From NCBI RefSeq assembly GCF_009865215.1, contig NZ_WWJX01000141.1, positions 1 to 50,709 on the forward strand: DNA of 50,709 nucleotides, read 5' to 3'. Below the pieces are notes generated by a model, which was not told the origin of the DNA, did not search any database, and saw only the letters and a list, made by a program, of their open reading frames with translations. The DNA comes from Streptomyces sp. SID3343. GTDB lineage: Bacteria; Actinomycetota; Actinomycetes; Streptomycetales; Streptomycetaceae. The first letter of the stretch is position 1. The number at the start of each line of letters is the position of its first letter. Both the position numbers and the translations under genes were made by a program. Shown one piece after another: positions 1 to 50,709 of the stretch.

Positions 1-1172
1 CTGCCACCAAGGCGACCAGTCCGACCACGCGCGTAGCTCTTCGTGCGCGCGCCGTCGTGCTGTCCCCGGTCACCATCGCCATCGTCGCCGCGCTCGTCCT
101 CGGCGCGATCATCCTCGCCGCCACCGGCGCCGACCCGATCGCCGCCTACACATCGGTGGTGACCGGCGCGTTCGGCTCCGAAGGGATCGGCGACACGCTC
201 GGCGAGGCGATCCCCATCGTCGGCCTCGCCCTCGCGCTGGCCATTCCGCTGCGCGCGGGCCTGGTCAACCTCGGCGGCGACGGCCAACTCGTCCTCGGCG
301 CCCTCGCGGCGGCCGCGGTCGGCCTGTACTCGCCCTTCCCCGACCCGATCACCGTCGTCCTCGCACTGCTCGCGGGCATGCTCGCCGGCGGACTGTGGGC
401 CGCGCTCGCCGCGCTCCTGGAAACCCGCTGCGGCGTACCGCTCCTGGTCAGCAGCCTGCTGCTCGGCTACCCCGCGATGTCGTTCGTGTCGTACGTGATC
501 CGCTTCCCGCTGCTGCAAAACGGCTCCAGCATCCCGCAGACCGAGCGGCTGCCCGACGGCGTACGGCTGCCGGAGTTCGCGGCGGGCGCGGGCGCCGGTA
601 CCGGCGTCAGCGTGGGCATCCTGTTGATCGTGCTCGCCGCCGCGATCTACGCGGTCGTCGACCACCGCACGGCGGTCGGCTACGAGGTGCGGATGACCGG
701 CCTGGGCGCGCGGTTCACCGCGTACGCCGGCGTCGACCGCGCGCGGCTGACGCTGCGGCTGATGTTCGCGTCCGGCTCGATCGCCGGTCTGGTCGGCGCG
801 ATCGCCGTGCTCGGCTTCCCGTACCGCCTGGTCGACGGCGCGCTCACCACACCCGGCTACACGTGGACCGGCCTGCTGGCCGCGCTGCTCGCCGCGGCGT
901 CGCCGATCGGCACCGTGGTCGCCGGGTTCTTCTTCAGCGCGCTCACCGTCGGCGGCTTCGGCATGGAGCAGGAGACCGCGGTACCGCAGCAGCTCACCGC
1001 CGTGCTCCAGGCCGTCATCATCCTGTTCCTCGCCGTGCGTACCGGGATCTTCCGCAAGGGCGGCCTGCTGCGCCGACGCGGCTCCACGGCGGAGGCGCAT
1101 CCACCACCGCCGCCCCTGCACACGGACGAGCTCGCGGCAACGGGCCTCGCGACCCGCGACGGAGGTAAGTGA
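1..1172 (+). CDS. BmpA-type nucleoside ABC transporter permease (5' truncated)
   Basis: Inner-membrane permease of an ABC importer of the YufP/BmpA-associated (BPD_transp_2) class, which usually imports nucleosides. The reading frame is open from base 3 of the window, so the true start lies upstream; an internal GTG at 57 is the first possible start inside the window. The product shows about eight to ten hydrophobic segments, Gly/Ala-rich helices and the family motif NLGGDGQLVLGA about 70 residues after the GTG. The C-terminal tail is proline-rich and charged. A second permease begins 4 bp after the stop, behind a GGAGGT at 1161-1166. The ATPase and lipoprotein are presumably upstream, outside the window. 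The substrate is inferred from the downstream phosphorylase and deaminase. Confidence 0.85.
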   Translation, partial: ATKATSPTTRVALRARAVVLSPVTIAIVAALVLGAIILAATGADPIAAYTSVVTGAFGSEGIGDTLGEAIPIVGLALALAIPLRAGLVNLGGDGQLVLGALAAAAVGLYSPFPDPITVVLALLAGMLAGGLWAALAALLETRCGVPLLVSSLLLGYPAMSFVSYVIRFPLLQNGSSIPQTERLPDGVRLPEFAAGAGAGTGVSVGILLIVLAAAIYAVVDHRTAVGYEVRMTGLGARFTAYAGVDRARLTLRLMFASGSIAGLVGAIAVLGFPYRLVDGALTTPGYTWTGLLAALLAAASPIGTVVAGFFFSALTVGGFGMEQETAVPQQLTAVLQAVIILFLAVRTGIFRKGGLLRRRGSTAEAHPPPPPLHTDELAATGLATRDGGK

Positions 1173-1175
1173 GAC

Positions 1176-2252
1176 ATGTCCTTCGACGCCGAGCTGATCT
1201 TCTCCGCGCTACGCGCCCTCACCCCCGTGCTCTTCGCCGCCCTGGGCGGCGCGCTGTGCGAGCGCGCGGGCGTGTTCAACGTGTCCCTCGAAGGCACCAT
1301 GCTGATCGGCTGCTTCGCCGCCGTCACCGGCAGCTGGTTCGGCGGCAGCGTCTGGATCGGCGTGATCTCGGCTGTGCTGGCCGCGATGGTGTTCTCGCTG
1401 CTGCTCGCGATCGGCGCGGTGACCCTGGGGGCCGACGCCGTGGTGCTGTGCATCGCGCTCAACCTGCTCGCGGTCGGGCTGACCGGCTTCCTGCTGCGGA
1501 CGATCTTCGGCAAGCAGGGCACGTTCGGCGACCCCGACCTCAAGGGCCTCCAGCCGGTGGACATCCCCGGCCTGAAGTCGGTGCCGTTCGTCGGCGACGC
1601 GCTGTCGGGCCACTCGCCGCTCGTGTACCTGTCGTGGGTCGCGGTCGCGGTGATCGCCGTGCTGCTCTCCCGACACCCGTGGGGTGTTCGGCTGCGCGGT
1701 GTGGGCGAGGCCCCCGAGGCCGCGCAGAGCCTGGGCGTGAGCGTGGCCCGCTACCGCTACGCCGCGATCCTGACCTCCGGCGCGCTGTGCGGCCTCGCCG
1801 GCGCGCAACTCGCGCTCGGCAACGTCACGTTGTTCTCCGAAAACATGACCGCGGGTCGCGGCTGGATCGCGGTCGTCGCGGTCATGCTCGGCCGCGCGCT
1901 GCCGGTCGGGGTGCTGCTCGCCGGGCTGCTGTTCGGCCTGGTCGAGGCGATCGGCTTCCGGCTCCAGGGCCAGGGCATGCCGCAACAGGCCGCCGACGCC
2001 GCGCCCTACGTGATGACCCTGGTCGCGCTGTTCCTGGCGACGCGCTCGCGCACCCGCAAAAAGCTCAAACCGGCGGGCGACATCTCCGGGGGCGTGCCCC
2101 GGCCGCGCCGTTTCCTCCGTAGCACCGGCGGCGTTCCCACCACCGACAGCGCCGGCACGACCGGCGGCACCGGTGCCACCGACAGCGCCGGCACGACCGG
2201 CCGCACCGGTACCACCGGCAGCACCCGTACCACCTTGGAGTCGAAGTCATGA
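1176..2252 (+). CDS. BmpA-type nucleoside ABC transporter permease, second subunit
   Basis: Partner permease (YufQ-like, 358 aa) of the preceding gene; the two are expected to form a heterodimeric membrane channel. It is strongly hydrophobic, and the N-terminal motif CERAGVFNVSLEGTM is the family's hallmark (ERAGVxNxxxEG). ATG 1176 sits 9 bp behind GGAGGT. The last ~50 residues are not membrane but a Thr/Ser/Gly tail built from in-frame tandem repeats (2134-2231), unusual for the family. The stop overlaps the next gene by 4 bp (ATGA at 2249), so translation is probably coupled. Nucleoside specificity is inferred from the context. Confidence 0.85.
   Translation: MSFDAELIFSALRALTPVLFAALGGALCERAGVFNVSLEGTMLIGCFAAVTGSWFGGSVWIGVISAVLAAMVFSLLLAIGAVTLGADAVVLCIALNLLAVGLTGFLLRTIFGKQGTFGDPDLKGLQPVDIPGLKSVPFVGDALSGHSPLVYLSWVAVAVIAVLLSRHPWGVRLRGVGEAPEAAQSLGVSVARYRYAAILTSGALCGLAGAQLALGNVTLFSENMTAGRGWIAVVAVMLGRALPVGVLLAGLLFGLVEAIGFRLQGQGMPQQAADAAPYVMTLVALFLATRSRTRKKLKPAGDISGGVPRPRRFLRSTGGVPTTDSAGTTGGTGATDSAGTTGRTGTTGSTRTTLESKS
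2134..2231. repeat. In-frame tandem repeat encoding a Thr/Gly/Ser tail
   Basis: A 24-bp unit (ACCGACAGCGCCGGCACGAC followed by CGGC) occurs twice, 36 bp apart, with shorter ACCGGYRSCACC units around it. All periods are multiples of three, so the frame is preserved. It extends the C-terminus of the second permease. Confidence 0.8.
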
Positions 2253-3016
2253 GCACCACCGAGCGTCCCGCGCTGCTGCCGATCACCAAGATCCCGAGCA
2301 GCGGTCTGCCGGCCCACGCCCTGGTCGTCGGCGACCCCGCCCGCGCGGCCCTGGTCGCGAAACGTCTCGACGACGCCCGACAAATCGGCGCGAACCGCGA
2401 GTACGTCACCTACTCCGGTACGTGGCGCGGGCTGCCCGTCGTGGTGTCCTCGCACGGTGTGGGCGGTCCCGGTGCGATCTGCCTGTTCGGCGAGCTGGCC
2501 GAGGCGGGCGTGCGTACCTTCATCCGGCTCGGCACGGCCGGTTCGATGGCTCGCGGCGTCGGCGACGGCGACCTGGTCATCGCGACCGGCGCGGTCCGCG
2601 ACGACGGCGTCACGCAGCAGTTGGTGCCGGCCGAGTTCCCGGCGTTCTCCACACCGGAGATCGTCGTCGCGCTCCAGCGCGCCGCCCGCGAGCACGCCGC
2701 ACCGCACCACCGCGGCACCGTGTGGACGCGGGCCGCGTTCATGCCCGGGGTGCTCGAACTGCCGATGCAGCCCTACCAGCGGGCCGGCGTACTCGCGATC
2801 GAGATGGAACTGTCCGCGCTCCTGGTGTTCGCCGCGCTGCACGGCCACAGCGCGGGCGGCGTGCTCGTCATCGACGGCATCGCGGCCGACGACCTCGTGG
2901 ACGAGGCCGGCAACACGACGTACGACCCGCACCGCACGGTCGTCGCCGACGGTGTCGAGCGCGGCGTCGTGGTCGCGTTGGACGCGCTGTTCGAACTGGC
3001 GAACGACGCGGCATGA
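2249..3016 (+). CDS. Nucleoside phosphorylase (uridine phosphorylase-like)
   Basis: Cytosolic enzyme of the nucleoside phosphorylase-I family (PNP_UDP_1), which cleaves a nucleoside with phosphate to free base and (deoxy)ribose-1-phosphate; 255 aa, the usual length. Visible motifs are LVVGDPARA near residue 25 (phosphate loop), SSHGVGGPGA near 70, RLGTAGSM near 97 and the ribose-binding AIEMELSALLVFA near 190, whose EME pattern resembles uridine phosphorylases and hexameric PNPs. It starts by ATGA overlap with the permease gene and overlaps the amidohydrolase in the same way. Purine, uridine or methylthioinosine are all possible substrates; the deaminase next door and mtnCD nearby make a purine or MTA-derived nucleoside attractive. 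Exact substrate is not decidable here. Confidence 0.85.
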   Translation: MSTTERPALLPITKIPSSGLPAHALVVGDPARAALVAKRLDDARQIGANREYVTYSGTWRGLPVVVSSHGVGGPGAICLFGELAEAGVRTFIRLGTAGSMARGVGDGDLVIATGAVRDDGVTQQLVPAEFPAFSTPEIVVALQRAAREHAAPHHRGTVWTRAAFMPGVLELPMQPYQRAGVLAIEMELSALLVFAALHGHSAGGVLVIDGIAADDLVDEAGNTTYDPHRTVVADGVERGVVVALDALFELANDAA

Positions 3017-4350
3017 GCGCGACACCCGTCGATCTGCTCGTCACCGGCGGCGCCGTACTCACCGCCGACGACGCCGACACGTACCTGCCCGACGGGGCGG
3101 TGGCGATCCGGGCCGGTCGGATCACGGCGATCGGCGCGGCATCGGACCTGGCCCGTCAGTACACCCCGGCGCACACGATCGATGCGACCGACTGCCTCGT
3201 GCTGCCGGGCCTGGTCAACGCGCACAGCCATCTCGCGATGAACCTGTTCCGCGGCCGGGCCGACGACGTCGACCTCCAGACGTTCCTGGAGCGCCTGGTC
3301 GCGGCCGAGAGCGCGGTGCTGACCGCCGACGTGGTGGCGAGCGCGGTACGCCTGGCGGCGGCCGAGTCGATCCGGGCCGGGGTGACCTCGGCGATGGACA
3401 TGTACTGGTTCCCCGAGGCCGGCCTCGCCGCCGCCGACGCGGCCGGATTCCGGCTGGTGACCGGGCCCACGTTCATGGACGTACCGGGCCCGCCCGACGG
3501 CCTTGACTTCGCCGAACGCCTGCGCCGCGCACCGCGGTTCCTGCGCGACGGGGGAGCGCGCTGCGTGACCCCGCACAGCACGTACACGCTCGACCCCGAC
3601 CAACTCCTCGAGGTCGCGGCCCTCGCGCGCGAACACGGCGCGCTGCTGCACATCCACGCCGCCGAGAACCCGGCCGAGGTCGAGACGGTCCACGCCCGGC
3701 ACGGCCGGCGCCCCGTCGAACTGCTGCACCACCTCGGCCTGCTCGGCCCCGAAACGCTGCTCGCGCACGCGGTCGACCTCACCGACCACGAGATCGACCT
3801 GATCGCTGCTTCGGGCGCGGGCGTCGCGCACTGCCCGGTGTCCAACCTCAAGCTCGCCTCCGGGATCGCCCGCGTGCCCGAACTGCTCGCCGCCGGCGTC
3901 CCGGTGGGGCTGGGCAGCGACGGGGCGGTCAGCGCCAACGCGCTGGAACTGTTCACCCCGATGCGCACGGCCGCGGTGCTGCACCGGGTCGGCGCGGGAG
4001 CCGACGCGACCGCAGTGGGGGCGCGGGCGGCGGTACGGATGGCCACGGTCGAGGGCGCGCGGGCGGTCGGCATCGGCGGGCTCACCGGCTCGCTTGAGCT
4101 GGGCAAGGCCGCCGACCTGATCGTGCTCGACCTCAACCGGCCGCACCTGACGCCGCGGCACGACCCGTGGTCGATGCTCGCGTACGCGGCCGGGCCCGGC
4201 GACGTGCGGGACACGGTCATCGACGGCCGGGTCGTCATGCGCGACCGCCGATTGCTTACGATCGACGAGGGCGCCGCCGTCAAGGAACTCGACGCGTTGG
4301 CCGCGGCGCTGCCGAACCCGTCCGATCGACCGAAGCGGTATCCGTCATGA
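3013..4350 (+). CDS. Amidohydrolase, MTA/SAH deaminase or TRZ/ATZ type
   Basis: A 445-aa metal-dependent hydrolase of the amidohydrolase superfamily (MtaD/TrzA/AtzB/SsnA branch) that typically deaminates aminopurines or adenosine-like nucleosides. It shows the metal-binding HxH in LVNAHSHLAMN (near residue 67), LLHIHAAEN (near 214), HCPVSNLKLASG (near 275) and the GLGSDGA metal aspartate near 300. The N- and C-terminal strands form the usual composite beta-sandwich, ending in TVIDGRVVMRD. ATG 3013 overlaps the phosphorylase stop (ATGA); the frame stays open far upstream but that part is not homologous. A deaminase plus phosphorylase would turn adenosine or methylthioadenosine into hypoxanthine and a sugar phosphate. 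Substrate is inferred. Confidence 0.85.
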   Translation: MSATPVDLLVTGGAVLTADDADTYLPDGAVAIRAGRITAIGAASDLARQYTPAHTIDATDCLVLPGLVNAHSHLAMNLFRGRADDVDLQTFLERLVAAESAVLTADVVASAVRLAAAESIRAGVTSAMDMYWFPEAGLAAADAAGFRLVTGPTFMDVPGPPDGLDFAERLRRAPRFLRDGGARCVTPHSTYTLDPDQLLEVAALAREHGALLHIHAAENPAEVETVHARHGRRPVELLHHLGLLGPETLLAHAVDLTDHEIDLIAASGAGVAHCPVSNLKLASGIARVPELLAAGVPVGLGSDGAVSANALELFTPMRTAAVLHRVGAGADATAVGARAAVRMATVEGARAVGIGGLTGSLELGKAADLIVLDLNRPHLTPRHDPWSMLAYAAGPGDVRDTVIDGRVVMRDRRLLTIDEGAAVKELDALAAALPNPSDRPKRYPS

Positions 4351-4964
4351 CCAGCCCGCCCACCCGCGGCTTCGTCGGCCGCCACACCGCCGCCGAGCGC
4401 GATCCGCGGCTGCCTCCCGGGCAGTACGACGCGCGCGCCGACTTCCCGGTGCTGTCCGCCGAGGTGACCCCCGAACTCGCGCCCGCCGACTGGACGTTGC
4501 GCGTCGACGGGCTGGTCGCCCGGCCGCGGACGTGGACCTGGGAACAGGCGCACGAGCTGCCGGCGAGCGGCTACGACGGCCCGATCCACTGCGTGACGTC
4601 GTGGTCCAAGTTGACCACCGACTTCGCCGGGATCAGCCTGGACACGTTCCTCGCGGCGGCCGGCCCGCTGCCCACCGCCACCCACGCCGTAGCCTATTCA
4701 CACACCGGCTACACGACGAACCTGGCCCTGGCCGACCTCGTCGACGGGCAAGCGTGGATCGCGTTCGACTTCGCGGGCGACCCGCTGACCCCCGCACACG
4801 GCGGCCCGGCGCGGCTGCTCGTGCCGCACCTGTACTTCTGGAAGAGCGTCAAGTGGATCGCGGGCCTGCGCCTGCTCGACCACGACGAGCCGGGGTTCTG
4901 GGAGACCAACGGCTATCACCATCGGGGGGACCCGTGGGCAGAGGAGCGGTATTCCGGTGACTGA
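4347..4964 (+). CDS. Sulfite oxidase-like molybdopterin oxidoreductase
   Basis: A 205-aa single-domain protein of the sulfite oxidase/YedY molybdopterin fold (PF00174-type). The Mo-ligating cysteine is expected in IHCVTSWSK (Cys82). Further family signatures are GLVARPRTWTW, YTTNLALADL and the C-terminal HGGPARLLVPHLYFWKS. There is no signal peptide, no heme domain and no dimerisation domain, so it is probably cytosolic and needs a separate electron partner. The flavin reductase gene overlaps its 3' end by 8 bp, so the two probably work as a pair. ATG 4347 overlaps the deaminase stop by 4 bp. Its link to nucleoside metabolism is unclear; it may simply share the transcript. Confidence 0.88.
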   Translation: MTSPPTRGFVGRHTAAERDPRLPPGQYDARADFPVLSAEVTPELAPADWTLRVDGLVARPRTWTWEQAHELPASGYDGPIHCVTSWSKLTTDFAGISLDTFLAAAGPLPTATHAVAYSHTGYTTNLALADLVDGQAWIAFDFAGDPLTPAHGGPARLLVPHLYFWKSVKWIAGLRLLDHDEPGFWETNGYHHRGDPWAEERYSGD

Positions 4965-5802
4965 GCCTGTTGTGCGACTTGCTTCGGGTGCTTCGGGTGC
5001 TTCGGGCGAGTTGGGCGCGTTGGGCGCCTTGGGCCAGGACCCGCCGTTGCCCGCCTTCGCCGCGCCCGGGCGGGCCGCGCCGAGCCTGCGGGGCAAGGTC
5101 GACTGGCAGGACGCGACGGTGGTCTCGGTGCGTCCCGAGGGTGCGCGGGCGGTGACGGTGCGGCTCGCGTTGCCGGTGTGGCACGCGCATGTGCCGGGCC
5201 AGCACTACATGTTGCGGCTGACGGCCGCCGACGGCTACACCGCGCAGCGGCACTACTCGGTGGCGTCGCCGCCCGACGACACGGGCCACATCGAGCTCAC
5301 CGTCGACCGCGTCGAGGGCGGTGGCGAGGTCTCGGGGCACCTGCACGACGTGGCTCGGCCCGGGGACACGATGGCGGTTCGCGGTCCCCTCGGCGGCTTC
5401 TTCGCGTGGCCGGGGGATCGGCCGGTGCTGCTGATCGGCGGCGGGTCGGGCATGGTGCCGCTGATGGCGATGATCCGGCATCGACGCCGACGCGGACTCG
5501 CCGTGCCGATGCGGGTGGTGGCGTGCGCGCGGACGCCCGAAGACCTGGTGTACGCGGCCGAGTTGGCGCCGCTCGCGGGCGAGCGGCACACGATCCTGTA
5601 CAGCCGTTCGGCGCCGGAAGGGTATCCGCATCCGGTCGGCCGGCTGACCGCCGCGAGCCTGGCACCGGATGCGGCCGAGGCGCTCGCGGGGGACTACGAG
5701 GTGTTCGTGTGCGGCTCGACCGGCTTCGCGGAACACGCGGGCCGCCTGCTGACCGCGGCAGGCGTACCCACGTCCCGGATCCGGGTGGAGCGCTTCGGCT
5801 GA
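4957..5802 (+). CDS. Flavin reductase of the ferredoxin-NADP reductase family
   Basis: A 281-aa FAD/NAD(P)H oxidoreductase, the likely electron donor of the adjacent sulfite-oxidase-like enzyme. The FAD-binding barrel carries RHYSVASPP (Arg98-Ser101) and the NAD-binding half carries GGGSGMVPLMAMIRH and the late VFVCGSTGF. The start is GTG 4957, overlapping the previous gene by 8 bp. Residues 9-27 are a low-complexity Ala-Ser-Gly/Leu-Gly-Ala stretch coded by 9-bp DNA repeats (4981-5034), so the enzyme proper begins near residue 40. No 2Fe-2S domain is visible. It converges on mtnC with only 35 bp between the stops. Confidence 0.87.
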   Translation: MTEPVVRLASGASGASGELGALGALGQDPPLPAFAAPGRAAPSLRGKVDWQDATVVSVRPEGARAVTVRLALPVWHAHVPGQHYMLRLTAADGYTAQRHYSVASPPDDTGHIELTVDRVEGGGEVSGHLHDVARPGDTMAVRGPLGGFFAWPGDRPVLLIGGGSGMVPLMAMIRHRRRRGLAVPMRVVACARTPEDLVYAAELAPLAGERHTILYSRSAPEGYPHPVGRLTAASLAPDAAEALAGDYEVFVCGSTGFAEHAGRLLTAAGVPTSRIRVERFG

Positions 5803-5837
5803 CGTGTGGGGCCGTCGGGGTGTTGGCCCGTTCGGCT

Positions 5838-6593
5838 TCAGGCGACGGTCGGGCGCTCGCCGGTGAGGTCCACGCGGGCGAACGAGTCGGTCTCCGGGTG
5901 GTCCCCGACGCCCTTGGCGTAGTACGGCTCGCCGGGTCGGCGTACCCCGATCGTCCACCAGCCGGCCGCGCGCGCCGCGTCCAACTCCTCGACCAGGTCG
6001 GAGAGGAAGACCAACCCCTCCGGCTTCGCCGCCTCGCCGAGCTGCTCGCCGATCTGCTCGGCGATCGAACGATAGGACTCGGCGACCCGCTTCGGCCCGG
6101 CGTTCTCGGTGTCGAAGTGCCCACTGAACAACGGCAACAACGACCCCTCGGGCGAACTGCCGAACCACGCGCGCTGTGCGGCGACCGACCCCGACGAGAA
6201 GATGAACAGCGGGTGCCCGGCCGCGTGCCACCCGCGCAGCGCCGGGATCGCGTCGGGGTAGAAGTGCGACGTCAGGTCACCGGAGGCGAACCCCTCCGCC
6301 CAGATCAGCCCTTGCAGCGCCTTGAGCGGGGTGACCTTCTCGTCGCGGTCGAGCCAGCCGTTGAGCGCCTCGTCGATCCGCTTCGCGTCGGCGTCGGGTT
6401 CGCCGATCAACTCCCGGACACCGGTGATCGCCCGAGCGACCTCCGGCTCGTCGGCCCGTTCGTCCAGCCAACGGCGGAAGTGCTCGCGGGAGTAGGGATA
6501 GAGCTGCTCGGTGATGAAACCGGTGGCGCTGGTGGTGCCTTCGATGTCGACGACGATCGTCAGCGGCGGCGCCGCCATGGTGCGGTTGCTCAC
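5838..6593 (-). CDS. mtnC: Enolase-phosphatase E1 (acireductone synthase)
   Basis: A 251-aa HAD-superfamily enzyme of the methionine salvage pathway that enolises and dephosphorylates 2,3-diketo-5-methylthiopentyl-1-phosphate to acireductone. The HAD motif I is [10 protein letters not shown] (catalytic Asp near residue 16), motif II is [11 protein letters not shown], and [18 protein letters not shown] is the C-terminal acid/lysine region. Length matches the family. The start is GTG 6593, overlapping the mtnD stop by 4 bp (GTGA); ATG 6578 is an alternative. It is cotranscribed with mtnD. The mtnB dehydratase that often sits with these genes in Streptomyces is not next to them here. Confidence 0.95.
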
Positions 6594-7171
6594 GCGGCGT
6601 ACCCGGCCCAGATCTCGTCGAAGTCCGGGAAGCGCGACGAGATCGGGTCACCGGTGAAGTCGCCGACCCAGCCGTCCTCGTCGTGGAAGAACCGGATCGC
6701 GGCCACCGACGGGTCCTTGCCCATGTCGAACCAGTGCGTGATGCCCTTGGGCACGGACAGCAGATCGCCCGCCTCGCACAGCACGGCGTGCACGCGGCCG
6801 TCGATGTGCAGGTAGAAGATCCCGGCCCCCTCGACGAAGAAACGCACCTCGTCGTCGTCGTGCGTGTGCTCGGTCAGGAACTTCGCCCGCGCCCCGGCGG
6901 CCTTGGCCGGCCACTCGGGGTCGTCGGAGGGCTGAAGCCGAATGACATCCACGAGGATGTATCCCTCGGCAGCGGTGATCCGATCCACCTCGGTGCGATA
7001 GGCGGCGATCACCTGGTCCTGCGAAGCCCCATCAGGCAACTCCGCGTCAGCGGTCCACCGCTCGTACCGCACCCCGATCGGCGCCAGCCCGGCCGCGATC
7101 TCCCCGGGCTCACTCGTCCGCACAATCGGTTCGGCGGCATCATCCTCGGCCCACACGGTCAGCAGGGACAC
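6590..7171 (-). CDS. mtnD: Acireductone dioxygenase
   Basis: A 193-aa cupin dioxygenase acting directly after MtnC: it cleaves acireductone with O2 to formate and 2-keto-4-methylthiobutyrate (Fe form), the precursor of methionine. The metal ligands are visible as [12 protein letters not shown] (His102, His104, Glu108) and His146 in [11 protein letters not shown]. The start is GTG 7171 with AAGGAG 7 bp upstream on the minus strand. It is the first gene of the mtnD-mtnC pair; the gap upstream (7172-7721) contains a gene remnant and a divergent promoter. Confidence 0.95.
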
Positions 7172-7238
7172 GACTCACTCCTTCATCACACCGGCACGAT
7201 CGGCAAACAGGACCCGCCCCTGCAAACCACACCCAAAA

Positions 7239-7517
7239 CTACCGCTTCACCCCTACCCCCCGGGACGGGGGAGGGCCACCGTAAAGTCCACCCACAGCCC
7301 CGGTCGCCCAGGCCACCCCTCGGCGCCGACAACCCGCCGCGCGTCCGTCGAAGCGGCCCTCTCGCATCCGGACCCGGGCCGGCGCCTGGACCAGGACTCC
7401 CGGCGGGGTGTCCTTGACGACGACAGCCGTGGCGCCCGCCTCCATCGCCGGGTGTGGGGAGCCGGCGCGGCCGAAGGTGGTCGGGGCCACCACACGGCAG
7501 TCGGGCACCGTCACCAC
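7239..7517 (-). pseudogene. Remnant of a hexapeptide-repeat acyltransferase C-terminus
   Basis: The minus-strand frame encodes GATAVVVKDTPPGVLVQAPA followed by RVR. This matches the closing coil of left-handed beta-helix acyltransferases (GAGAVVVKDVPPGxxVxGxPARVVR in serine or sialic-acid O-acetyltransferases). Only this tail is recognisable; a stop lies four codons upstream of the first GTG, and what follows is not family-like. It is best read as a gene relic between mtnD and the aryl-CoA operon. The match is by motif recall only, so confidence is limited. Confidence 0.4.
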
Positions 7518-7651
7518 CCCACAGTGTCATCGACGTCGACTCGGCGATGAGATGACGTGTGTCGGGCCGGGCCCGTCAGTTCGGATACCGCCCGGTGGCC
7601 GCCCGTTTGCGTCGTTCCGGACACGGCTTCGAAAACAGGTATCGCGTAACA

Positions 7652-7679
7652 TTGACTGCCGTCAGGATTGGTAGATACT
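7652..7679 (+). promoter_or_regulatory. Candidate promoter of the aryl-CoA/gentisate operon
   Basis: TTGACT at 7652-7657 and GATACT at 7674-7679 are separated by 16 bp; TAGATA at 7672 is an alternative -10. The surroundings are conspicuously AT-richer than the genes. A transcript starting near 7686 would give a short leader with AGGATGAGG before ATG 7722. Confidence 0.45.
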
Positions 7680-7721
7680 TGGGCTCACACTCCCGCTGAC
7701 ACCAGGATGAGGTGCACGCCC

Positions 7722-9455
7722 ATGGAGCTGTCCCCTTCCGTTCATGTCGACACGTTTTGTCGTGATCGATTGCCCCCGTTCGAGCAGTGGCCCGAGCTGC
7801 GGTTCGACCTGCCGGAGTTGCGGTACCCGCCCCGACTGAACTGCGCGGACGTGCTCCTGGATCGGACCGTTGCTCGCCTCGGGCCCGATCGTCGTTGTCT
7901 GGTGACGTTCGACGAGACCTGGACGTACGGCGAACTCCTGCGCAACGCGAACCGCGTCGCGCAGGTGCTGACCGAGGACCTCGGCGTCGTACCCGGCAAC
8001 CGCGTGTTGCTGCGCGGGCCGAACAACCCCTGGCTGGTGGCCTGTTGGTTCGGCGTGCTCAAGGCCGGCGCGGTCGCCGTGACTACCATGTCGTTGCTGC
8101 GGGCGCACGAGTTGTCGACACTGATCGCGATCGGCCGACCGGTGGTGGCGCTGTGCGACCACCGCTACGCCGACGAACTCGCCGGCGCCGAGGCGCCCGC
8201 GCTCACCACCTTGACCTATGGCGCGGACACCCCCGACGACCTGATATCCCGGTGCGCCGGCAAGAGCGGCGAGTTCGAGACCGTCGACACCGCCGCCGAC
8301 GACGTCGCGCTGATCGCCTTCACATCCGGCACCACCGGGCGTCCCAAGGCGACGCTGCACTTCCACCGCGACGTGCCGGCCAACTCCGACACGTTTTCTC
8401 GGCACGTGCTCAAGCCCACCGCCGACGACCTGTTCGCCGGGACGCCACCGCTCGGGTTCACCTTCGGGCTCGGCGGACTCGTGGTCTTCCCGTTGCACGT
8501 CGGCGCGGCCACCCTGCTCCTGGAGCGCGCGACGCCCGAGGAACTGGCGGGGATCGTCGCCGAGTACGGGGTCACCGTGCTGTTCACCGCCCCCACCGCC
8601 TACCGGGCCATCATGGCCGGTGGCCTCGGCGATCGACTGCTCGGCCTGCGTCGGTGCGTGTCGGCGGGGGAGGCACTGCCCGCCGAGACCTGGCACGAGG
8701 TCCACGACGGGACCGGGATCCGACTGATCGACGGGATCGGCGCCACCGAGATGCTGCACGTCTTCGTGTCGGCGTCCGACGACGACATACGCCCCGGCTC
8801 GACGGGTCGTGCGGTACCGGGTTACCAGGCCGCGGTACTCGGCGTGGACGGCCTTCCGGTCGCCGACGGCCTGCCCGGGCAGCTCGCCGTCAAGGGACCG
8901 ACGGGGTGTCGCTACCTCGACGACGATCGCCAGGGCGTCTACGTGCGCGACGGCTGGAATCACACCGGCGACACGTACATCCGCGACGCCGACGGCTATT
9001 TCTGGTACCAGGCGCGCAGCGACGACATGATCGTCTCGTCCGGCTACAACATAGCCGGCCCCGAGGTCGAACTCGCCCTGGCCCAGCACCCCGACGTGGC
9101 CGAGTGCGGCGTGGTCGGCGCGCCGGACGAGCGGCGCGGCACGGTCGTCAAGGCGTACGTCGTACTGCGCCCCGGAGTGAGCGCGGACGAGGCGACCGCC
9201 AAGAAGCTCCAGGAATACGTCAAGCAGGCCATCGCGCCGTACAAGTACCCGCGCATCGTCGAGTTCGTCGACGCCCTGCCGCGCACGAGCAACGGCAAGT
9301 TGCGGCGCGGCGAACTGCGCGCGTGGTCGAAGTCGGTGCCGCCTACTGCGGCTCCCGCAGGCACCGCAGGCACCGCAGGCACCGCAGGCACCGCAGGCAG
9401 TGGAATCACCGCAGGCAGTGAAGTCACCGAAGTCAACGAAGGGCGCGTCCAGTGA
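7722..9455 (+). CDS. Aryl-CoA ligase, probable salicylyl-CoA (or 2-aminobenzoyl-CoA) synthetase
   Basis: A 577-aa AMP-forming acyl-CoA synthetase (ANL superfamily) that activates an aromatic acid to its CoA thioester. The P-loop is FTSGTTGRPKA (residues 200-210), YNIAGPEVE and GWNHTGDTYI are the adenylation motifs, and the catalytic lysine lies in RTSNGKLRRGEL. ATG 7722 is chosen because it follows AGGATGAGG; the frame also has a GTG at 7668. The last ~30 residues are a Thr-Ala-Gly repeat tail (DNA 9355-9430). The following thioesterase, salicylyl-CoA hydroxylase and gentisate dioxygenase make salicylate the likely substrate; the sequence alone would equally suit a 2-aminobenzoate-CoA ligase. 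Confidence 0.82.
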   Translation: MELSPSVHVDTFCRDRLPPFEQWPELRFDLPELRYPPRLNCADVLLDRTVARLGPDRRCLVTFDETWTYGELLRNANRVAQVLTEDLGVVPGNRVLLRGPNNPWLVACWFGVLKAGAVAVTTMSLLRAHELSTLIAIGRPVVALCDHRYADELAGAEAPALTTLTYGADTPDDLISRCAGKSGEFETVDTAADDVALIAFTSGTTGRPKATLHFHRDVPANSDTFSRHVLKPTADDLFAGTPPLGFTFGLGGLVVFPLHVGAATLLLERATPEELAGIVAEYGVTVLFTAPTAYRAIMAGGLGDRLLGLRRCVSAGEALPAETWHEVHDGTGIRLIDGIGATEMLHVFVSASDDDIRPGSTGRAVPGYQAAVLGVDGLPVADGLPGQLAVKGPTGCRYLDDDRQGVYVRDGWNHTGDTYIRDADGYFWYQARSDDMIVSSGYNIAGPEVELALAQHPDVAECGVVGAPDERRGTVVKAYVVLRPGVSADEATAKKLQEYVKQAIAPYKYPRIVEFVDALPRTSNGKLRRGELRAWSKSVPPTAAPAGTAGTAGTAGTAGSGITAGSEVTEVNEGRVQ

Positions 9456-9913
9456 GAGACCACGACACGGGCGGCACCCCCGAAACGGCCGCCGACAAGG
9501 CCCTTCCCGGCGTGGTCGTCGAGCGTCGCGTCGAGTGGGGCGACACCGACGCCGCCGGCCACTACCACTACTCCGCCGTGCAGCGGTGGGTCGAGGCGGC
9601 CGAGGCGGTGTTGCTGCGCCGGCTCGGGCTCGACCACCTGTTCGGCAGTATCCCGCGGGTGCACTTCGAGGCGGATTACCGCGAGCGGCTGTGGTTCGGC
9701 GAGTCCACGCACACCGAGCTGCGGGTGGTGAAGGTGGGCACCAGTTCGCTGCATTACGCCTTCGAGGTACGCGGTGACCACGGCGTGGCCGCGACCGGTC
9801 GCCTGTCGGTCGTGCACTCGGCCGCCCAGGCGACGGGCTCCGCGCCGTGGCCCGACGACGTGCGCGCGAAGCTCGCGAACGGCGGTACGCAGGAGCCCGA
9901 GTCGTACGCCTGA
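9452..9913 (+). CDS. Hotdog-fold acyl-CoA thioesterase
   Basis: A 153-aa single-hotdog protein of the 4-hydroxybenzoyl-CoA thioesterase/YbgC group. The active-site loop WGDTDAAGHYHY (Asp31-Tyr40) carries the conserved aspartate, followed by a helix with AVQRWVEAAE. The start is GTG 9452 overlapping the ligase stop by 4 bp. In this operon its expected job is to release gentisate from gentisyl-CoA after hydroxylation, or to recycle unproductive aryl-CoA. About 163 bp separate it from the hydroxylase gene. Confidence 0.82.
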   Translation: MRDHDTGGTPETAADKALPGVVVERRVEWGDTDAAGHYHYSAVQRWVEAAEAVLLRRLGLDHLFGSIPRVHFEADYRERLWFGESTHTELRVVKVGTSSLHYAFEVRGDHGVAATGRLSVVHSAAQATGSAPWPDDVRAKLANGGTQEPESYA

Positions 9914-10076
9914 CCGGGAGTGTGTGCGGAGGCCGAGGGGGGAGGGAGAGCCGAGGCGTCGACCCCTGGGACCACCGAAAACCATGGTCTCCGCATGCCG
10001 TGCCATATCGCGCCACATTGACGACAGTAGATTTCGTTGCATATTCTCGGGTGACCGGGAACCATTGGAGGACGCT

Positions 10077-12635
10077 GTGCGCATCGCAGTCATCGGCGGA
10101 GGCCCGGGTGGGTTGTACTTCGCCGCCTTGGCCAAGCAGCTCTCGCCGGCTTCGGAGATCACGCTGTGGGAGCGCAACGCACCGGACGACACGTTCGGCT
10201 TCGGCGTGGTGTTCTCGGACGAGACCCTCGACGGCATCGGCCAGGCCGACCCCGAGATCTTCGCCGCGATGTCCGCGCGGTTCGCCCGCTGGACCGACAT
10301 CGACGTGCGCCACGGCGGTACATCCCTGACCTCCGGCGGCCACGGCTTCGCCGCCCTCGGCCGCAAGCGGCTGCTTCAGATCCTCCAGGAGCGTTGTGCG
10401 GCGCTCGGCATCGACGTGCGATACCGCACCGAGGCCCCGCCGGTCGACGAACTGTCCGCCGACTACGACCTGGTCGTCGCGTCGGACGGGGTGCGCTCGG
10501 CGGTGCGCGAGCGCTACGCCGACACGTTCCGGCCCGACCTCGACGAACGCGCCGGGCGCTACATGTGGCTCGGCACCGACAAGGTCTTCGAGGCGTTCAC
10601 GTTCGTCGTCGCCGAGCACGACTTCGGCCCGATGGCGGTGCACGCCTACCCGTTCGACGACCGAAGCAGCACGTTCATCGTCGAGATGCCCGAAGACGCG
10701 TGGCGGCGCGGCGGGTTCGCCGAGTTCGCCGATCGCGAGCTGCCGCGCGGGGCCAGCGACGAGGACAGCATCCGGCGCTGCGAGGAACTGCTCGCCGAGC
10801 ACCTGGACGGGCATCGGCTGATCCCCAACAACTCGCGCTGGATCAGGTTCACCACAGTGCGCAACGCGTCGTGGCACCACGCCAACGTGGTCCTGCTCGG
10901 CGACGCCGCGCACACCGCGCACTTCTCGATCGGCTCGGGCACCAAGCTCGCGATGGAGGACGCGCTCGCGCTCGCCGCGTGCCTGAACGAGCACGCCGGC
11001 ATTCCCGCCGCGCTCACCGCGTACGAGGCCGAGCGCAAGCCGGTGGTCGAGTCCACCCAGCGCGCCGCGCAGGCCAGCCTGGAGTGGTTCGAGCACCTCG
11101 ACCGCTCGGTCGGCCAACCTCCCGAGCAGTTCGCGTTCAACCTGCTCACCCGCAGCCGGCGGGTCACCTACGAGAACCTGCGCGAACGCGACCCGGGCTT
11201 CGTCGCCACAGTGGACGCGGCGTTCGGCAACGGGCGGCGTGCAGGCGGGCGGCACGCAGGCAGGCAACCCGCAAACGGGCAACGCGCAGACGCGCCACCC
11301 GCAAACGGGCAACCCGCTGACGCGCCACCCGCAGACGCGCAAGCGGCAAACGGGAAGCGCACGGACGCGCAACCGGCAAACGGGCAACCCGCCGACAGGC
11401 GATCCGCAAACGCGCAACCCGACGTGCCGGCCCCGCCGATGTTCCGGCCCTTCACGCTCGGCCCGCTGTGCCTGCGCAACCGCGTCGTCGTCCCGCCGCT
11501 GGCCACCTACTCGGCCCGCGACGGCGTCCCCGGCGCGTTCGAGGCGGCCCAACTGGGCGCGTTCGCGCTCGGGGGCGCCGGTCTGGTCTTCGCCGGGCTG
11601 GCCGCGGTGACGCCCGAGGGGCGGTCGACCCCCTCGTGTACCGGTCTGTGGTCGAAAGCGCACGAGGACGCCTGGCGGGCGCTGGTCGCGGGCATTCGCG
11701 CCCAGTCCGCCGACGGTCCGTTGCTCGGCATCCAGCTCACCCACGCCGGCCGCCGCGCCGCGACCACGCCCCCAGGCCCCACCGGCATCGGCGCACCGCC
11801 GGCGGCGGCGGACGGGTGGCCCGTCGTGGCCGCCTCCGCCCTCCCGTGGGACGCGGCGAGCCCCACCCCCCGCGCGGCCGGCCACACCGAACTGGCCGAG
11901 CTGACGGCTGCGTTCGCCGCCGCCGCGCGCCGGGCCGACCGCGCGGGCTTCGATGTCCTCGAACTGCACTGCGGACACGGGCACTTGCTGTCCGGCTTCC
12001 TGTCCCCGCTGACCAACCTGCGCACCGACGAGTACGGCGGCTCGCTCGCCGGTCGGCTGCGTTTCCCGCTGGAGGTACTGGCCGCGGTCCGCGCCGCGTG
12101 GCCCGCCCACAAGGCGCTGGTCGTACGGATCTCGGCCACCGACTGGGCGGCCGGCGGTACCACCGAGGCCGAGGCGGTCGAGATCGCCCGCGCGCTCGCG
12201 GCCGGCGGAGCGGACGCGATCGACGTGTCCACCGGCGAGGTCGTCGCGCACCAGCGCCCGGAGTTCGGCCGCAGCTACCAGACCCCGTACGCCGACCTGA
12301 TCCGCAACGCCACCGGCGTGCCCACGATCGCGGTCGGCGCCATCTCCACCTACGACGACGTCAACTCGATCCTGCTAGCCGGACGGGCCGACCTGTGCGC
12401 GATGGGCCGGGCCCACCTGTACGACCCGATGTGGACCCTGCACGCCGCCGCCGAACAGGGCTACACCGGTCCCGGGGCAGCGTGGCCGGCCCCCTGGCTC
12501 GCTGGCAGCCGCAAGCCGCCGGGCGCGCGCAGCGACCGCGTCCCGCCCCGGCTGCACCTGCTGGTGGACACCGTCGAGCCGGTCCGGCCCCGATGGAAGC
12601 CGCAGACCGGGGCCCATCCGGTCGCGCCGGGCTGA
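10077..12635 (+). CDS. Bifunctional salicylyl-CoA 5-hydroxylase / FMN oxidoreductase
   Basis: An 852-aa fusion. Residues 1-~385 are a class A flavoprotein monooxygenase: VIGGGPGGLYFAAL for FAD, and GDAAHTAHFSIGSGTKLAMED for the second FAD motif. Residues ~452-852 are an Old Yellow Enzyme-type FMN barrel (LCLRNRVVVPPL, LTNLRTDEYGGS, and GxGRAHLYDP-like end). The architecture matches proteins annotated as salicylyl-CoA 5-hydroxylase/oxidoreductase and 2-aminobenzoyl-CoA monooxygenase/reductase. Gentisate dioxygenase downstream favours salicylyl-CoA to gentisyl-CoA. GTG 10077 is chosen because TTGGAGGAC lies 5 bp upstream. The linker (~385-450) is a long Asn-Gly-Gln-Pro-Ala-Asp repeat, see the repeat entry. 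Confidence 0.88.
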   Translation: MRIAVIGGGPGGLYFAALAKQLSPASEITLWERNAPDDTFGFGVVFSDETLDGIGQADPEIFAAMSARFARWTDIDVRHGGTSLTSGGHGFAALGRKRLLQILQERCAALGIDVRYRTEAPPVDELSADYDLVVASDGVRSAVRERYADTFRPDLDERAGRYMWLGTDKVFEAFTFVVAEHDFGPMAVHAYPFDDRSSTFIVEMPEDAWRRGGFAEFADRELPRGASDEDSIRRCEELLAEHLDGHRLIPNNSRWIRFTTVRNASWHHANVVLLGDAAHTAHFSIGSGTKLAMEDALALAACLNEHAGIPAALTAYEAERKPVVESTQRAAQASLEWFEHLDRSVGQPPEQFAFNLLTRSRRVTYENLRERDPGFVATVDAAFGNGRRAGGRHAGRQPANGQRADAPPANGQPADAPPADAQAANGKRTDAQPANGQPADRRSANAQPDVPAPPMFRPFTLGPLCLRNRVVVPPLATYSARDGVPGAFEAAQLGAFALGGAGLVFAGLAAVTPEGRSTPSCTGLWSKAHEDAWRALVAGIRAQSADGPLLGIQLTHAGRRAATTPPGPTGIGAPPAAADGWPVVAASALPWDAASPTPRAAGHTELAELTAAFAAAARRADRAGFDVLELHCGHGHLLSGFLSPLTNLRTDEYGGSLAGRLRFPLEVLAAVRAAWPAHKALVVRISATDWAAGGTTEAEAVEIARALAAGGADAIDVSTGEVVAHQRPEFGRSYQTPYADLIRNATGVPTIAVGAISTYDDVNSILLAGRADLCAMGRAHLYDPMWTLHAAAEQGYTGPGAAWPAPWLAGSRKPPGARSDRVPPRLHLLVDTVEPVRPRWKPQTGAHPVAPG
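11229..11430. repeat. Low-complexity repeat coding the interdomain linker of the fused hydroxylase
   Basis: Degenerate direct repeats around CGCAAACGGGCAACCCGC and GCAGACGCGC alternate through about 200 bp and remain in frame, encoding a hydrophilic Pro/Ala/Asn/Gln/Asp linker between the monooxygenase and FMN domains. Confidence 0.8.
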
Positions 12636-12751
12636 GCCCCCGCGATCGGCGCACCAGGCCAAGCCCCACGCCGACCACCCGCCAAGCCCACGAGTAAGCC
12701 CACCGCCAACCCCCACGCCGACCCGCACGTCCGCAGCACGAGGAGGGCCCG

Positions 12752-13861
12752 ATGGACAGTCCGACCAGACCCCCGGTCATGACGAGCAGTCAAAAGGACA
12801 ACCCGCCGCGCTTCACGGCGGCGGCCGTACAGGCGTCACCGGTCTACCTCGATGCCGCGAAGACCGTCGACAAGGCGGTGTCGCTGATCCGTGAAGCGGC
12901 CGCGAACGGCGCCGAGTTCATCGTCTTCCCCGAGGTTTTCGTACCCGGGTACCCCTATTGGAACTGGACGATGAACCCCGTCCAGGGCTCGCCGTGGTTC
13001 GAGCGCCTGTACCGCTCCTCCGTCGACGTTCCCGGGCCGCACGTGGACACCCTGCGCGCCGCCGCCCGCGCGGCCGGCGCGGTGGTCGTCATCGGCGTCA
13101 ACGAGCGCGGACCACACAGCATGGGCGTCCTGTACAACACCATCCTCACCATCGACGCCGACGGCGAACTGACCGGCGTACACCGCAAGTTGGTTCCGAC
13201 CTGGGCCGAGAAGCTGACCTGGACCGGTGGTGACGGCAGCTCGCTGCGCGTCCACCCCACCAAGGTCGGCCCGGTCGGCGTACTCGCGTGCGGCGAGAAC
13301 ACCAACACGCTCGCCCGGTTCACCCTGCTCGCGCAGGGCGAACTGGTGCACGCCGCGAGCTACATCGCGCTGCCGGTCGCGCCCGCGGACTACGACATGG
13401 CCGACGCGATCGCGGTACGAACCGCCGCGCACAGTTTCGAGGGCAAGGTCTTCTCGATCGTCGCGTGCTCGACCATCTCTCCGGAGATCGTCGACCTGAT
13501 CGCCGGCGACGACGAAGAGGTCCGCAAGAACCTCGCCCGCAAGCGCAGCGCACTGTCGGGCGTCTTCGGCCCCGACGGCCGCCCCGTCGTCGAACCGCTG
13601 ATCGACGACGAGGGCATCGTCTACGCCGACATCGACCTCGCCCGCTGTATCCAGCCCAAACAGATGCACGACATCGTCGGCCACTACAACCGCTTCGACG
13701 TCTTCCGGCTGCACGTGGACGACCGGCCGCAGAGCCCGATCACCTTCGCCCGCGAGGCGGCCGGACCGGCCTCGGCGCCGGCGCCCCGGGCGCCGACGCC
13801 CCCGGCACAACCGCCCCTCGCACCCCCACCCCTCGCACCTGCACCCGAGGAGGAGACATGA
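12752..13861 (+). CDS. Nitrilase
   Basis: A 369-aa carbon-nitrogen hydrolase of the true nitrilase branch, converting a nitrile to the carboxylic acid plus ammonia. The catalytic triad is visible: Glu61 in VFPEVFVPGYPYW, Lys146 in VHRKLVPTWAEKLTW and Cys180 in LACGENTNTLARF; CGEN is typical of nitrilases rather than amidases. The C-terminal ~35 residues are Pro/Ala-rich. ATG 12752 follows GAGGAGGG at about 9 bp; ATG 12779 is a possible later start. It overlaps the gentisate dioxygenase gene by 4 bp (ATGA). Its position suggests that an aromatic nitrile may feed the same pathway; substrate unknown. Confidence 0.9.
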   Translation: MDSPTRPPVMTSSQKDNPPRFTAAAVQASPVYLDAAKTVDKAVSLIREAAANGAEFIVFPEVFVPGYPYWNWTMNPVQGSPWFERLYRSSVDVPGPHVDTLRAAARAAGAVVVIGVNERGPHSMGVLYNTILTIDADGELTGVHRKLVPTWAEKLTWTGGDGSSLRVHPTKVGPVGVLACGENTNTLARFTLLAQGELVHAASYIALPVAPADYDMADAIAVRTAAHSFEGKVFSIVACSTISPEIVDLIAGDDEEVRKNLARKRSALSGVFGPDGRPVVEPLIDDEGIVYADIDLARCIQPKQMHDIVGHYNRFDVFRLHVDDRPQSPITFAREAAGPASAPAPRAPTPPAQPPLAPPPLAPAPEEET

Positions 13862-14967
13862 CCACCCAGGACGACAACATGCTCGGCCGGGCCCGCGTCA
13901 CCGACACGCCCGAACTCGATGCCTACTACGCCGAATTGGCCGAACGCCAAGCCGGTGCGCTGTGGACGGTCGCCAACGAGATCGAGCCGTGGTATCCGCA
14001 GCCCAAGTCCGTACCCACCCTGTGGCGCTACGCCGAACTGCGGCCGCTCGTACGCAAGGCGCTCGACCTGGTCAAGGCCGACGACGCGGGTCGTCGCGTG
14101 GTGATGCTCGTCAACCCCGGCCGACGCGACGTCAGTGCCGCGGCCGGGCTGCTGTACACCGGACTTCAGATCATGGGCCCCGGCGAGTCGATGACCGCGC
14201 ACCGGCATCAGGCCGCCGCGCTGCGCTTCGTGCTCGAAGGCACCGGCGCGTGGACCGTCGTCGACGGCGAGAAACTCAAGGTCGGCGCCCGGGACTTCGC
14301 GATCACGCCCAACGGCACATGGCACGAGCACGGCAACGAGTCCGACGACGCGCCGGTGATCTGGCAGGACGGTCTGGACATCCCGCTGGTCAACTCCCTC
14401 GACGCGGGCTTCTACGAGGTCCACCCGGACGTGTACCAGGCCCCCGGCAAGGTGGTGAACCAGTCGGTACTCACCTACGGCGGCAACCTCGTGCCGTACG
14501 GAACCGACACCTGGACACGCCCCTACTCACCGCTGCTCGCGTGGCCGTGGGAGCCGACGTACCATGCCCTGCTCGACCTGGCCAAGGCCACCGAGGGATC
14601 GCCCTACGACGGCGTGATCATGGAGTACACCAACCCCGCCACCGGCGGCTCGGTGATGCCGACGATGAGCGCGCACATCCAACTGCTGCGCGCCGGGCAG
14701 GCGACCAAGGCACACCGGCACACCGGTTCGGTGGTCTACACCGCCGCCAAGGGACACGGCGTGTCGATCGTCGGCGGGCAGCGGTTCGAGTGGCACGAGG
14801 GCGACGTGTTCGCCGTCCCGTCCTGGGCGTGGCACGAACACGCCAACCTCGACCCGAGCGAGGACGCGGTGTTGTTCTCCTTCAACGACTTCCCCGTGAT
14901 GCGCTCCCTCGCCTTCCACCGCGAAGAGGCGTACACCGACAACGACGGCCACCAGCCGATCGTTTGA
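13858..14967 (+). CDS. Gentisate 1,2-dioxygenase
   Basis: A 369-aa bicupin Fe(II) ring-cleavage dioxygenase converting gentisate to maleylpyruvate. Both cupin motifs are visible: the first has HRHQAAALRFVLEG with THWHEHG-like TWHEHGNE, the second has HRHTGSVVYTAAKG with AWHEHANL. The N-terminal region (DAYYAELAERQAGALWT, WRYAELRPL) is characteristic of gentisate dioxygenases. GAGGAG sits just before ATG 13858. It is translationally coupled to the nitrilase and followed by FAH-family and maleate isomerase genes, which complete the route. Confidence 0.92.
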   Translation: MTTQDDNMLGRARVTDTPELDAYYAELAERQAGALWTVANEIEPWYPQPKSVPTLWRYAELRPLVRKALDLVKADDAGRRVVMLVNPGRRDVSAAAGLLYTGLQIMGPGESMTAHRHQAAALRFVLEGTGAWTVVDGEKLKVGARDFAITPNGTWHEHGNESDDAPVIWQDGLDIPLVNSLDAGFYEVHPDVYQAPGKVVNQSVLTYGGNLVPYGTDTWTRPYSPLLAWPWEPTYHALLDLAKATEGSPYDGVIMEYTNPATGGSVMPTMSAHIQLLRAGQATKAHRHTGSVVYTAAKGHGVSIVGGQRFEWHEGDVFAVPSWAWHEHANLDPSEDAVLFSFNDFPVMRSLAFHREEAYTDNDGHQPIV

Positions 14968-15121
14968 CCCCCGCGATGATCGGGTAGCGCCCGTGCCGCC
15001 GTCCCCGTGACGCACCGAGCCGGACTCGGCGGCGGTCTGCCGACCGCCGCCGAGCCTCTCGATCCAGCCTCAGCCGCACCACCCGCCCGCCGCCGTGCCA
15101 CCCCACGTGAGGACCCCTGCC

Positions 15122-16021
15122 ATGCGACTGGTCACCTTCACCACCCAAGACTCGACCCCGCGCCTGGGCGCCCAGATCGGTGACCGGGTGCTCGACCTGG
15201 CCGCGCTCGCCGCCGCCTCCGGGGCCGAACTGCCCGGCGACCTGCTCGCGCTGATCCAGGCCGGCCCGGCCGCGCTCGTCACCGTCCGCGAACTCGTCGC
15301 GGCAGCCGGTGAAAGCGGTGACGCGGTGCACGCGTTCGCCGACGTGACCCTGCTCGCGCCGCTGCGCCCCGGCAACATCGTCGGCATCGGCCTGAACTAC
15401 GTCGAGCACGTGGCCGAGTCCAACCGCACCCTCGACACCGCCAAGGAACTCCCGGACCGACCCGTACTGTTCGGCAAGCCGTCCACCGCGATCACCGGCC
15501 CGGGACACCCGATCCTGCACGACGGCAACCTGACACAGCAGCTCGACTGGGAATGCGAACTCGCCGTGGTGATCGGCCGAACCGCCCACAAGGTCAGCGA
15601 AGCGGACGCGTGGGAGCACGTGTTCGGCTACAGCATCATGAACGACATCAGCGCCCGCGACCAGCGCCGCTCCGGACAGTGGTTCTTCTCCAAGGGCCAG
15701 GATTCCTACGCCCCGTTCGGCCCGGCCGTGGTCACCGCCGACGCGATCGCCGACCCGCATGCGCTCGACCTGTCGCTGCGGGTCAACGGCGACGTCAAGC
15801 AGAAGTCCAACACCCGGCACATGCTCTTCGACATCCCGCGCCTGATCGCCGACATCTCGTCGGGTATGACACTCGAACCGGGCGACGTCATCTCCACCGG
15901 CTCCCCCTCCGGCGTCGGCGCGGCCCAGGACCCGCCGCAGTACCTGCAGCCGGGCGACGTGGTCGAGGCCACCGTCGAGGGCATCGGCACGCTCACCAAC
16001 CCGGTGATCGACGCCCGCTGA
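15122..16021 (+). CDS. FAH-family hydrolase (fumaryl- or maleylpyruvate hydrolase)
   Basis: A 299-aa fumarylacetoacetate hydrolase-fold enzyme. Signatures are GLNYVEHVAES, FGKPSTAITGPG, the metal-ligand region DWECELAVVIGR, GYSIMNDISARDQRR and TGSPSGVGAAQDPPQYL. In gentisate pathways this enzyme splits fumarylpyruvate, or maleylpyruvate directly, into a C4-diacid and pyruvate. ATG 15122 gives the canonical MRLVTF start; an in-frame GTG at 15095 is less likely. The gap from the dioxygenase is 154 bp. The presence of a maleate isomerase immediately downstream hints at direct maleylpyruvate hydrolysis. Confidence 0.87.
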   Translation: MRLVTFTTQDSTPRLGAQIGDRVLDLAALAAASGAELPGDLLALIQAGPAALVTVRELVAAAGESGDAVHAFADVTLLAPLRPGNIVGIGLNYVEHVAESNRTLDTAKELPDRPVLFGKPSTAITGPGHPILHDGNLTQQLDWECELAVVIGRTAHKVSEADAWEHVFGYSIMNDISARDQRRSGQWFFSKGQDSYAPFGPAVVTADAIADPHALDLSLRVNGDVKQKSNTRHMLFDIPRLIADISSGMTLEPGDVISTGSPSGVGAAQDPPQYLQPGDVVEATVEGIGTLTNPVIDAR

Positions 16022-16068
16022 CCCGCCGCCCCACGCACCCCGCCCGCATTGCTCCAGGAGGACCCGCC

Positions 16069-16860
16069 GTGCCCAAGTCCAGCTACCGCATCGGTCAGAT
16101 CGTGCCGAGTTCCAACGTCACGATGGAGACCGAGGTACCGGCGATTCTCCGTGCCCGGGAGACCGTCGCACCCGAGCGATTCACCTTCCACTCCAGCCGG
16201 ATGCGGATGACACACGTCACCCCCGAGCAACTCAAGGCGATGGACGCCGATTCCGACCGCTGCGCGATCGAACTCTCGGACGCGCGGGTCGACGTGCTCG
16301 GCTACGCGTGCCTGGTCGCGATCATGGCGATGGGCCTGGGCTACCACCGCGTGTCCGAACAGCGCCTGCACACCCGCACGGTCGACAACGGCGCGCCCGC
16401 CCCGGTGGTCACCAGCGCCGGCGCGCTCGTGCACGGCCTGCACACCATCGGCGCCCGGAAGGTCGCCCTGGTCGCGCCCTACATGCTGCCGCTGACCAGG
16501 ACCGTCGTGGACTACCTCGGCAACGAGGGCATCGAAGTGCTGGACTACAAGGCCCTCGAAATCCCGGACAACCTCGATGTCGCCGCGCACGACCCGCTGT
16601 TGCTGCCGGGCATCGCGGACCGGCTCGACTACGCGGAAGCGGACGCCGTGGTGCTGTCGGCGTGCGTGCAGATGCCCTCGCTCGCCGCGATCGAGGACGC
16701 CGAACAGCGGCTCGGCAAGCCGGTCGTGTCCGCCGCCGTATGCACCGTCCACCAGATGCTGCGCGCCCTCGACCTGCCCGCGTTCGCCCCGGGCGCCGGT
16801 CACCTGCTGTCGGGCGCGTACGCGGACGCCCCCCTGCCCGACGCCGCCGCAGCGCGCTGA
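16069..16860 (+). CDS. maiA: Maleate cis-trans isomerase
   Basis: A 263-aa member of the Asp/Glu racemase superfamily, maleate isomerase branch, converting maleate to fumarate. Diagnostic segments are GQIVPSSNVTMETEVPAIL, FTFHSSRMRMTHVTPEQL and the two catalytic cysteines, in GYACLVAIM and LSACVQMPSL. The start is GTG 16069 with CAGGAGGAC about 5 bp upstream; the frame is open further 5' but that part overlaps the FAH gene. It ends the operon and converges on the guanine deaminase gene. The GC-rich 16861-17007 gap has partial inverted repeats but no clear single terminator. Confidence 0.85.
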   Translation: MPKSSYRIGQIVPSSNVTMETEVPAILRARETVAPERFTFHSSRMRMTHVTPEQLKAMDADSDRCAIELSDARVDVLGYACLVAIMAMGLGYHRVSEQRLHTRTVDNGAPAPVVTSAGALVHGLHTIGARKVALVAPYMLPLTRTVVDYLGNEGIEVLDYKALEIPDNLDVAAHDPLLLPGIADRLDYAEADAVVLSACVQMPSLAAIEDAEQRLGKPVVSAAVCTVHQMLRALDLPAFAPGAGHLLSGAYADAPLPDAAAAR

Positions 16861-17007
16861 GCGCAGGGCCGGCCCGAACGGGGAGGCCGCCCCTCGTCGC
16901 CGCCGGGCGGATGTCGCCGGGCGGTGTCGAGAGGCGGCCCGCCGGGTCCTCGGGGTTGTGCGTGCGGTAAGCCGAGGGTTCTCAATGGGGCGCGTCGGTA
17001 AGGGAGT

Positions 17008-17511
17008 TCAGTAGTCGATCCGGTCGGATTTGGCCAGCCACGCGTCGAACGGCGCCGTACGGTTCGGCAGGTCCAACTGCTCGACCGCCATCGGCCACAT
17101 CGACTCCGGCTGCTTTTCGAACAGGTCGTAGAACTTGCGGTCGTCGAAACCGGCCACCGCGGCATCGTGCCGATCGGCGGAGAAGACGATCCGCTCGATG
17201 CGTGCCCACAGCGCGGAGGACAGGCACATCGGGCACGGCTCGCACGAGGTGACCAGGACGCAGCCTTCGAGCGAGAACGAGTCCAGTTGCCGACAGGCGG
17301 CCCGCATCGCGCTCACCTCGGCGTGCGCCGTCGGGTCCAGGTTCGCGGTGACCTGGTTGTTCCCTATCGCCACCACCCGGCCGTCCTTGGCGACCAGTGC
17401 GCCGAACGGACCGCCGCCGTTGGTCACGCTGTTGGTGGCCAGCTTGATCGCTTCGTCCAACCAGGCACGCTTGAGCTCCTGGACGTCCGTTTCGTGGGTG
17501 TGCGCGGTCAC
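17008..17511 (-). CDS. guaD: Guanine deaminase
   Basis: A 167-aa zinc-dependent cytidine-deaminase-fold enzyme; the GuaD type converts guanine to xanthine. The zinc site is DPTAHAEVSAM (His63, Glu65) and SCEPCPMC (Cys93, Cys96). The GFDDRKFYDLF and PFDAWLA segments near the C-terminus resemble B. subtilis GuaD. The start is GTG 17511 with AAAGGAG ahead; the frame is open further upstream but encodes unrelated Pro/Ala sequence. It is the last gene of the minus-strand operon behind a xanthine-dehydrogenase-like subunit, giving a guanine > xanthine > urate logic. A related aminoheterocycle is possible. Confidence 0.87.
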   Translation of the reverse strand: MTAHTHETDVQELKRAWLDEAIKLATNSVTNGGGPFGALVAKDGRVVAIGNNQVTANLDPTAHAEVSAMRAACRQLDSFSLEGCVLVTSCEPCPMCLSSALWARIERIVFSADRHDAAVAGFDDRKFYDLFEKQPESMWPMAVEQLDLPNRTAPFDAWLAKSDRIDY

Positions 17512-17724
17512 GTTCACTCCTTTGTCGGAGACGGTGGGGGACTCCCCGGATGCCGGTGTCCATGCGGGCACTGCACCCGAGGCAAAACGTGGGAACGGGG
17601 TGCGGGGTACGGGGTACGGGGAGATGGGAAGAGGCGGGGCCGCAGGTGCCGCCTCGCCGTCGGCGTGGTGGGTGCCTTCGACGCGGTGGGTGCCGTCGGC
17701 ATGTCCCGCGGCACCCACGGGAGT

Positions 17725-20052
17725 TCACCCGGGTTCGATGCCGCAGATGTGCTCCGGCGCGACGGGGGTGTGGGTCAGGTTCAACCCCGTTGCGTTGCGA
17801 ATGGCGTTAACGATCGCCGGGGTGGCCGAAATGGTGGGCGGTTCGCCGACACCACGCACGCCGTACGGCGAGTTCGGGTCGCCCCTTTCGATCACGTCCA
17901 CCGTCATCGGGGGCATGTCCACGATGGTCGGAATGAGGTAGTCGGTGAACGACGGGTTGAGGATCCGGCCGTCCTCGACCTTGATCTCCTCCATCACGGC
18001 AAGGCCGAGCCCCTGCGCCGAACCACCGTGGATCTGCCCGACGACGGCATCCGGGTTGATCGCCTTGCCGACGTCCTGCGCACAGTCCAACTGCACGACC
18101 TTGACCAGACCCAACTCGGTGTCCACGTCCACCACCGCCCGGTGCGCGGAGAACGCGTGCTGGACGTGCACCCGCCGGCTCTGCCCGGTGACCGGGTCCA
18201 TCGCGTAGGTCTTCAGGTGGTGGTACTCCCTGGTCTCCTCGATCACGTCGTCGCCGAGCACGTCGACGAGATCGGCAACGAGGCCGGTGACCGCGGAAAC
18301 GACCTTGCCGCCGGTGAGCGAGAGATCACCGGGATTCTCGCCGAAACGCCGGGCGACCCGATCGAAGAGCTCCTCGCGGACGGCTTCACAAGCGTTCTTG
18401 ACCGCACCACCGGTGATGTAGGTCTGCCGCGAGGCCGAACTCGACCCGGCGTCACCGACGTCGGTGTCGTTGGGGTGGATGTTGACTCGCTGCACGCCCA
18501 GTTCGCTGCGGGCGATCTGCTGCTGCACGGTGACCAGGCCCTGTCCGACCTCGGCCGCCGCGGTGTGCACCATCGCGATCGGTACGCCACCGACGGCCTG
18601 CAACCGCACGCGCGCCGTGGAGTAGTCGTCGGCGCCCTCCGCGTACGAGACGTTCTTGATGATCACGCTGTAGCCGACGCCCCGAACCACGCCCTCGCCG
18701 TGCGTGGTGTTGGACGCGCCGCCCGGCATGTCCCGCACGTCCACGGGTCCGGTCCGCTCCTGCGCGGGCAGCGGAATCCTGGTGAGCCGCTCCAGCAACT
18801 CGGCGACCGGCGCGGGAGAATCCAGCACCTGCCCGGTGTGCATGGTCGAGCCCTCCTCGACCGCGTTGAGCTGCCGCAGCCGCACCGGGTCCATGCCCAA
18901 CGCCTTGGCGAGTTTGTCCATTTGGGACTCGTAGGCATACGCGGGCTGCACGGCGCCGAGGCCACGCATCGCGCCGCACGGGGGGTTGTTCGTGTACAGG
19001 CCCCAACCCTCGATCGCGACGTTGGGCACCACGTACGGCCCGATGCCCAACGCGGTGGCGTTGCTGACCACGACCGGGGTCTTGGAGGCGTACGCGCCGC
19101 CGTCGAAGTACATCCTCGCCTTGACGAAGACGAGCTTGCCGTCCTTGGTCGCGCCGTGCTCGTAGTACATCTTCGCCGGGTGCCGGTGCACGTGGCCGTA
19201 GAAGGACTCTTCCCTGCTGTAGACCATCTTCACCGGCTTGCCCGTGTACAGCGCCAACATGCAACAGTGGATCTGCATGGACAGGTCCTCGCGGCCACCG
19301 AACGCGCCGCCGACACCGGACATGGTGAAGCGCACCTTCTCGACCGGGAGTCCGAGCGCCCGCGCGGTCTGTCGCTGGTCGACGTGCAGCCACTGGGTGG
19401 CGATGAACAGGTCGACCCCGCCGTCCTCGGCCGGGATCGCCAAACCGGACTCCGGCCCCAGAAACGCCTGGTCCTGCATGCCCATGGTGTACACATCGGA
19501 CACCACGACATCGGCCCGCGCATCGGGATCGCCCGTGACGATCGGCTGATAGCGCACCACGTTGCCGCCTGGGTGCAGCTTGGGCAGCGTGTCGTCGTGC
19601 GCGGCCCGCTCCGGGTCGGTGATCGGCTCGAACACCTCGTAGTCGACCACGATCTTGTCCAGCGCGCGTCGGGCGGTCTCGGGGTGATCGGCGGCAACCA
19701 GGGCGATCGGCTCACCCTTGTAGCGCACGACATCCTCGGCGAGCGCCGGCGTATCGGCGACCTTCAGGCCGTAGATGTTCTCGCCGGGGACGTCTTCGTG
19801 GGTCAGTACCGCGTACACGCCGGGGTGCTTGAGCGCGGGACCGATGTCGATCGAGTTGATCCGCGCGTACGGGTGTGGGCTGCGCAGAGTCGCGCCCCAG
19901 AGCATGTCGTCCGCCCACAGGTCCGAGGAGTAGGCGAACTCCCCACGTACCTTGAGCGTTCCGTCCGGCCGCAGCGGACTGTCGCCGATCCCACCGGTGA
20001 TCAACTCGTCGAGATCCTGCGGGGTGCGGGCGGGAGAAGTCTGGTTGGCCAT
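17725..20052 (-). CDS. Xanthine dehydrogenase-family molybdopterin-binding subunit
   Basis: A 775-aa large subunit of the molybdenum hydroxylase family (XdhB/CoxL/aldehyde oxidase type), which hydroxylates N-heterocycles or aldehydes with water. Motifs visible are GEFAYSSDL, the GVGGAFGGRED loop, NPPCGAMRGLGAVQPAYA, AEVGQGL and the C-terminal GVRGVGEPPTI carrying the catalytic glutamate. ATG 20052 begins a normal N-terminus; AAAGG lies 7 bp before it. The longer open frame upstream encodes only a 5-residue repeat. No FAD or 2Fe-2S subunit is adjacent, so the electron-transfer partners must be elsewhere. Guanine deaminase follows 213 bp downstream, and an SRPBCC protein precedes. Confidence 0.9.
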   Translation of the reverse strand: MANQTSPARTPQDLDELITGGIGDSPLRPDGTLKVRGEFAYSSDLWADDMLWGATLRSPHPYARINSIDIGPALKHPGVYAVLTHEDVPGENIYGLKVADTPALAEDVVRYKGEPIALVAADHPETARRALDKIVVDYEVFEPITDPERAAHDDTLPKLHPGGNVVRYQPIVTGDPDARADVVVSDVYTMGMQDQAFLGPESGLAIPAEDGGVDLFIATQWLHVDQRQTARALGLPVEKVRFTMSGVGGAFGGREDLSMQIHCCMLALYTGKPVKMVYSREESFYGHVHRHPAKMYYEHGATKDGKLVFVKARMYFDGGAYASKTPVVVSNATALGIGPYVVPNVAIEGWGLYTNNPPCGAMRGLGAVQPAYAYESQMDKLAKALGMDPVRLRQLNAVEEGSTMHTGQVLDSPAPVAELLERLTRIPLPAQERTGPVDVRDMPGGASNTTHGEGVVRGVGYSVIIKNVSYAEGADDYSTARVRLQAVGGVPIAMVHTAAAEVGQGLVTVQQQIARSELGVQRVNIHPNDTDVGDAGSSSASRQTYITGGAVKNACEAVREELFDRVARRFGENPGDLSLTGGKVVSAVTGLVADLVDVLGDDVIEETREYHHLKTYAMDPVTGQSRRVHVQHAFSAHRAVVDVDTELGLVKVVQLDCAQDVGKAINPDAVVGQIHGGSAQGLGLAVMEEIKVEDGRILNPSFTDYLIPTIVDMPPMTVDVIERGDPNSPYGVRGVGEPPTISATPAIVNAIRNATGLNLTHTPVAPEHICGIEPG

Positions 20053-20170
20053 CAGGAAGCCTTTACTGTCTGGATACTCGGCGGCCGGGGTTGGGGCCGA
20101 GTGGGTCGGGGCCGCGTGCGGTTCGGGCCGCACGGGGGCGGCCGGACCGACGGCGGGCAGCGGTACGTGA

Positions 20171-20305
20171 CGCGCTGCCGTGGCTGATGCGTGGGCGGCT
20201 GCTGCTCGGGCGGCTGTCGCTTCGTGGGCTGTCGTTTCGTCGGCTGTCGCCGCGTCGGCTATCGCCTCGTCGACTGTGGCTTCGTCGACTGTGGCTTCGT
20301 CGGCC
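20171..20305. repeat. Nine-unit degenerate 15-bp tandem repeat across a gene boundary
   Basis: Units of the type GTSGCTTCGTCGRCT repeat every 15 bp, most exact at 20231-20305. The array covers the last ~45 bp of the SRPBCC gene and runs ~90 bp into the gap before the Mo-hydroxylase gene. In the SRPBCC frame it encodes the Lys-Pro-Gln-Ser-Thr tail. Confidence 0.8.
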
Positions 20306-20774
20306 GATGCTTCGGGGGCGCGAAGAAGTCCCGCACGGCGTCCGTTTGGTTCTCCATCATGGCGATGATCGAGTCGACGACTTCGCGGTCGGCGTCGTCG
20401 GCGATCGCGAGCTCTCGTGACCACTCGAAGTAGCTGCGGTCCGGATCGTTGGTGATCGGCCGAACCCGAATGGTGGCGAGGTAGCCGTCGACGCCCATCG
20501 TCGGCGCGACGGCACGATAGGTGGAGGATCGCTTGACCTCGTTGCGTCCGGCCACCTCCTGTTCGACTAGACCCTCACAGAAGACCAACGTGAAGTCGTA
20601 CCGCGACGGCACTCGTTCGAGCGTGCCGCCCTCGGCCCAGCCCACGTTGCGCACGGCGTCTCCGGACACGATCTCGACCAGCTTCATCGGATCGCGGACC
20701 TCGGCCCAGACGGTGTCCGGATCGGCGTCGACGATCGTCGAGTGGTGCATCGTGTGCTTCTGCTTCATCGCCAC
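20259..20774 (-). CDS. SRPBCC (START-like) family protein
   Basis: About 171 aa with a Bet v1/polyketide-cyclase-like ligand-binding fold: N-terminal HHSTIVDADPDTVWAEVRDP, a middle YRAVAPTMGVDGYLATIRV and a C-terminal helix VDSIIAMMENQTDAVRDFF. Such proteins bind hydrophobic small molecules; some, such as CoxG, accompany molybdenum hydroxylases. GTG 20774 is preferred because AAGGAG lies 5 bp upstream; ATG 20768 is the alternative. The last ~15 residues come from the 15-bp repeat. It is first in the operon with the Mo subunit and guanine deaminase, and the shared 95-bp element lies ~55 bp upstream. Confidence 0.72.
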   Translation of the reverse strand: MAMKQKHTMHHSTIVDADPDTVWAEVRDPMKLVEIVSGDAVRNVGWAEGGTLERVPSRYDFTLVFCEGLVEQEVAGRNEVKRSSTYRAVAPTMGVDGYLATIRVRPITNDPDRSYFEWSRELAIADDADREVVDSIIAMMENQTDAVRDFFAPPKHRPTKPQSTKPQSTRR

Positions 20775-20828
20775 GAGAACTCCTTGTCGGACGAGTGGAA
20801 CCTTTTGCCGTGTTGCACCCTGTGTGAG

Positions 20829-20923
20829 GAGTACACAGCCAACCGAGCGAAGGCAGCCAGGGGCGGAAGACATGAACGCGTCCGCAGGCGGCGACCGGCT
20901 CTTCGTAGACTTCTACAAGGGGC
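20829..20923 (-). promoter_or_regulatory. Shared 95-bp upstream element, copy A
   Basis: About 87% identical (12 mismatches in 95, aligned by eye without gaps) to 25738-25832. It is oriented so that, on the minus strand, it begins with the imperfect palindrome GTAGAAGTCTAC and ends with GGCTGTGTACTCCTC, 55 bp before the SRPBCC start. A GGTGCAAC follows just downstream on the minus strand. It may hold the promoter and operator of the SRPBCC/Mo-hydroxylase/guaD operon. Confidence 0.7.
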
Positions 20924-20983
20924 GGCCCCCCATCGAACCCGCCGCGCCGACCAGCCGGGCCGGCCCGGCTCGTCACCCAGGGC

Positions 20984-21661
20984 TCAGCGCAAGTGCGACG
21001 TGTCGTTGAGTGACCGTACCGACGCACTCCCGTACGCGTCATACGCGACCGTGGAGACCGAAGCCGCTGCGGTCTCCATCCGGAACAACGCCTCGGGCGG
21101 CGCGTCGAACGCCAACCGGATCAGCTGCCTGACCGGCGTCACGTGCGAGACGACCAGCACGGTCCTGCCCGCGTACCGCGCCAACAACCGATCCCGCGAC
21201 AGCGCCACCCGCCGTGCCACGTTCTCGAAGGACTCGCCCCCCGACGGCGTGGCCGTCGGTGATCGCAGCCACGCCGCCAACTCGTCCGGATAGCGCTGCC
21301 GTACCTCGGCGGAGGTCAGCCCGTCCCATGCCCCGAAGTCCGCCTCCCGCAGTCCCTCGTCGATCCGTACGTCCAGCCCCAACCGCGCGGCGACCGCCTC
21401 GGCGGTCTCCCGGCAGCGCCGCAGCGGTGAGGCCACGACCGCCTGTACCGTCCCGCGTGCGGCGAGCATCGCCGCGGTCGCCTCGGCCTGCCGCCGCCCG
21501 GCCGCCGACAGCGACGGGTCGGAGCCGCCGCTGCCGGAGAAGCGCTTGTGCGGGGTCAGCGCCGTCTCACCGTGCCGCAGCAACAGGAGCGTCGTGGGCG
21601 TGCCCGGGGCGGCGGTCGACGAGCCGGGCGGGGCCGGCTCGGGGTCGTACGCACCCGTCAT
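20984..21661 (-). CDS. Histidine phosphatase family protein (CobC/phosphoglycerate mutase-like)
   Basis: A 225-aa acid-phosphatase-type protein. The phosphohistidine motif is LLLLRHGETALTPHKRFSG (near residue 30), SPLRRCRETAEAVA, EADFGAWDGLTSAEV and VVSHVTPVRQLIRLAF follow, as in CobC and the phosphatase half of RNase H/acid phosphatase proteins. Start ATG 21661 overlaps the carbamoyltransferase stop by 4 bp. It is the last gene of the four-gene operon, where it could remove a phosphate before or after carbamoylation; that role is inferred. The frame extends upstream but overlaps the previous gene. Confidence 0.85.
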   Translation of the reverse strand: MTGAYDPEPAPPGSSTAAPGTPTTLLLLRHGETALTPHKRFSGSGGSDPSLSAAGRRQAEATAAMLAARGTVQAVVASPLRRCRETAEAVAARLGLDVRIDEGLREADFGAWDGLTSAEVRQRYPDELAAWLRSPTATPSGGESFENVARRVALSRDRLLARYAGRTVLVVSHVTPVRQLIRLAFDAPPEALFRMETAAASVSTVAYDAYGSASVRSLNDTSHLR

Positions 21662-23550
21662 GCGGAAGGTTCGGTTTTCGTCACGAGCTGGTTGCCGAGG
21701 ACGAGGTAATCGATCTCCGTGCCGAGAAAGCAGTTCAGCGCGTCGGTCGGGGTACACACGATCGGCTCGCCGGCCACGTTGAACGACGTGTTGAGCAGGC
21801 AGGGAACGTCGGTCAGGGTGGTGAACCGGCGCAACAGGGCGGCCAGTCGCGGGGTGTCGTGATCGGTGATCGTCTGGACCCTGGAGGTGCCGTCCACATG
21901 GATCGCCCCCGGGATCACGTCGCGGAATTCCGGTCGCACCGGGAATACGAACGTCATGTACGGCGAACGCGTTTTGCGGCCCATGTCGAAGATCTTCGGC
22001 GCGTCCGTCTCGAGCACGATCGGCGCGAACGGGCGGAATGGTTCGCGGTGTTTGACCCTGGTGTTGATGACATCCTTGATGTCCGGAAACTTCGGGTTCG
22101 CGAGAATACTGCGGTGGCCCAACGCCCGCGGACCGTGCTCCAGCCGGCCCTCGTACCAGCCGACGACGACCTTTTCGGTGAGCAGTTTCGCCACATGGTC
22201 GACGACCTCGTCGTCGCTCAGCCTGCTCCAGGTCACCCGATCGCGGACATCCCGCAGAGCCCGCTCGATCGCCGAGTCGTCGTATTCCGGTCCGAGATAC
22301 GGAGTGACCGGTGGTGCGGATCCTGCCCTGTCGGTGCCGTCGGTGCCGTCGGTGCCGTCGGTGGCTTCGGTGGGGGCGGTGAGGTGGGCGGGGTGGGCGA
22401 GGTCGGCGATATCGGTGGTGTCCGGGTCGTGATTGACCCAAGCGTAGACGGCGGCGCCGATGACGATGCCGGTATCGCTCGCCCCGAAACCGACGTCCAT
22501 GTCGTCGAAGCGCGATCCCTCCAGCAGGGGAGTGTTGTTGAGGCAGTTCAGTGCCACGCCACCTTCGAACAGCAGGTGGTTCAGATCCGTTTTGGCTTCC
22601 AGCGCGCGGAGTTGGTGGCTCGTGACGACGGTCAGCATCTCCTGCGCCGCGGCGGCCACCCGAGCCTTGTATTCGAGGGTGTCCTGTACAGGACCGAAAT
22701 GCTGCTCGAACAGGGGCTCGAAGCTGCGAGGATTATCCGTCTCCAGGGGCCTACAGAAGGTGTATCGCCCGTCCTCGCGCAGTTCGACGATGTGCGTGAG
22801 GAACGGGTTCGGCGACGGGGGCGCGGCGAATCCCGACAGGCCCATGATTTTGTATTCGTCGTTGTTGGGCACGAAGCCCAGGTATCTGGTGATCGCGGCG
22901 AACAGCAGCCCGATCGAATATTCCGCGCCGATGGTCGACTCGTCGAAGACGCGGATCCGACCGCCGCGGATTTCGCCGATCAACGACGAGAACCGTTCGG
23001 CACGACCGTCACTGACCAGGAACGCGGCATCCTTCATACCTGCCATGTAATGGCCGGTCATCGCGTGGGCGAGGTGGTGCGGAACGAACACCACCTTGTC
23101 CGGATCCGGGGTGAAGCCGGTGCGCGCGGCGAAGTCGGCGAGGATCGCGTCGTGGCCGACGACCTCGGTGAACAGTGTGCCGATGCCGCTTGTGAGAGCC
23201 GACTTCGCGGCACGTGTCGTCGGCGCCGACGTGATGTCGGACAGCAGCCCGTCCAGGACCTCGGCGGAGAAGTTCCAAGGGATGGCGATGAGATCGATAT
23301 CGGAGAATCGCAGCCCCGCAGATTCAAGGCACCATGTCACCGCGTTGAGCGGGAAGTCGGAGGTTTTCTTTTCCCGGTTGAGCCGCTCTTCCTCCACGGC
23401 GGCGACCAGTTCGCCGTCCACCAGCAGCGAAGCACCCGCGTCGTGGCCGAGGATGTAGTGCCTTTCGGCGCCGACCGCGCCGAAATGCTCGGCGAAGACC
23501 TCCGAGACGCGGGTGAACCCGTTGCACCCCAGGACGATCACGACAATCAC
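21658..23550 (-). CDS. O-carbamoyltransferase, NodU/CmcH/TobZ family
   Basis: A 630-aa two-domain carbamoyltransferase that makes carbamoyl-adenylate from carbamoyl phosphate and ATP and moves the carbamoyl to a hydroxyl, nearly always in secondary metabolism. The N-terminal ASKHA/Kae1-like domain shows GHDAGASLLVDGELVAAVEEER (35-56, written here in part) and the metal-binding HHLAHA (158-163); the C-terminal YrdC-like domain shows RLEHGPRALGHRSILANP. A Thr-Asp-Gly repeat (DNA 22331-22360) lies between them. The start is GTG 23550, overlapping the oxidase stop (GTGA). It is the best evidence that this operon makes a small-molecule product. Confidence 0.9.
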   Translation of the reverse strand: MIVVIVLGCNGFTRVSEVFAEHFGAVGAERHYILGHDAGASLLVDGELVAAVEEERLNREKKTSDFPLNAVTWCLESAGLRFSDIDLIAIPWNFSAEVLDGLLSDITSAPTTRAAKSALTSGIGTLFTEVVGHDAILADFAARTGFTPDPDKVVFVPHHLAHAMTGHYMAGMKDAAFLVSDGRAERFSSLIGEIRGGRIRVFDESTIGAEYSIGLLFAAITRYLGFVPNNDEYKIMGLSGFAAPPSPNPFLTHIVELREDGRYTFCRPLETDNPRSFEPLFEQHFGPVQDTLEYKARVAAAAQEMLTVVTSHQLRALEAKTDLNHLLFEGGVALNCLNNTPLLEGSRFDDMDVGFGASDTGIVIGAAVYAWVNHDPDTTDIADLAHPAHLTAPTEATDGTDGTDGTDRAGSAPPVTPYLGPEYDDSAIERALRDVRDRVTWSRLSDDEVVDHVAKLLTEKVVVGWYEGRLEHGPRALGHRSILANPKFPDIKDVINTRVKHREPFRPFAPIVLETDAPKIFDMGRKTRSPYMTFVFPVRPEFRDVIPGAIHVDGTSRVQTITDHDTPRLAALLRRFTTLTDVPCLLNTSFNVAGEPIVCTPTDALNCFLGTEIDYLVLGNQLVTKTEPSA

Positions 23551-24671
23551 CTACTCTCCGGTCGTCGATGGTTCGAGGTCGTCGTGTCGGTCCAAGGCTG
23601 TTTGCCGGCCAGGAGGTCGCCGACGATCTCGCCGGCGGCGGGAGCCTGGCACAGTCCCTGCCCGGAGAATCCCGCCGCGTAGAGGAAGGGACGGGAGGGA
23701 TCTCGGCCGATGAGGGCGGTCCCGTCCGGGCTGCCGTCGAAGGCCCCGCTCCATCCGCGATGAAGACGGATGCCGGCGAGGGTCGGATAGGTGGCGCCGA
23801 GTCGGTGTGCCACCCGGTGCAGCCAGGCCTGGCGGGATTCGTCCGGTGCGGGGCGGCCCATTCCGATGAGGATGCGGTCCTTCCAGGCTCGGATCCGCAG
23901 GCCGGAGGAGGCGTGCAGGGTCATCGGCAGCGCGGCGAGCGGAGTGGGCAGGGTAAGTGGGCCGGGCCGGGCGGGAGGCGGGTCGCCGATGAGCAGTTCG
24001 ATGGGGTACGTGGTCACCGGAAGGCGAACGTCGGCCATGGCCGCGACGGTTGCCGACCAAGGGCCGGCCGCACAGACGACGGTTTCCGCGAGGATGCTGC
24101 CCGCAGGGGTGTGTACCCGCCCGTCGGGGTCGATGCCGGTGACGGGTGTTTCGGTGCGCAGGACGGCGCCGGCCTCTTGGGCCGCCGCGGCGTACCCGCG
24201 CACGATCGCGGCGGGGTCGCACGCGCAGGCCTCGGGCGCCCAGGCCGCCGCCAGGATGCCACGCTCGCCCACCAGTGGGTTGAGCCGCACCGCCTCGGAC
24301 GCCGACACGAGTTCGACGTCCACCCCCGCGGCCAGCTGGGCGGAATGGTCGCGTCGGAAGCCCTCCACCTGGTGCTCCTCGGTGAACAACACCAGGAACC
24401 CGCCCCGCTTTAGCCCGAGGGGGGTTCCGGTCCGCTCGGCGAACGCGTGATACGCCGCCAGGCTGCGGACGGCAAGGCTTCCGGTGCGGGCGTCGCCGGG
24501 GAAGTAGGTACGTACCACCCCCGCGGTGGCACCTGACGCTCCCGACCCGAGGGTGCCGCGCTCCAGCAGCACCGTGCGGACGCCGGCCTCGGCGAGATGG
24601 CACGCGATCGAGGTGCCGACGACTCCGCCGCCGACGACGAGCGCGTCCGTGCGTTCGGGCAGTGCGCTCAT
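23547..24671 (-). CDS. FAD-dependent amine oxidase (DAO / sarcosine-opine oxidase type)
   Basis: A 374-aa flavoenzyme of the D-amino acid oxidase fold. The dinucleotide-binding motif is VVGGGVVGTSIACHLAEAG near residue 14; GSGASGATAGVVR is the FAD-contact loop and DGTALIGRDPSRPFLYAAGFSGQGL is the conserved C-terminal segment (partly quoted). Relatives oxidise secondary amines such as sarcosine, proline or opines to imines. ATG 24671 overlaps the upstream gene by 4 bp. Sitting between an opine-synthase-like gene and a carbamoyltransferase, it may oxidise the cyclic amine made by the former. No covalent-FAD histidine motif is evident. Confidence 0.85.
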   Translation of the reverse strand: MSALPERTDALVVGGGVVGTSIACHLAEAGVRTVLLERGTLGSGASGATAGVVRTYFPGDARTGSLAVRSLAAYHAFAERTGTPLGLKRGGFLVLFTEEHQVEGFRRDHSAQLAAGVDVELVSASEAVRLNPLVGERGILAAAWAPEACACDPAAIVRGYAAAAQEAGAVLRTETPVTGIDPDGRVHTPAGSILAETVVCAAGPWSATVAAMADVRLPVTTYPIELLIGDPPPARPGPLTLPTPLAALPMTLHASSGLRIRAWKDRILIGMGRPAPDESRQAWLHRVAHRLGATYPTLAGIRLHRGWSGAFDGSPDGTALIGRDPSRPFLYAAGFSGQGLCQAPAAGEIVGDLLAGKQPWTDTTTSNHRRPESR

Positions 24672-25633
24672 GGCCGCGCGCCCATTTCGGCGGGCCGCTG
24701 TCGGCGCAGGTGGTCTCCGGCGTTCCACGGGAACAGGTGCAGGTTCCAGGCACCCAAGCAGTTGATGTAGAGGGCCAGTTGGCTCGCCACAGCCAGGAAG
24801 TCGTCGCGGTCGAGCCGGTCGAGGCAGGACAGGAAGCGCTGGGTGAAGGCCCACAGCTTCTCCAGGCCGCAGTAGCCCAGGAACTCGGCCGGGATGCCGA
24901 TCAACAGGCGCGCCATGTGGCGCAGGGAATCCATCGGCATGTCCGCGACCGCCGCCCGGACCAGGCCGCCGTAGGTGGCGTATCCCAGCGGGCGGGTCTC
25001 ACCGTTGACGAACAGGAGGGTGGGCAGGACCGTCTCGAAGCTCCCGGCCCCGGACGGGATCCATCCCCCGTGCAGGTCGGCGAGTTCGAGTGGTTCGGTC
25101 AGCCAGATTCGCTCGGTCTCGGTGTACACGTCGCGGATCAGCTGCTTCGCGTCGGGGTCGGCGGCGGTCAGACGGGGGAGGCGGTGACCGCCTTCCGTGC
25201 CTGCCCGGCGGACCTCCACCAGAATCGGTTTCTTCGTCGAGTAGACCGAATCCCACACCGCGTGCCCGGCTCGGATCAGTTCCGGCATGTCCTCCGGCCG
25301 GATCCGCCCCACGGGTGAGGCCGGCATCGGTTCGGTCAAGGCGCCGTATTTGATGCCCAGATGCTGCAACGCGGAACAGAACACCGTCCCGTCGGGCGCC
25401 TCGCGTCGATCGAACCGAGTGGACGCGGGCAGATGCAGCAGCGAGGGGATCGGTGCCGCGTGATACAGATGGCTTCCCGCCACGAGGGCGTGCCCCTGCA
25501 GACTTTGGTAGGGCAATGCCTCCCACAGCGCATCGGCCAGCGCGGGGTTGCGATCGTCGAGTTCCGCGGTGACGGCGACACCCGGATCGGGCCAGGTGAT
25601 TTCGATGTGCCGACCTGACAACGACTCGGGCAT
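24668..25633 (-). CDS. Cucumopine synthase-like protein (cyclophilin-like plus helical domain)
   Basis: A 321-aa protein. Residues ~8-150 look like a cyclophilin-like (DUF3830-type) barrel: HIEITWPDPGVAVTAELDD, LADALWEALPYQSLQGHAL and RIRPEDMPELIRAGHAVWD. Residues ~170-310 are predicted helices (LRHMARLLIGIPAEFLGYCG, DDFLAVASQLALYINCLGAW), resembling the helical bundle of cucumopine synthases, which condense histidine with 2-oxoglutarate by a Pictet-Spengler reaction. Assignment is from recalled family patterns, not an alignment. ATG 25633 has AAAGGAG 7 bp ahead and is the first gene of the overlapping operon; the open frame further upstream runs through repeats. Confidence 0.5.
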   Translation of the reverse strand: MPESLSGRHIEITWPDPGVAVTAELDDRNPALADALWEALPYQSLQGHALVAGSHLYHAAPIPSLLHLPASTRFDRREAPDGTVFCSALQHLGIKYGALTEPMPASPVGRIRPEDMPELIRAGHAVWDSVYSTKKPILVEVRRAGTEGGHRLPRLTAADPDAKQLIRDVYTETERIWLTEPLELADLHGGWIPSGAGSFETVLPTLLFVNGETRPLGYATYGGLVRAAVADMPMDSLRHMARLLIGIPAEFLGYCGLEKLWAFTQRFLSCLDRLDRDDFLAVASQLALYINCLGAWNLHLFPWNAGDHLRRQRPAEMGARP

Positions 25634-25646
25634 GGGCGTCTCCTTT

Positions 25647-25730
25647 GCCTCGGTTGCAACGGGCTTGGTACACCTGCCTTGGTGCAGCCGGCTTGGTACA
25701 CCTGCGTCGGTGCGACCGGCTCGGTGCAAC
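25647..25730 (-). promoter_or_regulatory. Six tandem 14-bp repeats before the cucumopine-synthase-like gene
   Basis: Six consecutive 14-bp units at 25647, 25661, 25675, 25689, 25703 and 25717 share the core GGTRCAMC (plus strand), for example CGGCTTGGTACACC and CGGCTCGGTGCAAC. The array abuts the AAAGGAG ribosome site and follows the shared 95-bp element. Phasing of 14 bp is not a multiple of three, so it is not a coding repeat. It could be an operator array or a 5'-UTR structure. Confidence 0.8.
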
Positions 25731-25737
25731 GTGTCCG

Positions 25738-25832
25738 AGGAGTACACAGCCCACCGAGCAAGGGCAGCTACGGGCGGAAGACATGAACCCGTCCGCGGGG
25801 AGACACCGGCTCTTCGTAGACTTCTACGAGGC
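25738..25832 (-). promoter_or_regulatory. Shared 95-bp upstream element, copy B
   Basis: Second copy of the element at 20829-20923. The best-kept parts are GAGGAGTACACAGCC, GGGCGGAAGACATGAAC and CCGGCTCTTCGTAGACTTCT. It lies 105 bp upstream of the cucumopine-synthase-like gene on the minus strand, in the same orientation relative to its operon as copy A. Confidence 0.7.
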
Positions 25833-26152
25833 GCTGGGCGTTGGGCGTTGGGCGCGAGAGCTGCGCGGGCGCGACGGGTGCCGTTCTGTTTTTTCGGGGT
25901 ACTCGAACACGGACCGTGCGCACGTACTTGCCGTATCGGTGGTTGGCTGCCGGAATCCGGCAGGCCGGCGGCCGTCAGCGTGACCGGATCCGGAATGGCG
26001 AGCGAGTCGGCACGCCCGGAATGATGGCGGCACGAAAGCAAAAGCGGGGCGCTCGACCGGTCGCGGCCGTCGACGGGGTGTGTTCCGGCCCGGGTGGGCC
26101 GGAACCGGTCCGGCGTCGCCTCGGTCCGGGACCGGACGGGGGCGGGTCGGAG

Positions 26153-26371
26153 ATGAAGATGATGATGTTGCAGGTTTTCGGTGAGCAGAGTGAGTTCGCG
26201 ATCGCGCGTCGCGGCTACGACCGAGGGCAGGTCGACGAGTACGTGGCGGGCCTCCTCGCCGGCGGCAGGCCCGCCAACTCGCCCGCCTTCACCATGGTGC
26301 GGCGCGGCTACAAGGCCGAACACGTGGATCGCCGGCTCGCGGAACTGAGCCACAGCCGACGGGCGGCCTGA
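26153..26371 (+). CDS. Small protein with two DivIVA-like motifs
   Basis: A 72-aa protein containing the DivIVA N-terminal signature twice: FAIARRGYDRGQVDEYVAGL and FTMVRRGYKAEHVDRRLAEL. In DivIVA this F-x-x-x-RRGY-x-x-x-VD segment mediates membrane and self association at poles; here no long coiled coil follows. The start could be ATG 26153 or ATG 26159, the latter having GGAG 6 bp ahead. Its stop lies inside a 15-bp direct repeat (CCTGATACAGGTCGG twice, 26368-26397). Convergent with the methyltransferase. Function not known. Confidence 0.6.
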   Translation: MKMMMLQVFGEQSEFAIARRGYDRGQVDEYVAGLLAGGRPANSPAFTMVRRGYKAEHVDRRLAELSHSRRAA

Positions 26372-26530
26372 TACAGGTCGGCCTGATACAGGTCGGGCGG
26401 GGCAGGGCGGGACGCGCTTCGGGCGCGGCGCGGGCGGGACGGGCCTCGGGCGCGGATGGGTTCGGGCTCGATACCGGTGGGCCGGCCTCGGCGCGGGACG
26501 AACCCCCGTGCCGCTGCCGGCGCCCGCTTC

Positions 26531-27199
26531 TCAGCCGGGTCGCTTGGCCATGACGACCAGACCCGGCCGGACGTTTTCATTCGCAGGGAGCCGAAGTTCG
26601 GCGACCGGGCGCAGGCCGGCCTGCTCGATCAGGTCCACGAACTGTTCCGGCTGCCATTGGTGCGTCGTCCAACGCACCGGCACCCCTCCGTAGGCCTCGG
26701 TGCGTACCGCGTCCTCGTCTCCGACGTGTGTCCCGGTGATGAAATGGCCGCCCGGCTTCAGGGCCCGCGCGAACACGGCGAGCACCTGAGGCAGGACGTC
26801 ACGGGGGAGGTTGAACAGTGACCACCACCCGAGCACACCGCCGAGGGACGCTTCACCGAGGTCGAGTTCGGTGGCGGAGCCGACACTGAAGCGGCATTGC
26901 GGATGAAGACGGCGCGCGTTCTCGATCATGCGAGGGGAGAGATCGACCCCGGACACGTCGAGGCCGCGTTCGGCCAGGTAGGCGGTCACCGTTCCGGGGC
27001 CACAGCCGACGTCGAGGACAGGCCCGAGCCCACTCACGGTGTCGGCGAAGGCATCGATCGACGCCTTGAGCCATGGATACTTACGGATGTCGCCGACTCC
27101 CGTCGTCACCACCATGTGGGCGTAGTTGTCGGCCACGCGATCGTAAGACTCACGGACTGCGTCGAGATCGGCCGGGCGGTCGACAGGTTGGCTTCGCAT
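26531..27199 (-). CDS. Class I SAM-dependent methyltransferase
   Basis: A 222-aa Rossmann-fold methyltransferase (UbiE/Methyltransf_11/25 type). Motif I is VLDVGCGPGTVTAYLAERG (near residue 55), the acidic post-I residue is in VSGVDLSPRMI, and LKPGGHFITGTHV is motif III. The N-terminus VRESYDRVADNYAHMV is typical. ATG 27199 starts where family similarity begins; the frame is open further upstream through unrelated sequence. Substrate unknown. Its proximity to the carbamoyltransferase operon (about 900 bp away, separate transcript) is noted but not proof of a link. Confidence 0.82.
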   Translation of the reverse strand: MRSQPVDRPADLDAVRESYDRVADNYAHMVVTTGVGDIRKYPWLKASIDAFADTVSGLGPVLDVGCGPGTVTAYLAERGLDVSGVDLSPRMIENARRLHPQCRFSVGSATELDLGEASLGGVLGWWSLFNLPRDVLPQVLAVFARALKPGGHFITGTHVGDEDAVRTEAYGGVPVRWTTHQWQPEQFVDLIEQAGLRPVAELRLPANENVRPGLVVMAKRPG

Positions 27200-27836
27200 C
27201 GGCCAACGGTAATACGTGGCTACTTGCTCGCGGACTCGCGTCTTCGACGTATGGCAGGCCGCGGCCGGGCGTTGCGGGGGTTTGTTTCCGGGGGTGGTGT
27301 GTTCGAGCACCGTCCACGAGGCCAACGAGAACCCGACGCCCTCGCGATACCGAGGCGACACACCCGACGACCTGCCGCCCGCCTCCGCTCGAAGGCTCGC
27401 TTGGTTGGCACCGGCGGAACGCCGCATCGCCGATGCAAACACCGATCTGCGCACCGGACTTACTCACCCGCATCCGCATCCGCATCCGCCCACCCGCCCC
27501 CGACCCATTCCCCAAGCGAGGCAACGACCTTCGTTCCCCGCCCGACCTTCCCTCCCCGACACCTCTCCCCGCGCGGACGTCGTCATCCAACAGGCTCCCG
27601 AACAGGTCGGCCTACGTACCGCTTTCCGGGGTATCAGCCTCGGCAGATCACCACGTGGAGGGACGACGGACAGGCGGACCCCGGGGAGTCCGGGGAGTCC
27701 GGGGGAGTCGCGGGCAACCGCCGTATCAACCGGGACATCGGCGTAGGAAACATCGGTGACCCGGAAAGCCTCGGAAACCTTCGAACCTTCGAACCTTCGA
27801 ACCTCTGAAGAAAGCTTCGGAAAGGCAGGCTGCGGC
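27200..27836. other. Intergenic region with short direct repeats, no gene seen
   Basis: No frame here has protein-like composition. It contains small repeats: CATCCG tandem units near 27470-27490, GGGGAGTCC units near 27690-27710, and tandem AACCTTCG units near 27776-27803 that create overlapping TTCGAA palindromes before the GlsB-type gene. A promoter for that gene is presumably inside but not identifiable. Confidence 0.6.
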
Positions 27837-28103
27837 GTGGGCATCTTCGCGTGGATCGTCCTCGGGCTTCTGGCCGGCATCATCGCCAAACTCCTGATGC
27901 CGGGCCGTGATCCGGGTGGTTTCATCGTCACGATCCTGATCGGCGTCGCCGGCGCCGCACTCGGCGGTTGGATCGCGGCCGAGGTCTTCGACCGCCCCTT
28001 CGAGAAGGACTTCTTCGACCTCAAGACCTGGGGTGTCTCGGTCGCGGGCGCCCTGGTTCTCCTCATCCTCTACCGCGTGTTCTTCGGGCGATCACGACGC
28101 TGA
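27837..28103 (+). CDS. GlsB/YeaQ/YmgE family membrane protein
   Basis: An 88-aa three-helix membrane protein of the transglycosylase-associated/stress-response family. Start GTG 27837 gives the canonical GIFAWIVLGLLAGIIAKLLM, followed by PGRDPGGFIVTILIGVAGA and a final hydrophobic helix LVLLILYRVFF with a basic end. GGAAAGG precedes the start by about 10 bp. Family members are general stress proteins of unclear mechanism in the cytoplasmic membrane. Confidence 0.87.
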   Translation: MGIFAWIVLGLLAGIIAKLLMPGRDPGGFIVTILIGVAGAALGGWIAAEVFDRPFEKDFFDLKTWGVSVAGALVLLILYRVFFGRSRR

Positions 28104-28331
28104 CGATTCGCGTCGAACCTTCCCTCGTCCCACTGCGTCCCGTCCCACCCCATCCTGCCGCGTCCCGCCCCGGTGCGTGTCCGCCGCTGTCACGTTTTGG
28201 CATCCCGTCGGCGACGGGGACTTGGAGACCATGCCGGTCCGCTAGCGTTGTGGGAGCCGAGGTTCCGTTCTCCGGGAACGCGGCTTGGCGCTCGCATAGA
28301 CCCGTGACAGGCGGTCCGGGGGAGGTTGGAC

Positions 28332-28733
28332 ATGGCCGGCATCGGCTGGGACGACGATGTGCGCAATCATTTCGAGTTGGCGGTCTTCCGAACAGGCGGC
28401 ATGCCGTTGGACGTTCGCTTCCGCAGGATCACGGACATGGGCGACGCGTCGGTCGCGGATCCGGTATCCGTCGGAACTCTGGTCCTGGCCGACGGCGTCG
28501 CGCACGCCTCACCCGCACTCGACGCGCTCGGCGAGCACGCGCACGCCGGGGCACGGGTGGACGCGTTCATCATGGTGCTCGACGACCGCCGCTGCCCCGT
28601 GCGCGGTTGGCACCTGACCGACGTACTCGTGACCGGATGGGCGACCCAGACCGACACGGACGGGCTCCGTACCCGTGTCGACCGGGCCGAACTGAGCTAC
28701 TCGTCGATCGAATCCCTACCGTTCGGCGCCTGA
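28332..28733 (+). CDS. Phage tail tube/Hcp-like orphan protein
   Basis: A 133-aa protein, ATG 28332 with GGAGG 6 bp upstream. The order of elements resembles gp19/Hcp tail-tube proteins: an N-terminal FELAV strand, TLVLADGV followed by a helix-like SPALDALG, then FIMVLDDRRCPVRGWHLTDV, VTGWATQTDTDG and a final RAELSYSSIES strand. In contractile systems such proteins stack into the inner tube. No sheath, baseplate or spike gene is nearby, so either this is an isolated relative or its system is elsewhere. Identification is by pattern only. Confidence 0.4.
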   Translation: MAGIGWDDDVRNHFELAVFRTGGMPLDVRFRRITDMGDASVADPVSVGTLVLADGVAHASPALDALGEHAHAGARVDAFIMVLDDRRCPVRGWHLTDVLVTGWATQTDTDGLRTRVDRAELSYSSIESLPFGA

Positions 28734-28780
28734 AGCCGCCGCCCCGGGCCCAAGCCGCCGCCCCGGACCCAAGCCGTCGG
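28733..28780. repeat. 19-bp tandem repeat after the tail-tube-like gene
   Basis: AAGCCGCCGCCCCGGGCCC at 28733-28751 is repeated with one change at 28752-28770, then a partial third unit. It begins on the stop codon of the preceding gene. Confidence 0.8.
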
Positions 28781-28868
28781 GCGTGGCCGGTGCCTGCCCC
28801 GATCGGCCGGAGCCGCCCGGTGTACGGGAAGCCACGACCGGCCGGAGCCCAGGGGAAGCAGGGACCGG

Positions 28869-30056
28869 TCACAACCAGTCGCGGCGCTTGAAGATCACAT
28901 GCAGGCCGACACAGACGACGGCCATCAGCGCGAGGGCGAACGGGTAGCCGTACGTCCAACCGAGTTCCGGCATGTTCGTGAAGTTCATCCCGTAGACCGT
29001 GCCGATCAGGGTGGGCGCGAAAAGAATGGCGGCCCACGAGGAGATCTTCTTGATCTCCGTGTTCTGCGCGTGGCCGGCCTCGGCCAGCCGGCGCATGTCC
29101 TCGTTCTGCGCCTGGGAGACCAGGGTGGCGTTGACGGCAAGGATGTTCTGCAGCATCTGCCGGAAGCCGTCCATCCGTTCGGCCGCGGTGGTGGCGTGGT
29201 CGGTGACGTCGCGCAGGTAGCGCTGAAGCTCCTCGTCCGTCCCGTACTTGTCGAAACCGGCGGCCAGGTCGTCCATGATGCGCAGGAGCGGACGGGTGGC
29301 GCGCTGGAACTCGATGACCTCGCGCGAGAGTTCGTATATCCGGCGCGACACGTTGGGATCGGCGCCGAAGACCTCGGTCTCGATCTCGTCGATGTCGTGC
29401 TGGAGCCCCGCGATCACCGGAGCGTAGCCGTCGACCACGGCGTCGAGGACGGCGTACAGCACCGCTTCCGGCCCCAGCGCCAGCAGTTCGGGATCGTCGT
29501 CCTCCAGGCGCTTGCGCACCGCGGCCAGGTCCGGGGCCTGTGAATGCCGCACGGTGAGCACGAAGTCCGGCCCGACGAACAGGTGGATCTCACCGAAGTC
29601 GACCTCTTCCGAGTCGTCGAGGTAGCGCGCCGCACGCAGAACGACGAACAGGGTGTCGCCGTAGCGCTCCAGCTTGGGCCGCTGATGGGCGACGATGGCG
29701 TCCTCGACGGCCAGCTCGTGCAGATCGAACCGTTCGGCGGCAGCGAGGAGTTGTGCCTCGGTCGGCCGGTACAGCCCGATCCAGGCCATCGTGCCGGACT
29801 CGCCGGGCAACTGCCCGTAGACCTCGGCCAGCGTCGTGGGACCGGGGACCCGCTTGCCCGCCCGGTAGACCGCCGCATTGACCACGGTGTGCTCCAACAG
29901 CACCTCGACCGGCGTGTGCTGCTCGGCACGCGGGTCCATCTCGTGCTCTGGAGCGGGTGCCGACACGGACGTCGACGTCAGCACGTCGGTGCGTCCGGCG
30001 GGCCGGACGAAGGGTCGCTTGCTCGCGCGTATCGCGCGCACTCGCCAGTCGGACAT
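28869..30056 (-). CDS. corA: CorA family magnesium/cobalt transporter
   Basis: A 395-aa CorA channel importing Mg2+ (or Co2+). The long N-terminal cytoplasmic domain is followed by helices (EVIEFQRATRPLLRIMDDL, TAAERMDGFRQMLQNILAV) and two membrane segments with the selectivity motif YGMNFTNMPELGW between them; it ends with the basic FKRRDWL. ATG 30056 has GGAGG 6 bp upstream on the minus strand. The first ~40 residues are an extension before the conserved part. Upstream lies an M-box riboswitch, so expression is expected to rise when Mg2+ is low. Confidence 0.94.
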   Translation of the reverse strand: MSDWRVRAIRASKRPFVRPAGRTDVLTSTSVSAPAPEHEMDPRAEQHTPVEVLLEHTVVNAAVYRAGKRVPGPTTLAEVYGQLPGESGTMAWIGLYRPTEAQLLAAAERFDLHELAVEDAIVAHQRPKLERYGDTLFVVLRAARYLDDSEEVDFGEIHLFVGPDFVLTVRHSQAPDLAAVRKRLEDDDPELLALGPEAVLYAVLDAVVDGYAPVIAGLQHDIDEIETEVFGADPNVSRRIYELSREVIEFQRATRPLLRIMDDLAAGFDKYGTDEELQRYLRDVTDHATTAAERMDGFRQMLQNILAVNATLVSQAQNEDMRRLAEAGHAQNTEIKKISSWAAILFAPTLIGTVYGMNFTNMPELGWTYGYPFALALMAVVCVGLHVIFKRRDWL

Positions 30057-30142
30057 GGGAAACCTCCGGACGGCAGGGCCGATCGCAGGTTCTCGGGCTG
30101 CGACCGGTTGGCACACGAGGCCACCGCGCGGACCGGGGCCGC

Positions 30143-30280
30143 CTACCCGCCCGCCCGCAATGGGGCCGAGCAAGAGCGGAACAGACGCGAATCGCGCGGT
30201 ACGGCAGCTGTCGTGTGCCCGGGGATGGGCGAGGAATCAGCTGGGTGGGGTCTACTTCGACCGGGACTTCCGCATTCCAT
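30143..30280 (-). CDS. Putative leader peptide between the M-box and corA
   Basis: A 45-codon ORF starting ATG 30280 behind an unusually strong AAGGAGGTGAGC and ending at 30143, 87 bp before corA. The product has seven prolines and several arginines (it begins MECGSPGRSRPHPADSSP). Enterobacterial mgtL and corL leaders are short ORFs whose translation controls Rho-dependent termination ahead of Mg2+ transporters; this may be an analogue. No homology is claimed. Confidence 0.4.
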   Translation of the reverse strand: MECGSPGRSRPHPADSSPIPGHTTAAVPRDSRLFRSCSAPLRAGG

Positions 30281-30375
30281 CGCGCTCACCTCCTTGCCGT
30301 CGGGACGCACGTCGACGTCGCCGGATCACGGCAACAGAAGGCTCCGACCCGGGTTCCTCCCGAGCCAGGCACCCC

Positions 30376-30545
30376 TGAACTCGTCAGAGCTTTGGCACGC
30401 CACGGCGTAGCACCCACGACAGACGCAGCCACTTGGGGTCACCCCTTAGGCCGGGGAGACCTGTCCTGAACCTGGGCGTCTCTCGACGTCGTGGGGTCAG
30501 TGGCCTGTGTCCGTGACGACGCCTCACCGAACGAGGTGCCGTTCC
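30376..30545 (-). promoter_or_regulatory. M-box (ykoK) magnesium riboswitch
   Basis: Reading the minus strand from 30545, the M-box landmarks appear in order: CTCGTTCGGTGAGGCG, CGGACACAGGCCACTGAC, GTCGAGAGACGCC, CAGGACAGGTCTCCCCGG, AAGTGGCTGCGTC and GTGCCAAAGCTCTGACGAG. M-box RNAs bind Mg2+ and switch off transporter expression when Mg2+ is ample; corA downstream fits. The likely expression platform is a GC-rich hairpin around 30335-30370 (GGCTCGGG/CCCGGGTCGGAGCC). Confidence 0.85.
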
Positions 30546-30688
30546 AATCCCACCCAGTCTAGCCACGCCCAACCAGCCCCCGACACCGGTTACCCGATGC
30601 CGAGCCCCGAGGCCGGCACCTGCAGAGCAACCTCCGGGCCTCCCGCGCCCGCCCAACCCCCATGCCCTGCCTCCCGCCCGCGCCCGCC

Positions 30689-30888
30689 CTACGGCCCCTT
30701 CCGAGCGACATACCGAACGAACCCGGCCCACCCTCCACGACCCACGGCGAAGCAGGGGCGCCTCAAGCCCTTGGAGTCCCTGACGCGGACAGCCTGATCG
30801 GCCACGGCTGTTTCCACACAGTTGTCGCCTCGTGTACCGCCGTGGCGGACGTGCTCCAAGCCGGTTGTTTCCTGTTCGCGGCACTCAA
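30689..30888 (-). pseudogene. Frameshifted DUF397 paralogue
   Basis: The minus strand encodes KQPAWSTSATAVHE in one frame and, one base on, GDNCVETAVADQAVRVRDSK then RRPCFAVGRGGWAGFVRYV in another. Together they spell a complete DUF397 domain (W..S...GDNCVEVA...VRDSK..). It is a damaged tandem duplicate of the intact DUF397 gene immediately upstream; both retain nearly the same DNA over the last ~60 bp. One frameshift near 30805 separates the halves. Confidence 0.65.
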
Positions 30889-30889
30889 C

Positions 30890-31081
30890 CTACGGCCGGC
30901 TTCGCGTGGTGTGCCGGACGAAGCCGGCCCACTCCTCGCGACCCACGGCGAAGCAGGGGCGAGTCAAATCCTTGGAGTCCCGTACGCAGATGCCCAGTCC
31001 GGTGGCCGCGACCTCGACGCAACTGTCGCCTTGAGCACTGCTGTAGCTGCTCTTGGACCAGGTGAGTTCGGTTGTGCTCAT
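30890..31081 (-). CDS. DUF397 domain protein
   Basis: A 63-aa actinobacterial regulator partner: ELTWSKSSYSSAQGDSCVEV then GICVRDSKDLTRPCF and EWAGFVRHTT. DUF397 proteins are typically encoded next to XRE-DUF5753 regulators (the WhiJ/AbaA group) and are thought to counteract or modulate them. ATG 31081 overlaps the XRE gene stop by 4 bp, so they are coupled. A broken copy follows downstream. Confidence 0.88.
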   Translation of the reverse strand: MSTTELTWSKSSYSSAQGDSCVEVAATGLGICVRDSKDLTRPCFAVGREEWAGFVRHTTRSRP

Positions 31082-31914
31082 AGCGCCCCTCGCATCCGCT
31101 CCAGCAGGCCCATGGAGTCCTTCGGGGAGAGGGCCTGCGAGCGTAGTCTCGCATAGCGCATCTGAAGTTTGCCGACCTCCGCCGGGTCCGCGATCAAGCG
31201 GCCGTTTTCCTGACCCTCGGAGTAGGCGAGCCAGCGCTTCTCCGGATTTTCCAGCAGGTGAAGCGGTCCGGCGAGGCACGCGTGCTGTTCGCTGTCCGCA
31301 GGCATGATCTGGAGTGTTGCGTTCCTGAGGGCGCCGAGTTCGATGACGTGGTCGAGTAGCACGCGGGTGACCTCGGTACCACCCAGTCGTCGCATGAAGA
31401 CTGCTTCCTCTACGACGAAGTCGAATGCCGTGGTGGGCTTCTCGCGCAGCAATTGCTGGCGTTGCATACGTGCGCTGATCATGGCTTCGAGCGCGCCGTC
31501 GGTAAGTGGGGGAACGTCGTTGTCGCACAGAGCCCGAACGTACCCTTCGGACTGCAACAGGCCCGGCACCAGCCTGCATTCGTAGGTGCACAAGTTCGTT
31601 GCCAGCTTTTCCAGACGTGCCCACTGCCTGAACCAAGCCGCCAATCCCGGTTGCCGGGACAAGTGCTTCGCCGCCCGTCGCAAGGCGCCCGTGTTCCCCA
31701 AGGCGGTCTCCGCGCGCTCCACGAAGTCCGGGTCCGGCATCCGTCGACCCAACTCCACCGACTCCACCGTGTGCTTCGAAAACCGCACCAGCGATCCGAA
31801 CTCCACCCGGCTCAGCCCGGCATGTTCGCGTAGGGCCTGGACCACCGCCCCGAAAGTCCGCAAACTGTCGGAGGCATCAGGTTCGCGCTCCCAATCCTCA
31901 GGCACATCACTCAT
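31078..31914 (-). CDS. XRE-family regulator with DUF5753 domain
   Basis: A 278-aa DNA-binding protein. Residues ~20-75 form a helix-turn-helix (LREHAGLSRVEFGSLVRFSK, HTVESVELGRRMP), and the rest is the DUF5753 domain (YECRLVPGLLQSEGYVRAL, GALRNATLQIMPADSEQHA, LLENPEKRWLAYSEGQENGR). ATG 31914 has GGAGGTGG ahead. This WhiJ-like class acts in development and antibiotic regulation in Streptomyces. Its DUF397 partner overlaps the 3' end and an anti-sigma-like ATPase is divergently transcribed, the usual three-gene arrangement. Confidence 0.9.
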   Translation of the reverse strand: MSDVPEDWEREPDASDSLRTFGAVVQALREHAGLSRVEFGSLVRFSKHTVESVELGRRMPDPDFVERAETALGNTGALRRAAKHLSRQPGLAAWFRQWARLEKLATNLCTYECRLVPGLLQSEGYVRALCDNDVPPLTDGALEAMISARMQRQQLLREKPTTAFDFVVEEAVFMRRLGGTEVTRVLLDHVIELGALRNATLQIMPADSEQHACLAGPLHLLENPEKRWLAYSEGQENGRLIADPAEVGKLQMRYARLRSQALSPKDSMGLLERMRGAL

Positions 31915-32072
31915 ACGCGGCCACCTCCAGGTGCGTCGGATCTCCCCGTGTTCCACGCGTCCAGCGTGCGGCCAAGATCACCGTACTGTCCACCCAAAGT
32001 GCCCGTACGCTGACTCACCGTACGCGGCTCAGGGCTGGTGAACGACCTCGCGGGCCCGTCACGGTAAGACCC

Positions 32073-32522
32073 ATGAACGAGCCCGCCCCTCAACTTCCAG
32101 CCACCGTGAGTGCGTTCGAGCTGCGGATGTTATCCACCCCGCTCGGCGCCCGACTCGCCCGGCTGCGTGCGGCCGAAGAGCTGCGCGCCTGGCAGACCCC
32201 GTCCCCCATCCGCAAGCAGGCCGAACTGATCATCGCCGAACTCGCCGCCAACGCCGTGCTGCACGGTCGAGCCTCGGACCGTGACTTCAAGCTCACCGTC
32301 ACCTCGGACGCGGCACTGGGCACCCTCCGGATCGCCGTCACCGACACCCACGGCGACCGCCTGCCCGTACCGTTGTCCTCCCCGAACCCGAACGGCGAAT
32401 CCGGCCGCGGACTACTCATCGTCTCCACCCTCGCCGTCCACTGGGGAGTAGACCCGCATCCCCCGGCCGGCAAGACCGTCTGGGCCGAGCTGGACGTCTG
32501 CGGCAAACTGTTGGTGCCGTGA
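32073..32522 (+). CDS. Anti-sigma-like ATP-binding protein (HATPase_c)
   Basis: A 149-aa GHKL ATPase of the SpoIIAB/RsbW-like group. The N box is IAELAANAVLHG (Glu56, Asn60), the G1 box VTDTHGDR (91-96) and the G2 box ESGRGLLIV. It has no sensor or phospho-acceptor domain. Such standalone proteins often sit beside XRE-DUF5753/DUF397 pairs, as here (divergent, 158 bp between starts). They may act as anti-sigma factor kinases; the target is unknown. Confidence 0.87.
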   Translation: MNEPAPQLPATVSAFELRMLSTPLGARLARLRAAEELRAWQTPSPIRKQAELIIAELAANAVLHGRASDRDFKLTVTSDAALGTLRIAVTDTHGDRLPVPLSSPNPNGESGRGLLIVSTLAVHWGVDPHPPAGKTVWAELDVCGKLLVP

Positions 32523-33010
32523 TCGCACAGTTTCGCCGGGTCGGCGTTCGTAGCCCTCGTCCCCAGAACGGCCACCGAGGAGCGGAAGCGGGAACGCTTA
32601 TCGTCGGCCCTCCTCCGCCTGTCCTCGACGCCCGGTCGCCCAACGGGCACGCCGACGCCGAAGAACCCGAGCCGCTTCGCGGCGAAGCAGGAGAAAAACC
32701 CCACCATCAGCGCGCCAAACTCCCGCAGCGCAACCGGGGAGAGCGGCTCCGCCAACTCGATCACCAACGTCGGACCAGCCACGTCGAAAGCCTGATTCGA
32801 TCGGCTCCACGACCGCCCGCAAACTTCCCCCACCGAGCCTGCCGGTCCGAACGCCGACGCCGCCGACCCACCCGGCGCATCTACGCGGTTCAACGCATCA
32901 GAGCCCTACCCACGCCGTCGAACCGTTAGTAAGCCGCCGCTAAAGTTGCTCGAGCGGACTGGTGTTCGCGGTGTCCGACGCCGGTGACCAGTTGAGGAGA
33001 GCGGAGCACC
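32523..33010. other. Intergenic stretch without a convincing gene
   Basis: Open frames on both strands have random-like Arg/Pro-rich composition and no motif. An AT-richer segment with CGTTAGTAAGCCGCCGCTAA near 32922-32941 probably precedes the promoter of the next gene. Confidence 0.5.
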
Positions 33011-33439
33011 ATGCCCCTGAAGCAAAGCGCGGAGACTGCGTGCAAGGCATCCACGTCACACCCCGCGGCGCTTCTGTTCCTCGTGTCCACCTTGCTGTTG
33101 TCGGCATACTCTTGGCTCCACTTCTCGGCTGTGCACGATGAATCGACCGCCACTGCCCTGCACATCGTCGGCCGCATATTCTTCGTCATCGCCGTCGCCG
33201 TCGGATTCCTGGGGGCGCTGCTCGACCAGGATTTCTGGTGGGGCGGCGAAACTTGGCTGTCCCACTCGATCTGGATCGCCGGAAACATCGTCGGTGCATT
33301 CCTGGGGGCCGGCATCATGGCCGCCTGCGCGCGTCGCATGACGCTGTCCCGGTCCCCTCGAAGGTCGGTCCTACTGTCGTTCCTCCTCGCGGTTTGGCTC
33401 CTGGCGATAGCCGGGTCAGTCGTCATCGAACACGTGTGA
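33011..33439 (+). CDS. Hypothetical four-helix membrane protein
   Basis: A 142-aa protein with four hydrophobic segments (AALLFLVSTLLLSAYSWLHF, IFFVIAVAVGFLGALL, IWIAGNIVGAFLGAGIMAAC, SVLLSFLLAVWLLAIAGSVV) and short polar loops. ATG 33011 is preceded by GAGGAGAGCGGAG. Codon use is normal for the window. Not assigned to a family; probably an integral membrane protein of unknown role. Confidence 0.75.
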   Translation: MPLKQSAETACKASTSHPAALLFLVSTLLLSAYSWLHFSAVHDESTATALHIVGRIFFVIAVAVGFLGALLDQDFWWGGETWLSHSIWIAGNIVGAFLGAGIMAACARRMTLSRSPRRSVLLSFLLAVWLLAIAGSVVIEHV

Positions 33440-33972
33440 TGGGAGGGCGTGCCGGCCAGTAGGCAGCCCCACGACCGGATCGGCGACCGCTTCGAGGCCC
33501 GAGCAGGCGGTACGCGATGCCGCCCGAGCCCTCGTCGACCGGGGGTGGACGACCCACGACGTCGACACCGCACTCCGCCGCTCCCACCAACGCGTACCCC
33601 AGAGCACCCCACGCGCCATCGCATAGGCTCCCCGCGGTCCTCGATCAAGGTCGGGTCGAGACAACAACAGCGGTACCCCGCGCACTCGTTACCCGCACAC
33701 CGGGACGACGGCACGGCGCGCCGCCAGGGTAGGCGGGGTGCCCGCCGGGTCGGCTTGGATAGTGCTGCGGTATCCGGCTGTGGTGCTCGTGGGCGCGCGG
33801 ATTCGACGGTCGTCGGTTCGCCGCAGGGGCCCGGCAAGCCAAGTCAGTGTGATCTGCGGCGCCTTGCGCCAATCCTCCTGCTGCTCCCGGCCGTTCGATC
33901 CTCTGCGAGGGTCTACTTCCGGCAAGGGCCCGTGCGCTTCGCCATGTCGGCGATGGTTTCTAGGCTGCCTGG
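33440..33972. other. Intergenic region with a possible gene remnant
   Basis: One frame at 33498-33626 encodes PEQAVRDAARALVDRGWTTH followed by DVDTALRRSHQRVP and a stop, which looks protein-like (codon bias, helix pattern) but has no start codon and no recognisable family. The remainder, to the GTG of the TPR gene, shows nothing clear. Confidence 0.4.
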
Positions 33973-35325
33973 GTGAACATCGACGATCTCGCATGGCAGG
34001 CCGGCGCCCACGGTGGCGTTCCGCCGCAGACGGTGGACCTCCTTCTCGCTGGTGGGCATTTGGGCGTGGTGGTTCAGGCCGCCGGTGAGCGTGGGGACTG
34101 GTTCTGCGCGCGGGCGGCGGCGCGCGAGTTGTGCGAGGTGGGTGACTTCGAACAGGCCTGGGGGGTGATGAAGCCGTTCGCGGACAGCGGCTGGTTGCCT
34201 GCTGTGTCGGCGGGAGCCGACATTCTGCTCCGGTGGGGTCGAGTCGAGGAGGCGTCGGCGCTCGCGCTTCCGGCCGGCGCGACGGGGGAGACGGGGGAGA
34301 CGGGGGAAGCATGCCGGGTTTACGCCGAGGTCCTGGTGAGGGCCGGGCGGGTGGACGAGGCAATTGCGGTGCTCGAACCTCACCTGAGAGAGCGGCAGTT
34401 GCTGTCGGCCCTGGTGGAGATGACCGAGGGGAAGGGACGGGACGAACGGGTCCTGGATCTGCTCGTCCCGATCGCGGAGGAGGTCAGGCGGCATCAGGCC
34501 GAAGGACGATCGCACCTACTGTGGAAGGCTTTGGACCTGCAGGCCGCCGTCCTGGAGAGGTCCGGTCGGGTCGACGAGGCGATCCGGATCCTGGGCGCGG
34601 ACGTGGCCACGCGCCGGTACGGCCCCGAGAACACGGTCGAGTCCTACGCGGAGCTCCTGGCCCGGCATGGACGGATCGAGGAACTGCGTCAGGCGGTTAC
34701 GGGTGGTCACGAACGCACCGCCCTGCGGCCCCTGGTGAAGGCATTGGAGGACGCGGGGCGAGCACGTGAAGCCGAGACGATGCTTCGCGAATTCGACGAC
34801 ACCTCGAACCACCCGCGCTTCCGTCGATCTTGCCTGATGGAACTGCTGGCCCGGCAACAGCGGTTCGACGAGGCCGTCGAGGCGGTGCGGTCCACGTTCG
34901 AGGAGCGTGAGGAGGGCCTTCTGTATTCGGCGGTGCTCATGCTCGCCGAGAACGGACTCCACGAACGGGCACTTCAGCTTTTGGAGGGGTGCAGCGCGGA
35001 GTTCGTCGAGGAGAACCTGCACTGGGTTCCCTCCAACCGATGGTGGCTGATGGGGGAGACGGGGCGTTGCCGTGAAGCCATCGCGGAAGTCGAGGCTGTG
35101 CCCGAACAGCCTTTCGTTGACCCGGCCACCACGATGGCCTGGCTGCTGGAACAGGACGGCTGCGAGGACGAAGCCATCGACCTGCTCCGCTCTTGTGCCG
35201 GCAGGAACGCCGCCACAGCCCTCGCCGGACTCCTGATCAAGCAGGGCCGCCCCGCCGAGGCCCTCGCCGCCATCCCCGGCGTCACCGCCCAACGAGAGGA
35301 AGCGCGCCGGCGGCGGGACACCTGA
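33973..35325 (+). CDS. TPR-like helical repeat protein
   Basis: A 450-aa soluble protein made of tetratricopeptide-like helix pairs: repeated patterns such as LVRAGRVDEAIAVLEPHL, LERSGRVDEAIRILGADV, LARQQRFDEAVEAV and LIKQGRPAEALAAI occur every ~35 residues. The start is GTG 33973. Residues ~104-112 are a Gly-Glu-Thr repeat coded by GACGGGGGA three times (34281-34307). Such proteins are scaffold or regulatory modules common in Streptomyces; no catalytic domain is seen and no partner is adjacent. Confidence 0.82.
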   Translation: MNIDDLAWQAGAHGGVPPQTVDLLLAGGHLGVVVQAAGERGDWFCARAAARELCEVGDFEQAWGVMKPFADSGWLPAVSAGADILLRWGRVEEASALALPAGATGETGETGEACRVYAEVLVRAGRVDEAIAVLEPHLRERQLLSALVEMTEGKGRDERVLDLLVPIAEEVRRHQAEGRSHLLWKALDLQAAVLERSGRVDEAIRILGADVATRRYGPENTVESYAELLARHGRIEELRQAVTGGHERTALRPLVKALEDAGRAREAETMLREFDDTSNHPRFRRSCLMELLARQQRFDEAVEAVRSTFEEREEGLLYSAVLMLAENGLHERALQLLEGCSAEFVEENLHWVPSNRWWLMGETGRCREAIAEVEAVPEQPFVDPATTMAWLLEQDGCEDEAIDLLRSCAGRNAATALAGLLIKQGRPAEALAAIPGVTAQREEARRRRDT

Positions 35326-35384
35326 ACAGACAGGTGGCACAAGGGTTGGGTACACCGACGAACCGCCTTCGACTCGGGACGAGT

Positions 35385-36154
35385 TCAACGATGCCTTGTC
35401 CGAAACTTCAGGCCGGTCTCGGAGCCGACACGGTTCTCGAATGCGGGAGCCACCGCGAACACCTCTCCGCAAGGCGGGCATTCGCCGTTCCGAAGACGTA
35501 CGGCAGGCCGCGAGCCAACGAGTTCCACTGATCGCGGATCGCGATCCCGAGAAGTCGTGCACCCAGTGGGGACATCTCCTCCGGTCTGGTCGGCCGTAGC
35601 GGTCGGCGGTCGATGTCCCCTCGCTCCCAGTCGCGGATCGCCGAATAGTGACCATAGTCGCCCACCGCGATGGTGACGTCGGCGTCGCTGTGGGGGCAGT
35701 GAGCGGCGAAGAACGCGTCGGTGAGGTCGTCGAGGGTCCAGGCCCACGCGAGGTGCCCTTCGAGCGCGAGCATCTCGCGAAGCCAAAGGATGTAGTCCGT
35801 CTGCTGGGCGTGCTCGGAAAGATGTGCGTCCGCGAGGGTCGCCATGTGCGCGATCCGGGAGGCGTGCGGGTCAAGGGCGGAGTCGTTTTCGCGATGCCGA
35901 CGGCCCGCCGCGACGATCTGACCGGCGAGAGACAACGCGGCATCGCGGTCCGGCGGGGCGCCGTCGACGGCCACCGCCCACAACAGGGGAACGGCGGCAA
36001 AACTCGCTGCGCACACCCCCTCGTCCAGACACAGCTTGTTCGACAACTCAAGCCAGGTTTGTTCCCGGTTGCCCGGAGTCAGATCCGCGAAGAGCACCGG
36101 TATGTCGTCCGCCGGACCCCAGAAGTGATGGAGCTGCGACCAATCGGTTGTCAT
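35385..36154 (-). pseudogene. Hypothetical protein gene, probably frameshifted near its 3' end
   Basis: From ATG 36154 the frame gives a ~225-aa protein of unknown function (begins MTTDWSQLHHFWGPADDIPV; contains DVTIAVGDYGHYSAIRDWE and GLPYVFGTA). Just after GLPYVFGTA the neighbouring frame reads ECPPCGEVFAVAPAFENRV to a stop at 35385, which looks like the natural zinc-binding end, while the original frame runs into sequence without family character to 35408. A single missing base near 35482 would explain this. It may also be a sequencing error. Function not recognised. Confidence 0.55.
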
Positions 36155-36630
36155 GGGCTCGATTCAACCAACAACGACTGGGCGGCGCGTGACCAGGTAC
36201 ATCGCGAAGTCACGGTCACGAAGCCGGTGTTCGGGTATGGCAATGCGAGGCTGAGGGTCGGCTCGGCCGTGCGTGTCTCGCCTACTTGCTCGACCAGTGC
36301 GGTGACCAACCCGTGTGACCTGCCGGGACGCCGAGACGCTGAGGGTGCCTCCCCCGGATCGGCTTCACTACCCTCGCGGCGGTCCTTACGCCCCGAACCA
36401 CACGACGACGCGATCGACTTCGACAACGCACGCCCCCTCGCCCGCGCACCAGCGCGAAGAGGTCCTGACATGACCTGTCGCAGCGAAGGTTTGAGCGTCG
36501 ATGGTCAGCTTTGGTGTTCGGTTTCCAAGCCGCGCCGGGACACGTGAATCGCCGGGCTCGGCATAGGCATCACATTCGGCTGTGGAGTGAGTGGTGAGGT
36601 TGTCGGTGGTCGTGTCTAGGGTGTCGGGCC
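36155..36630. other. Intergenic region, no gene seen
   Basis: The open frames here are short and lack family-like composition on either strand. It separates two divergent hypothetical genes and presumably contains both promoters. Confidence 0.5.
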
Positions 36631-37131
36631 ATGGGGTTCTCGGGATCATTCATCGTGGCGCGTGCCGATCGGCCCGTCACGGAGCTGGCGGCGTTGAGGT
36701 CGTCGCCCTGTGTCGCGGTCTGGTGGGCGCGGAACGACAGCTGGCAGATCCTGCAGGCACTCCCCGGAGGAGATCCTGACGTATCGATCGTTGCTGAGAC
36801 GGCTGCCCCGGTACTGGTCTGCCACGTGGTCGACAGCGACTTCGTCACCGTGCAGGCAGCAAGCCCTGGTGGCCTGTCGTGGCAATCCGTGTTGTCTCCC
36901 GCCATGGCGCGGGACTACGGCTTCCCCGAGAAGTGGATTGGTGATCCGGACGAAGTGGCCGAGCAGGCAGTTGCCTGGGCTCGGGAGGCCGGGCTCCACC
37001 CGACCCCGGCCGAGGTGAGGGCTGCCTTGGTGCAGGAGCGCGACCTCTTCGCCGAGAACTTGGTTTTTCAGCTCTCCCATGCCTTGGGGTTCCGGTTCGA
37101 CGGTGGGGTGGATCTGCCGAAGGCGCCCTGA
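36631..37131 (+). CDS. Hypothetical protein
   Basis: A 166-aa soluble protein starting at ATG 36631 (MGFSGSFIVARADRPVTELA), with alternating beta-like segments (SFIVARAD, VLVCHVVDSDFVTVQAA) and a C-terminal helical half (DEVAEQAVAWAREAG, AEVRAALVQERDLFAENLVF). Codon use and composition are those of a real gene. It resembles no family I can name. It stands alone at the left side of the restriction-modification region. Confidence 0.7.
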   Translation: MGFSGSFIVARADRPVTELAALRSSPCVAVWWARNDSWQILQALPGGDPDVSIVAETAAPVLVCHVVDSDFVTVQAASPGGLSWQSVLSPAMARDYGFPEKWIGDPDEVAEQAVAWAREAGLHPTPAEVRAALVQERDLFAENLVFQLSHALGFRFDGGVDLPKAP

Positions 37132-37294
37132 TCCGACGGCGACCGCGACCGCAGACGCTGCAGGCTCCAGGTGCTCAGGACCGGCTCCAACATGAATGGC
37201 AATTAATCACTGGTTGCGAAGCGTGACCACATAGCTCCCATAAGTGTGTTACGTGAGGTCAAAACCGCCGGCTCGACACCCTACGGCGTTTGCG

Positions 37295-37672
37295 CTAAAG
37301 CACCATTCGGCAGGCGTCCGAGCAATGGAGTCGAAGCCCTTGGCGGGGTGTGAACGGGGCTCCGCAGCACACGCATTGCGGCAGTGGGGCCGACTGACCA
37401 GACGGCAGTTTCGTGAGCACCAGCGCGTAGGGCGGCGTGCAGTGAAGGACGCCCCGCATGCTGCGGCCGGTGTATCTGGCCACGAACTGTGCGAGCAGCG
37501 TGCCGACCGAGTCCAGCTTCTTCTCCACGTGCCCCTTCCGGAACGGGGACGCCTTGTGCGGGGGCTGGAAATCGATCTCCAGGAATCGGCAGGAGGAGCG
37601 GGCCAAGGCCGCCGAGCTGACAGCTTTGTCAATCAGGTCGAGGGTGGTGACGAGTGGCTGACCATTCGGCAC
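37295..37672 (-). CDS. Hypothetical protein with C-terminal zinc-ribbon-like motif
   Basis: A 125-aa frame from GTG 37672. The end reads QCVCCGAPFTPRQGLRLHCSDACRMVL-stop (C-x2-C ... C-x3-C), the pattern of small treble-clef zinc sites found in many plasmid- and phage-borne proteins. The N-terminal part has no motif. No clear ribosome site precedes the GTG, and the protein stops directly after the last cysteine, so it could be a truncated gene. It lies at the border where composition becomes AT-richer. Confidence 0.4.
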   Translation of the reverse strand: MPNGQPLVTTLDLIDKAVSSAALARSSCRFLEIDFQPPHKASPFRKGHVEKKLDSVGTLLAQFVARYTGRSMRGVLHCTPPYALVLTKLPSGQSAPLPQCVCCGAPFTPRQGLRLHCSDACRMVL

Positions 37673-37685
37673 AACATCTCGTTCG

Positions 37686-37719
37686 CCCGCCGCCCTGCTT
37701 TACAGCTCAGGGCGGCGGG
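37686..37719. terminator. Perfect 12-bp hairpin, terminator candidate
   Basis: CCCGCCGCCCTG (37686-37697) pairs fully with CAGGGCGGCGGG (37708-37719) across a 10-nt loop. There is no long T-run, but read on the minus strand the flank begins with TTTTGTA. Position fits termination between the hsd operon and the zinc-ribbon gene. Confidence 0.5.
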
Positions 37720-37913
37720 TACAAAAGCCCAGGCAAACCGCGTTGAGAGCCCCGAGGTTTCGGAAACTCCCCTTTAAACTCGGTGGAACCTCACCGCGTC
37801 TCTCCAAGAATAGAGAGTCCAGATGAGGTGCCAAACTGAGGTATGCAGCAACGAACCCGGCTAGATCCTGATCCCGTTCTTCTTCGGCACCAGAGACTCC
37901 CATCGATCAATGT

Positions 37914-37941
37914 CGCCTCGCCGTAGGTTTGCGGCGAGGCG
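37914..37941. terminator. Perfect 10-bp hairpin downstream of hsdS
   Basis: CGCCTCGCCG (37914-37923) and CGGCGAGGCG (37932-37941) form a perfect stem with an 8-nt loop, 97 bp past the hsdS stop on the minus strand. It likely terminates the hsdRMS transcript. No U-tract follows. The rest of the 37673-38037 gap is AT-richer and shows no gene. Confidence 0.5.
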
Positions 37942-38037
37942 AACCGACCCGACAGCGACTGCCTGTCTCTGTGCACTATAGATAACATAAACAATGCATG
38001 GCTTCGGTCAATAACAACTTGGCTAGCTTGAGGTTCG

Positions 38038-39645
38038 CTACGCTGTCATTTCCATGCGCAACCTCCGCAACAAGCCCATCAGCTCGTCAACGATTGCCAC
38101 GATCCGGTCTTGCTCCGCGCGAGGGGGAAGGGGGATGGGTGTCCGTCTGATAACCTTCTGCGAGACATTCTTCATTGAGCTGCTCGTTCCGGTTGCTTCA
38201 CGCTCATAATGACTTCGTGCTGACGGGCTCAGGTTGGCGAGGTTGAGATACCTGGGGTTACAGCCATCTACGGGCGAGAGCCGGAGAGTCTTGTCGCTCA
38301 GCATCAACCTAGGCGGCGCTCTATCAACAAACACACTCCGCCCAACGAGTTCTGCCGTATTGGCTCGCGAAATCAAGAGGTCGCCCGCTTGAACTTCAAG
38401 GTGGGTACGTGGGACTTGGTCGCGTTCGAGCGCCTTGTTTTCCAAGGGTCTAAACTCACCCCAGGAACACGCGCTGACCTTGAGGACACCCCACTCATCG
38501 TCGTCCTTTGGCCTGGCTTGGGCGCGGGGGCTCCAGCCTGCTTCGATGCCTGTCAAAACAGCTCCGAAAGGAACCCATTCCCAAGAAGACGGCAGAGGAT
38601 AGGGATCAGAAAGTCGCTCTCCCTGTCCATTGACCAGATCCGCAGCATCGAGGGCAGACGTTCGCGCACGGGACACCAGATGGGAGGTCAATCCGTCTGA
38701 TCCTACGCTGCTCGTCAGGCGACCACTGACAGCCAACTCGAATACTGTGCGCTCGACTTCGTTAATGTCCTCGCGGGTTCGGATTAGCTCTTCAGCGCGA
38801 TCCAGAAGCAAAGGTTCGCGGTCGCGTACGAGAGAAGTGCAAGCGGCGACAGTGACCGCTCGTCGGCGAACTTCGGACTCGTTGACCTCCGCCTCAAATT
38901 CATCGATCAATGAGAGGAGGTCTGCGACCCTTTCGACAATGCGGACTTGCTCCGCTCGCTCCGGCAATGCCAGCGGGAACTGGCCAAGATTGGTCCCGTT
39001 GATGTTTGATTGCCCAATTGCATCTGTCTTTACGCGTTGCGCCCATGCTCGTCCTGCTGACGAGCCAAGCCACAGATGGACAAAGTCGGGCTCCACGTCA
39101 GCGTGGAGACGAACCCGAATGAGATAGGACGCAAAGCTGCATGGGCCTTCGCCGTGAAATACCGCAGACTTGCCAACCAGGGCTGCACTGTTGGTCCGAT
39201 TGAACAAGATGTCGCCGTCGGCCAGCATCAAGTCTTGAAGCTCGGCTGAAAAGGGCAGATATTTCAGGTTACCGAAGTCCAAACGCTGATTCTGAATGTT
39301 ACCCATGCGAAGCACGGGTACATCCCCGGATTCAGACGTCTTCAATGACGTACCGTACACGATGCCCGTCGAGATACACCCGAGCATCGTGGTTGCCCAC
39401 GTGGCAGGCGCGTCAACGCCGATCTGCGGCTGCTCAACACTCGCCAGCTTCTTTGCCGACTTACTGCCCTTGCAGCGCTCGACAACAGAAGACACATACT
39501 CTGCGGCATCTTCTACGGAATTTGGTACAAGTTGGCCCGAAATGGCCAAGTCGAGAACGGTGCGCCGGAGTCGCGATACCTGCCCCGGAACCATCAGAAG
39601 TTCGTCAAGGCTGTCACACAACGCTACAAGATCGCCATCAATCAT
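38038..39645 (-). CDS. hsdS: Type I restriction-modification specificity subunit
   Basis: A 535-aa HsdS protein that recognises the bipartite DNA target for the methylase/nuclease complex. Two target-recognition domains are visible, each closed by the conserved stretch: FPLALPERAEQVRIVERVADLL and PIPLPPRAEQDRIVAIVDEL, each followed by a helical spacer. TRD entry signatures are VLRMGNIQNQRLDFG and GVLKVSACSWGEF. ATG 39645 overlaps the hsdM stop by 8 bp. Its codon use is noticeably less GC-biased than its neighbours, consistent with horizontal transfer and rapid HsdS exchange. Confidence 0.92.
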   Translation of the reverse strand: MIDGDLVALCDSLDELLMVPGQVSRLRRTVLDLAISGQLVPNSVEDAAEYVSSVVERCKGSKSAKKLASVEQPQIGVDAPATWATTMLGCISTGIVYGTSLKTSESGDVPVLRMGNIQNQRLDFGNLKYLPFSAELQDLMLADGDILFNRTNSAALVGKSAVFHGEGPCSFASYLIRVRLHADVEPDFVHLWLGSSAGRAWAQRVKTDAIGQSNINGTNLGQFPLALPERAEQVRIVERVADLLSLIDEFEAEVNESEVRRRAVTVAACTSLVRDREPLLLDRAEELIRTREDINEVERTVFELAVSGRLTSSVGSDGLTSHLVSRARTSALDAADLVNGQGERLSDPYPLPSSWEWVPFGAVLTGIEAGWSPRAQARPKDDDEWGVLKVSACSWGEFRPLENKALERDQVPRTHLEVQAGDLLISRANTAELVGRSVFVDRAPPRLMLSDKTLRLSPVDGCNPRYLNLANLSPSARSHYEREATGTSSSMKNVSQKVIRRTPIPLPPRAEQDRIVAIVDELMGLLRRLRMEMTA

Positions 39646-41077
39646 TCTGCACCAAAGCCTCGCGAAGAAGACCCGTGAGCTTGCCAACGATATCGCGCGT
39701 GCTGGCCTGCTTGGCACGATATGCATCGAGCAGCTCAGTCAGACCTTGCTCCTCGTCACCCTTACGTTTGGGGTTCTTGACATCCAGATTGAAGTTAGAG
39801 CTGATCAAGTCGTCGACAGAGGCACGCCAGGAAAATTGACTTTCCGCACGATCGTGCCACCACGCACGCTCAGGATCGAACTCTTTAGACCGAACTGGCT
39901 TCGTCTTACTGTAAGCCTTCACGCCATCAGGCAATTGATGCTCGTAGTACCAGACTTCCTTTGTCGGCTCACCCTTGGTGAAGAACAACAAATTGGTGGC
40001 GATCGACGTATACGGGGCAAAAACACTGCCCGGCAGTCGCACGATGGTATGCAGGTTGCATTCTTTTAGAAGCTGTTCCTTGATACGTGTCTTCGCGCCC
40101 TCGCCGAAGAGCGTGCCATCCGGCAAGACGAGGCCTGCTCGGCCTCCCGGCTTCAACAGCCGCATGATGAGCACCAGGAACAGGTCGGCGGTCTCCCGTG
40201 TGCGGACGCTCTGCGGAAAGTTCTGTTCAACCCCCGGCTCCTCGACGCCGCCGAACGGCGGGTTGGTGACGATCACGTCCACGCGGTCGGCCGGACCGTA
40301 GTCCCGAAGCGGCCGCGTCAGGGTGTTGGCGCGGCGGATCGCTGTCGGCGCATCGATGCCGTGCAGGATCATGTTCGTCAGACAGAGCAGGTGCGGTAGC
40401 TGCTTCTTCTCGATGCCCCGCAACGAGGCCTGCAGGAGGGCTTCGTCGTCGGGCGTCTTCACCTGCCTCCGCAGGTGGTCGATGGTGTTGGCCAGGAAGC
40501 CGCCGGTGCCGCAGGCCGGGTCGAGCACGGTCTCGCCGAGCTGGGGGTTCACCATCTCCACGATGAACTGCGTGAGCGCCCTCGGCGTGTAGTACTCACC
40601 GGAGTTGCCCGCGCCCTGGAGGTCTTTCAGCAGCTTCTCGTAGAGGTCGTTGAACTGGTGCCGGTCCGCTCGCACCGTGAAGTCAATCGAGTTGATCTTG
40701 TTGATCACCTGGCGGAGCAGCGTGCCGCTCTTCATGTAGTTGTAAGAGTCCTCGAAGGCCTCGCGCACGATCAGGGCCCGCGGGTTGGTGCCACTACTCA
40801 GCTTGCGCAGCGCCGGGAAGAGGTCGTTGTTGACGAAGTCGTTGAGGCCATCGCCGGTGAGGCCCTCTTCGTCGCCCGCCCAGGCCCGCCACTGGTACCG
40901 CGCTGGGATCGCCGGCACGAAGCCGTCGGTCATCAGCTCCAGCTCCTGCTCGGTATCGTCCAGGATCTTCAGGAAGATCATCCAAACGAGCTGGCTGAGG
41001 CGCTGCGCATCGCCGTCCACACCCTGGTCTTGCCGCATGACGTCTTGGATGGACTTGATGAGCGTGGACGAAATCAC
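39638..41077 (-). CDS. hsdM: Type I restriction-modification DNA methyltransferase subunit
   Basis: A 479-aa N6-adenine methyltransferase. After the N-terminal helical domain (RLSQLVWMIFLKILDD) come GEYYTPRALTQFIVEMVNP, the SAM motif LDPACGTGGFL (185-195) and the catalytic NPPF (272-275). It methylates adenines in the host target and is also required for cleavage. Start GTG 41077 overlaps the hsdR stop by 4 bp (GTGA). Complete and undamaged. Confidence 0.95.
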   Translation of the reverse strand: MISSTLIKSIQDVMRQDQGVDGDAQRLSQLVWMIFLKILDDTEQELELMTDGFVPAIPARYQWRAWAGDEEGLTGDGLNDFVNNDLFPALRKLSSGTNPRALIVREAFEDSYNYMKSGTLLRQVINKINSIDFTVRADRHQFNDLYEKLLKDLQGAGNSGEYYTPRALTQFIVEMVNPQLGETVLDPACGTGGFLANTIDHLRRQVKTPDDEALLQASLRGIEKKQLPHLLCLTNMILHGIDAPTAIRRANTLTRPLRDYGPADRVDVIVTNPPFGGVEEPGVEQNFPQSVRTRETADLFLVLIMRLLKPGGRAGLVLPDGTLFGEGAKTRIKEQLLKECNLHTIVRLPGSVFAPYTSIATNLLFFTKGEPTKEVWYYEHQLPDGVKAYSKTKPVRSKEFDPERAWWHDRAESQFSWRASVDDLISSNFNLDVKNPKRKGDEEQGLTELLDAYRAKQASTRDIVGKLTGLLREALVQND

Positions 41078-43527
41078 TGCGCCTCCTGGTACAACTGCTG
41101 CTCAAGATCACGCACGGCCTTGAAATAGGTCTCGCGGGTTCCGAAGGCTCGTATGAGCTCCAGGGGGCCGCCCATCGAGCGGAAGGGCTCCACTCGCAGC
41201 ACTCCGATGTCCTCCATCGAGCGCACGCCGGACTCGACGTACTTTTCCAGCAGCGCCTCCAGCACGGAGCGCATCTGGCCCTGGTACTTGCCAAGGTAGC
41301 CGTTCGCGTGGACTGCTGCGGTGCGCTGCCGACGCTCGATCGGCTGACGTTTGTAGGCAACATCGAGCGCCATGTCGAATGGATCAAGCGCTAGGCCTGA
41401 CTGTTCCACCAGATCTTCCAGCGGTATGCCGGCGTCCACCAGCTCGTCGAGAAGAGCCGACCGCTGATCCGCAGCCGACCAAGCGCTCACGAAGGCATCT
41501 GCGGTCGGGTACCGCTCCAACAGGCCACGGCGGACGAACTCTTTGAGGTTGGAGGTGAGCGGCTTGCCGTCCGCCCCGAGCATCTGCACCTGTTCGCCGA
41601 TGATCGTCACGGCCTGGCCGCTGACCACGATCCGCTTGCGACGGGCGTTGCGCTCTCCCGGCCGCTCGACCCACTGCTCCGGACCTTGGTCGTCCTCGCC
41701 TTCACCCGCGGTCTCGTCGACGTCGTCCAGCTCTTGCACGGCATCGCTCATGTCGCCGTCGGGCGGCAACTCGTAGACCTTGACCGGATCACCGTCAAAG
41801 TCCTTGTCAGCAAACAGCTTGGTGACGTTCTTGAAGTCCATGATCACGAAGAACCACTTGTCGTAGTCCGTCCGCACGCGGGTACCGCGGCCGATCATCT
41901 GCTTGAAGTCGGTCATGCTCTCGACGCGGTTGTTCAGCACGATGAGCTTGCAGGTCTGGGCGTCGACGCCAGTCGCGAGGAGCTTGGATGTCGTCGCAAT
42001 GACCGGGTAGGGCATCTCCGGGTCGATGAAGTTGTCGAGTTCCTGCTTGCCCTGCTGGTCGTCGCCGGTGATCTGCATGACGTAGCGGGAGTCCTTACGG
42101 ACCTCATCGGCGTTGAGGTTGGCCAGTATCCGGCGCATGCGGTTGGCGTGCGGGATGTCCTGGCAGAAGACAATCGTCTTGGCGTAGCGGTCCGTGCTCT
42201 TCAGGTACTCGGTGACGCGCTCGGCAACCCGCTTGTCGCGCTCCGGGAAGACGATCGAGTCGTCGATGTCCTCGCCGGTGTAGTGCCTATCGGGGATCAG
42301 CGTCTCGGAGTCGTCGACTTGCCCCTCCTCCGGCCGCCAGCCGAAGGTGTCGACGTCGAGCGCTGTGCGGATGACCTTGTACGGTGCCAGGAAGCCGTCA
42401 TCGATGCCCTGCTTCAGCGAGTAGGTGTAGAGCGGGTCGCCGAAGTAGTCGCTGTTGCTGACGGTCTTGGTCTCCTTGGGCGTTGCCGTCATGCCCAGCT
42501 GAACGGCCGAGCCGAAGTACTCCAGGATGCCGCGCCAGGCACTGTCTTCCCGAGCACTCCCTCGATGGCACTCGTCGACGATGATCAGGTCGAAGAAGTC
42601 GGGCGAGAACTGCTTGTAGACGTTGTCGATCTCCTCGGTGCCAGTCACCGCCTGGTACAGGGAGAGGTACAGCTCGAAACTCTTGTCAACGACCTTGCTG
42701 CCCCCGCCGTCCGGGTCGTCGGCGTTGGCCACCTTGGATATGGTGCCGCGCGAGGCGCTGAGCTTGGCCATGCGGCCCTTGAACATGGCGAAGTCGTTCA
42801 TCATGGTCTGGTCGATCAGGATGTTGCGGTCTGCCAGGAAGAGCACGCGGGCCTGACTCTTACCCGGGCTGATTGCCTGGAAGGACTCCATGAACCGCCA
42901 GACGATCTGCGCGGCAGTGTAGGTCTTGCCCGTCCCGGTGGCCATGACGAGCAACAGGCGCTTCTGCTCCTTGGCGATCGCTTCCATGGTGCGGTTGACC
43001 GCGATCCGCTGGTAGTAGCGCGGGCGGCGTCCCGACCCGTCGTCATGGAACTGCCCCGCGATCACCGGTTCGTCGGCGTCCTCGATGCCCTTCCACCGCT
43101 TGTACAGCTGATAGAGGGCTTCAGGCGAGGGGAACTGCTCCAGCGGGATCTCGACCTCGACGTCGGGCCGGCTGCCGGTGCGGTCGTGCCACATGAAGGA
43201 GTCGCCGTTGCTGGTGAAGACCGAGGGCACGTCGAGCTGCTCGGCGTACTCGATCGCCTGCTGCATCCCGTCGCCCGGCTCGTGCTTGTTGTCCTTGGCC
43301 TCGACCACGGCGATCGGAAGGTCGAGACGCCACTCAAGCAGGTAGTCGACCTTCTTGGGCTTCTTGCGCACACCCTTCTTGCCGACTACCTGGATGCGTC
43401 CGGCAGAGAAGTAGTAGTACTCCTCGCGGAGCGACGTCAGGGGCCAACCGGCGGTACTCAGGGCGGGCGTGATGTACCGGGTACGGATCTCCGCCTCGGT
43501 CAGCTGGGACTTGTCTGAATCGCTCAC
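41074..43527 (-). CDS. hsdR: Type I restriction endonuclease subunit R
   Basis: An 817-aa translocase-nuclease of the EcoEI-like size class. The PD-(D/E)xK nuclease is near the N-terminus (Asp61 in KVDYLLEWRLDL, Glu76-Ala-Lys78 in VVEAKDN). The SF2 helicase has Walker A VMATGTGKT (194-202), DECHRG, TATPKETKT and the motif VI-like QMIGRGTRVRTDYDK. The C-terminal region binds HsdM. Start GTG 43527. First gene of the hsdR-hsdM-hsdS operon, reading leftward; all three are coupled by overlaps. Confidence 0.95.
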   Translation of the reverse strand: MSDSDKSQLTEAEIRTRYITPALSTAGWPLTSLREEYYYFSAGRIQVVGKKGVRKKPKKVDYLLEWRLDLPIAVVEAKDNKHEPGDGMQQAIEYAEQLDVPSVFTSNGDSFMWHDRTGSRPDVEVEIPLEQFPSPEALYQLYKRWKGIEDADEPVIAGQFHDDGSGRRPRYYQRIAVNRTMEAIAKEQKRLLLVMATGTGKTYTAAQIVWRFMESFQAISPGKSQARVLFLADRNILIDQTMMNDFAMFKGRMAKLSASRGTISKVANADDPDGGGSKVVDKSFELYLSLYQAVTGTEEIDNVYKQFSPDFFDLIIVDECHRGSAREDSAWRGILEYFGSAVQLGMTATPKETKTVSNSDYFGDPLYTYSLKQGIDDGFLAPYKVIRTALDVDTFGWRPEEGQVDDSETLIPDRHYTGEDIDDSIVFPERDKRVAERVTEYLKSTDRYAKTIVFCQDIPHANRMRRILANLNADEVRKDSRYVMQITGDDQQGKQELDNFIDPEMPYPVIATTSKLLATGVDAQTCKLIVLNNRVESMTDFKQMIGRGTRVRTDYDKWFFVIMDFKNVTKLFADKDFDGDPVKVYELPPDGDMSDAVQELDDVDETAGEGEDDQGPEQWVERPGERNARRKRIVVSGQAVTIIGEQVQMLGADGKPLTSNLKEFVRRGLLERYPTADAFVSAWSAADQRSALLDELVDAGIPLEDLVEQSGLALDPFDMALDVAYKRQPIERRQRTAAVHANGYLGKYQGQMRSVLEALLEKYVESGVRSMEDIGVLRVEPFRSMGGPLELIRAFGTRETYFKAVRDLEQQLYQEAQ

Positions 43528-43747
43528 GCGGAGATTCTACGGACCACCACCGACAGTCACGAGAATGGCGCACGGCCCGGCGCCGTGGGTACATCGCGGA
43601 GCCAGAGCGGAGGCGCACACCCCTGGGGCTGGTTGCCGACTGACCACCAACTCGGTGCCGGCCGCCGGAGGCCATCCTCTATTTTCTCTCTTTGCTTGCG
43701 CACTCTCCTTTCTTATGATTATGTTCTCGTTGGAGAGAGGAGGCGCT

Positions 43748-44158
43748 ATGTCTGAGGCAATCGAGGTGGACGCGCAGACCTACCGGTCGCTGGAGTTCGC
43801 AGCCCGCATGAGCGGCTGTACGGCGGGCGAGGTAGTGGCACGGCTGGTGGTGGAGGCCAGCATGCCCACCCCTGCTGCGAGGGAGAAAACGGAGCTGCCG
43901 GAATCGGACAACAGCGTGACGGTGTACGCGGATTACGAGGGGCGCCGCACGCAGGGCAGCTACGACCCGAGGACGACGCGGATCGACGTCACGTCGGGTC
44001 CGCTCAGCGGGCAGAGCTTCAAGACGCCGACGGGTGCGGCCCGCGCCGTGGTGGCGCACTACAAGCCGGGTGTCAGCCCCAACCGCAACGGCTGGTCGTT
44101 CTGGGTGCTGGACGACGGCTCCGGGAAGCTCCTGCAGAGCATCCGGGGGACGTCGTGA
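43748..44158 (+). CDS. RAMA/DUF4357-like protein
   Basis: A 136-aa protein. Residues 1-45 resemble a short ribbon-helix or HTH-like helical unit (YRSLEFAARMSGCTAGEVVA). The C-terminal half reads VYADYEGRRTQGSYD, then FKTPTGAARAVVAHY and NRNGWSFWVLDDGSGKLL, typical of RAMA/DUF4357 domains associated with restriction and nuclease systems and thought to read modified DNA. ATG 43748 has GAGAGGAGG 8 bp upstream. It lies divergent from hsdR (220 bp), consistent with a defence function, and overlaps a decayed gene at its stop. Confidence 0.65.
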   Translation: MSEAIEVDAQTYRSLEFAARMSGCTAGEVVARLVVEASMPTPAAREKTELPESDNSVTVYADYEGRRTQGSYDPRTTRIDVTSGPLSGQSFKTPTGAARAVVAHYKPGVSPNRNGWSFWVLDDGSGKLLQSIRGTS

Positions 44159-44480
44159 CCAGCGCAGCGGAGCGGCAGTTCCACCGCACCATGGTGCTGT
44201 GGGCGTGGAGCGCCTCAAGCGGGAGATCAGGTAAAACGCGACCCGCTTCATGGAGATGGTCGGCGCACTGGGCGGTACCGAAGCCGCCCGCCAGTTACTG
44301 CGCGGGCGCGACGCTTCGGACGGCTTCACCACCCTCTGGGAGCACGGGCGGCTGGAAATGAGCGTCGAGGCGTTCGTGCTGCTGCCGAGGTACCAGGGAC
44401 TGTTCACCGAGGAGTAGCTGGAGACCGCCCGGCGGCTGCGCGAGCGCCGATTCGACGTCGAGCGGTTTCTGCGCGCATCC
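44155..44480 (+). pseudogene. Decayed gene of a common actinobacterial hypothetical family
   Basis: GTG 44155 overlaps the previous stop. The frame first reads AERQFHRTMVLW, then shifts to VERLKREIR-stop-NATRFMEMVGALGGTEAARQ, continuing DGFTTLWEHGRLEMSVEAFV and LLPRYQGLFTEE-stop-LETARRLRERRFDVERFL. So one frameshift plus stops TAA 44232 and TAG 44415 interrupt it. The intact family (roughly KREIGYNATRFLQML...DGFTELWERGRLDLTVEA) is usually encoded right after this kind of small gene. Function unknown. Confidence 0.7.
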
Positions 44481-44533
44481 ACACAAGCCCCCCGGCGTGG
44501 GTCGCGTCGGACCCATCCCAGACTGGCTGATCC

Positions 44534-45250
44534 ATGCCCGCCACCTGCGTCTTCTGCGGCTCCGCCGACACCCTAACCGGCGAGCATGTGCTCGGGGACT
44601 GGCTGAGCAAGATTGGCCTTGATCCCGTGCCACACCGCGCTCACGGCCATGCTGGTATCGCCTGGAGAGGACCGAGACAAGGGCTACGGGCTCCCAGCCC
44701 TCGGAGTACCGAGAGCTGTATGTCCTGCGCTACGAGGCTCGCCCGCCTTCCGCCAGCCGGTTCTGGATCGGGCGTACGAAGGCGTGCGCGGCTGGTCGTG
44801 CGGGTGACGCCGCTGGCGGTATGCATCGATGCTCTGCCTGAACCTGACCAGCCGAAGGGCTATGCCATGACCGTCGTGCTCGGGCAGCTTGTGCTGTATG
44901 GAGTGCGGTTAACGACACCAAGCCTCAAGGTCCGCGTGTCCATTCGGCTGCTTCAGTTCTGGCCGCCAGAGGGGCCAGTCACCTGGCCGAGCGGGACGCC
45001 CCTACACGATGACGGGTTCCTGGACTTCGCCGAGGGCAAGGACTTCCGCTCGACCGAGCAGCACATCGAGCTGCAACCCTGGCAGCCGGCGACTGAGCTG
45101 ACGCCGAGCCTGGATGCAGGTGGCGTGGTCGAGCTGCCGACGATCTGCGGCAAGCCCGTCGTGTACTACCCTGCCGCACTCGTCGGCGAGGCGAAGCACG
45201 ATCGGTTCTACGCCTTTGGGGCGGCGTGCGAGTGCCCATGGCCTACCTGA
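44534..45250 (+). CDS. HNH-like/zinc-binding hypothetical protein, possibly internally damaged
   Basis: A 238-aa frame from ATG 44534. The N-terminus CVFCGSADTLTGEHVLGDWL matches CxxC...EHV starts of small HNH-type proteins of defence and mobile regions. Residues ~35-90 are Arg/Ser-rich and look out of frame, whereas the end (LRLLQFWPPEGPVTWPSG-like and ELPTICGKPVVYYPAALVGE) looks genuine again. Compensating frameshifts or an internal scramble are suspected. Nuclease activity is not demonstrated by the motif alone. Confidence 0.45.
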   Translation: MPATCVFCGSADTLTGEHVLGDWLSKIGLDPVPHRAHGHAGIAWRGPRQGLRAPSPRSTESCMSCATRLARLPPAGSGSGVRRRARLVVRVTPLAVCIDALPEPDQPKGYAMTVVLGQLVLYGVRLTTPSLKVRVSIRLLQFWPPEGPVTWPSGTPLHDDGFLDFAEGKDFRSTEQHIELQPWQPATELTPSLDAGGVVELPTICGKPVVYYPAALVGEAKHDRFYAFGAACECPWPT

Positions 45251-45415
45251 TCCACACCGAGCCGGATGGCGCCCATTGCAGGGGGCCGCGAGCAACGTAG
45301 AAGGCATCTCAGAGCTATACGAGGCACCCGGGTGAGGAGCCCGAGATTGAGGACGATGATGGCAGCTTCTGGTGCAAACGGCTGCCGAGCCAACCCAGCG
45401 GAAGATGGAGCCGTT

Positions 45416-46375
45416 ATGCGTCGTAAATTCTCCGCCAAGGTCGCCACTATCGGGGTGACCCGCACCAAGCTCGCCGTCGAGGACGAGCTGGAGTGGCTGT
45501 TCCGCGAGCAGCCCACCGAGGACTACGGCATTGACGCGCATGCCGAGGTTGTCGACGGCGAGGACGTCCGTGGTCGGCTGCTGGCGCTGCAGATCAAGAG
45601 CGGCGCGAGCTGGTTCAAGGACACCGGGCCAGGCGGCTGGTGGTTCCGGCCGGACGCCGAACACGTGGCTTACTGGCTCAACCACTCTTTGCCGGTGGCC
45701 GTGGTGCTGTACCACCCGGAGACTCAGCGCTGCCACTGGCAGTTGGTGAATCGCCAGACGCTCCAAGAGACGTCCAAGGGCGGCTGGAAGCTGCTTGTGC
45801 CGGAAGCCCAGATGCTGGATGCGAGTGCCCGAAAGACCCTGCGGAAGGCTGCCGAGGGCGACCCATACGAGCTGCGTATCCGTGAACTACAGCTGGCCAA
45901 GCCCTGGATGGAGCTGCTGGCCGGCGGCAAGCGATTGGTGGTGGAAATGGAGGAGTGGGTCAACAAGAGTTCAGGGCGAGGCGACATCTCACTGGGTGTA
46001 GATACCGAAGACGGCAAGGAACTCGAGAAGTTGGCCAGTTGGGGCGTGTTCCTCGGCTTCGCCGGCTACGCCGAGGTGGTGCCGAAGCTGTTCGCGTGGG
46101 CTGACGCCCACGTGCACCCGGAGACGTACGACGGGACAGAGTATCTCCAGTACAGAGCAGACTGCTGTATTTGGGCCGACGAGTACGAGCCCTTCGCAGA
46201 AGTGCCGTTCGAGGAATGGAAACGGGGTCTGGATACGGAACGTATTCGGCCGTACCGAAATGGTGGCGGCGAGGTCGACTTCTACCGGCTTGAACTGACG
46301 CTCAACGAGCTAGGCAAGGCCTTCCTGGTGGTGGATAGATTTGGGGCGGAAGGTGGGAGGTTGCCCATTGGGTAG
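45416..46375 (+). CDS. DUF4365 domain protein
   Basis: A 319-aa protein starting at ATG 45416 with GGAG 5 bp ahead. Its N-terminal half is the DUF4365 fold, related to PD-(D/E)xK nucleases: EDYGIDAHAEVVDGEDVRGR, LLALQIKSGASWF, YWLNHSLPVAVVLYHPETQR and CHWQLV. The D...QIK arrangement matches the expected active-site strand. The C-terminal half is acidic and aromatic-rich without a known domain. DUF4365 proteins recur in defence islands; here it lies between the hsd operon and an insertion sequence. A nuclease role is inferred. Confidence 0.75.
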   Translation: MRRKFSAKVATIGVTRTKLAVEDELEWLFREQPTEDYGIDAHAEVVDGEDVRGRLLALQIKSGASWFKDTGPGGWWFRPDAEHVAYWLNHSLPVAVVLYHPETQRCHWQLVNRQTLQETSKGGWKLLVPEAQMLDASARKTLRKAAEGDPYELRIRELQLAKPWMELLAGGKRLVVEMEEWVNKSSGRGDISLGVDTEDGKELEKLASWGVFLGFAGYAEVVPKLFAWADAHVHPETYDGTEYLQYRADCCIWADEYEPFAEVPFEEWKRGLDTERIRPYRNGGGEVDFYRLELTLNELGKAFLVVDRFGAEGGRLPIG

Positions 46376-46474
46376 TCTCCCGAGTCCACGGCAAGGCACC
46401 GAGAAGGTTGCTGGGTATTTCTCGGCACGGCGAAGACGTCCTCAAGCGGATCACACAGGACGACTACCGGCCTC

Positions 46475-48136
46475 CTAAGGGCTTGCAGATGATTAACACG
46501 CCGGTTTGATCTTCATTCGGATTGGCTGCCTGCGCGAGTACGCGATCGTGGAGGTGGGCCAGTTCGGCGGGTGGGGCTGTTGCGGATGGGATGGCGGTCC
46601 CGTGTCGGTCGAGCGATTTCCTGATCTTGTGGAAGGTGCGGTGCACGGCGGCTCGGCTGCTGCCGAACAGCACGGCGAGGGGTTCCGCGGGAAGACCGAG
46701 CCGCACGTGGAGCACGGCGGCCAGGACCTGGTCGGGGAAGGGGAGTTTGGGCGGGCGGGGCCCATCCCGGTGCCGGGATGCATGTCGTGAAGGGCGGCCG
46801 GTTCGGCAGTCAGAATGTCCAGTTGAGACCGGGGCGTTCCGGTCAGTGCGGGATTGGACAAGGCGTTCCGGTCCCATTCCGCAGCCGGGAGTTCATCCCC
46901 GGCCGTGGTGGCGGCGCCCGCCAGTTCCAGTCGCCGTGGAAGGTGTGTCGGGTCAGGGGCAATGCGGCCATGTCGGCGTCGCCGATTTTGACGCCGGTCG
47001 GATATGTGCCGGTGTCAAGTTCGGCGTGGACGGTGAGGCCGCCGCGGCTGGTGGTCGCGGCGATGGTCCGCACGATGACATCGTGGCTGGTCAGCGGGCG
47101 GCCGCGCCAGTTCATGGTGATGTGGGAGAACAGCCGCTTGTTCCACTTCGAGGTGCCCGGCGGCAGGTGGCATACGGTGATCGTCAGCCCGGTCTCGGCG
47201 GCCAGGGCTGCCACTTCGATCTTCCAGGCTCGGGTCCGATAGCCGTTGGAGCCACCGGCGTCGGCGGTGATCAGCAGCTTCGTCGCGGCCGGGTGGGTGT
47301 CCCGGCCCCGGCCGTGCCACCAGCGGCGGATCGAGGCGACCGCGAACGCGGCGGTGTCGCGGTCACAGCCCACGTTCACCCAGCCGGCATTGGTCGCGAC
47401 GTCGTGGATCCCGTACGGAACAACCTTGCCGAGCAGACCTTCACCGGCTTGCCTGCGGGCTGCCACTCCCGGCCACTGTTCTTGAATTTCGCCGACGAGT
47501 TCCCTCTTCTTGGTGTCCACGCTGATCACCGGCTGGTCGGCGTCCCGGTGCCCGCGGGCCTGCTCGTTGAGGTACCGGAACTGTTCGTCCCGGTCCGGGC
47601 GCTGCTTCCCTTCCAGGGTCTTGACGTTGCCCTGCAGGCTGAAGCCCTACTCCCGCAGCAGGTCTGCGACGGTGTCGGCCGATATCCGGTGGCCCTGCCC
47701 GGTGAGCGCGGCGGCCAGCCGGCGGGTGGACTTCGTCGTCCACCGCAACGGCGACATCGGATCACCCCGCACATCCGGCTCCACCAGCGTCAACAGCGCC
47801 GACCGCACACCCGGGTCCGGATCGACCACCCGCTTGCGGCCTCCGTCCGCGCGGCGCACCCGCCCCAACGGAGTCCCGCCCGACTCCAACTCGGCCCCAC
47901 CTTTCGAAACGGTCGCCTCGCTGGCGCCCGCCGCCCGGGCCACCGCCCGAATCCCGCCATGTCCCAGGGTCCGGGCTTCCGCCCCTATCGCCAGACGACG
48001 TTGCCGCTCGTCCAGGTGTGGGAGCAACACCGAAAATTTTCCCGCGAGTTGAGATCGCGTCCCCTCTGATATGCCCATACCAGATCAACGAGCCTCGGAG
48101 CAGGAAGCAACACGTTAATCATCTGCAAGCCCTTAG
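46475..48136. mobile_element. ISAzo13-like insertion sequence with 23-bp terminal inverted repeats
   Basis: The left end CTAAGGGCTTGCAGATGATT-AAC (46475-46497) is repeated in perfect inverted form at 48114-48136, bounding a ~1.66-kb element. It contains one minus-strand transposase gene, now broken. No target duplication is obvious from the flanks. It separates the DUF4365 gene from the recombinase remnant. Confidence 0.85.
46493..48078 (-). pseudogene. ISAzo13-family transposase, disrupted
   Basis: From GTG/ATG near 48078 the frame encodes RQRRLAIGAEARTLGHGGIR, RWTTKSTRRLAAALTGQGH and ISADTVADLLRE, then an amber stop at 47647; the same frame continues GFSLQGNVKTLEGKQRPDRD, ISVDTKKRELVGE, LLITADAGGSNGYRTRAWK, HLPPGTSKWNKRLFSHI and ends near 46843. 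The C-terminal helical domain continues in two other frames (NPALTGTPRSQLDILTAEP, then LPFPDQVLAAVLHVRLGLPA to RTFHKIRKSL). One nonsense mutation plus two frameshifts make it inactive. Confidence 0.82.
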
Positions 48137-48243
48137 TTGAGGCATAGGGCGCTCAGCCGCGCTCGGATCGGAATGCCCCGTCGCTCAAACGAGTGTGTAG
48201 CCGTCAATATTGCCCTCGTAGATTCTGACCTAAAGCTTGTGGC

Positions 48244-49815
48244 ATGAAGCGCCTACATAAGCGCAGCGAACGCGGCCCTCCGGACGAGCGAATGCGCCCC
48301 CTTCCTATATCGAGAGGCGACACTATGCGCATACTCCTCGACCCCTCTGCCAAGACCGCCGACCGTCCCGGACTGCAAGCGATGCTCGGCTTCATCGGTG
48401 AACTGGGTGCCATCAGCTACCTCATCGTGGACAAGATTGACCGGCTCGCCCGCAACTGTGAAGACGACGTGCTGATCTACATGGCCGTACGCAAGGCCGA
48501 AGCACAGTTAGTCTCTTGAACATCGACAAGACACCCTCGGGCAAGCTCCTGCACGGGATCATGGCCGGCATCGCCGAGTTTTACTCCGCCAACCTGGCCT
48601 CAGAGGCCAAGAAGGGTATGCGGCAGAAGGTCAAGTCCGGCGGTACGCCGGGCCACGCGCCTCTCGGCTACCGCAACGTCCCGTGAACGCATCGACTGGC
48701 GCGAGATTCGTACTGTCGCCGTCGATCCCGAGCGAGCACCGCTCATCCAGTGGACGTTCAGCGCATACGCCACCGGAGCTTGGACTATGCGCCGGCTCAC
48801 CGACGAGCTCAACCGTCGAGAGCTGCGCATCCTGGCCACGAAGAAGCTCTCGGAACGCCCGTTGTGCTACCAGCACATCGACAAGATGCTCGTCAATCGC
48901 TACCACACCGGCTTCGTCGGGTACGAGGGCGTCTGGTACGACGACCGGCATCCGGCGCTCATCGACACTGTGACCTTCGAGCAGGTACAAGCCGTTCGGA
49001 CCGCTCGCGCTGCGGCGCGGGAGAAGGTCCAGAAGCACCCGCACCACCTCAAGGGCTCGATCTTCTGCGGTCGGTGCCGTGGTCGGTTCGGTGTCACGAA
49101 CGCACGTAATCGCTGGGGCACGATCTACCTGTACTTCTACTGCCTCGGCCGCGCCAAGAGGAAGGACTGCACCCGGTCAACGATCCTGATCGCTGACGTC
49201 GAGGTGGCCGTCGCGGACTACTGGTCCCGCGCCCAGCTCACCGAAACCCGCATCGCGGCCATCCGCGAGCAGGTCATGGCCGCGCTCGTCGGCCGACAGC
49301 ACATCAACCGAGCCGAACTCGACCGACGGGAGAAGCGCCGGAAGACATTGCAGAACGAACAGCTCAAGCTGATCGAGATGCGCTACGCCGACGCCATCTC
49401 GCTCGAACATCCGAAGTCTGAGCAGGAACGCATCACCCGCGAGCTTGCCCAAGCACAGCAGGTCATCGACCAGTGCTCGACCGAGATCGAGGCTGTCATG
49501 AAGGTGGTCGAGGAGGCGCTACTGCTCTGCGCCAACGCGCATCGGCTGTACCTCGGCGCTCCGCCCGACGTCCGCCGACAGCTCAACCAAGCCTTCTTCG
49601 CCCGCCTCTGGATCATGGACGACCAAGTGCAGGGCGCAGACCTCACCGAAGGCTTCGCCCACCTTCTCGCCTCCGACCTTCCGGCAGGGCCGGCAGAGCC
49701 GAAGGACGCGAAGAGACGAAGATCGAAACCCGCGCGCGTTCCGCCAAGGGGTGCGGGCGACCCACTGGCGCGCAACGCGCCAATCTGGAACCAGGGCGGC
49801 CTAGGGGCGCCATAG
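48244..49815 (+). pseudogene. Decayed large serine recombinase (integrase)
   Basis: Piece 1 (48244-48519) keeps part of the resolvase domain, TADRPGLQAMLGFIGELG and LIVDKIDRLARNCEDDVLI, but lacks the catalytic-serine start. Piece 2 continues in another frame, NIDKTPSGKLLHGIMAGIAEF to GHAPLGYRNV. Piece 3 (to 49815) is the recombinase domain IQWTFSAYATGAWTMRRLTD, the zinc ribbon SIFCGRCRGRFGV...YFYCLGRAKRKDC and a long coiled coil ending in a basic tail. At least two frameshifts and an N-terminal loss are present. It was probably the integrase of the island. Confidence 0.82.
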
Positions 49816-49850
49816 AGGGTCCGAACGGCCCACTTCCCGCCGATACGACA

Positions 49851-49878
49851 AACCCCGGACCCAACCGGGACCGGGGTT
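49851..49878 (-). terminator. Hairpin downstream of tRNA-Leu
   Basis: AACCCCGG (49851-49858) pairs with CCGGGGTT (49871-49878). Read on the minus strand it follows the tRNA 3' end by 15 bp and is trailed by TGTCG. It probably terminates the tRNA transcript and, in the other direction, sits just after the recombinase remnant. Confidence 0.55.
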
Positions 49879-49893
49879 CAAACATGACCGTTT

Positions 49894-49980
49894 TGGTGTC
49901 CGAGGGGGGACTTGAACCCCCAAGCCCTTTCGGGCACTAGCACCTCAAGCTAGCGCGTCTGCCAATTCCGCCACCCGGAC
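49894..49980 (-). tRNA. tRNA-Leu (anticodon GAG)
   Basis: The minus strand folds as a class II tRNA: acceptor GTCCGGG with CTCGGAC (one G-U), a D-arm GGCGGAATTGGCAGACGCG, anticodon stem GCTAGC/GCTAGT around loop TTGAGGT (anticodon GAG), a long variable arm TGCCCGAAAGGGCT and the T-arm GGGGGTTCAAGTCCCCC, followed by A and an encoded CCA. It is intact and may mark the right edge of the defence island. Confidence 0.95.
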
Positions 49981-50047
49981 TGGGTGGTCGACCGCGTTTT
50001 TGCGCTGCGGCGACGTGGAGAACCATATCAAACATCCAGGTGAGGGC

Positions 50048-50659
50048 TTACCCGGTGGGGTCGGGGGGTACGGGGCAGCCCGTTACGGAGGTGGCTTGGC
50101 TGTGGAGGGCGTGTAGGACTTGGGTGCGGGTGAGGCGGCCGGAGAGGACGTCCATTTGGCGGCCGTCTTCCAGGGCTACGAAGTTTTCGGCCAGGAGGCG
50201 GGCGTTGTCGGTCAGGTGGAAGTGGCCTTGGGCTTGGCCGAGGACGAAGACGCCGTAGTAGACGGCGATTTGGCGTTCGCCGAGGGTGTTGTCCAGGGCT
50301 GCTACGCGGGGGTCGCGCAGGCTCATGGGCCAGAATTCGAAGAGAAGGCGGGGGAGGGTGTCCTCCGGGCCGGTGGCGACGCCCGAGGAGATGACGGTGC
50401 GTAGGCGGTCGCGGGCGTCGGTGAGGAGGTCGACGGCTTCTTCGCGTTGGCGGCAGAAGCGGTCGATCGCGTTGCGGTAGGTCTCCTGGAGGAGGTCGTC
50501 GACCGCGTCGTAGTAGTACAGGACGGCGCCCGAGGTCAGGCCCGCCTCGTCGGCGATGTCGCGGAGGCGCAGGTCGGCGAGGCCGCGGCTGAGGACGGCG
50601 CGTTCGGTTGCCGCGGCGATCTGGGCTCGGCGGCCTTGTTGGTCCTTGCGTCTGGCCAT
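50048..50659 (-). CDS. TetR/AcrR family transcriptional regulator
   Basis: A 203-aa repressor. The N-terminal helix-turn-helix is RAQIAAATERAVLSRGLADL then RLRDIADEAGLTSGAVLYYY (residues ~10-50), the standard TetR pattern with YYY at the recognition-helix end. The C-terminal ligand-binding/dimer domain is helical with no family-specific signature visible. ATG 50659 is close to the window end, so its regulated neighbour may lie beyond. No palindromic operator is evident in the 50 bp available. Confidence 0.9.
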   Translation of the reverse strand: MARRKDQQGRRAQIAAATERAVLSRGLADLRLRDIADEAGLTSGAVLYYYDAVDDLLQETYRNAIDRFCRQREEAVDLLTDARDRLRTVISSGVATGPEDTLPRLLFEFWPMSLRDPRVAALDNTLGERQIAVYYGVFVLGQAQGHFHLTDNARLLAENFVALEDGRQMDVLSGRLTRTQVLHALHSQATSVTGCPVPPDPTG

Positions 50660-50709
50660 GGCGTTGATTGTGCCCTGTTGGGGTGGGGTGCCCTTGGTGG
50701 GGCTCGGGT

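Follow-up and report, generated by a model that had tools for sequence, protein, structure and literature searches.

An operon of Streptomyces sp. SID3343 probably directs the synthesis of an O-carbamoylated beta-carboline and forms part of a guanine and xanthine catabolism regulon, a combined reading to which we assign a probability of roughly 60%. The operon lies within a stretch of 50,709 nucleotides, hereafter the window, and supplies genes with which a putative class of carbamoylated beta-carbolines can be put to the test; no description of this class was found in the open-access papers searched. Moreover, a conserved control element appears to tie the alkaloid pathway to purine breakdown, which would make the trigger (guanine or xanthine) predictable.

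Organisation of the operon

Four open reading frames are intact on the minus strand and overlap by 4 bp at each junction (24668/24671, 23547/23550 and 21658/21661), as the first-pass annotation had described. They encode an McbB-type Pictet-Spenglerase (PSase, also labelled CUC; 24668..25633), a DAO/ThiO-like FAD-dependent amine oxidase (23547..24671), a TobZ/NodU/CmcH-type O-carbamoyltransferase (CARB; 21658..23550) and a histidine phosphatase (PHOS; 20984..21661). CARB relatives starting MIVLGCNGF match an alternative start at 23541 rather than 23550. Position 23541 may therefore be the true start, in which case the 23547/23550 overlap would vanish.

The same-strand gene set continues past PHOS, spanning 17008-25633 in all. 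It takes in an SRPBCC (Polyketide_cyc2) protein (20259..20774; PF10604, E = 4.1e-8), a pucD-type xanthine dehydrogenase molybdenum subunit (17725..20052) and a guanine deaminase of the B. subtilis GuaD type (17008..17517), with gaps of about 200 bp parting these downstream genes. The four genes first annotated therefore stand, but the set had been cut short before these three genes and the control element. Gene order was examined in 80 related loci, counted with the window's own genome (L001) left out. The oxidase starts <100 bp from the PSase in 74/79 loci and the 4-bp overlap between the two is kept in 53/79. This conserved order had been anticipated and, together with the Pfam domains, bears out the earlier view of a compact operon resembling those of specialised metabolism. 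Genera bearing the operon are Streptomyces, Streptacidiphilus and Nocardia.

The first enzyme resembles McbB

PSase carries the Cucumopine_C domain by which cucumopine (opine) synthases are recognised (E = 5.4e-46, 156.7 bits), and had no match to DUF3830 at E 0.01; only the former of the two profiles suggested for this gene was thus recovered. In a sequence search PSase matched PDB 3x27 ('McbB in complex with tryptophan') at E = 1.5e-91, and Foldseek placed its predicted model (mean pLDDT 73.4) on the same entry (E = 1.3e-22, 47% identity, TM 0.76). The second-ranked structure was KslB with L-Trp, in which the two domains are in swapped order, PSase residues 10-143 mapping to 182-316 of the 9ns6 chain. 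Whole-length homology and a shared fold place PSase among McbB-type enzymes, alike in sequence and fold to both McbB (marinacarboline) and KslB. The motif DRR...F.S.LQHLGIKYG.L.E is present in 80/80 PSase relatives. R76, H91 and E101 are invariant columns across 33 aligned relatives, and we take them to correspond to the McbB catalytic residues R72, H87 and E97. Unlike McbB and KslB, the window PSase is accompanied by a carbamoyltransferase and an SRPBCC protein. No PSase relative was found in viral contigs.

Because its nearest solved relatives, McbB and KslB, were solved with tryptophan, PSase is better read as an McbB relative that would make a beta-carboline from tryptophan than as an opine synthase. 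The latter identity, for which the Pfam name is the evidence, was rejected. The Pictet-Spengler chemistry first proposed for this enzyme is retained, whereas its cucumopine identity and the proposed joining of histidine to a keto acid are not supported, the relatives of known structure binding tryptophan. A complete cucumopine-like pathway, in which histidine and a keto acid give an imidazopyridine that is then oxidised and carbamoylated, could claim the opine enzyme after which Cucumopine_C is named; it is nonetheless very improbable, given that the closest experimental structures belong to tryptophan-bound enzymes of beta-carboline synthesis and that, among gene clusters found, the one proposed for pyridindolol comes nearest.

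Tailoring enzymes

The oxidase contains a DAO domain (PF01266, E = 3.5e-62), in keeping with the suggestion that a DAO-type enzyme could act on a cyclic amine, and is found in 79/80 related loci. CARB has both carbamoyltransferase domains (Carbam_trans_N, E = 1.8e-30; Carbam_trans_C, E = 3.4e-67) and matches PDB 7xb6, which we take to be VtdB, at E = 1.3e-209. The motif HH..H...D, presumably the metal motif of NodU/CmcH/TobZ carbamoyltransferases, occurs in 32/32 relatives, and a second motif pattern fits 31/32. With both domains and this motif, CARB falls within the NodU/CmcH/TobZ class and resembles the O-carbamoyltransferases TobZ, GdmN and 7xb6. Two CARB relatives (L102 and L103) sit outside PSase loci, and each of 64 plasmid carbamoyltransferase records has <60% identity.

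PHOS matches His_Phos_1 (E = 3.4e-55), scores 296.3 bits against NF005567, under the cut-off of 326, and most closely resembles the acid-phosphatase portion of RNase H/phosphatase proteins. Its RHG[EQ] motif is present in 35/38 relatives tested. The presence of both His_Phos_1 and Carbam_trans genes agrees with the idea that dephosphorylation precedes carbamoylation.

CARB is found in 32/80 related loci, and the SRPBCC gene in exactly the same 32 and only with CARB. At least 9 of 297 genomes of the family hold the SRPBCC gene (4 candidates scored per genome), the same 9 holding PSase and CARB. CARB changes only 4 times on the PSase tree, and these co-occurrence statistics ignore kinship. The predicted model of the SRPBCC protein has a mean pLDDT of 88.

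A sister cluster and the proposed pathway

PMC7955054 proposes a pyridindolol cluster in Streptomyces sp. ID38640 and S. alboverticillatus, comprising a PSase, FAD oxidoreductase, CoA ligase, ALDH, His phosphatase and F420 enzyme, and cites StnK2 as a characterised relative. Its authors found no antiSMASH cluster at that locus, which agrees with the earlier warning that cluster finders may miss the present operon. The window shares with the proposed cluster an McbB/StnK2-type PSase, an FAD oxidoreductase and a histidine phosphatase. It differs from the cluster, as described there, in having CARB and SRPBCC and no ligase, ALDH or F420 enzyme, in carrying a purine-gene control element and in its linked guanine deaminase and xanthine dehydrogenase. 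There is no AMP-forming ligase or ALDH among the genes of 17008-25633, and among the relatives these occur together with CARB only in L006, L011 and L012. Judged by gene content, the carbamoyltransferase stands in place of the pyridindolol ligase and ALDH.

The pyridindolol gene set was recognised in 8/80 loci, whose PSases nest within the CARB-bearing side of the PSase tree. A phosphatase is present in 32/32 CARB loci and 8/8 pyridindolol-type loci, and was detected in 0/40 of the remainder, a distribution that fits a phosphorylated aldehyde in both types.

On this basis, PSase would condense L-tryptophan with a phosphorylated aldehyde, for which glyceraldehyde 3-phosphate is the likeliest candidate; this C3 unit is taken by analogy from the proposed, unproven pyridindolol route. 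The FAD oxidase would aromatise the tetrahydro ring to give a beta-carboline-3-carboxylate, the phosphatase would free the side-chain hydroxyl, the carbamoyltransferase would add a carbamoyl group to it and the SRPBCC protein may work alongside the carbamoyltransferase in some further step. The expected end product would be the carbamate of 1-(1,2-dihydroxyethyl)-beta-carboline-3-carboxylic acid, with a computed [M+H]+ of 316.0928, against 273.0870 for the compound lacking the carbamoyl group and 357.0846 for the product of tryptophan and glyceraldehyde 3-phosphate; strains of the L012 type, which have ligase/ALDH as well as CARB, may yield 302.1135. We infer the substrates, the aldehyde and the product and, for the purine link considered below, the direction of regulation, the role of PucR and the underlying chemistry. 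The same beta-carboline logic could run with another aldehyde, such as erythrose 4-phosphate (which we assume to be the StnK2 substrate) or another sugar phosphate, giving a longer polyol side chain for carbamoylation; with erythrose 4-phosphate the computed [M+H]+ is 346.1034. The phosphatase in 32/32 CARB loci and the citation of StnK2 as a characterised relative in PMC7955054 would suit this variant, which we consider unlikely in view of the nesting of pyridindolol-type PSases, with their proposed C3 unit, within the CARB-bearing side of the tree.

An element shared with purine genes

Two copies of a roughly 100-bp element, 85% identical over 110 nt, lie on the minus strand of the window. 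The first (25729..25830) is 96 bp upstream of PSase (E = 3.9e-23) and the second (20819..20919) is 45 bp upstream of SRPBCC (E = 1.4e-27; model R1, E = 5.1e-30). The window genome holds at least 2 matches at E 0.01, copy 1 among them. An element precedes the first operon gene in 31/32 CARB loci (E <1e-3; the exception is L039), and 18/26 of the PSase-side copies lay outside the set from which the profile was built. No match at E 1 or better was found in the 8 ligase/ALDH-only loci or 36 P450-type loci. These counts omit the duplicate stretches L104-L109, L082, L085 and L088.

In 26 hand-picked genomes, a set in which carriers of the operon and of guanine deaminase are over-represented, 38 of at least 41 matches (135 of thousands of candidates scored per genome) fell at four kinds of place: ahead of the operon (12), guanine deaminase (11) or pucD (4), or in the gap between pucR and a divergent xdh gene (11). 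Less favourably for the regulon reading, matches ahead of guanine deaminase are weak (E 0.012 to 0.64) in 9 CARB loci (L023, L024, L026, L028, L032-L034, L037 and L038), and of 22 guanine deaminase stretches taken from CARB-free genomes, 10 showed no match at E 1e-3. The element is thus common to the operon and to purine genes, as is expected of a PucR regulon, to which the window would add a specialised-metabolite-like operon. No pucR gene was identified within the window; from the element's position beside pucR elsewhere, we infer PucR as the putative regulator.

The length and conservation of the element, its place ahead of start codons and an inverted repeat close to its 5′ end could point to a purine riboswitch rather than a DNA operator. 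However, RNAalifold gave 0 pairs, pairing of the inverted repeat was not above shuffles (151/500), z was above -2 in 7/8 folds (the other, L129, reached -2.88), and no Rfam family matched at gathering score across 16500-27000, the matches over 20700-21000 being weak and sub-threshold. A structured RNA is therefore highly improbable, and we treat the element as operator-like. Alignment A3 omits 3/42 copies (the second of L021, L119 and L130).

Guanine deaminase and xanthine dehydrogenase

The guanine deaminase matches PDB 1wkq, itself a guanine deaminase, at E = 3.8e-40, and the xanthine dehydrogenase scores 810.2 bits against TIGR03196 (cut-off 783.65) on the longer ORF 17725-20424. In a whole-genome search that left out L076, both enzymes were present in 32/32 CARB genomes, the guanine deaminase near the operon in 26/32 and elsewhere in the genome in the other 6; this type of guanine deaminase was found in 0/8 pyridindolol-type genomes. 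Taken with the shared element, this co-occurrence makes the operon appear part of the purine-catabolism regulon.

Trees of both enzymes, from which rows with stops or <80% coverage were dropped, mix operon-bearing with operon-free genomes. Such mixing is expected of ordinary purine enzymes, and the idea that they are bespoke pathway copies was rejected. It is possible, if less probable than membership of the regulon, that they are plain neighbours and that the operon took a purine promoter by insertion, the linkage being hitch-hiking. Pairs of guaD-xdh or pucD-guaD do occur without the operon, and L118 has a decayed operon beside guaD-xdh; against this, linkage persists across several gene orders, 6/6 CARB genomes lacking a neighbouring guanine deaminase still possess one, and the element is kept ahead of the operon in nearly all CARB loci. 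A point against the main reading is L020, which retains guanine deaminase and xanthine dehydrogenase along with the element, yet lacks the oxidase, CARB, phosphatase and SRPBCC. At the other extreme, and rather doubtful, both enzymes would themselves function in the pathway: the beta-carboline carbamate would be made from, act on or be activated by guanine or xanthine oxidation, purine breakdown both triggering and feeding the alkaloid and SRPBCC joining the two halves.

Lastly, the GuaD motif pattern fits 9/27 relatives, a poor fit due to HGE variants. HGE in place of HAE is found in 18/32 copies from CARB genomes and 6/27 others, a split that may follow phylogeny.

The operon and its neighbourhood

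The four open reading frames that the first-pass annotation had joined into a biosynthetic operon were borne out, all on the minus strand and with 4-bp overlaps. They match the Pfam families Cucumopine_C (24668-25633, hereafter the Pictet-Spenglerase), DAO (23547-24671, an FAD-dependent oxidase), Carbam_trans_N/C (21658-23550, the carbamoyltransferase) and His_Phos_1 (20984-21661, the phosphatase). Downstream on the same strand lie an SRPBCC gene (20259-20774), a pucD-type xanthine dehydrogenase subunit (17725-20052) exceeding its NCBIfam cut-off and a guanine deaminase (PDB 1wkq, E 3.8e-40). None of the genes annotated next to the pucD-type subunit encodes an FAD or iron-sulfur partner for it, and the same pucD-guaD pair occurs in two genomes of the genus (G001 and G003, stretches L098 and L099).

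The genome yielded a single Pictet-Spenglerase copy. G+C content of the window is 56-74% (2-kb steps), and its contig (C592) belongs to an 11.06-Mb assembly with an estimated contamination of 6.69%. The contig fits its genome, since its pucD is 88-89% identical to those of two same-genus genomes. At 2249-16860, ahead of this region, lies a catabolic stretch whose plus-strand genes include those for a PNP_UDP phosphorylase, a molybdopterin oxidoreductase, a fused FAD/OYE oxidoreductase, a nitrilase, an FAA hydrolase and an Amdase; its substrates are perhaps an aromatic acid and nucleosides.

Substrate of the first enzyme

The best solved relative of the Pictet-Spenglerase by sequence was PDB 3x27 (E 1.5e-91), titled 'Structure of McbB in complex with tryptophan'. 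An AlphaFold2 model built from 33 relatives, of modest confidence (mean pLDDT 73.4), matched the same entry (E 1.3e-22, TM 0.76, 47% identity) and then KslB, whose solved structures include L-Trp and the enzyme's alpha-ketoglutarate product. KslB (PDB 9uwb, 9ns6) carries its two domains in the opposite order to the window enzyme and McbB. The motif DRR...F.S.LQHLGIKYG.L.E, which contains the catalytic positions of McbB, was kept in 80/80 relatives. These matches and this motif support formation of a beta-carboline, probably from tryptophan. Therefore, while the operon is real and the Pictet-Spengler chemistry first proposed for it is right in general, the amine suggested, such as histidine, is probably wrong, the McbB and KslB relatives having been solved with tryptophan.

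A probable variant of the proposed pyridindolol pathway, with carbamoyltransferase and SRPBCC

A contig scan found 90 Pictet-Spenglerase relatives, and the best 80 of these 90 were kept for neighbourhood counts. The oxidase was present at 79/80 loci (the exception being L020), the carbamoyltransferase at 32, and SRPBCC at exactly these 32. The phosphatase occurred at 40 loci, namely these 32 and eight pyridindolol-type loci. An AMP-ligase/ALDH pair was found at 12 loci: the same eight, which lack the carbamoyltransferase and also carry an F420-type gene, three with it (L006, L011, L012) and L076. PMC7955054 proposed for pyridindolol the gene set found at the eight. A cytochrome P450 accompanied 36/80 loci, mostly in Nonomuraea and Actinomadura; these loci recall the nonocarbolines of Nonomuraea, for which the authors of PMC7148486 suggested an McbB-like origin. 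In the Pictet-Spenglerase tree the pyridindolol-type sequences form one group within the carbamoyltransferase-bearing side, adjoining Nocardia, and the P450 group is separate; the tree does not fix the exact position of the window sequence. The window operon differs from the pyridindolol type in its carbamoyltransferase and SRPBCC, and would represent a previously undescribed version of that proposed pathway.

That the two types share the phosphatase suggests a phosphorylated aldehyde as substrate in each. With glyceraldehyde 3-phosphate the side chain would have two carbons, as in pyridindolol, and the carbamoyltransferase would act on the hydroxyl freed from phosphate; we infer these steps (aldehyde, dephosphorylation, carbamoylation) from the gene sets. 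The carbamoyltransferase matches PDB 7xb6, presumably VtdB (E 1.3e-209), and its metal motif, which we read as the metal ligands of TobZ, is kept in 32/32 sequences. Searches of open-access papers listed nothing recognisable as a description of a beta-carboline pathway with a carbamoyltransferase, and direct pairings of the terms returned none.

The three loci that combine the carbamoyltransferase with the ligase/ALDH pair (L006 and L011 from Nocardia, L012 from Streptomyces) are possible producers of a carbamoylated pyridindolol. Two carbamoyltransferases with 71-72% identity to that of the window (L102:8318-10117, L103:9117-10826) lie without a Pictet-Spenglerase; by eye, the genes around them resemble those for a ligase, a carrier and a synthase, an indication that the acceptor differs.

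Association with guanine deaminase and xanthine dehydrogenase

Of the 32 carbamoyltransferase loci, 26 have guanine deaminase within the fetched flanks and 19 an xdhB-type xanthine dehydrogenase that passes its cut-off, in varying orders and orientations. The six loci without a nearby guanine deaminase (L025, L030, L035, L039, L041, L042) have one elsewhere in the genome, as in G127, G230, G250 and G257 (genomes of L025, L030, L041 and L042), and the 13 without a nearby xdhB likewise have it elsewhere. The window genome contains pucD and gave no xdhB-type match at E 1e-150. Among carbamoyltransferase-less Pictet-Spenglerase genomes (L076 lying outside these counts), guanine deaminase was found in 0/8 pyridindolol-type, 0/8 sampled Nonomuraea/Actinomadura (seven P450-type and L054) and 0/1 (L017), and xdhB in 1/8, 0/8 and 0/1, respectively. 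L020, a carbamoyltransferase-less locus, has both.

Across the 297 genomes of the window's family, the Pictet-Spenglerase matched in 12 (nine at at least 74% identity; G068 at 70%, partial; G247 at 48%; G168 at 44%), the carbamoyltransferase in 11 and SRPBCC in nine. The same nine genomes hold all three; the remaining two carbamoyltransferase genomes (G211, G234) gave no Pictet-Spenglerase match. Guanine deaminase was present in 9/9 operon genomes versus 26/288 others (Fisher p 1.6e-9, a test that ignores phylogeny). Operon-bearing and operon-free genomes are intermixed in the guanine deaminase and xanthine dehydrogenase trees, and pucD-guaD pairs occur without the operon in G001, G003 (same genus), G004 and G030, which argues against a bespoke role for either enzyme.

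The guanine deaminase active site reads HGE, not HAE, in 18/32 copies from carbamoyltransferase genomes and 6/27 others; two of these six (L020, L118) sit with operon relics. At L118:3701-5013 (genome G131) a decayed operon, with a truncated oxidase and a carbamoyltransferase fragment, adjoins xdh-guaD; the search of the family genomes found no Pictet-Spenglerase in G131.

A shared candidate control element

A 110-bp stretch before the Pictet-Spenglerase is repeated before SRPBCC with 85% identity (element copies 25729-25830 and 20819-20919, minus strand). With both copies as BLASTN queries, relatives gave matches ahead of the Pictet-Spenglerase, SRPBCC or guanine deaminase; genomes that lack the operon gave them ahead of guanine deaminase or pucD (lowest E overall 7.8e-27). 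A profile made from 39/42 copies (threshold E < 1e-3) matched before the first operon gene at 31/32 carbamoyltransferase loci (24 Pictet-Spenglerase, 7 SRPBCC; not L039), as well as in L020 and the window. Eighteen of the 26 Pictet-Spenglerase-side matches (L023-L038, L040, L041) lie outside the training copies; their E values range from 2.1e-14 to 4.8e-5, and all but one of them end 25-26 nt ahead of the start codon. The eight ligase/ALDH-only and 36 P450 loci gave no profile match at E 1 or better.

At the same threshold, and at distances of up to ~650 bp upstream, the element precedes guanine deaminase or pucD at nine carbamoyltransferase loci, lies at 5/6 remote guanine deaminases of carbamoyltransferase genomes, and precedes pucD in 4/4 stretches (L098-L101) and guanine deaminase in 12/22 stretches from carbamoyltransferase-less genomes (L112-L133). 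Nine further carbamoyltransferase loci have a weak match before guanine deaminase (E 0.012-0.64).

Whole genomes were searched with a sequence-only model, R1 (26 hand-picked genomes, E 0.01 or better), giving 41 matches in 21/26 genomes and exactly two in the window genome. We assigned 12 of the 41 to sites ahead of the operon, 11 to sites ahead of guanine deaminase (at most ~950 bp away) and four to sites ahead of pucD. Another 11 fall in the space separating a pucR regulator (PF07905) from an xdh FAD-type gene; the remaining three (L174, L176, L177) are weak (E 0.0034-0.0082). The pucR-xdh sites are absent from the training set and weaker (E 6.1e-8 to 0.005). Of three pyridindolol-type genomes, G299 and G306 have the element at pucR-xdh only and G301 has none; none was found by R1 in G002, G307, G308 and G310. 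The carbamoyltransferase-SRPBCC operon is thus newly predicted to belong to a guanine/xanthine regulon.

The element core is a TTGTAG-N4-CTACG.AA dyad followed by the conserved blocks TTCATG.CTTC and CTGTGTACT. Allowing at most one mismatch, the window has three occurrences of GTAGANNTCTAC (expectation 0.40), and two of these are the element copies. In its sequence the element looks like a long operator or promoter, and PucR, whose function is known in Bacillus, would be the natural candidate regulator. A role as RNA was not supported: there were 0 consensus pairs, inverted-repeat pairing was like that of shuffles (151/500), folds had z above -2 in 7/8, and an Rfam search gave no family at gathering score.

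Gene fragments were seen between element and guanine deaminase: one of a Pictet-Spenglerase (G298; S. lavendulae, L139:6724-6903) and one of pucD (G297, L149). They hint that further operon or pucD genes have been lost there.
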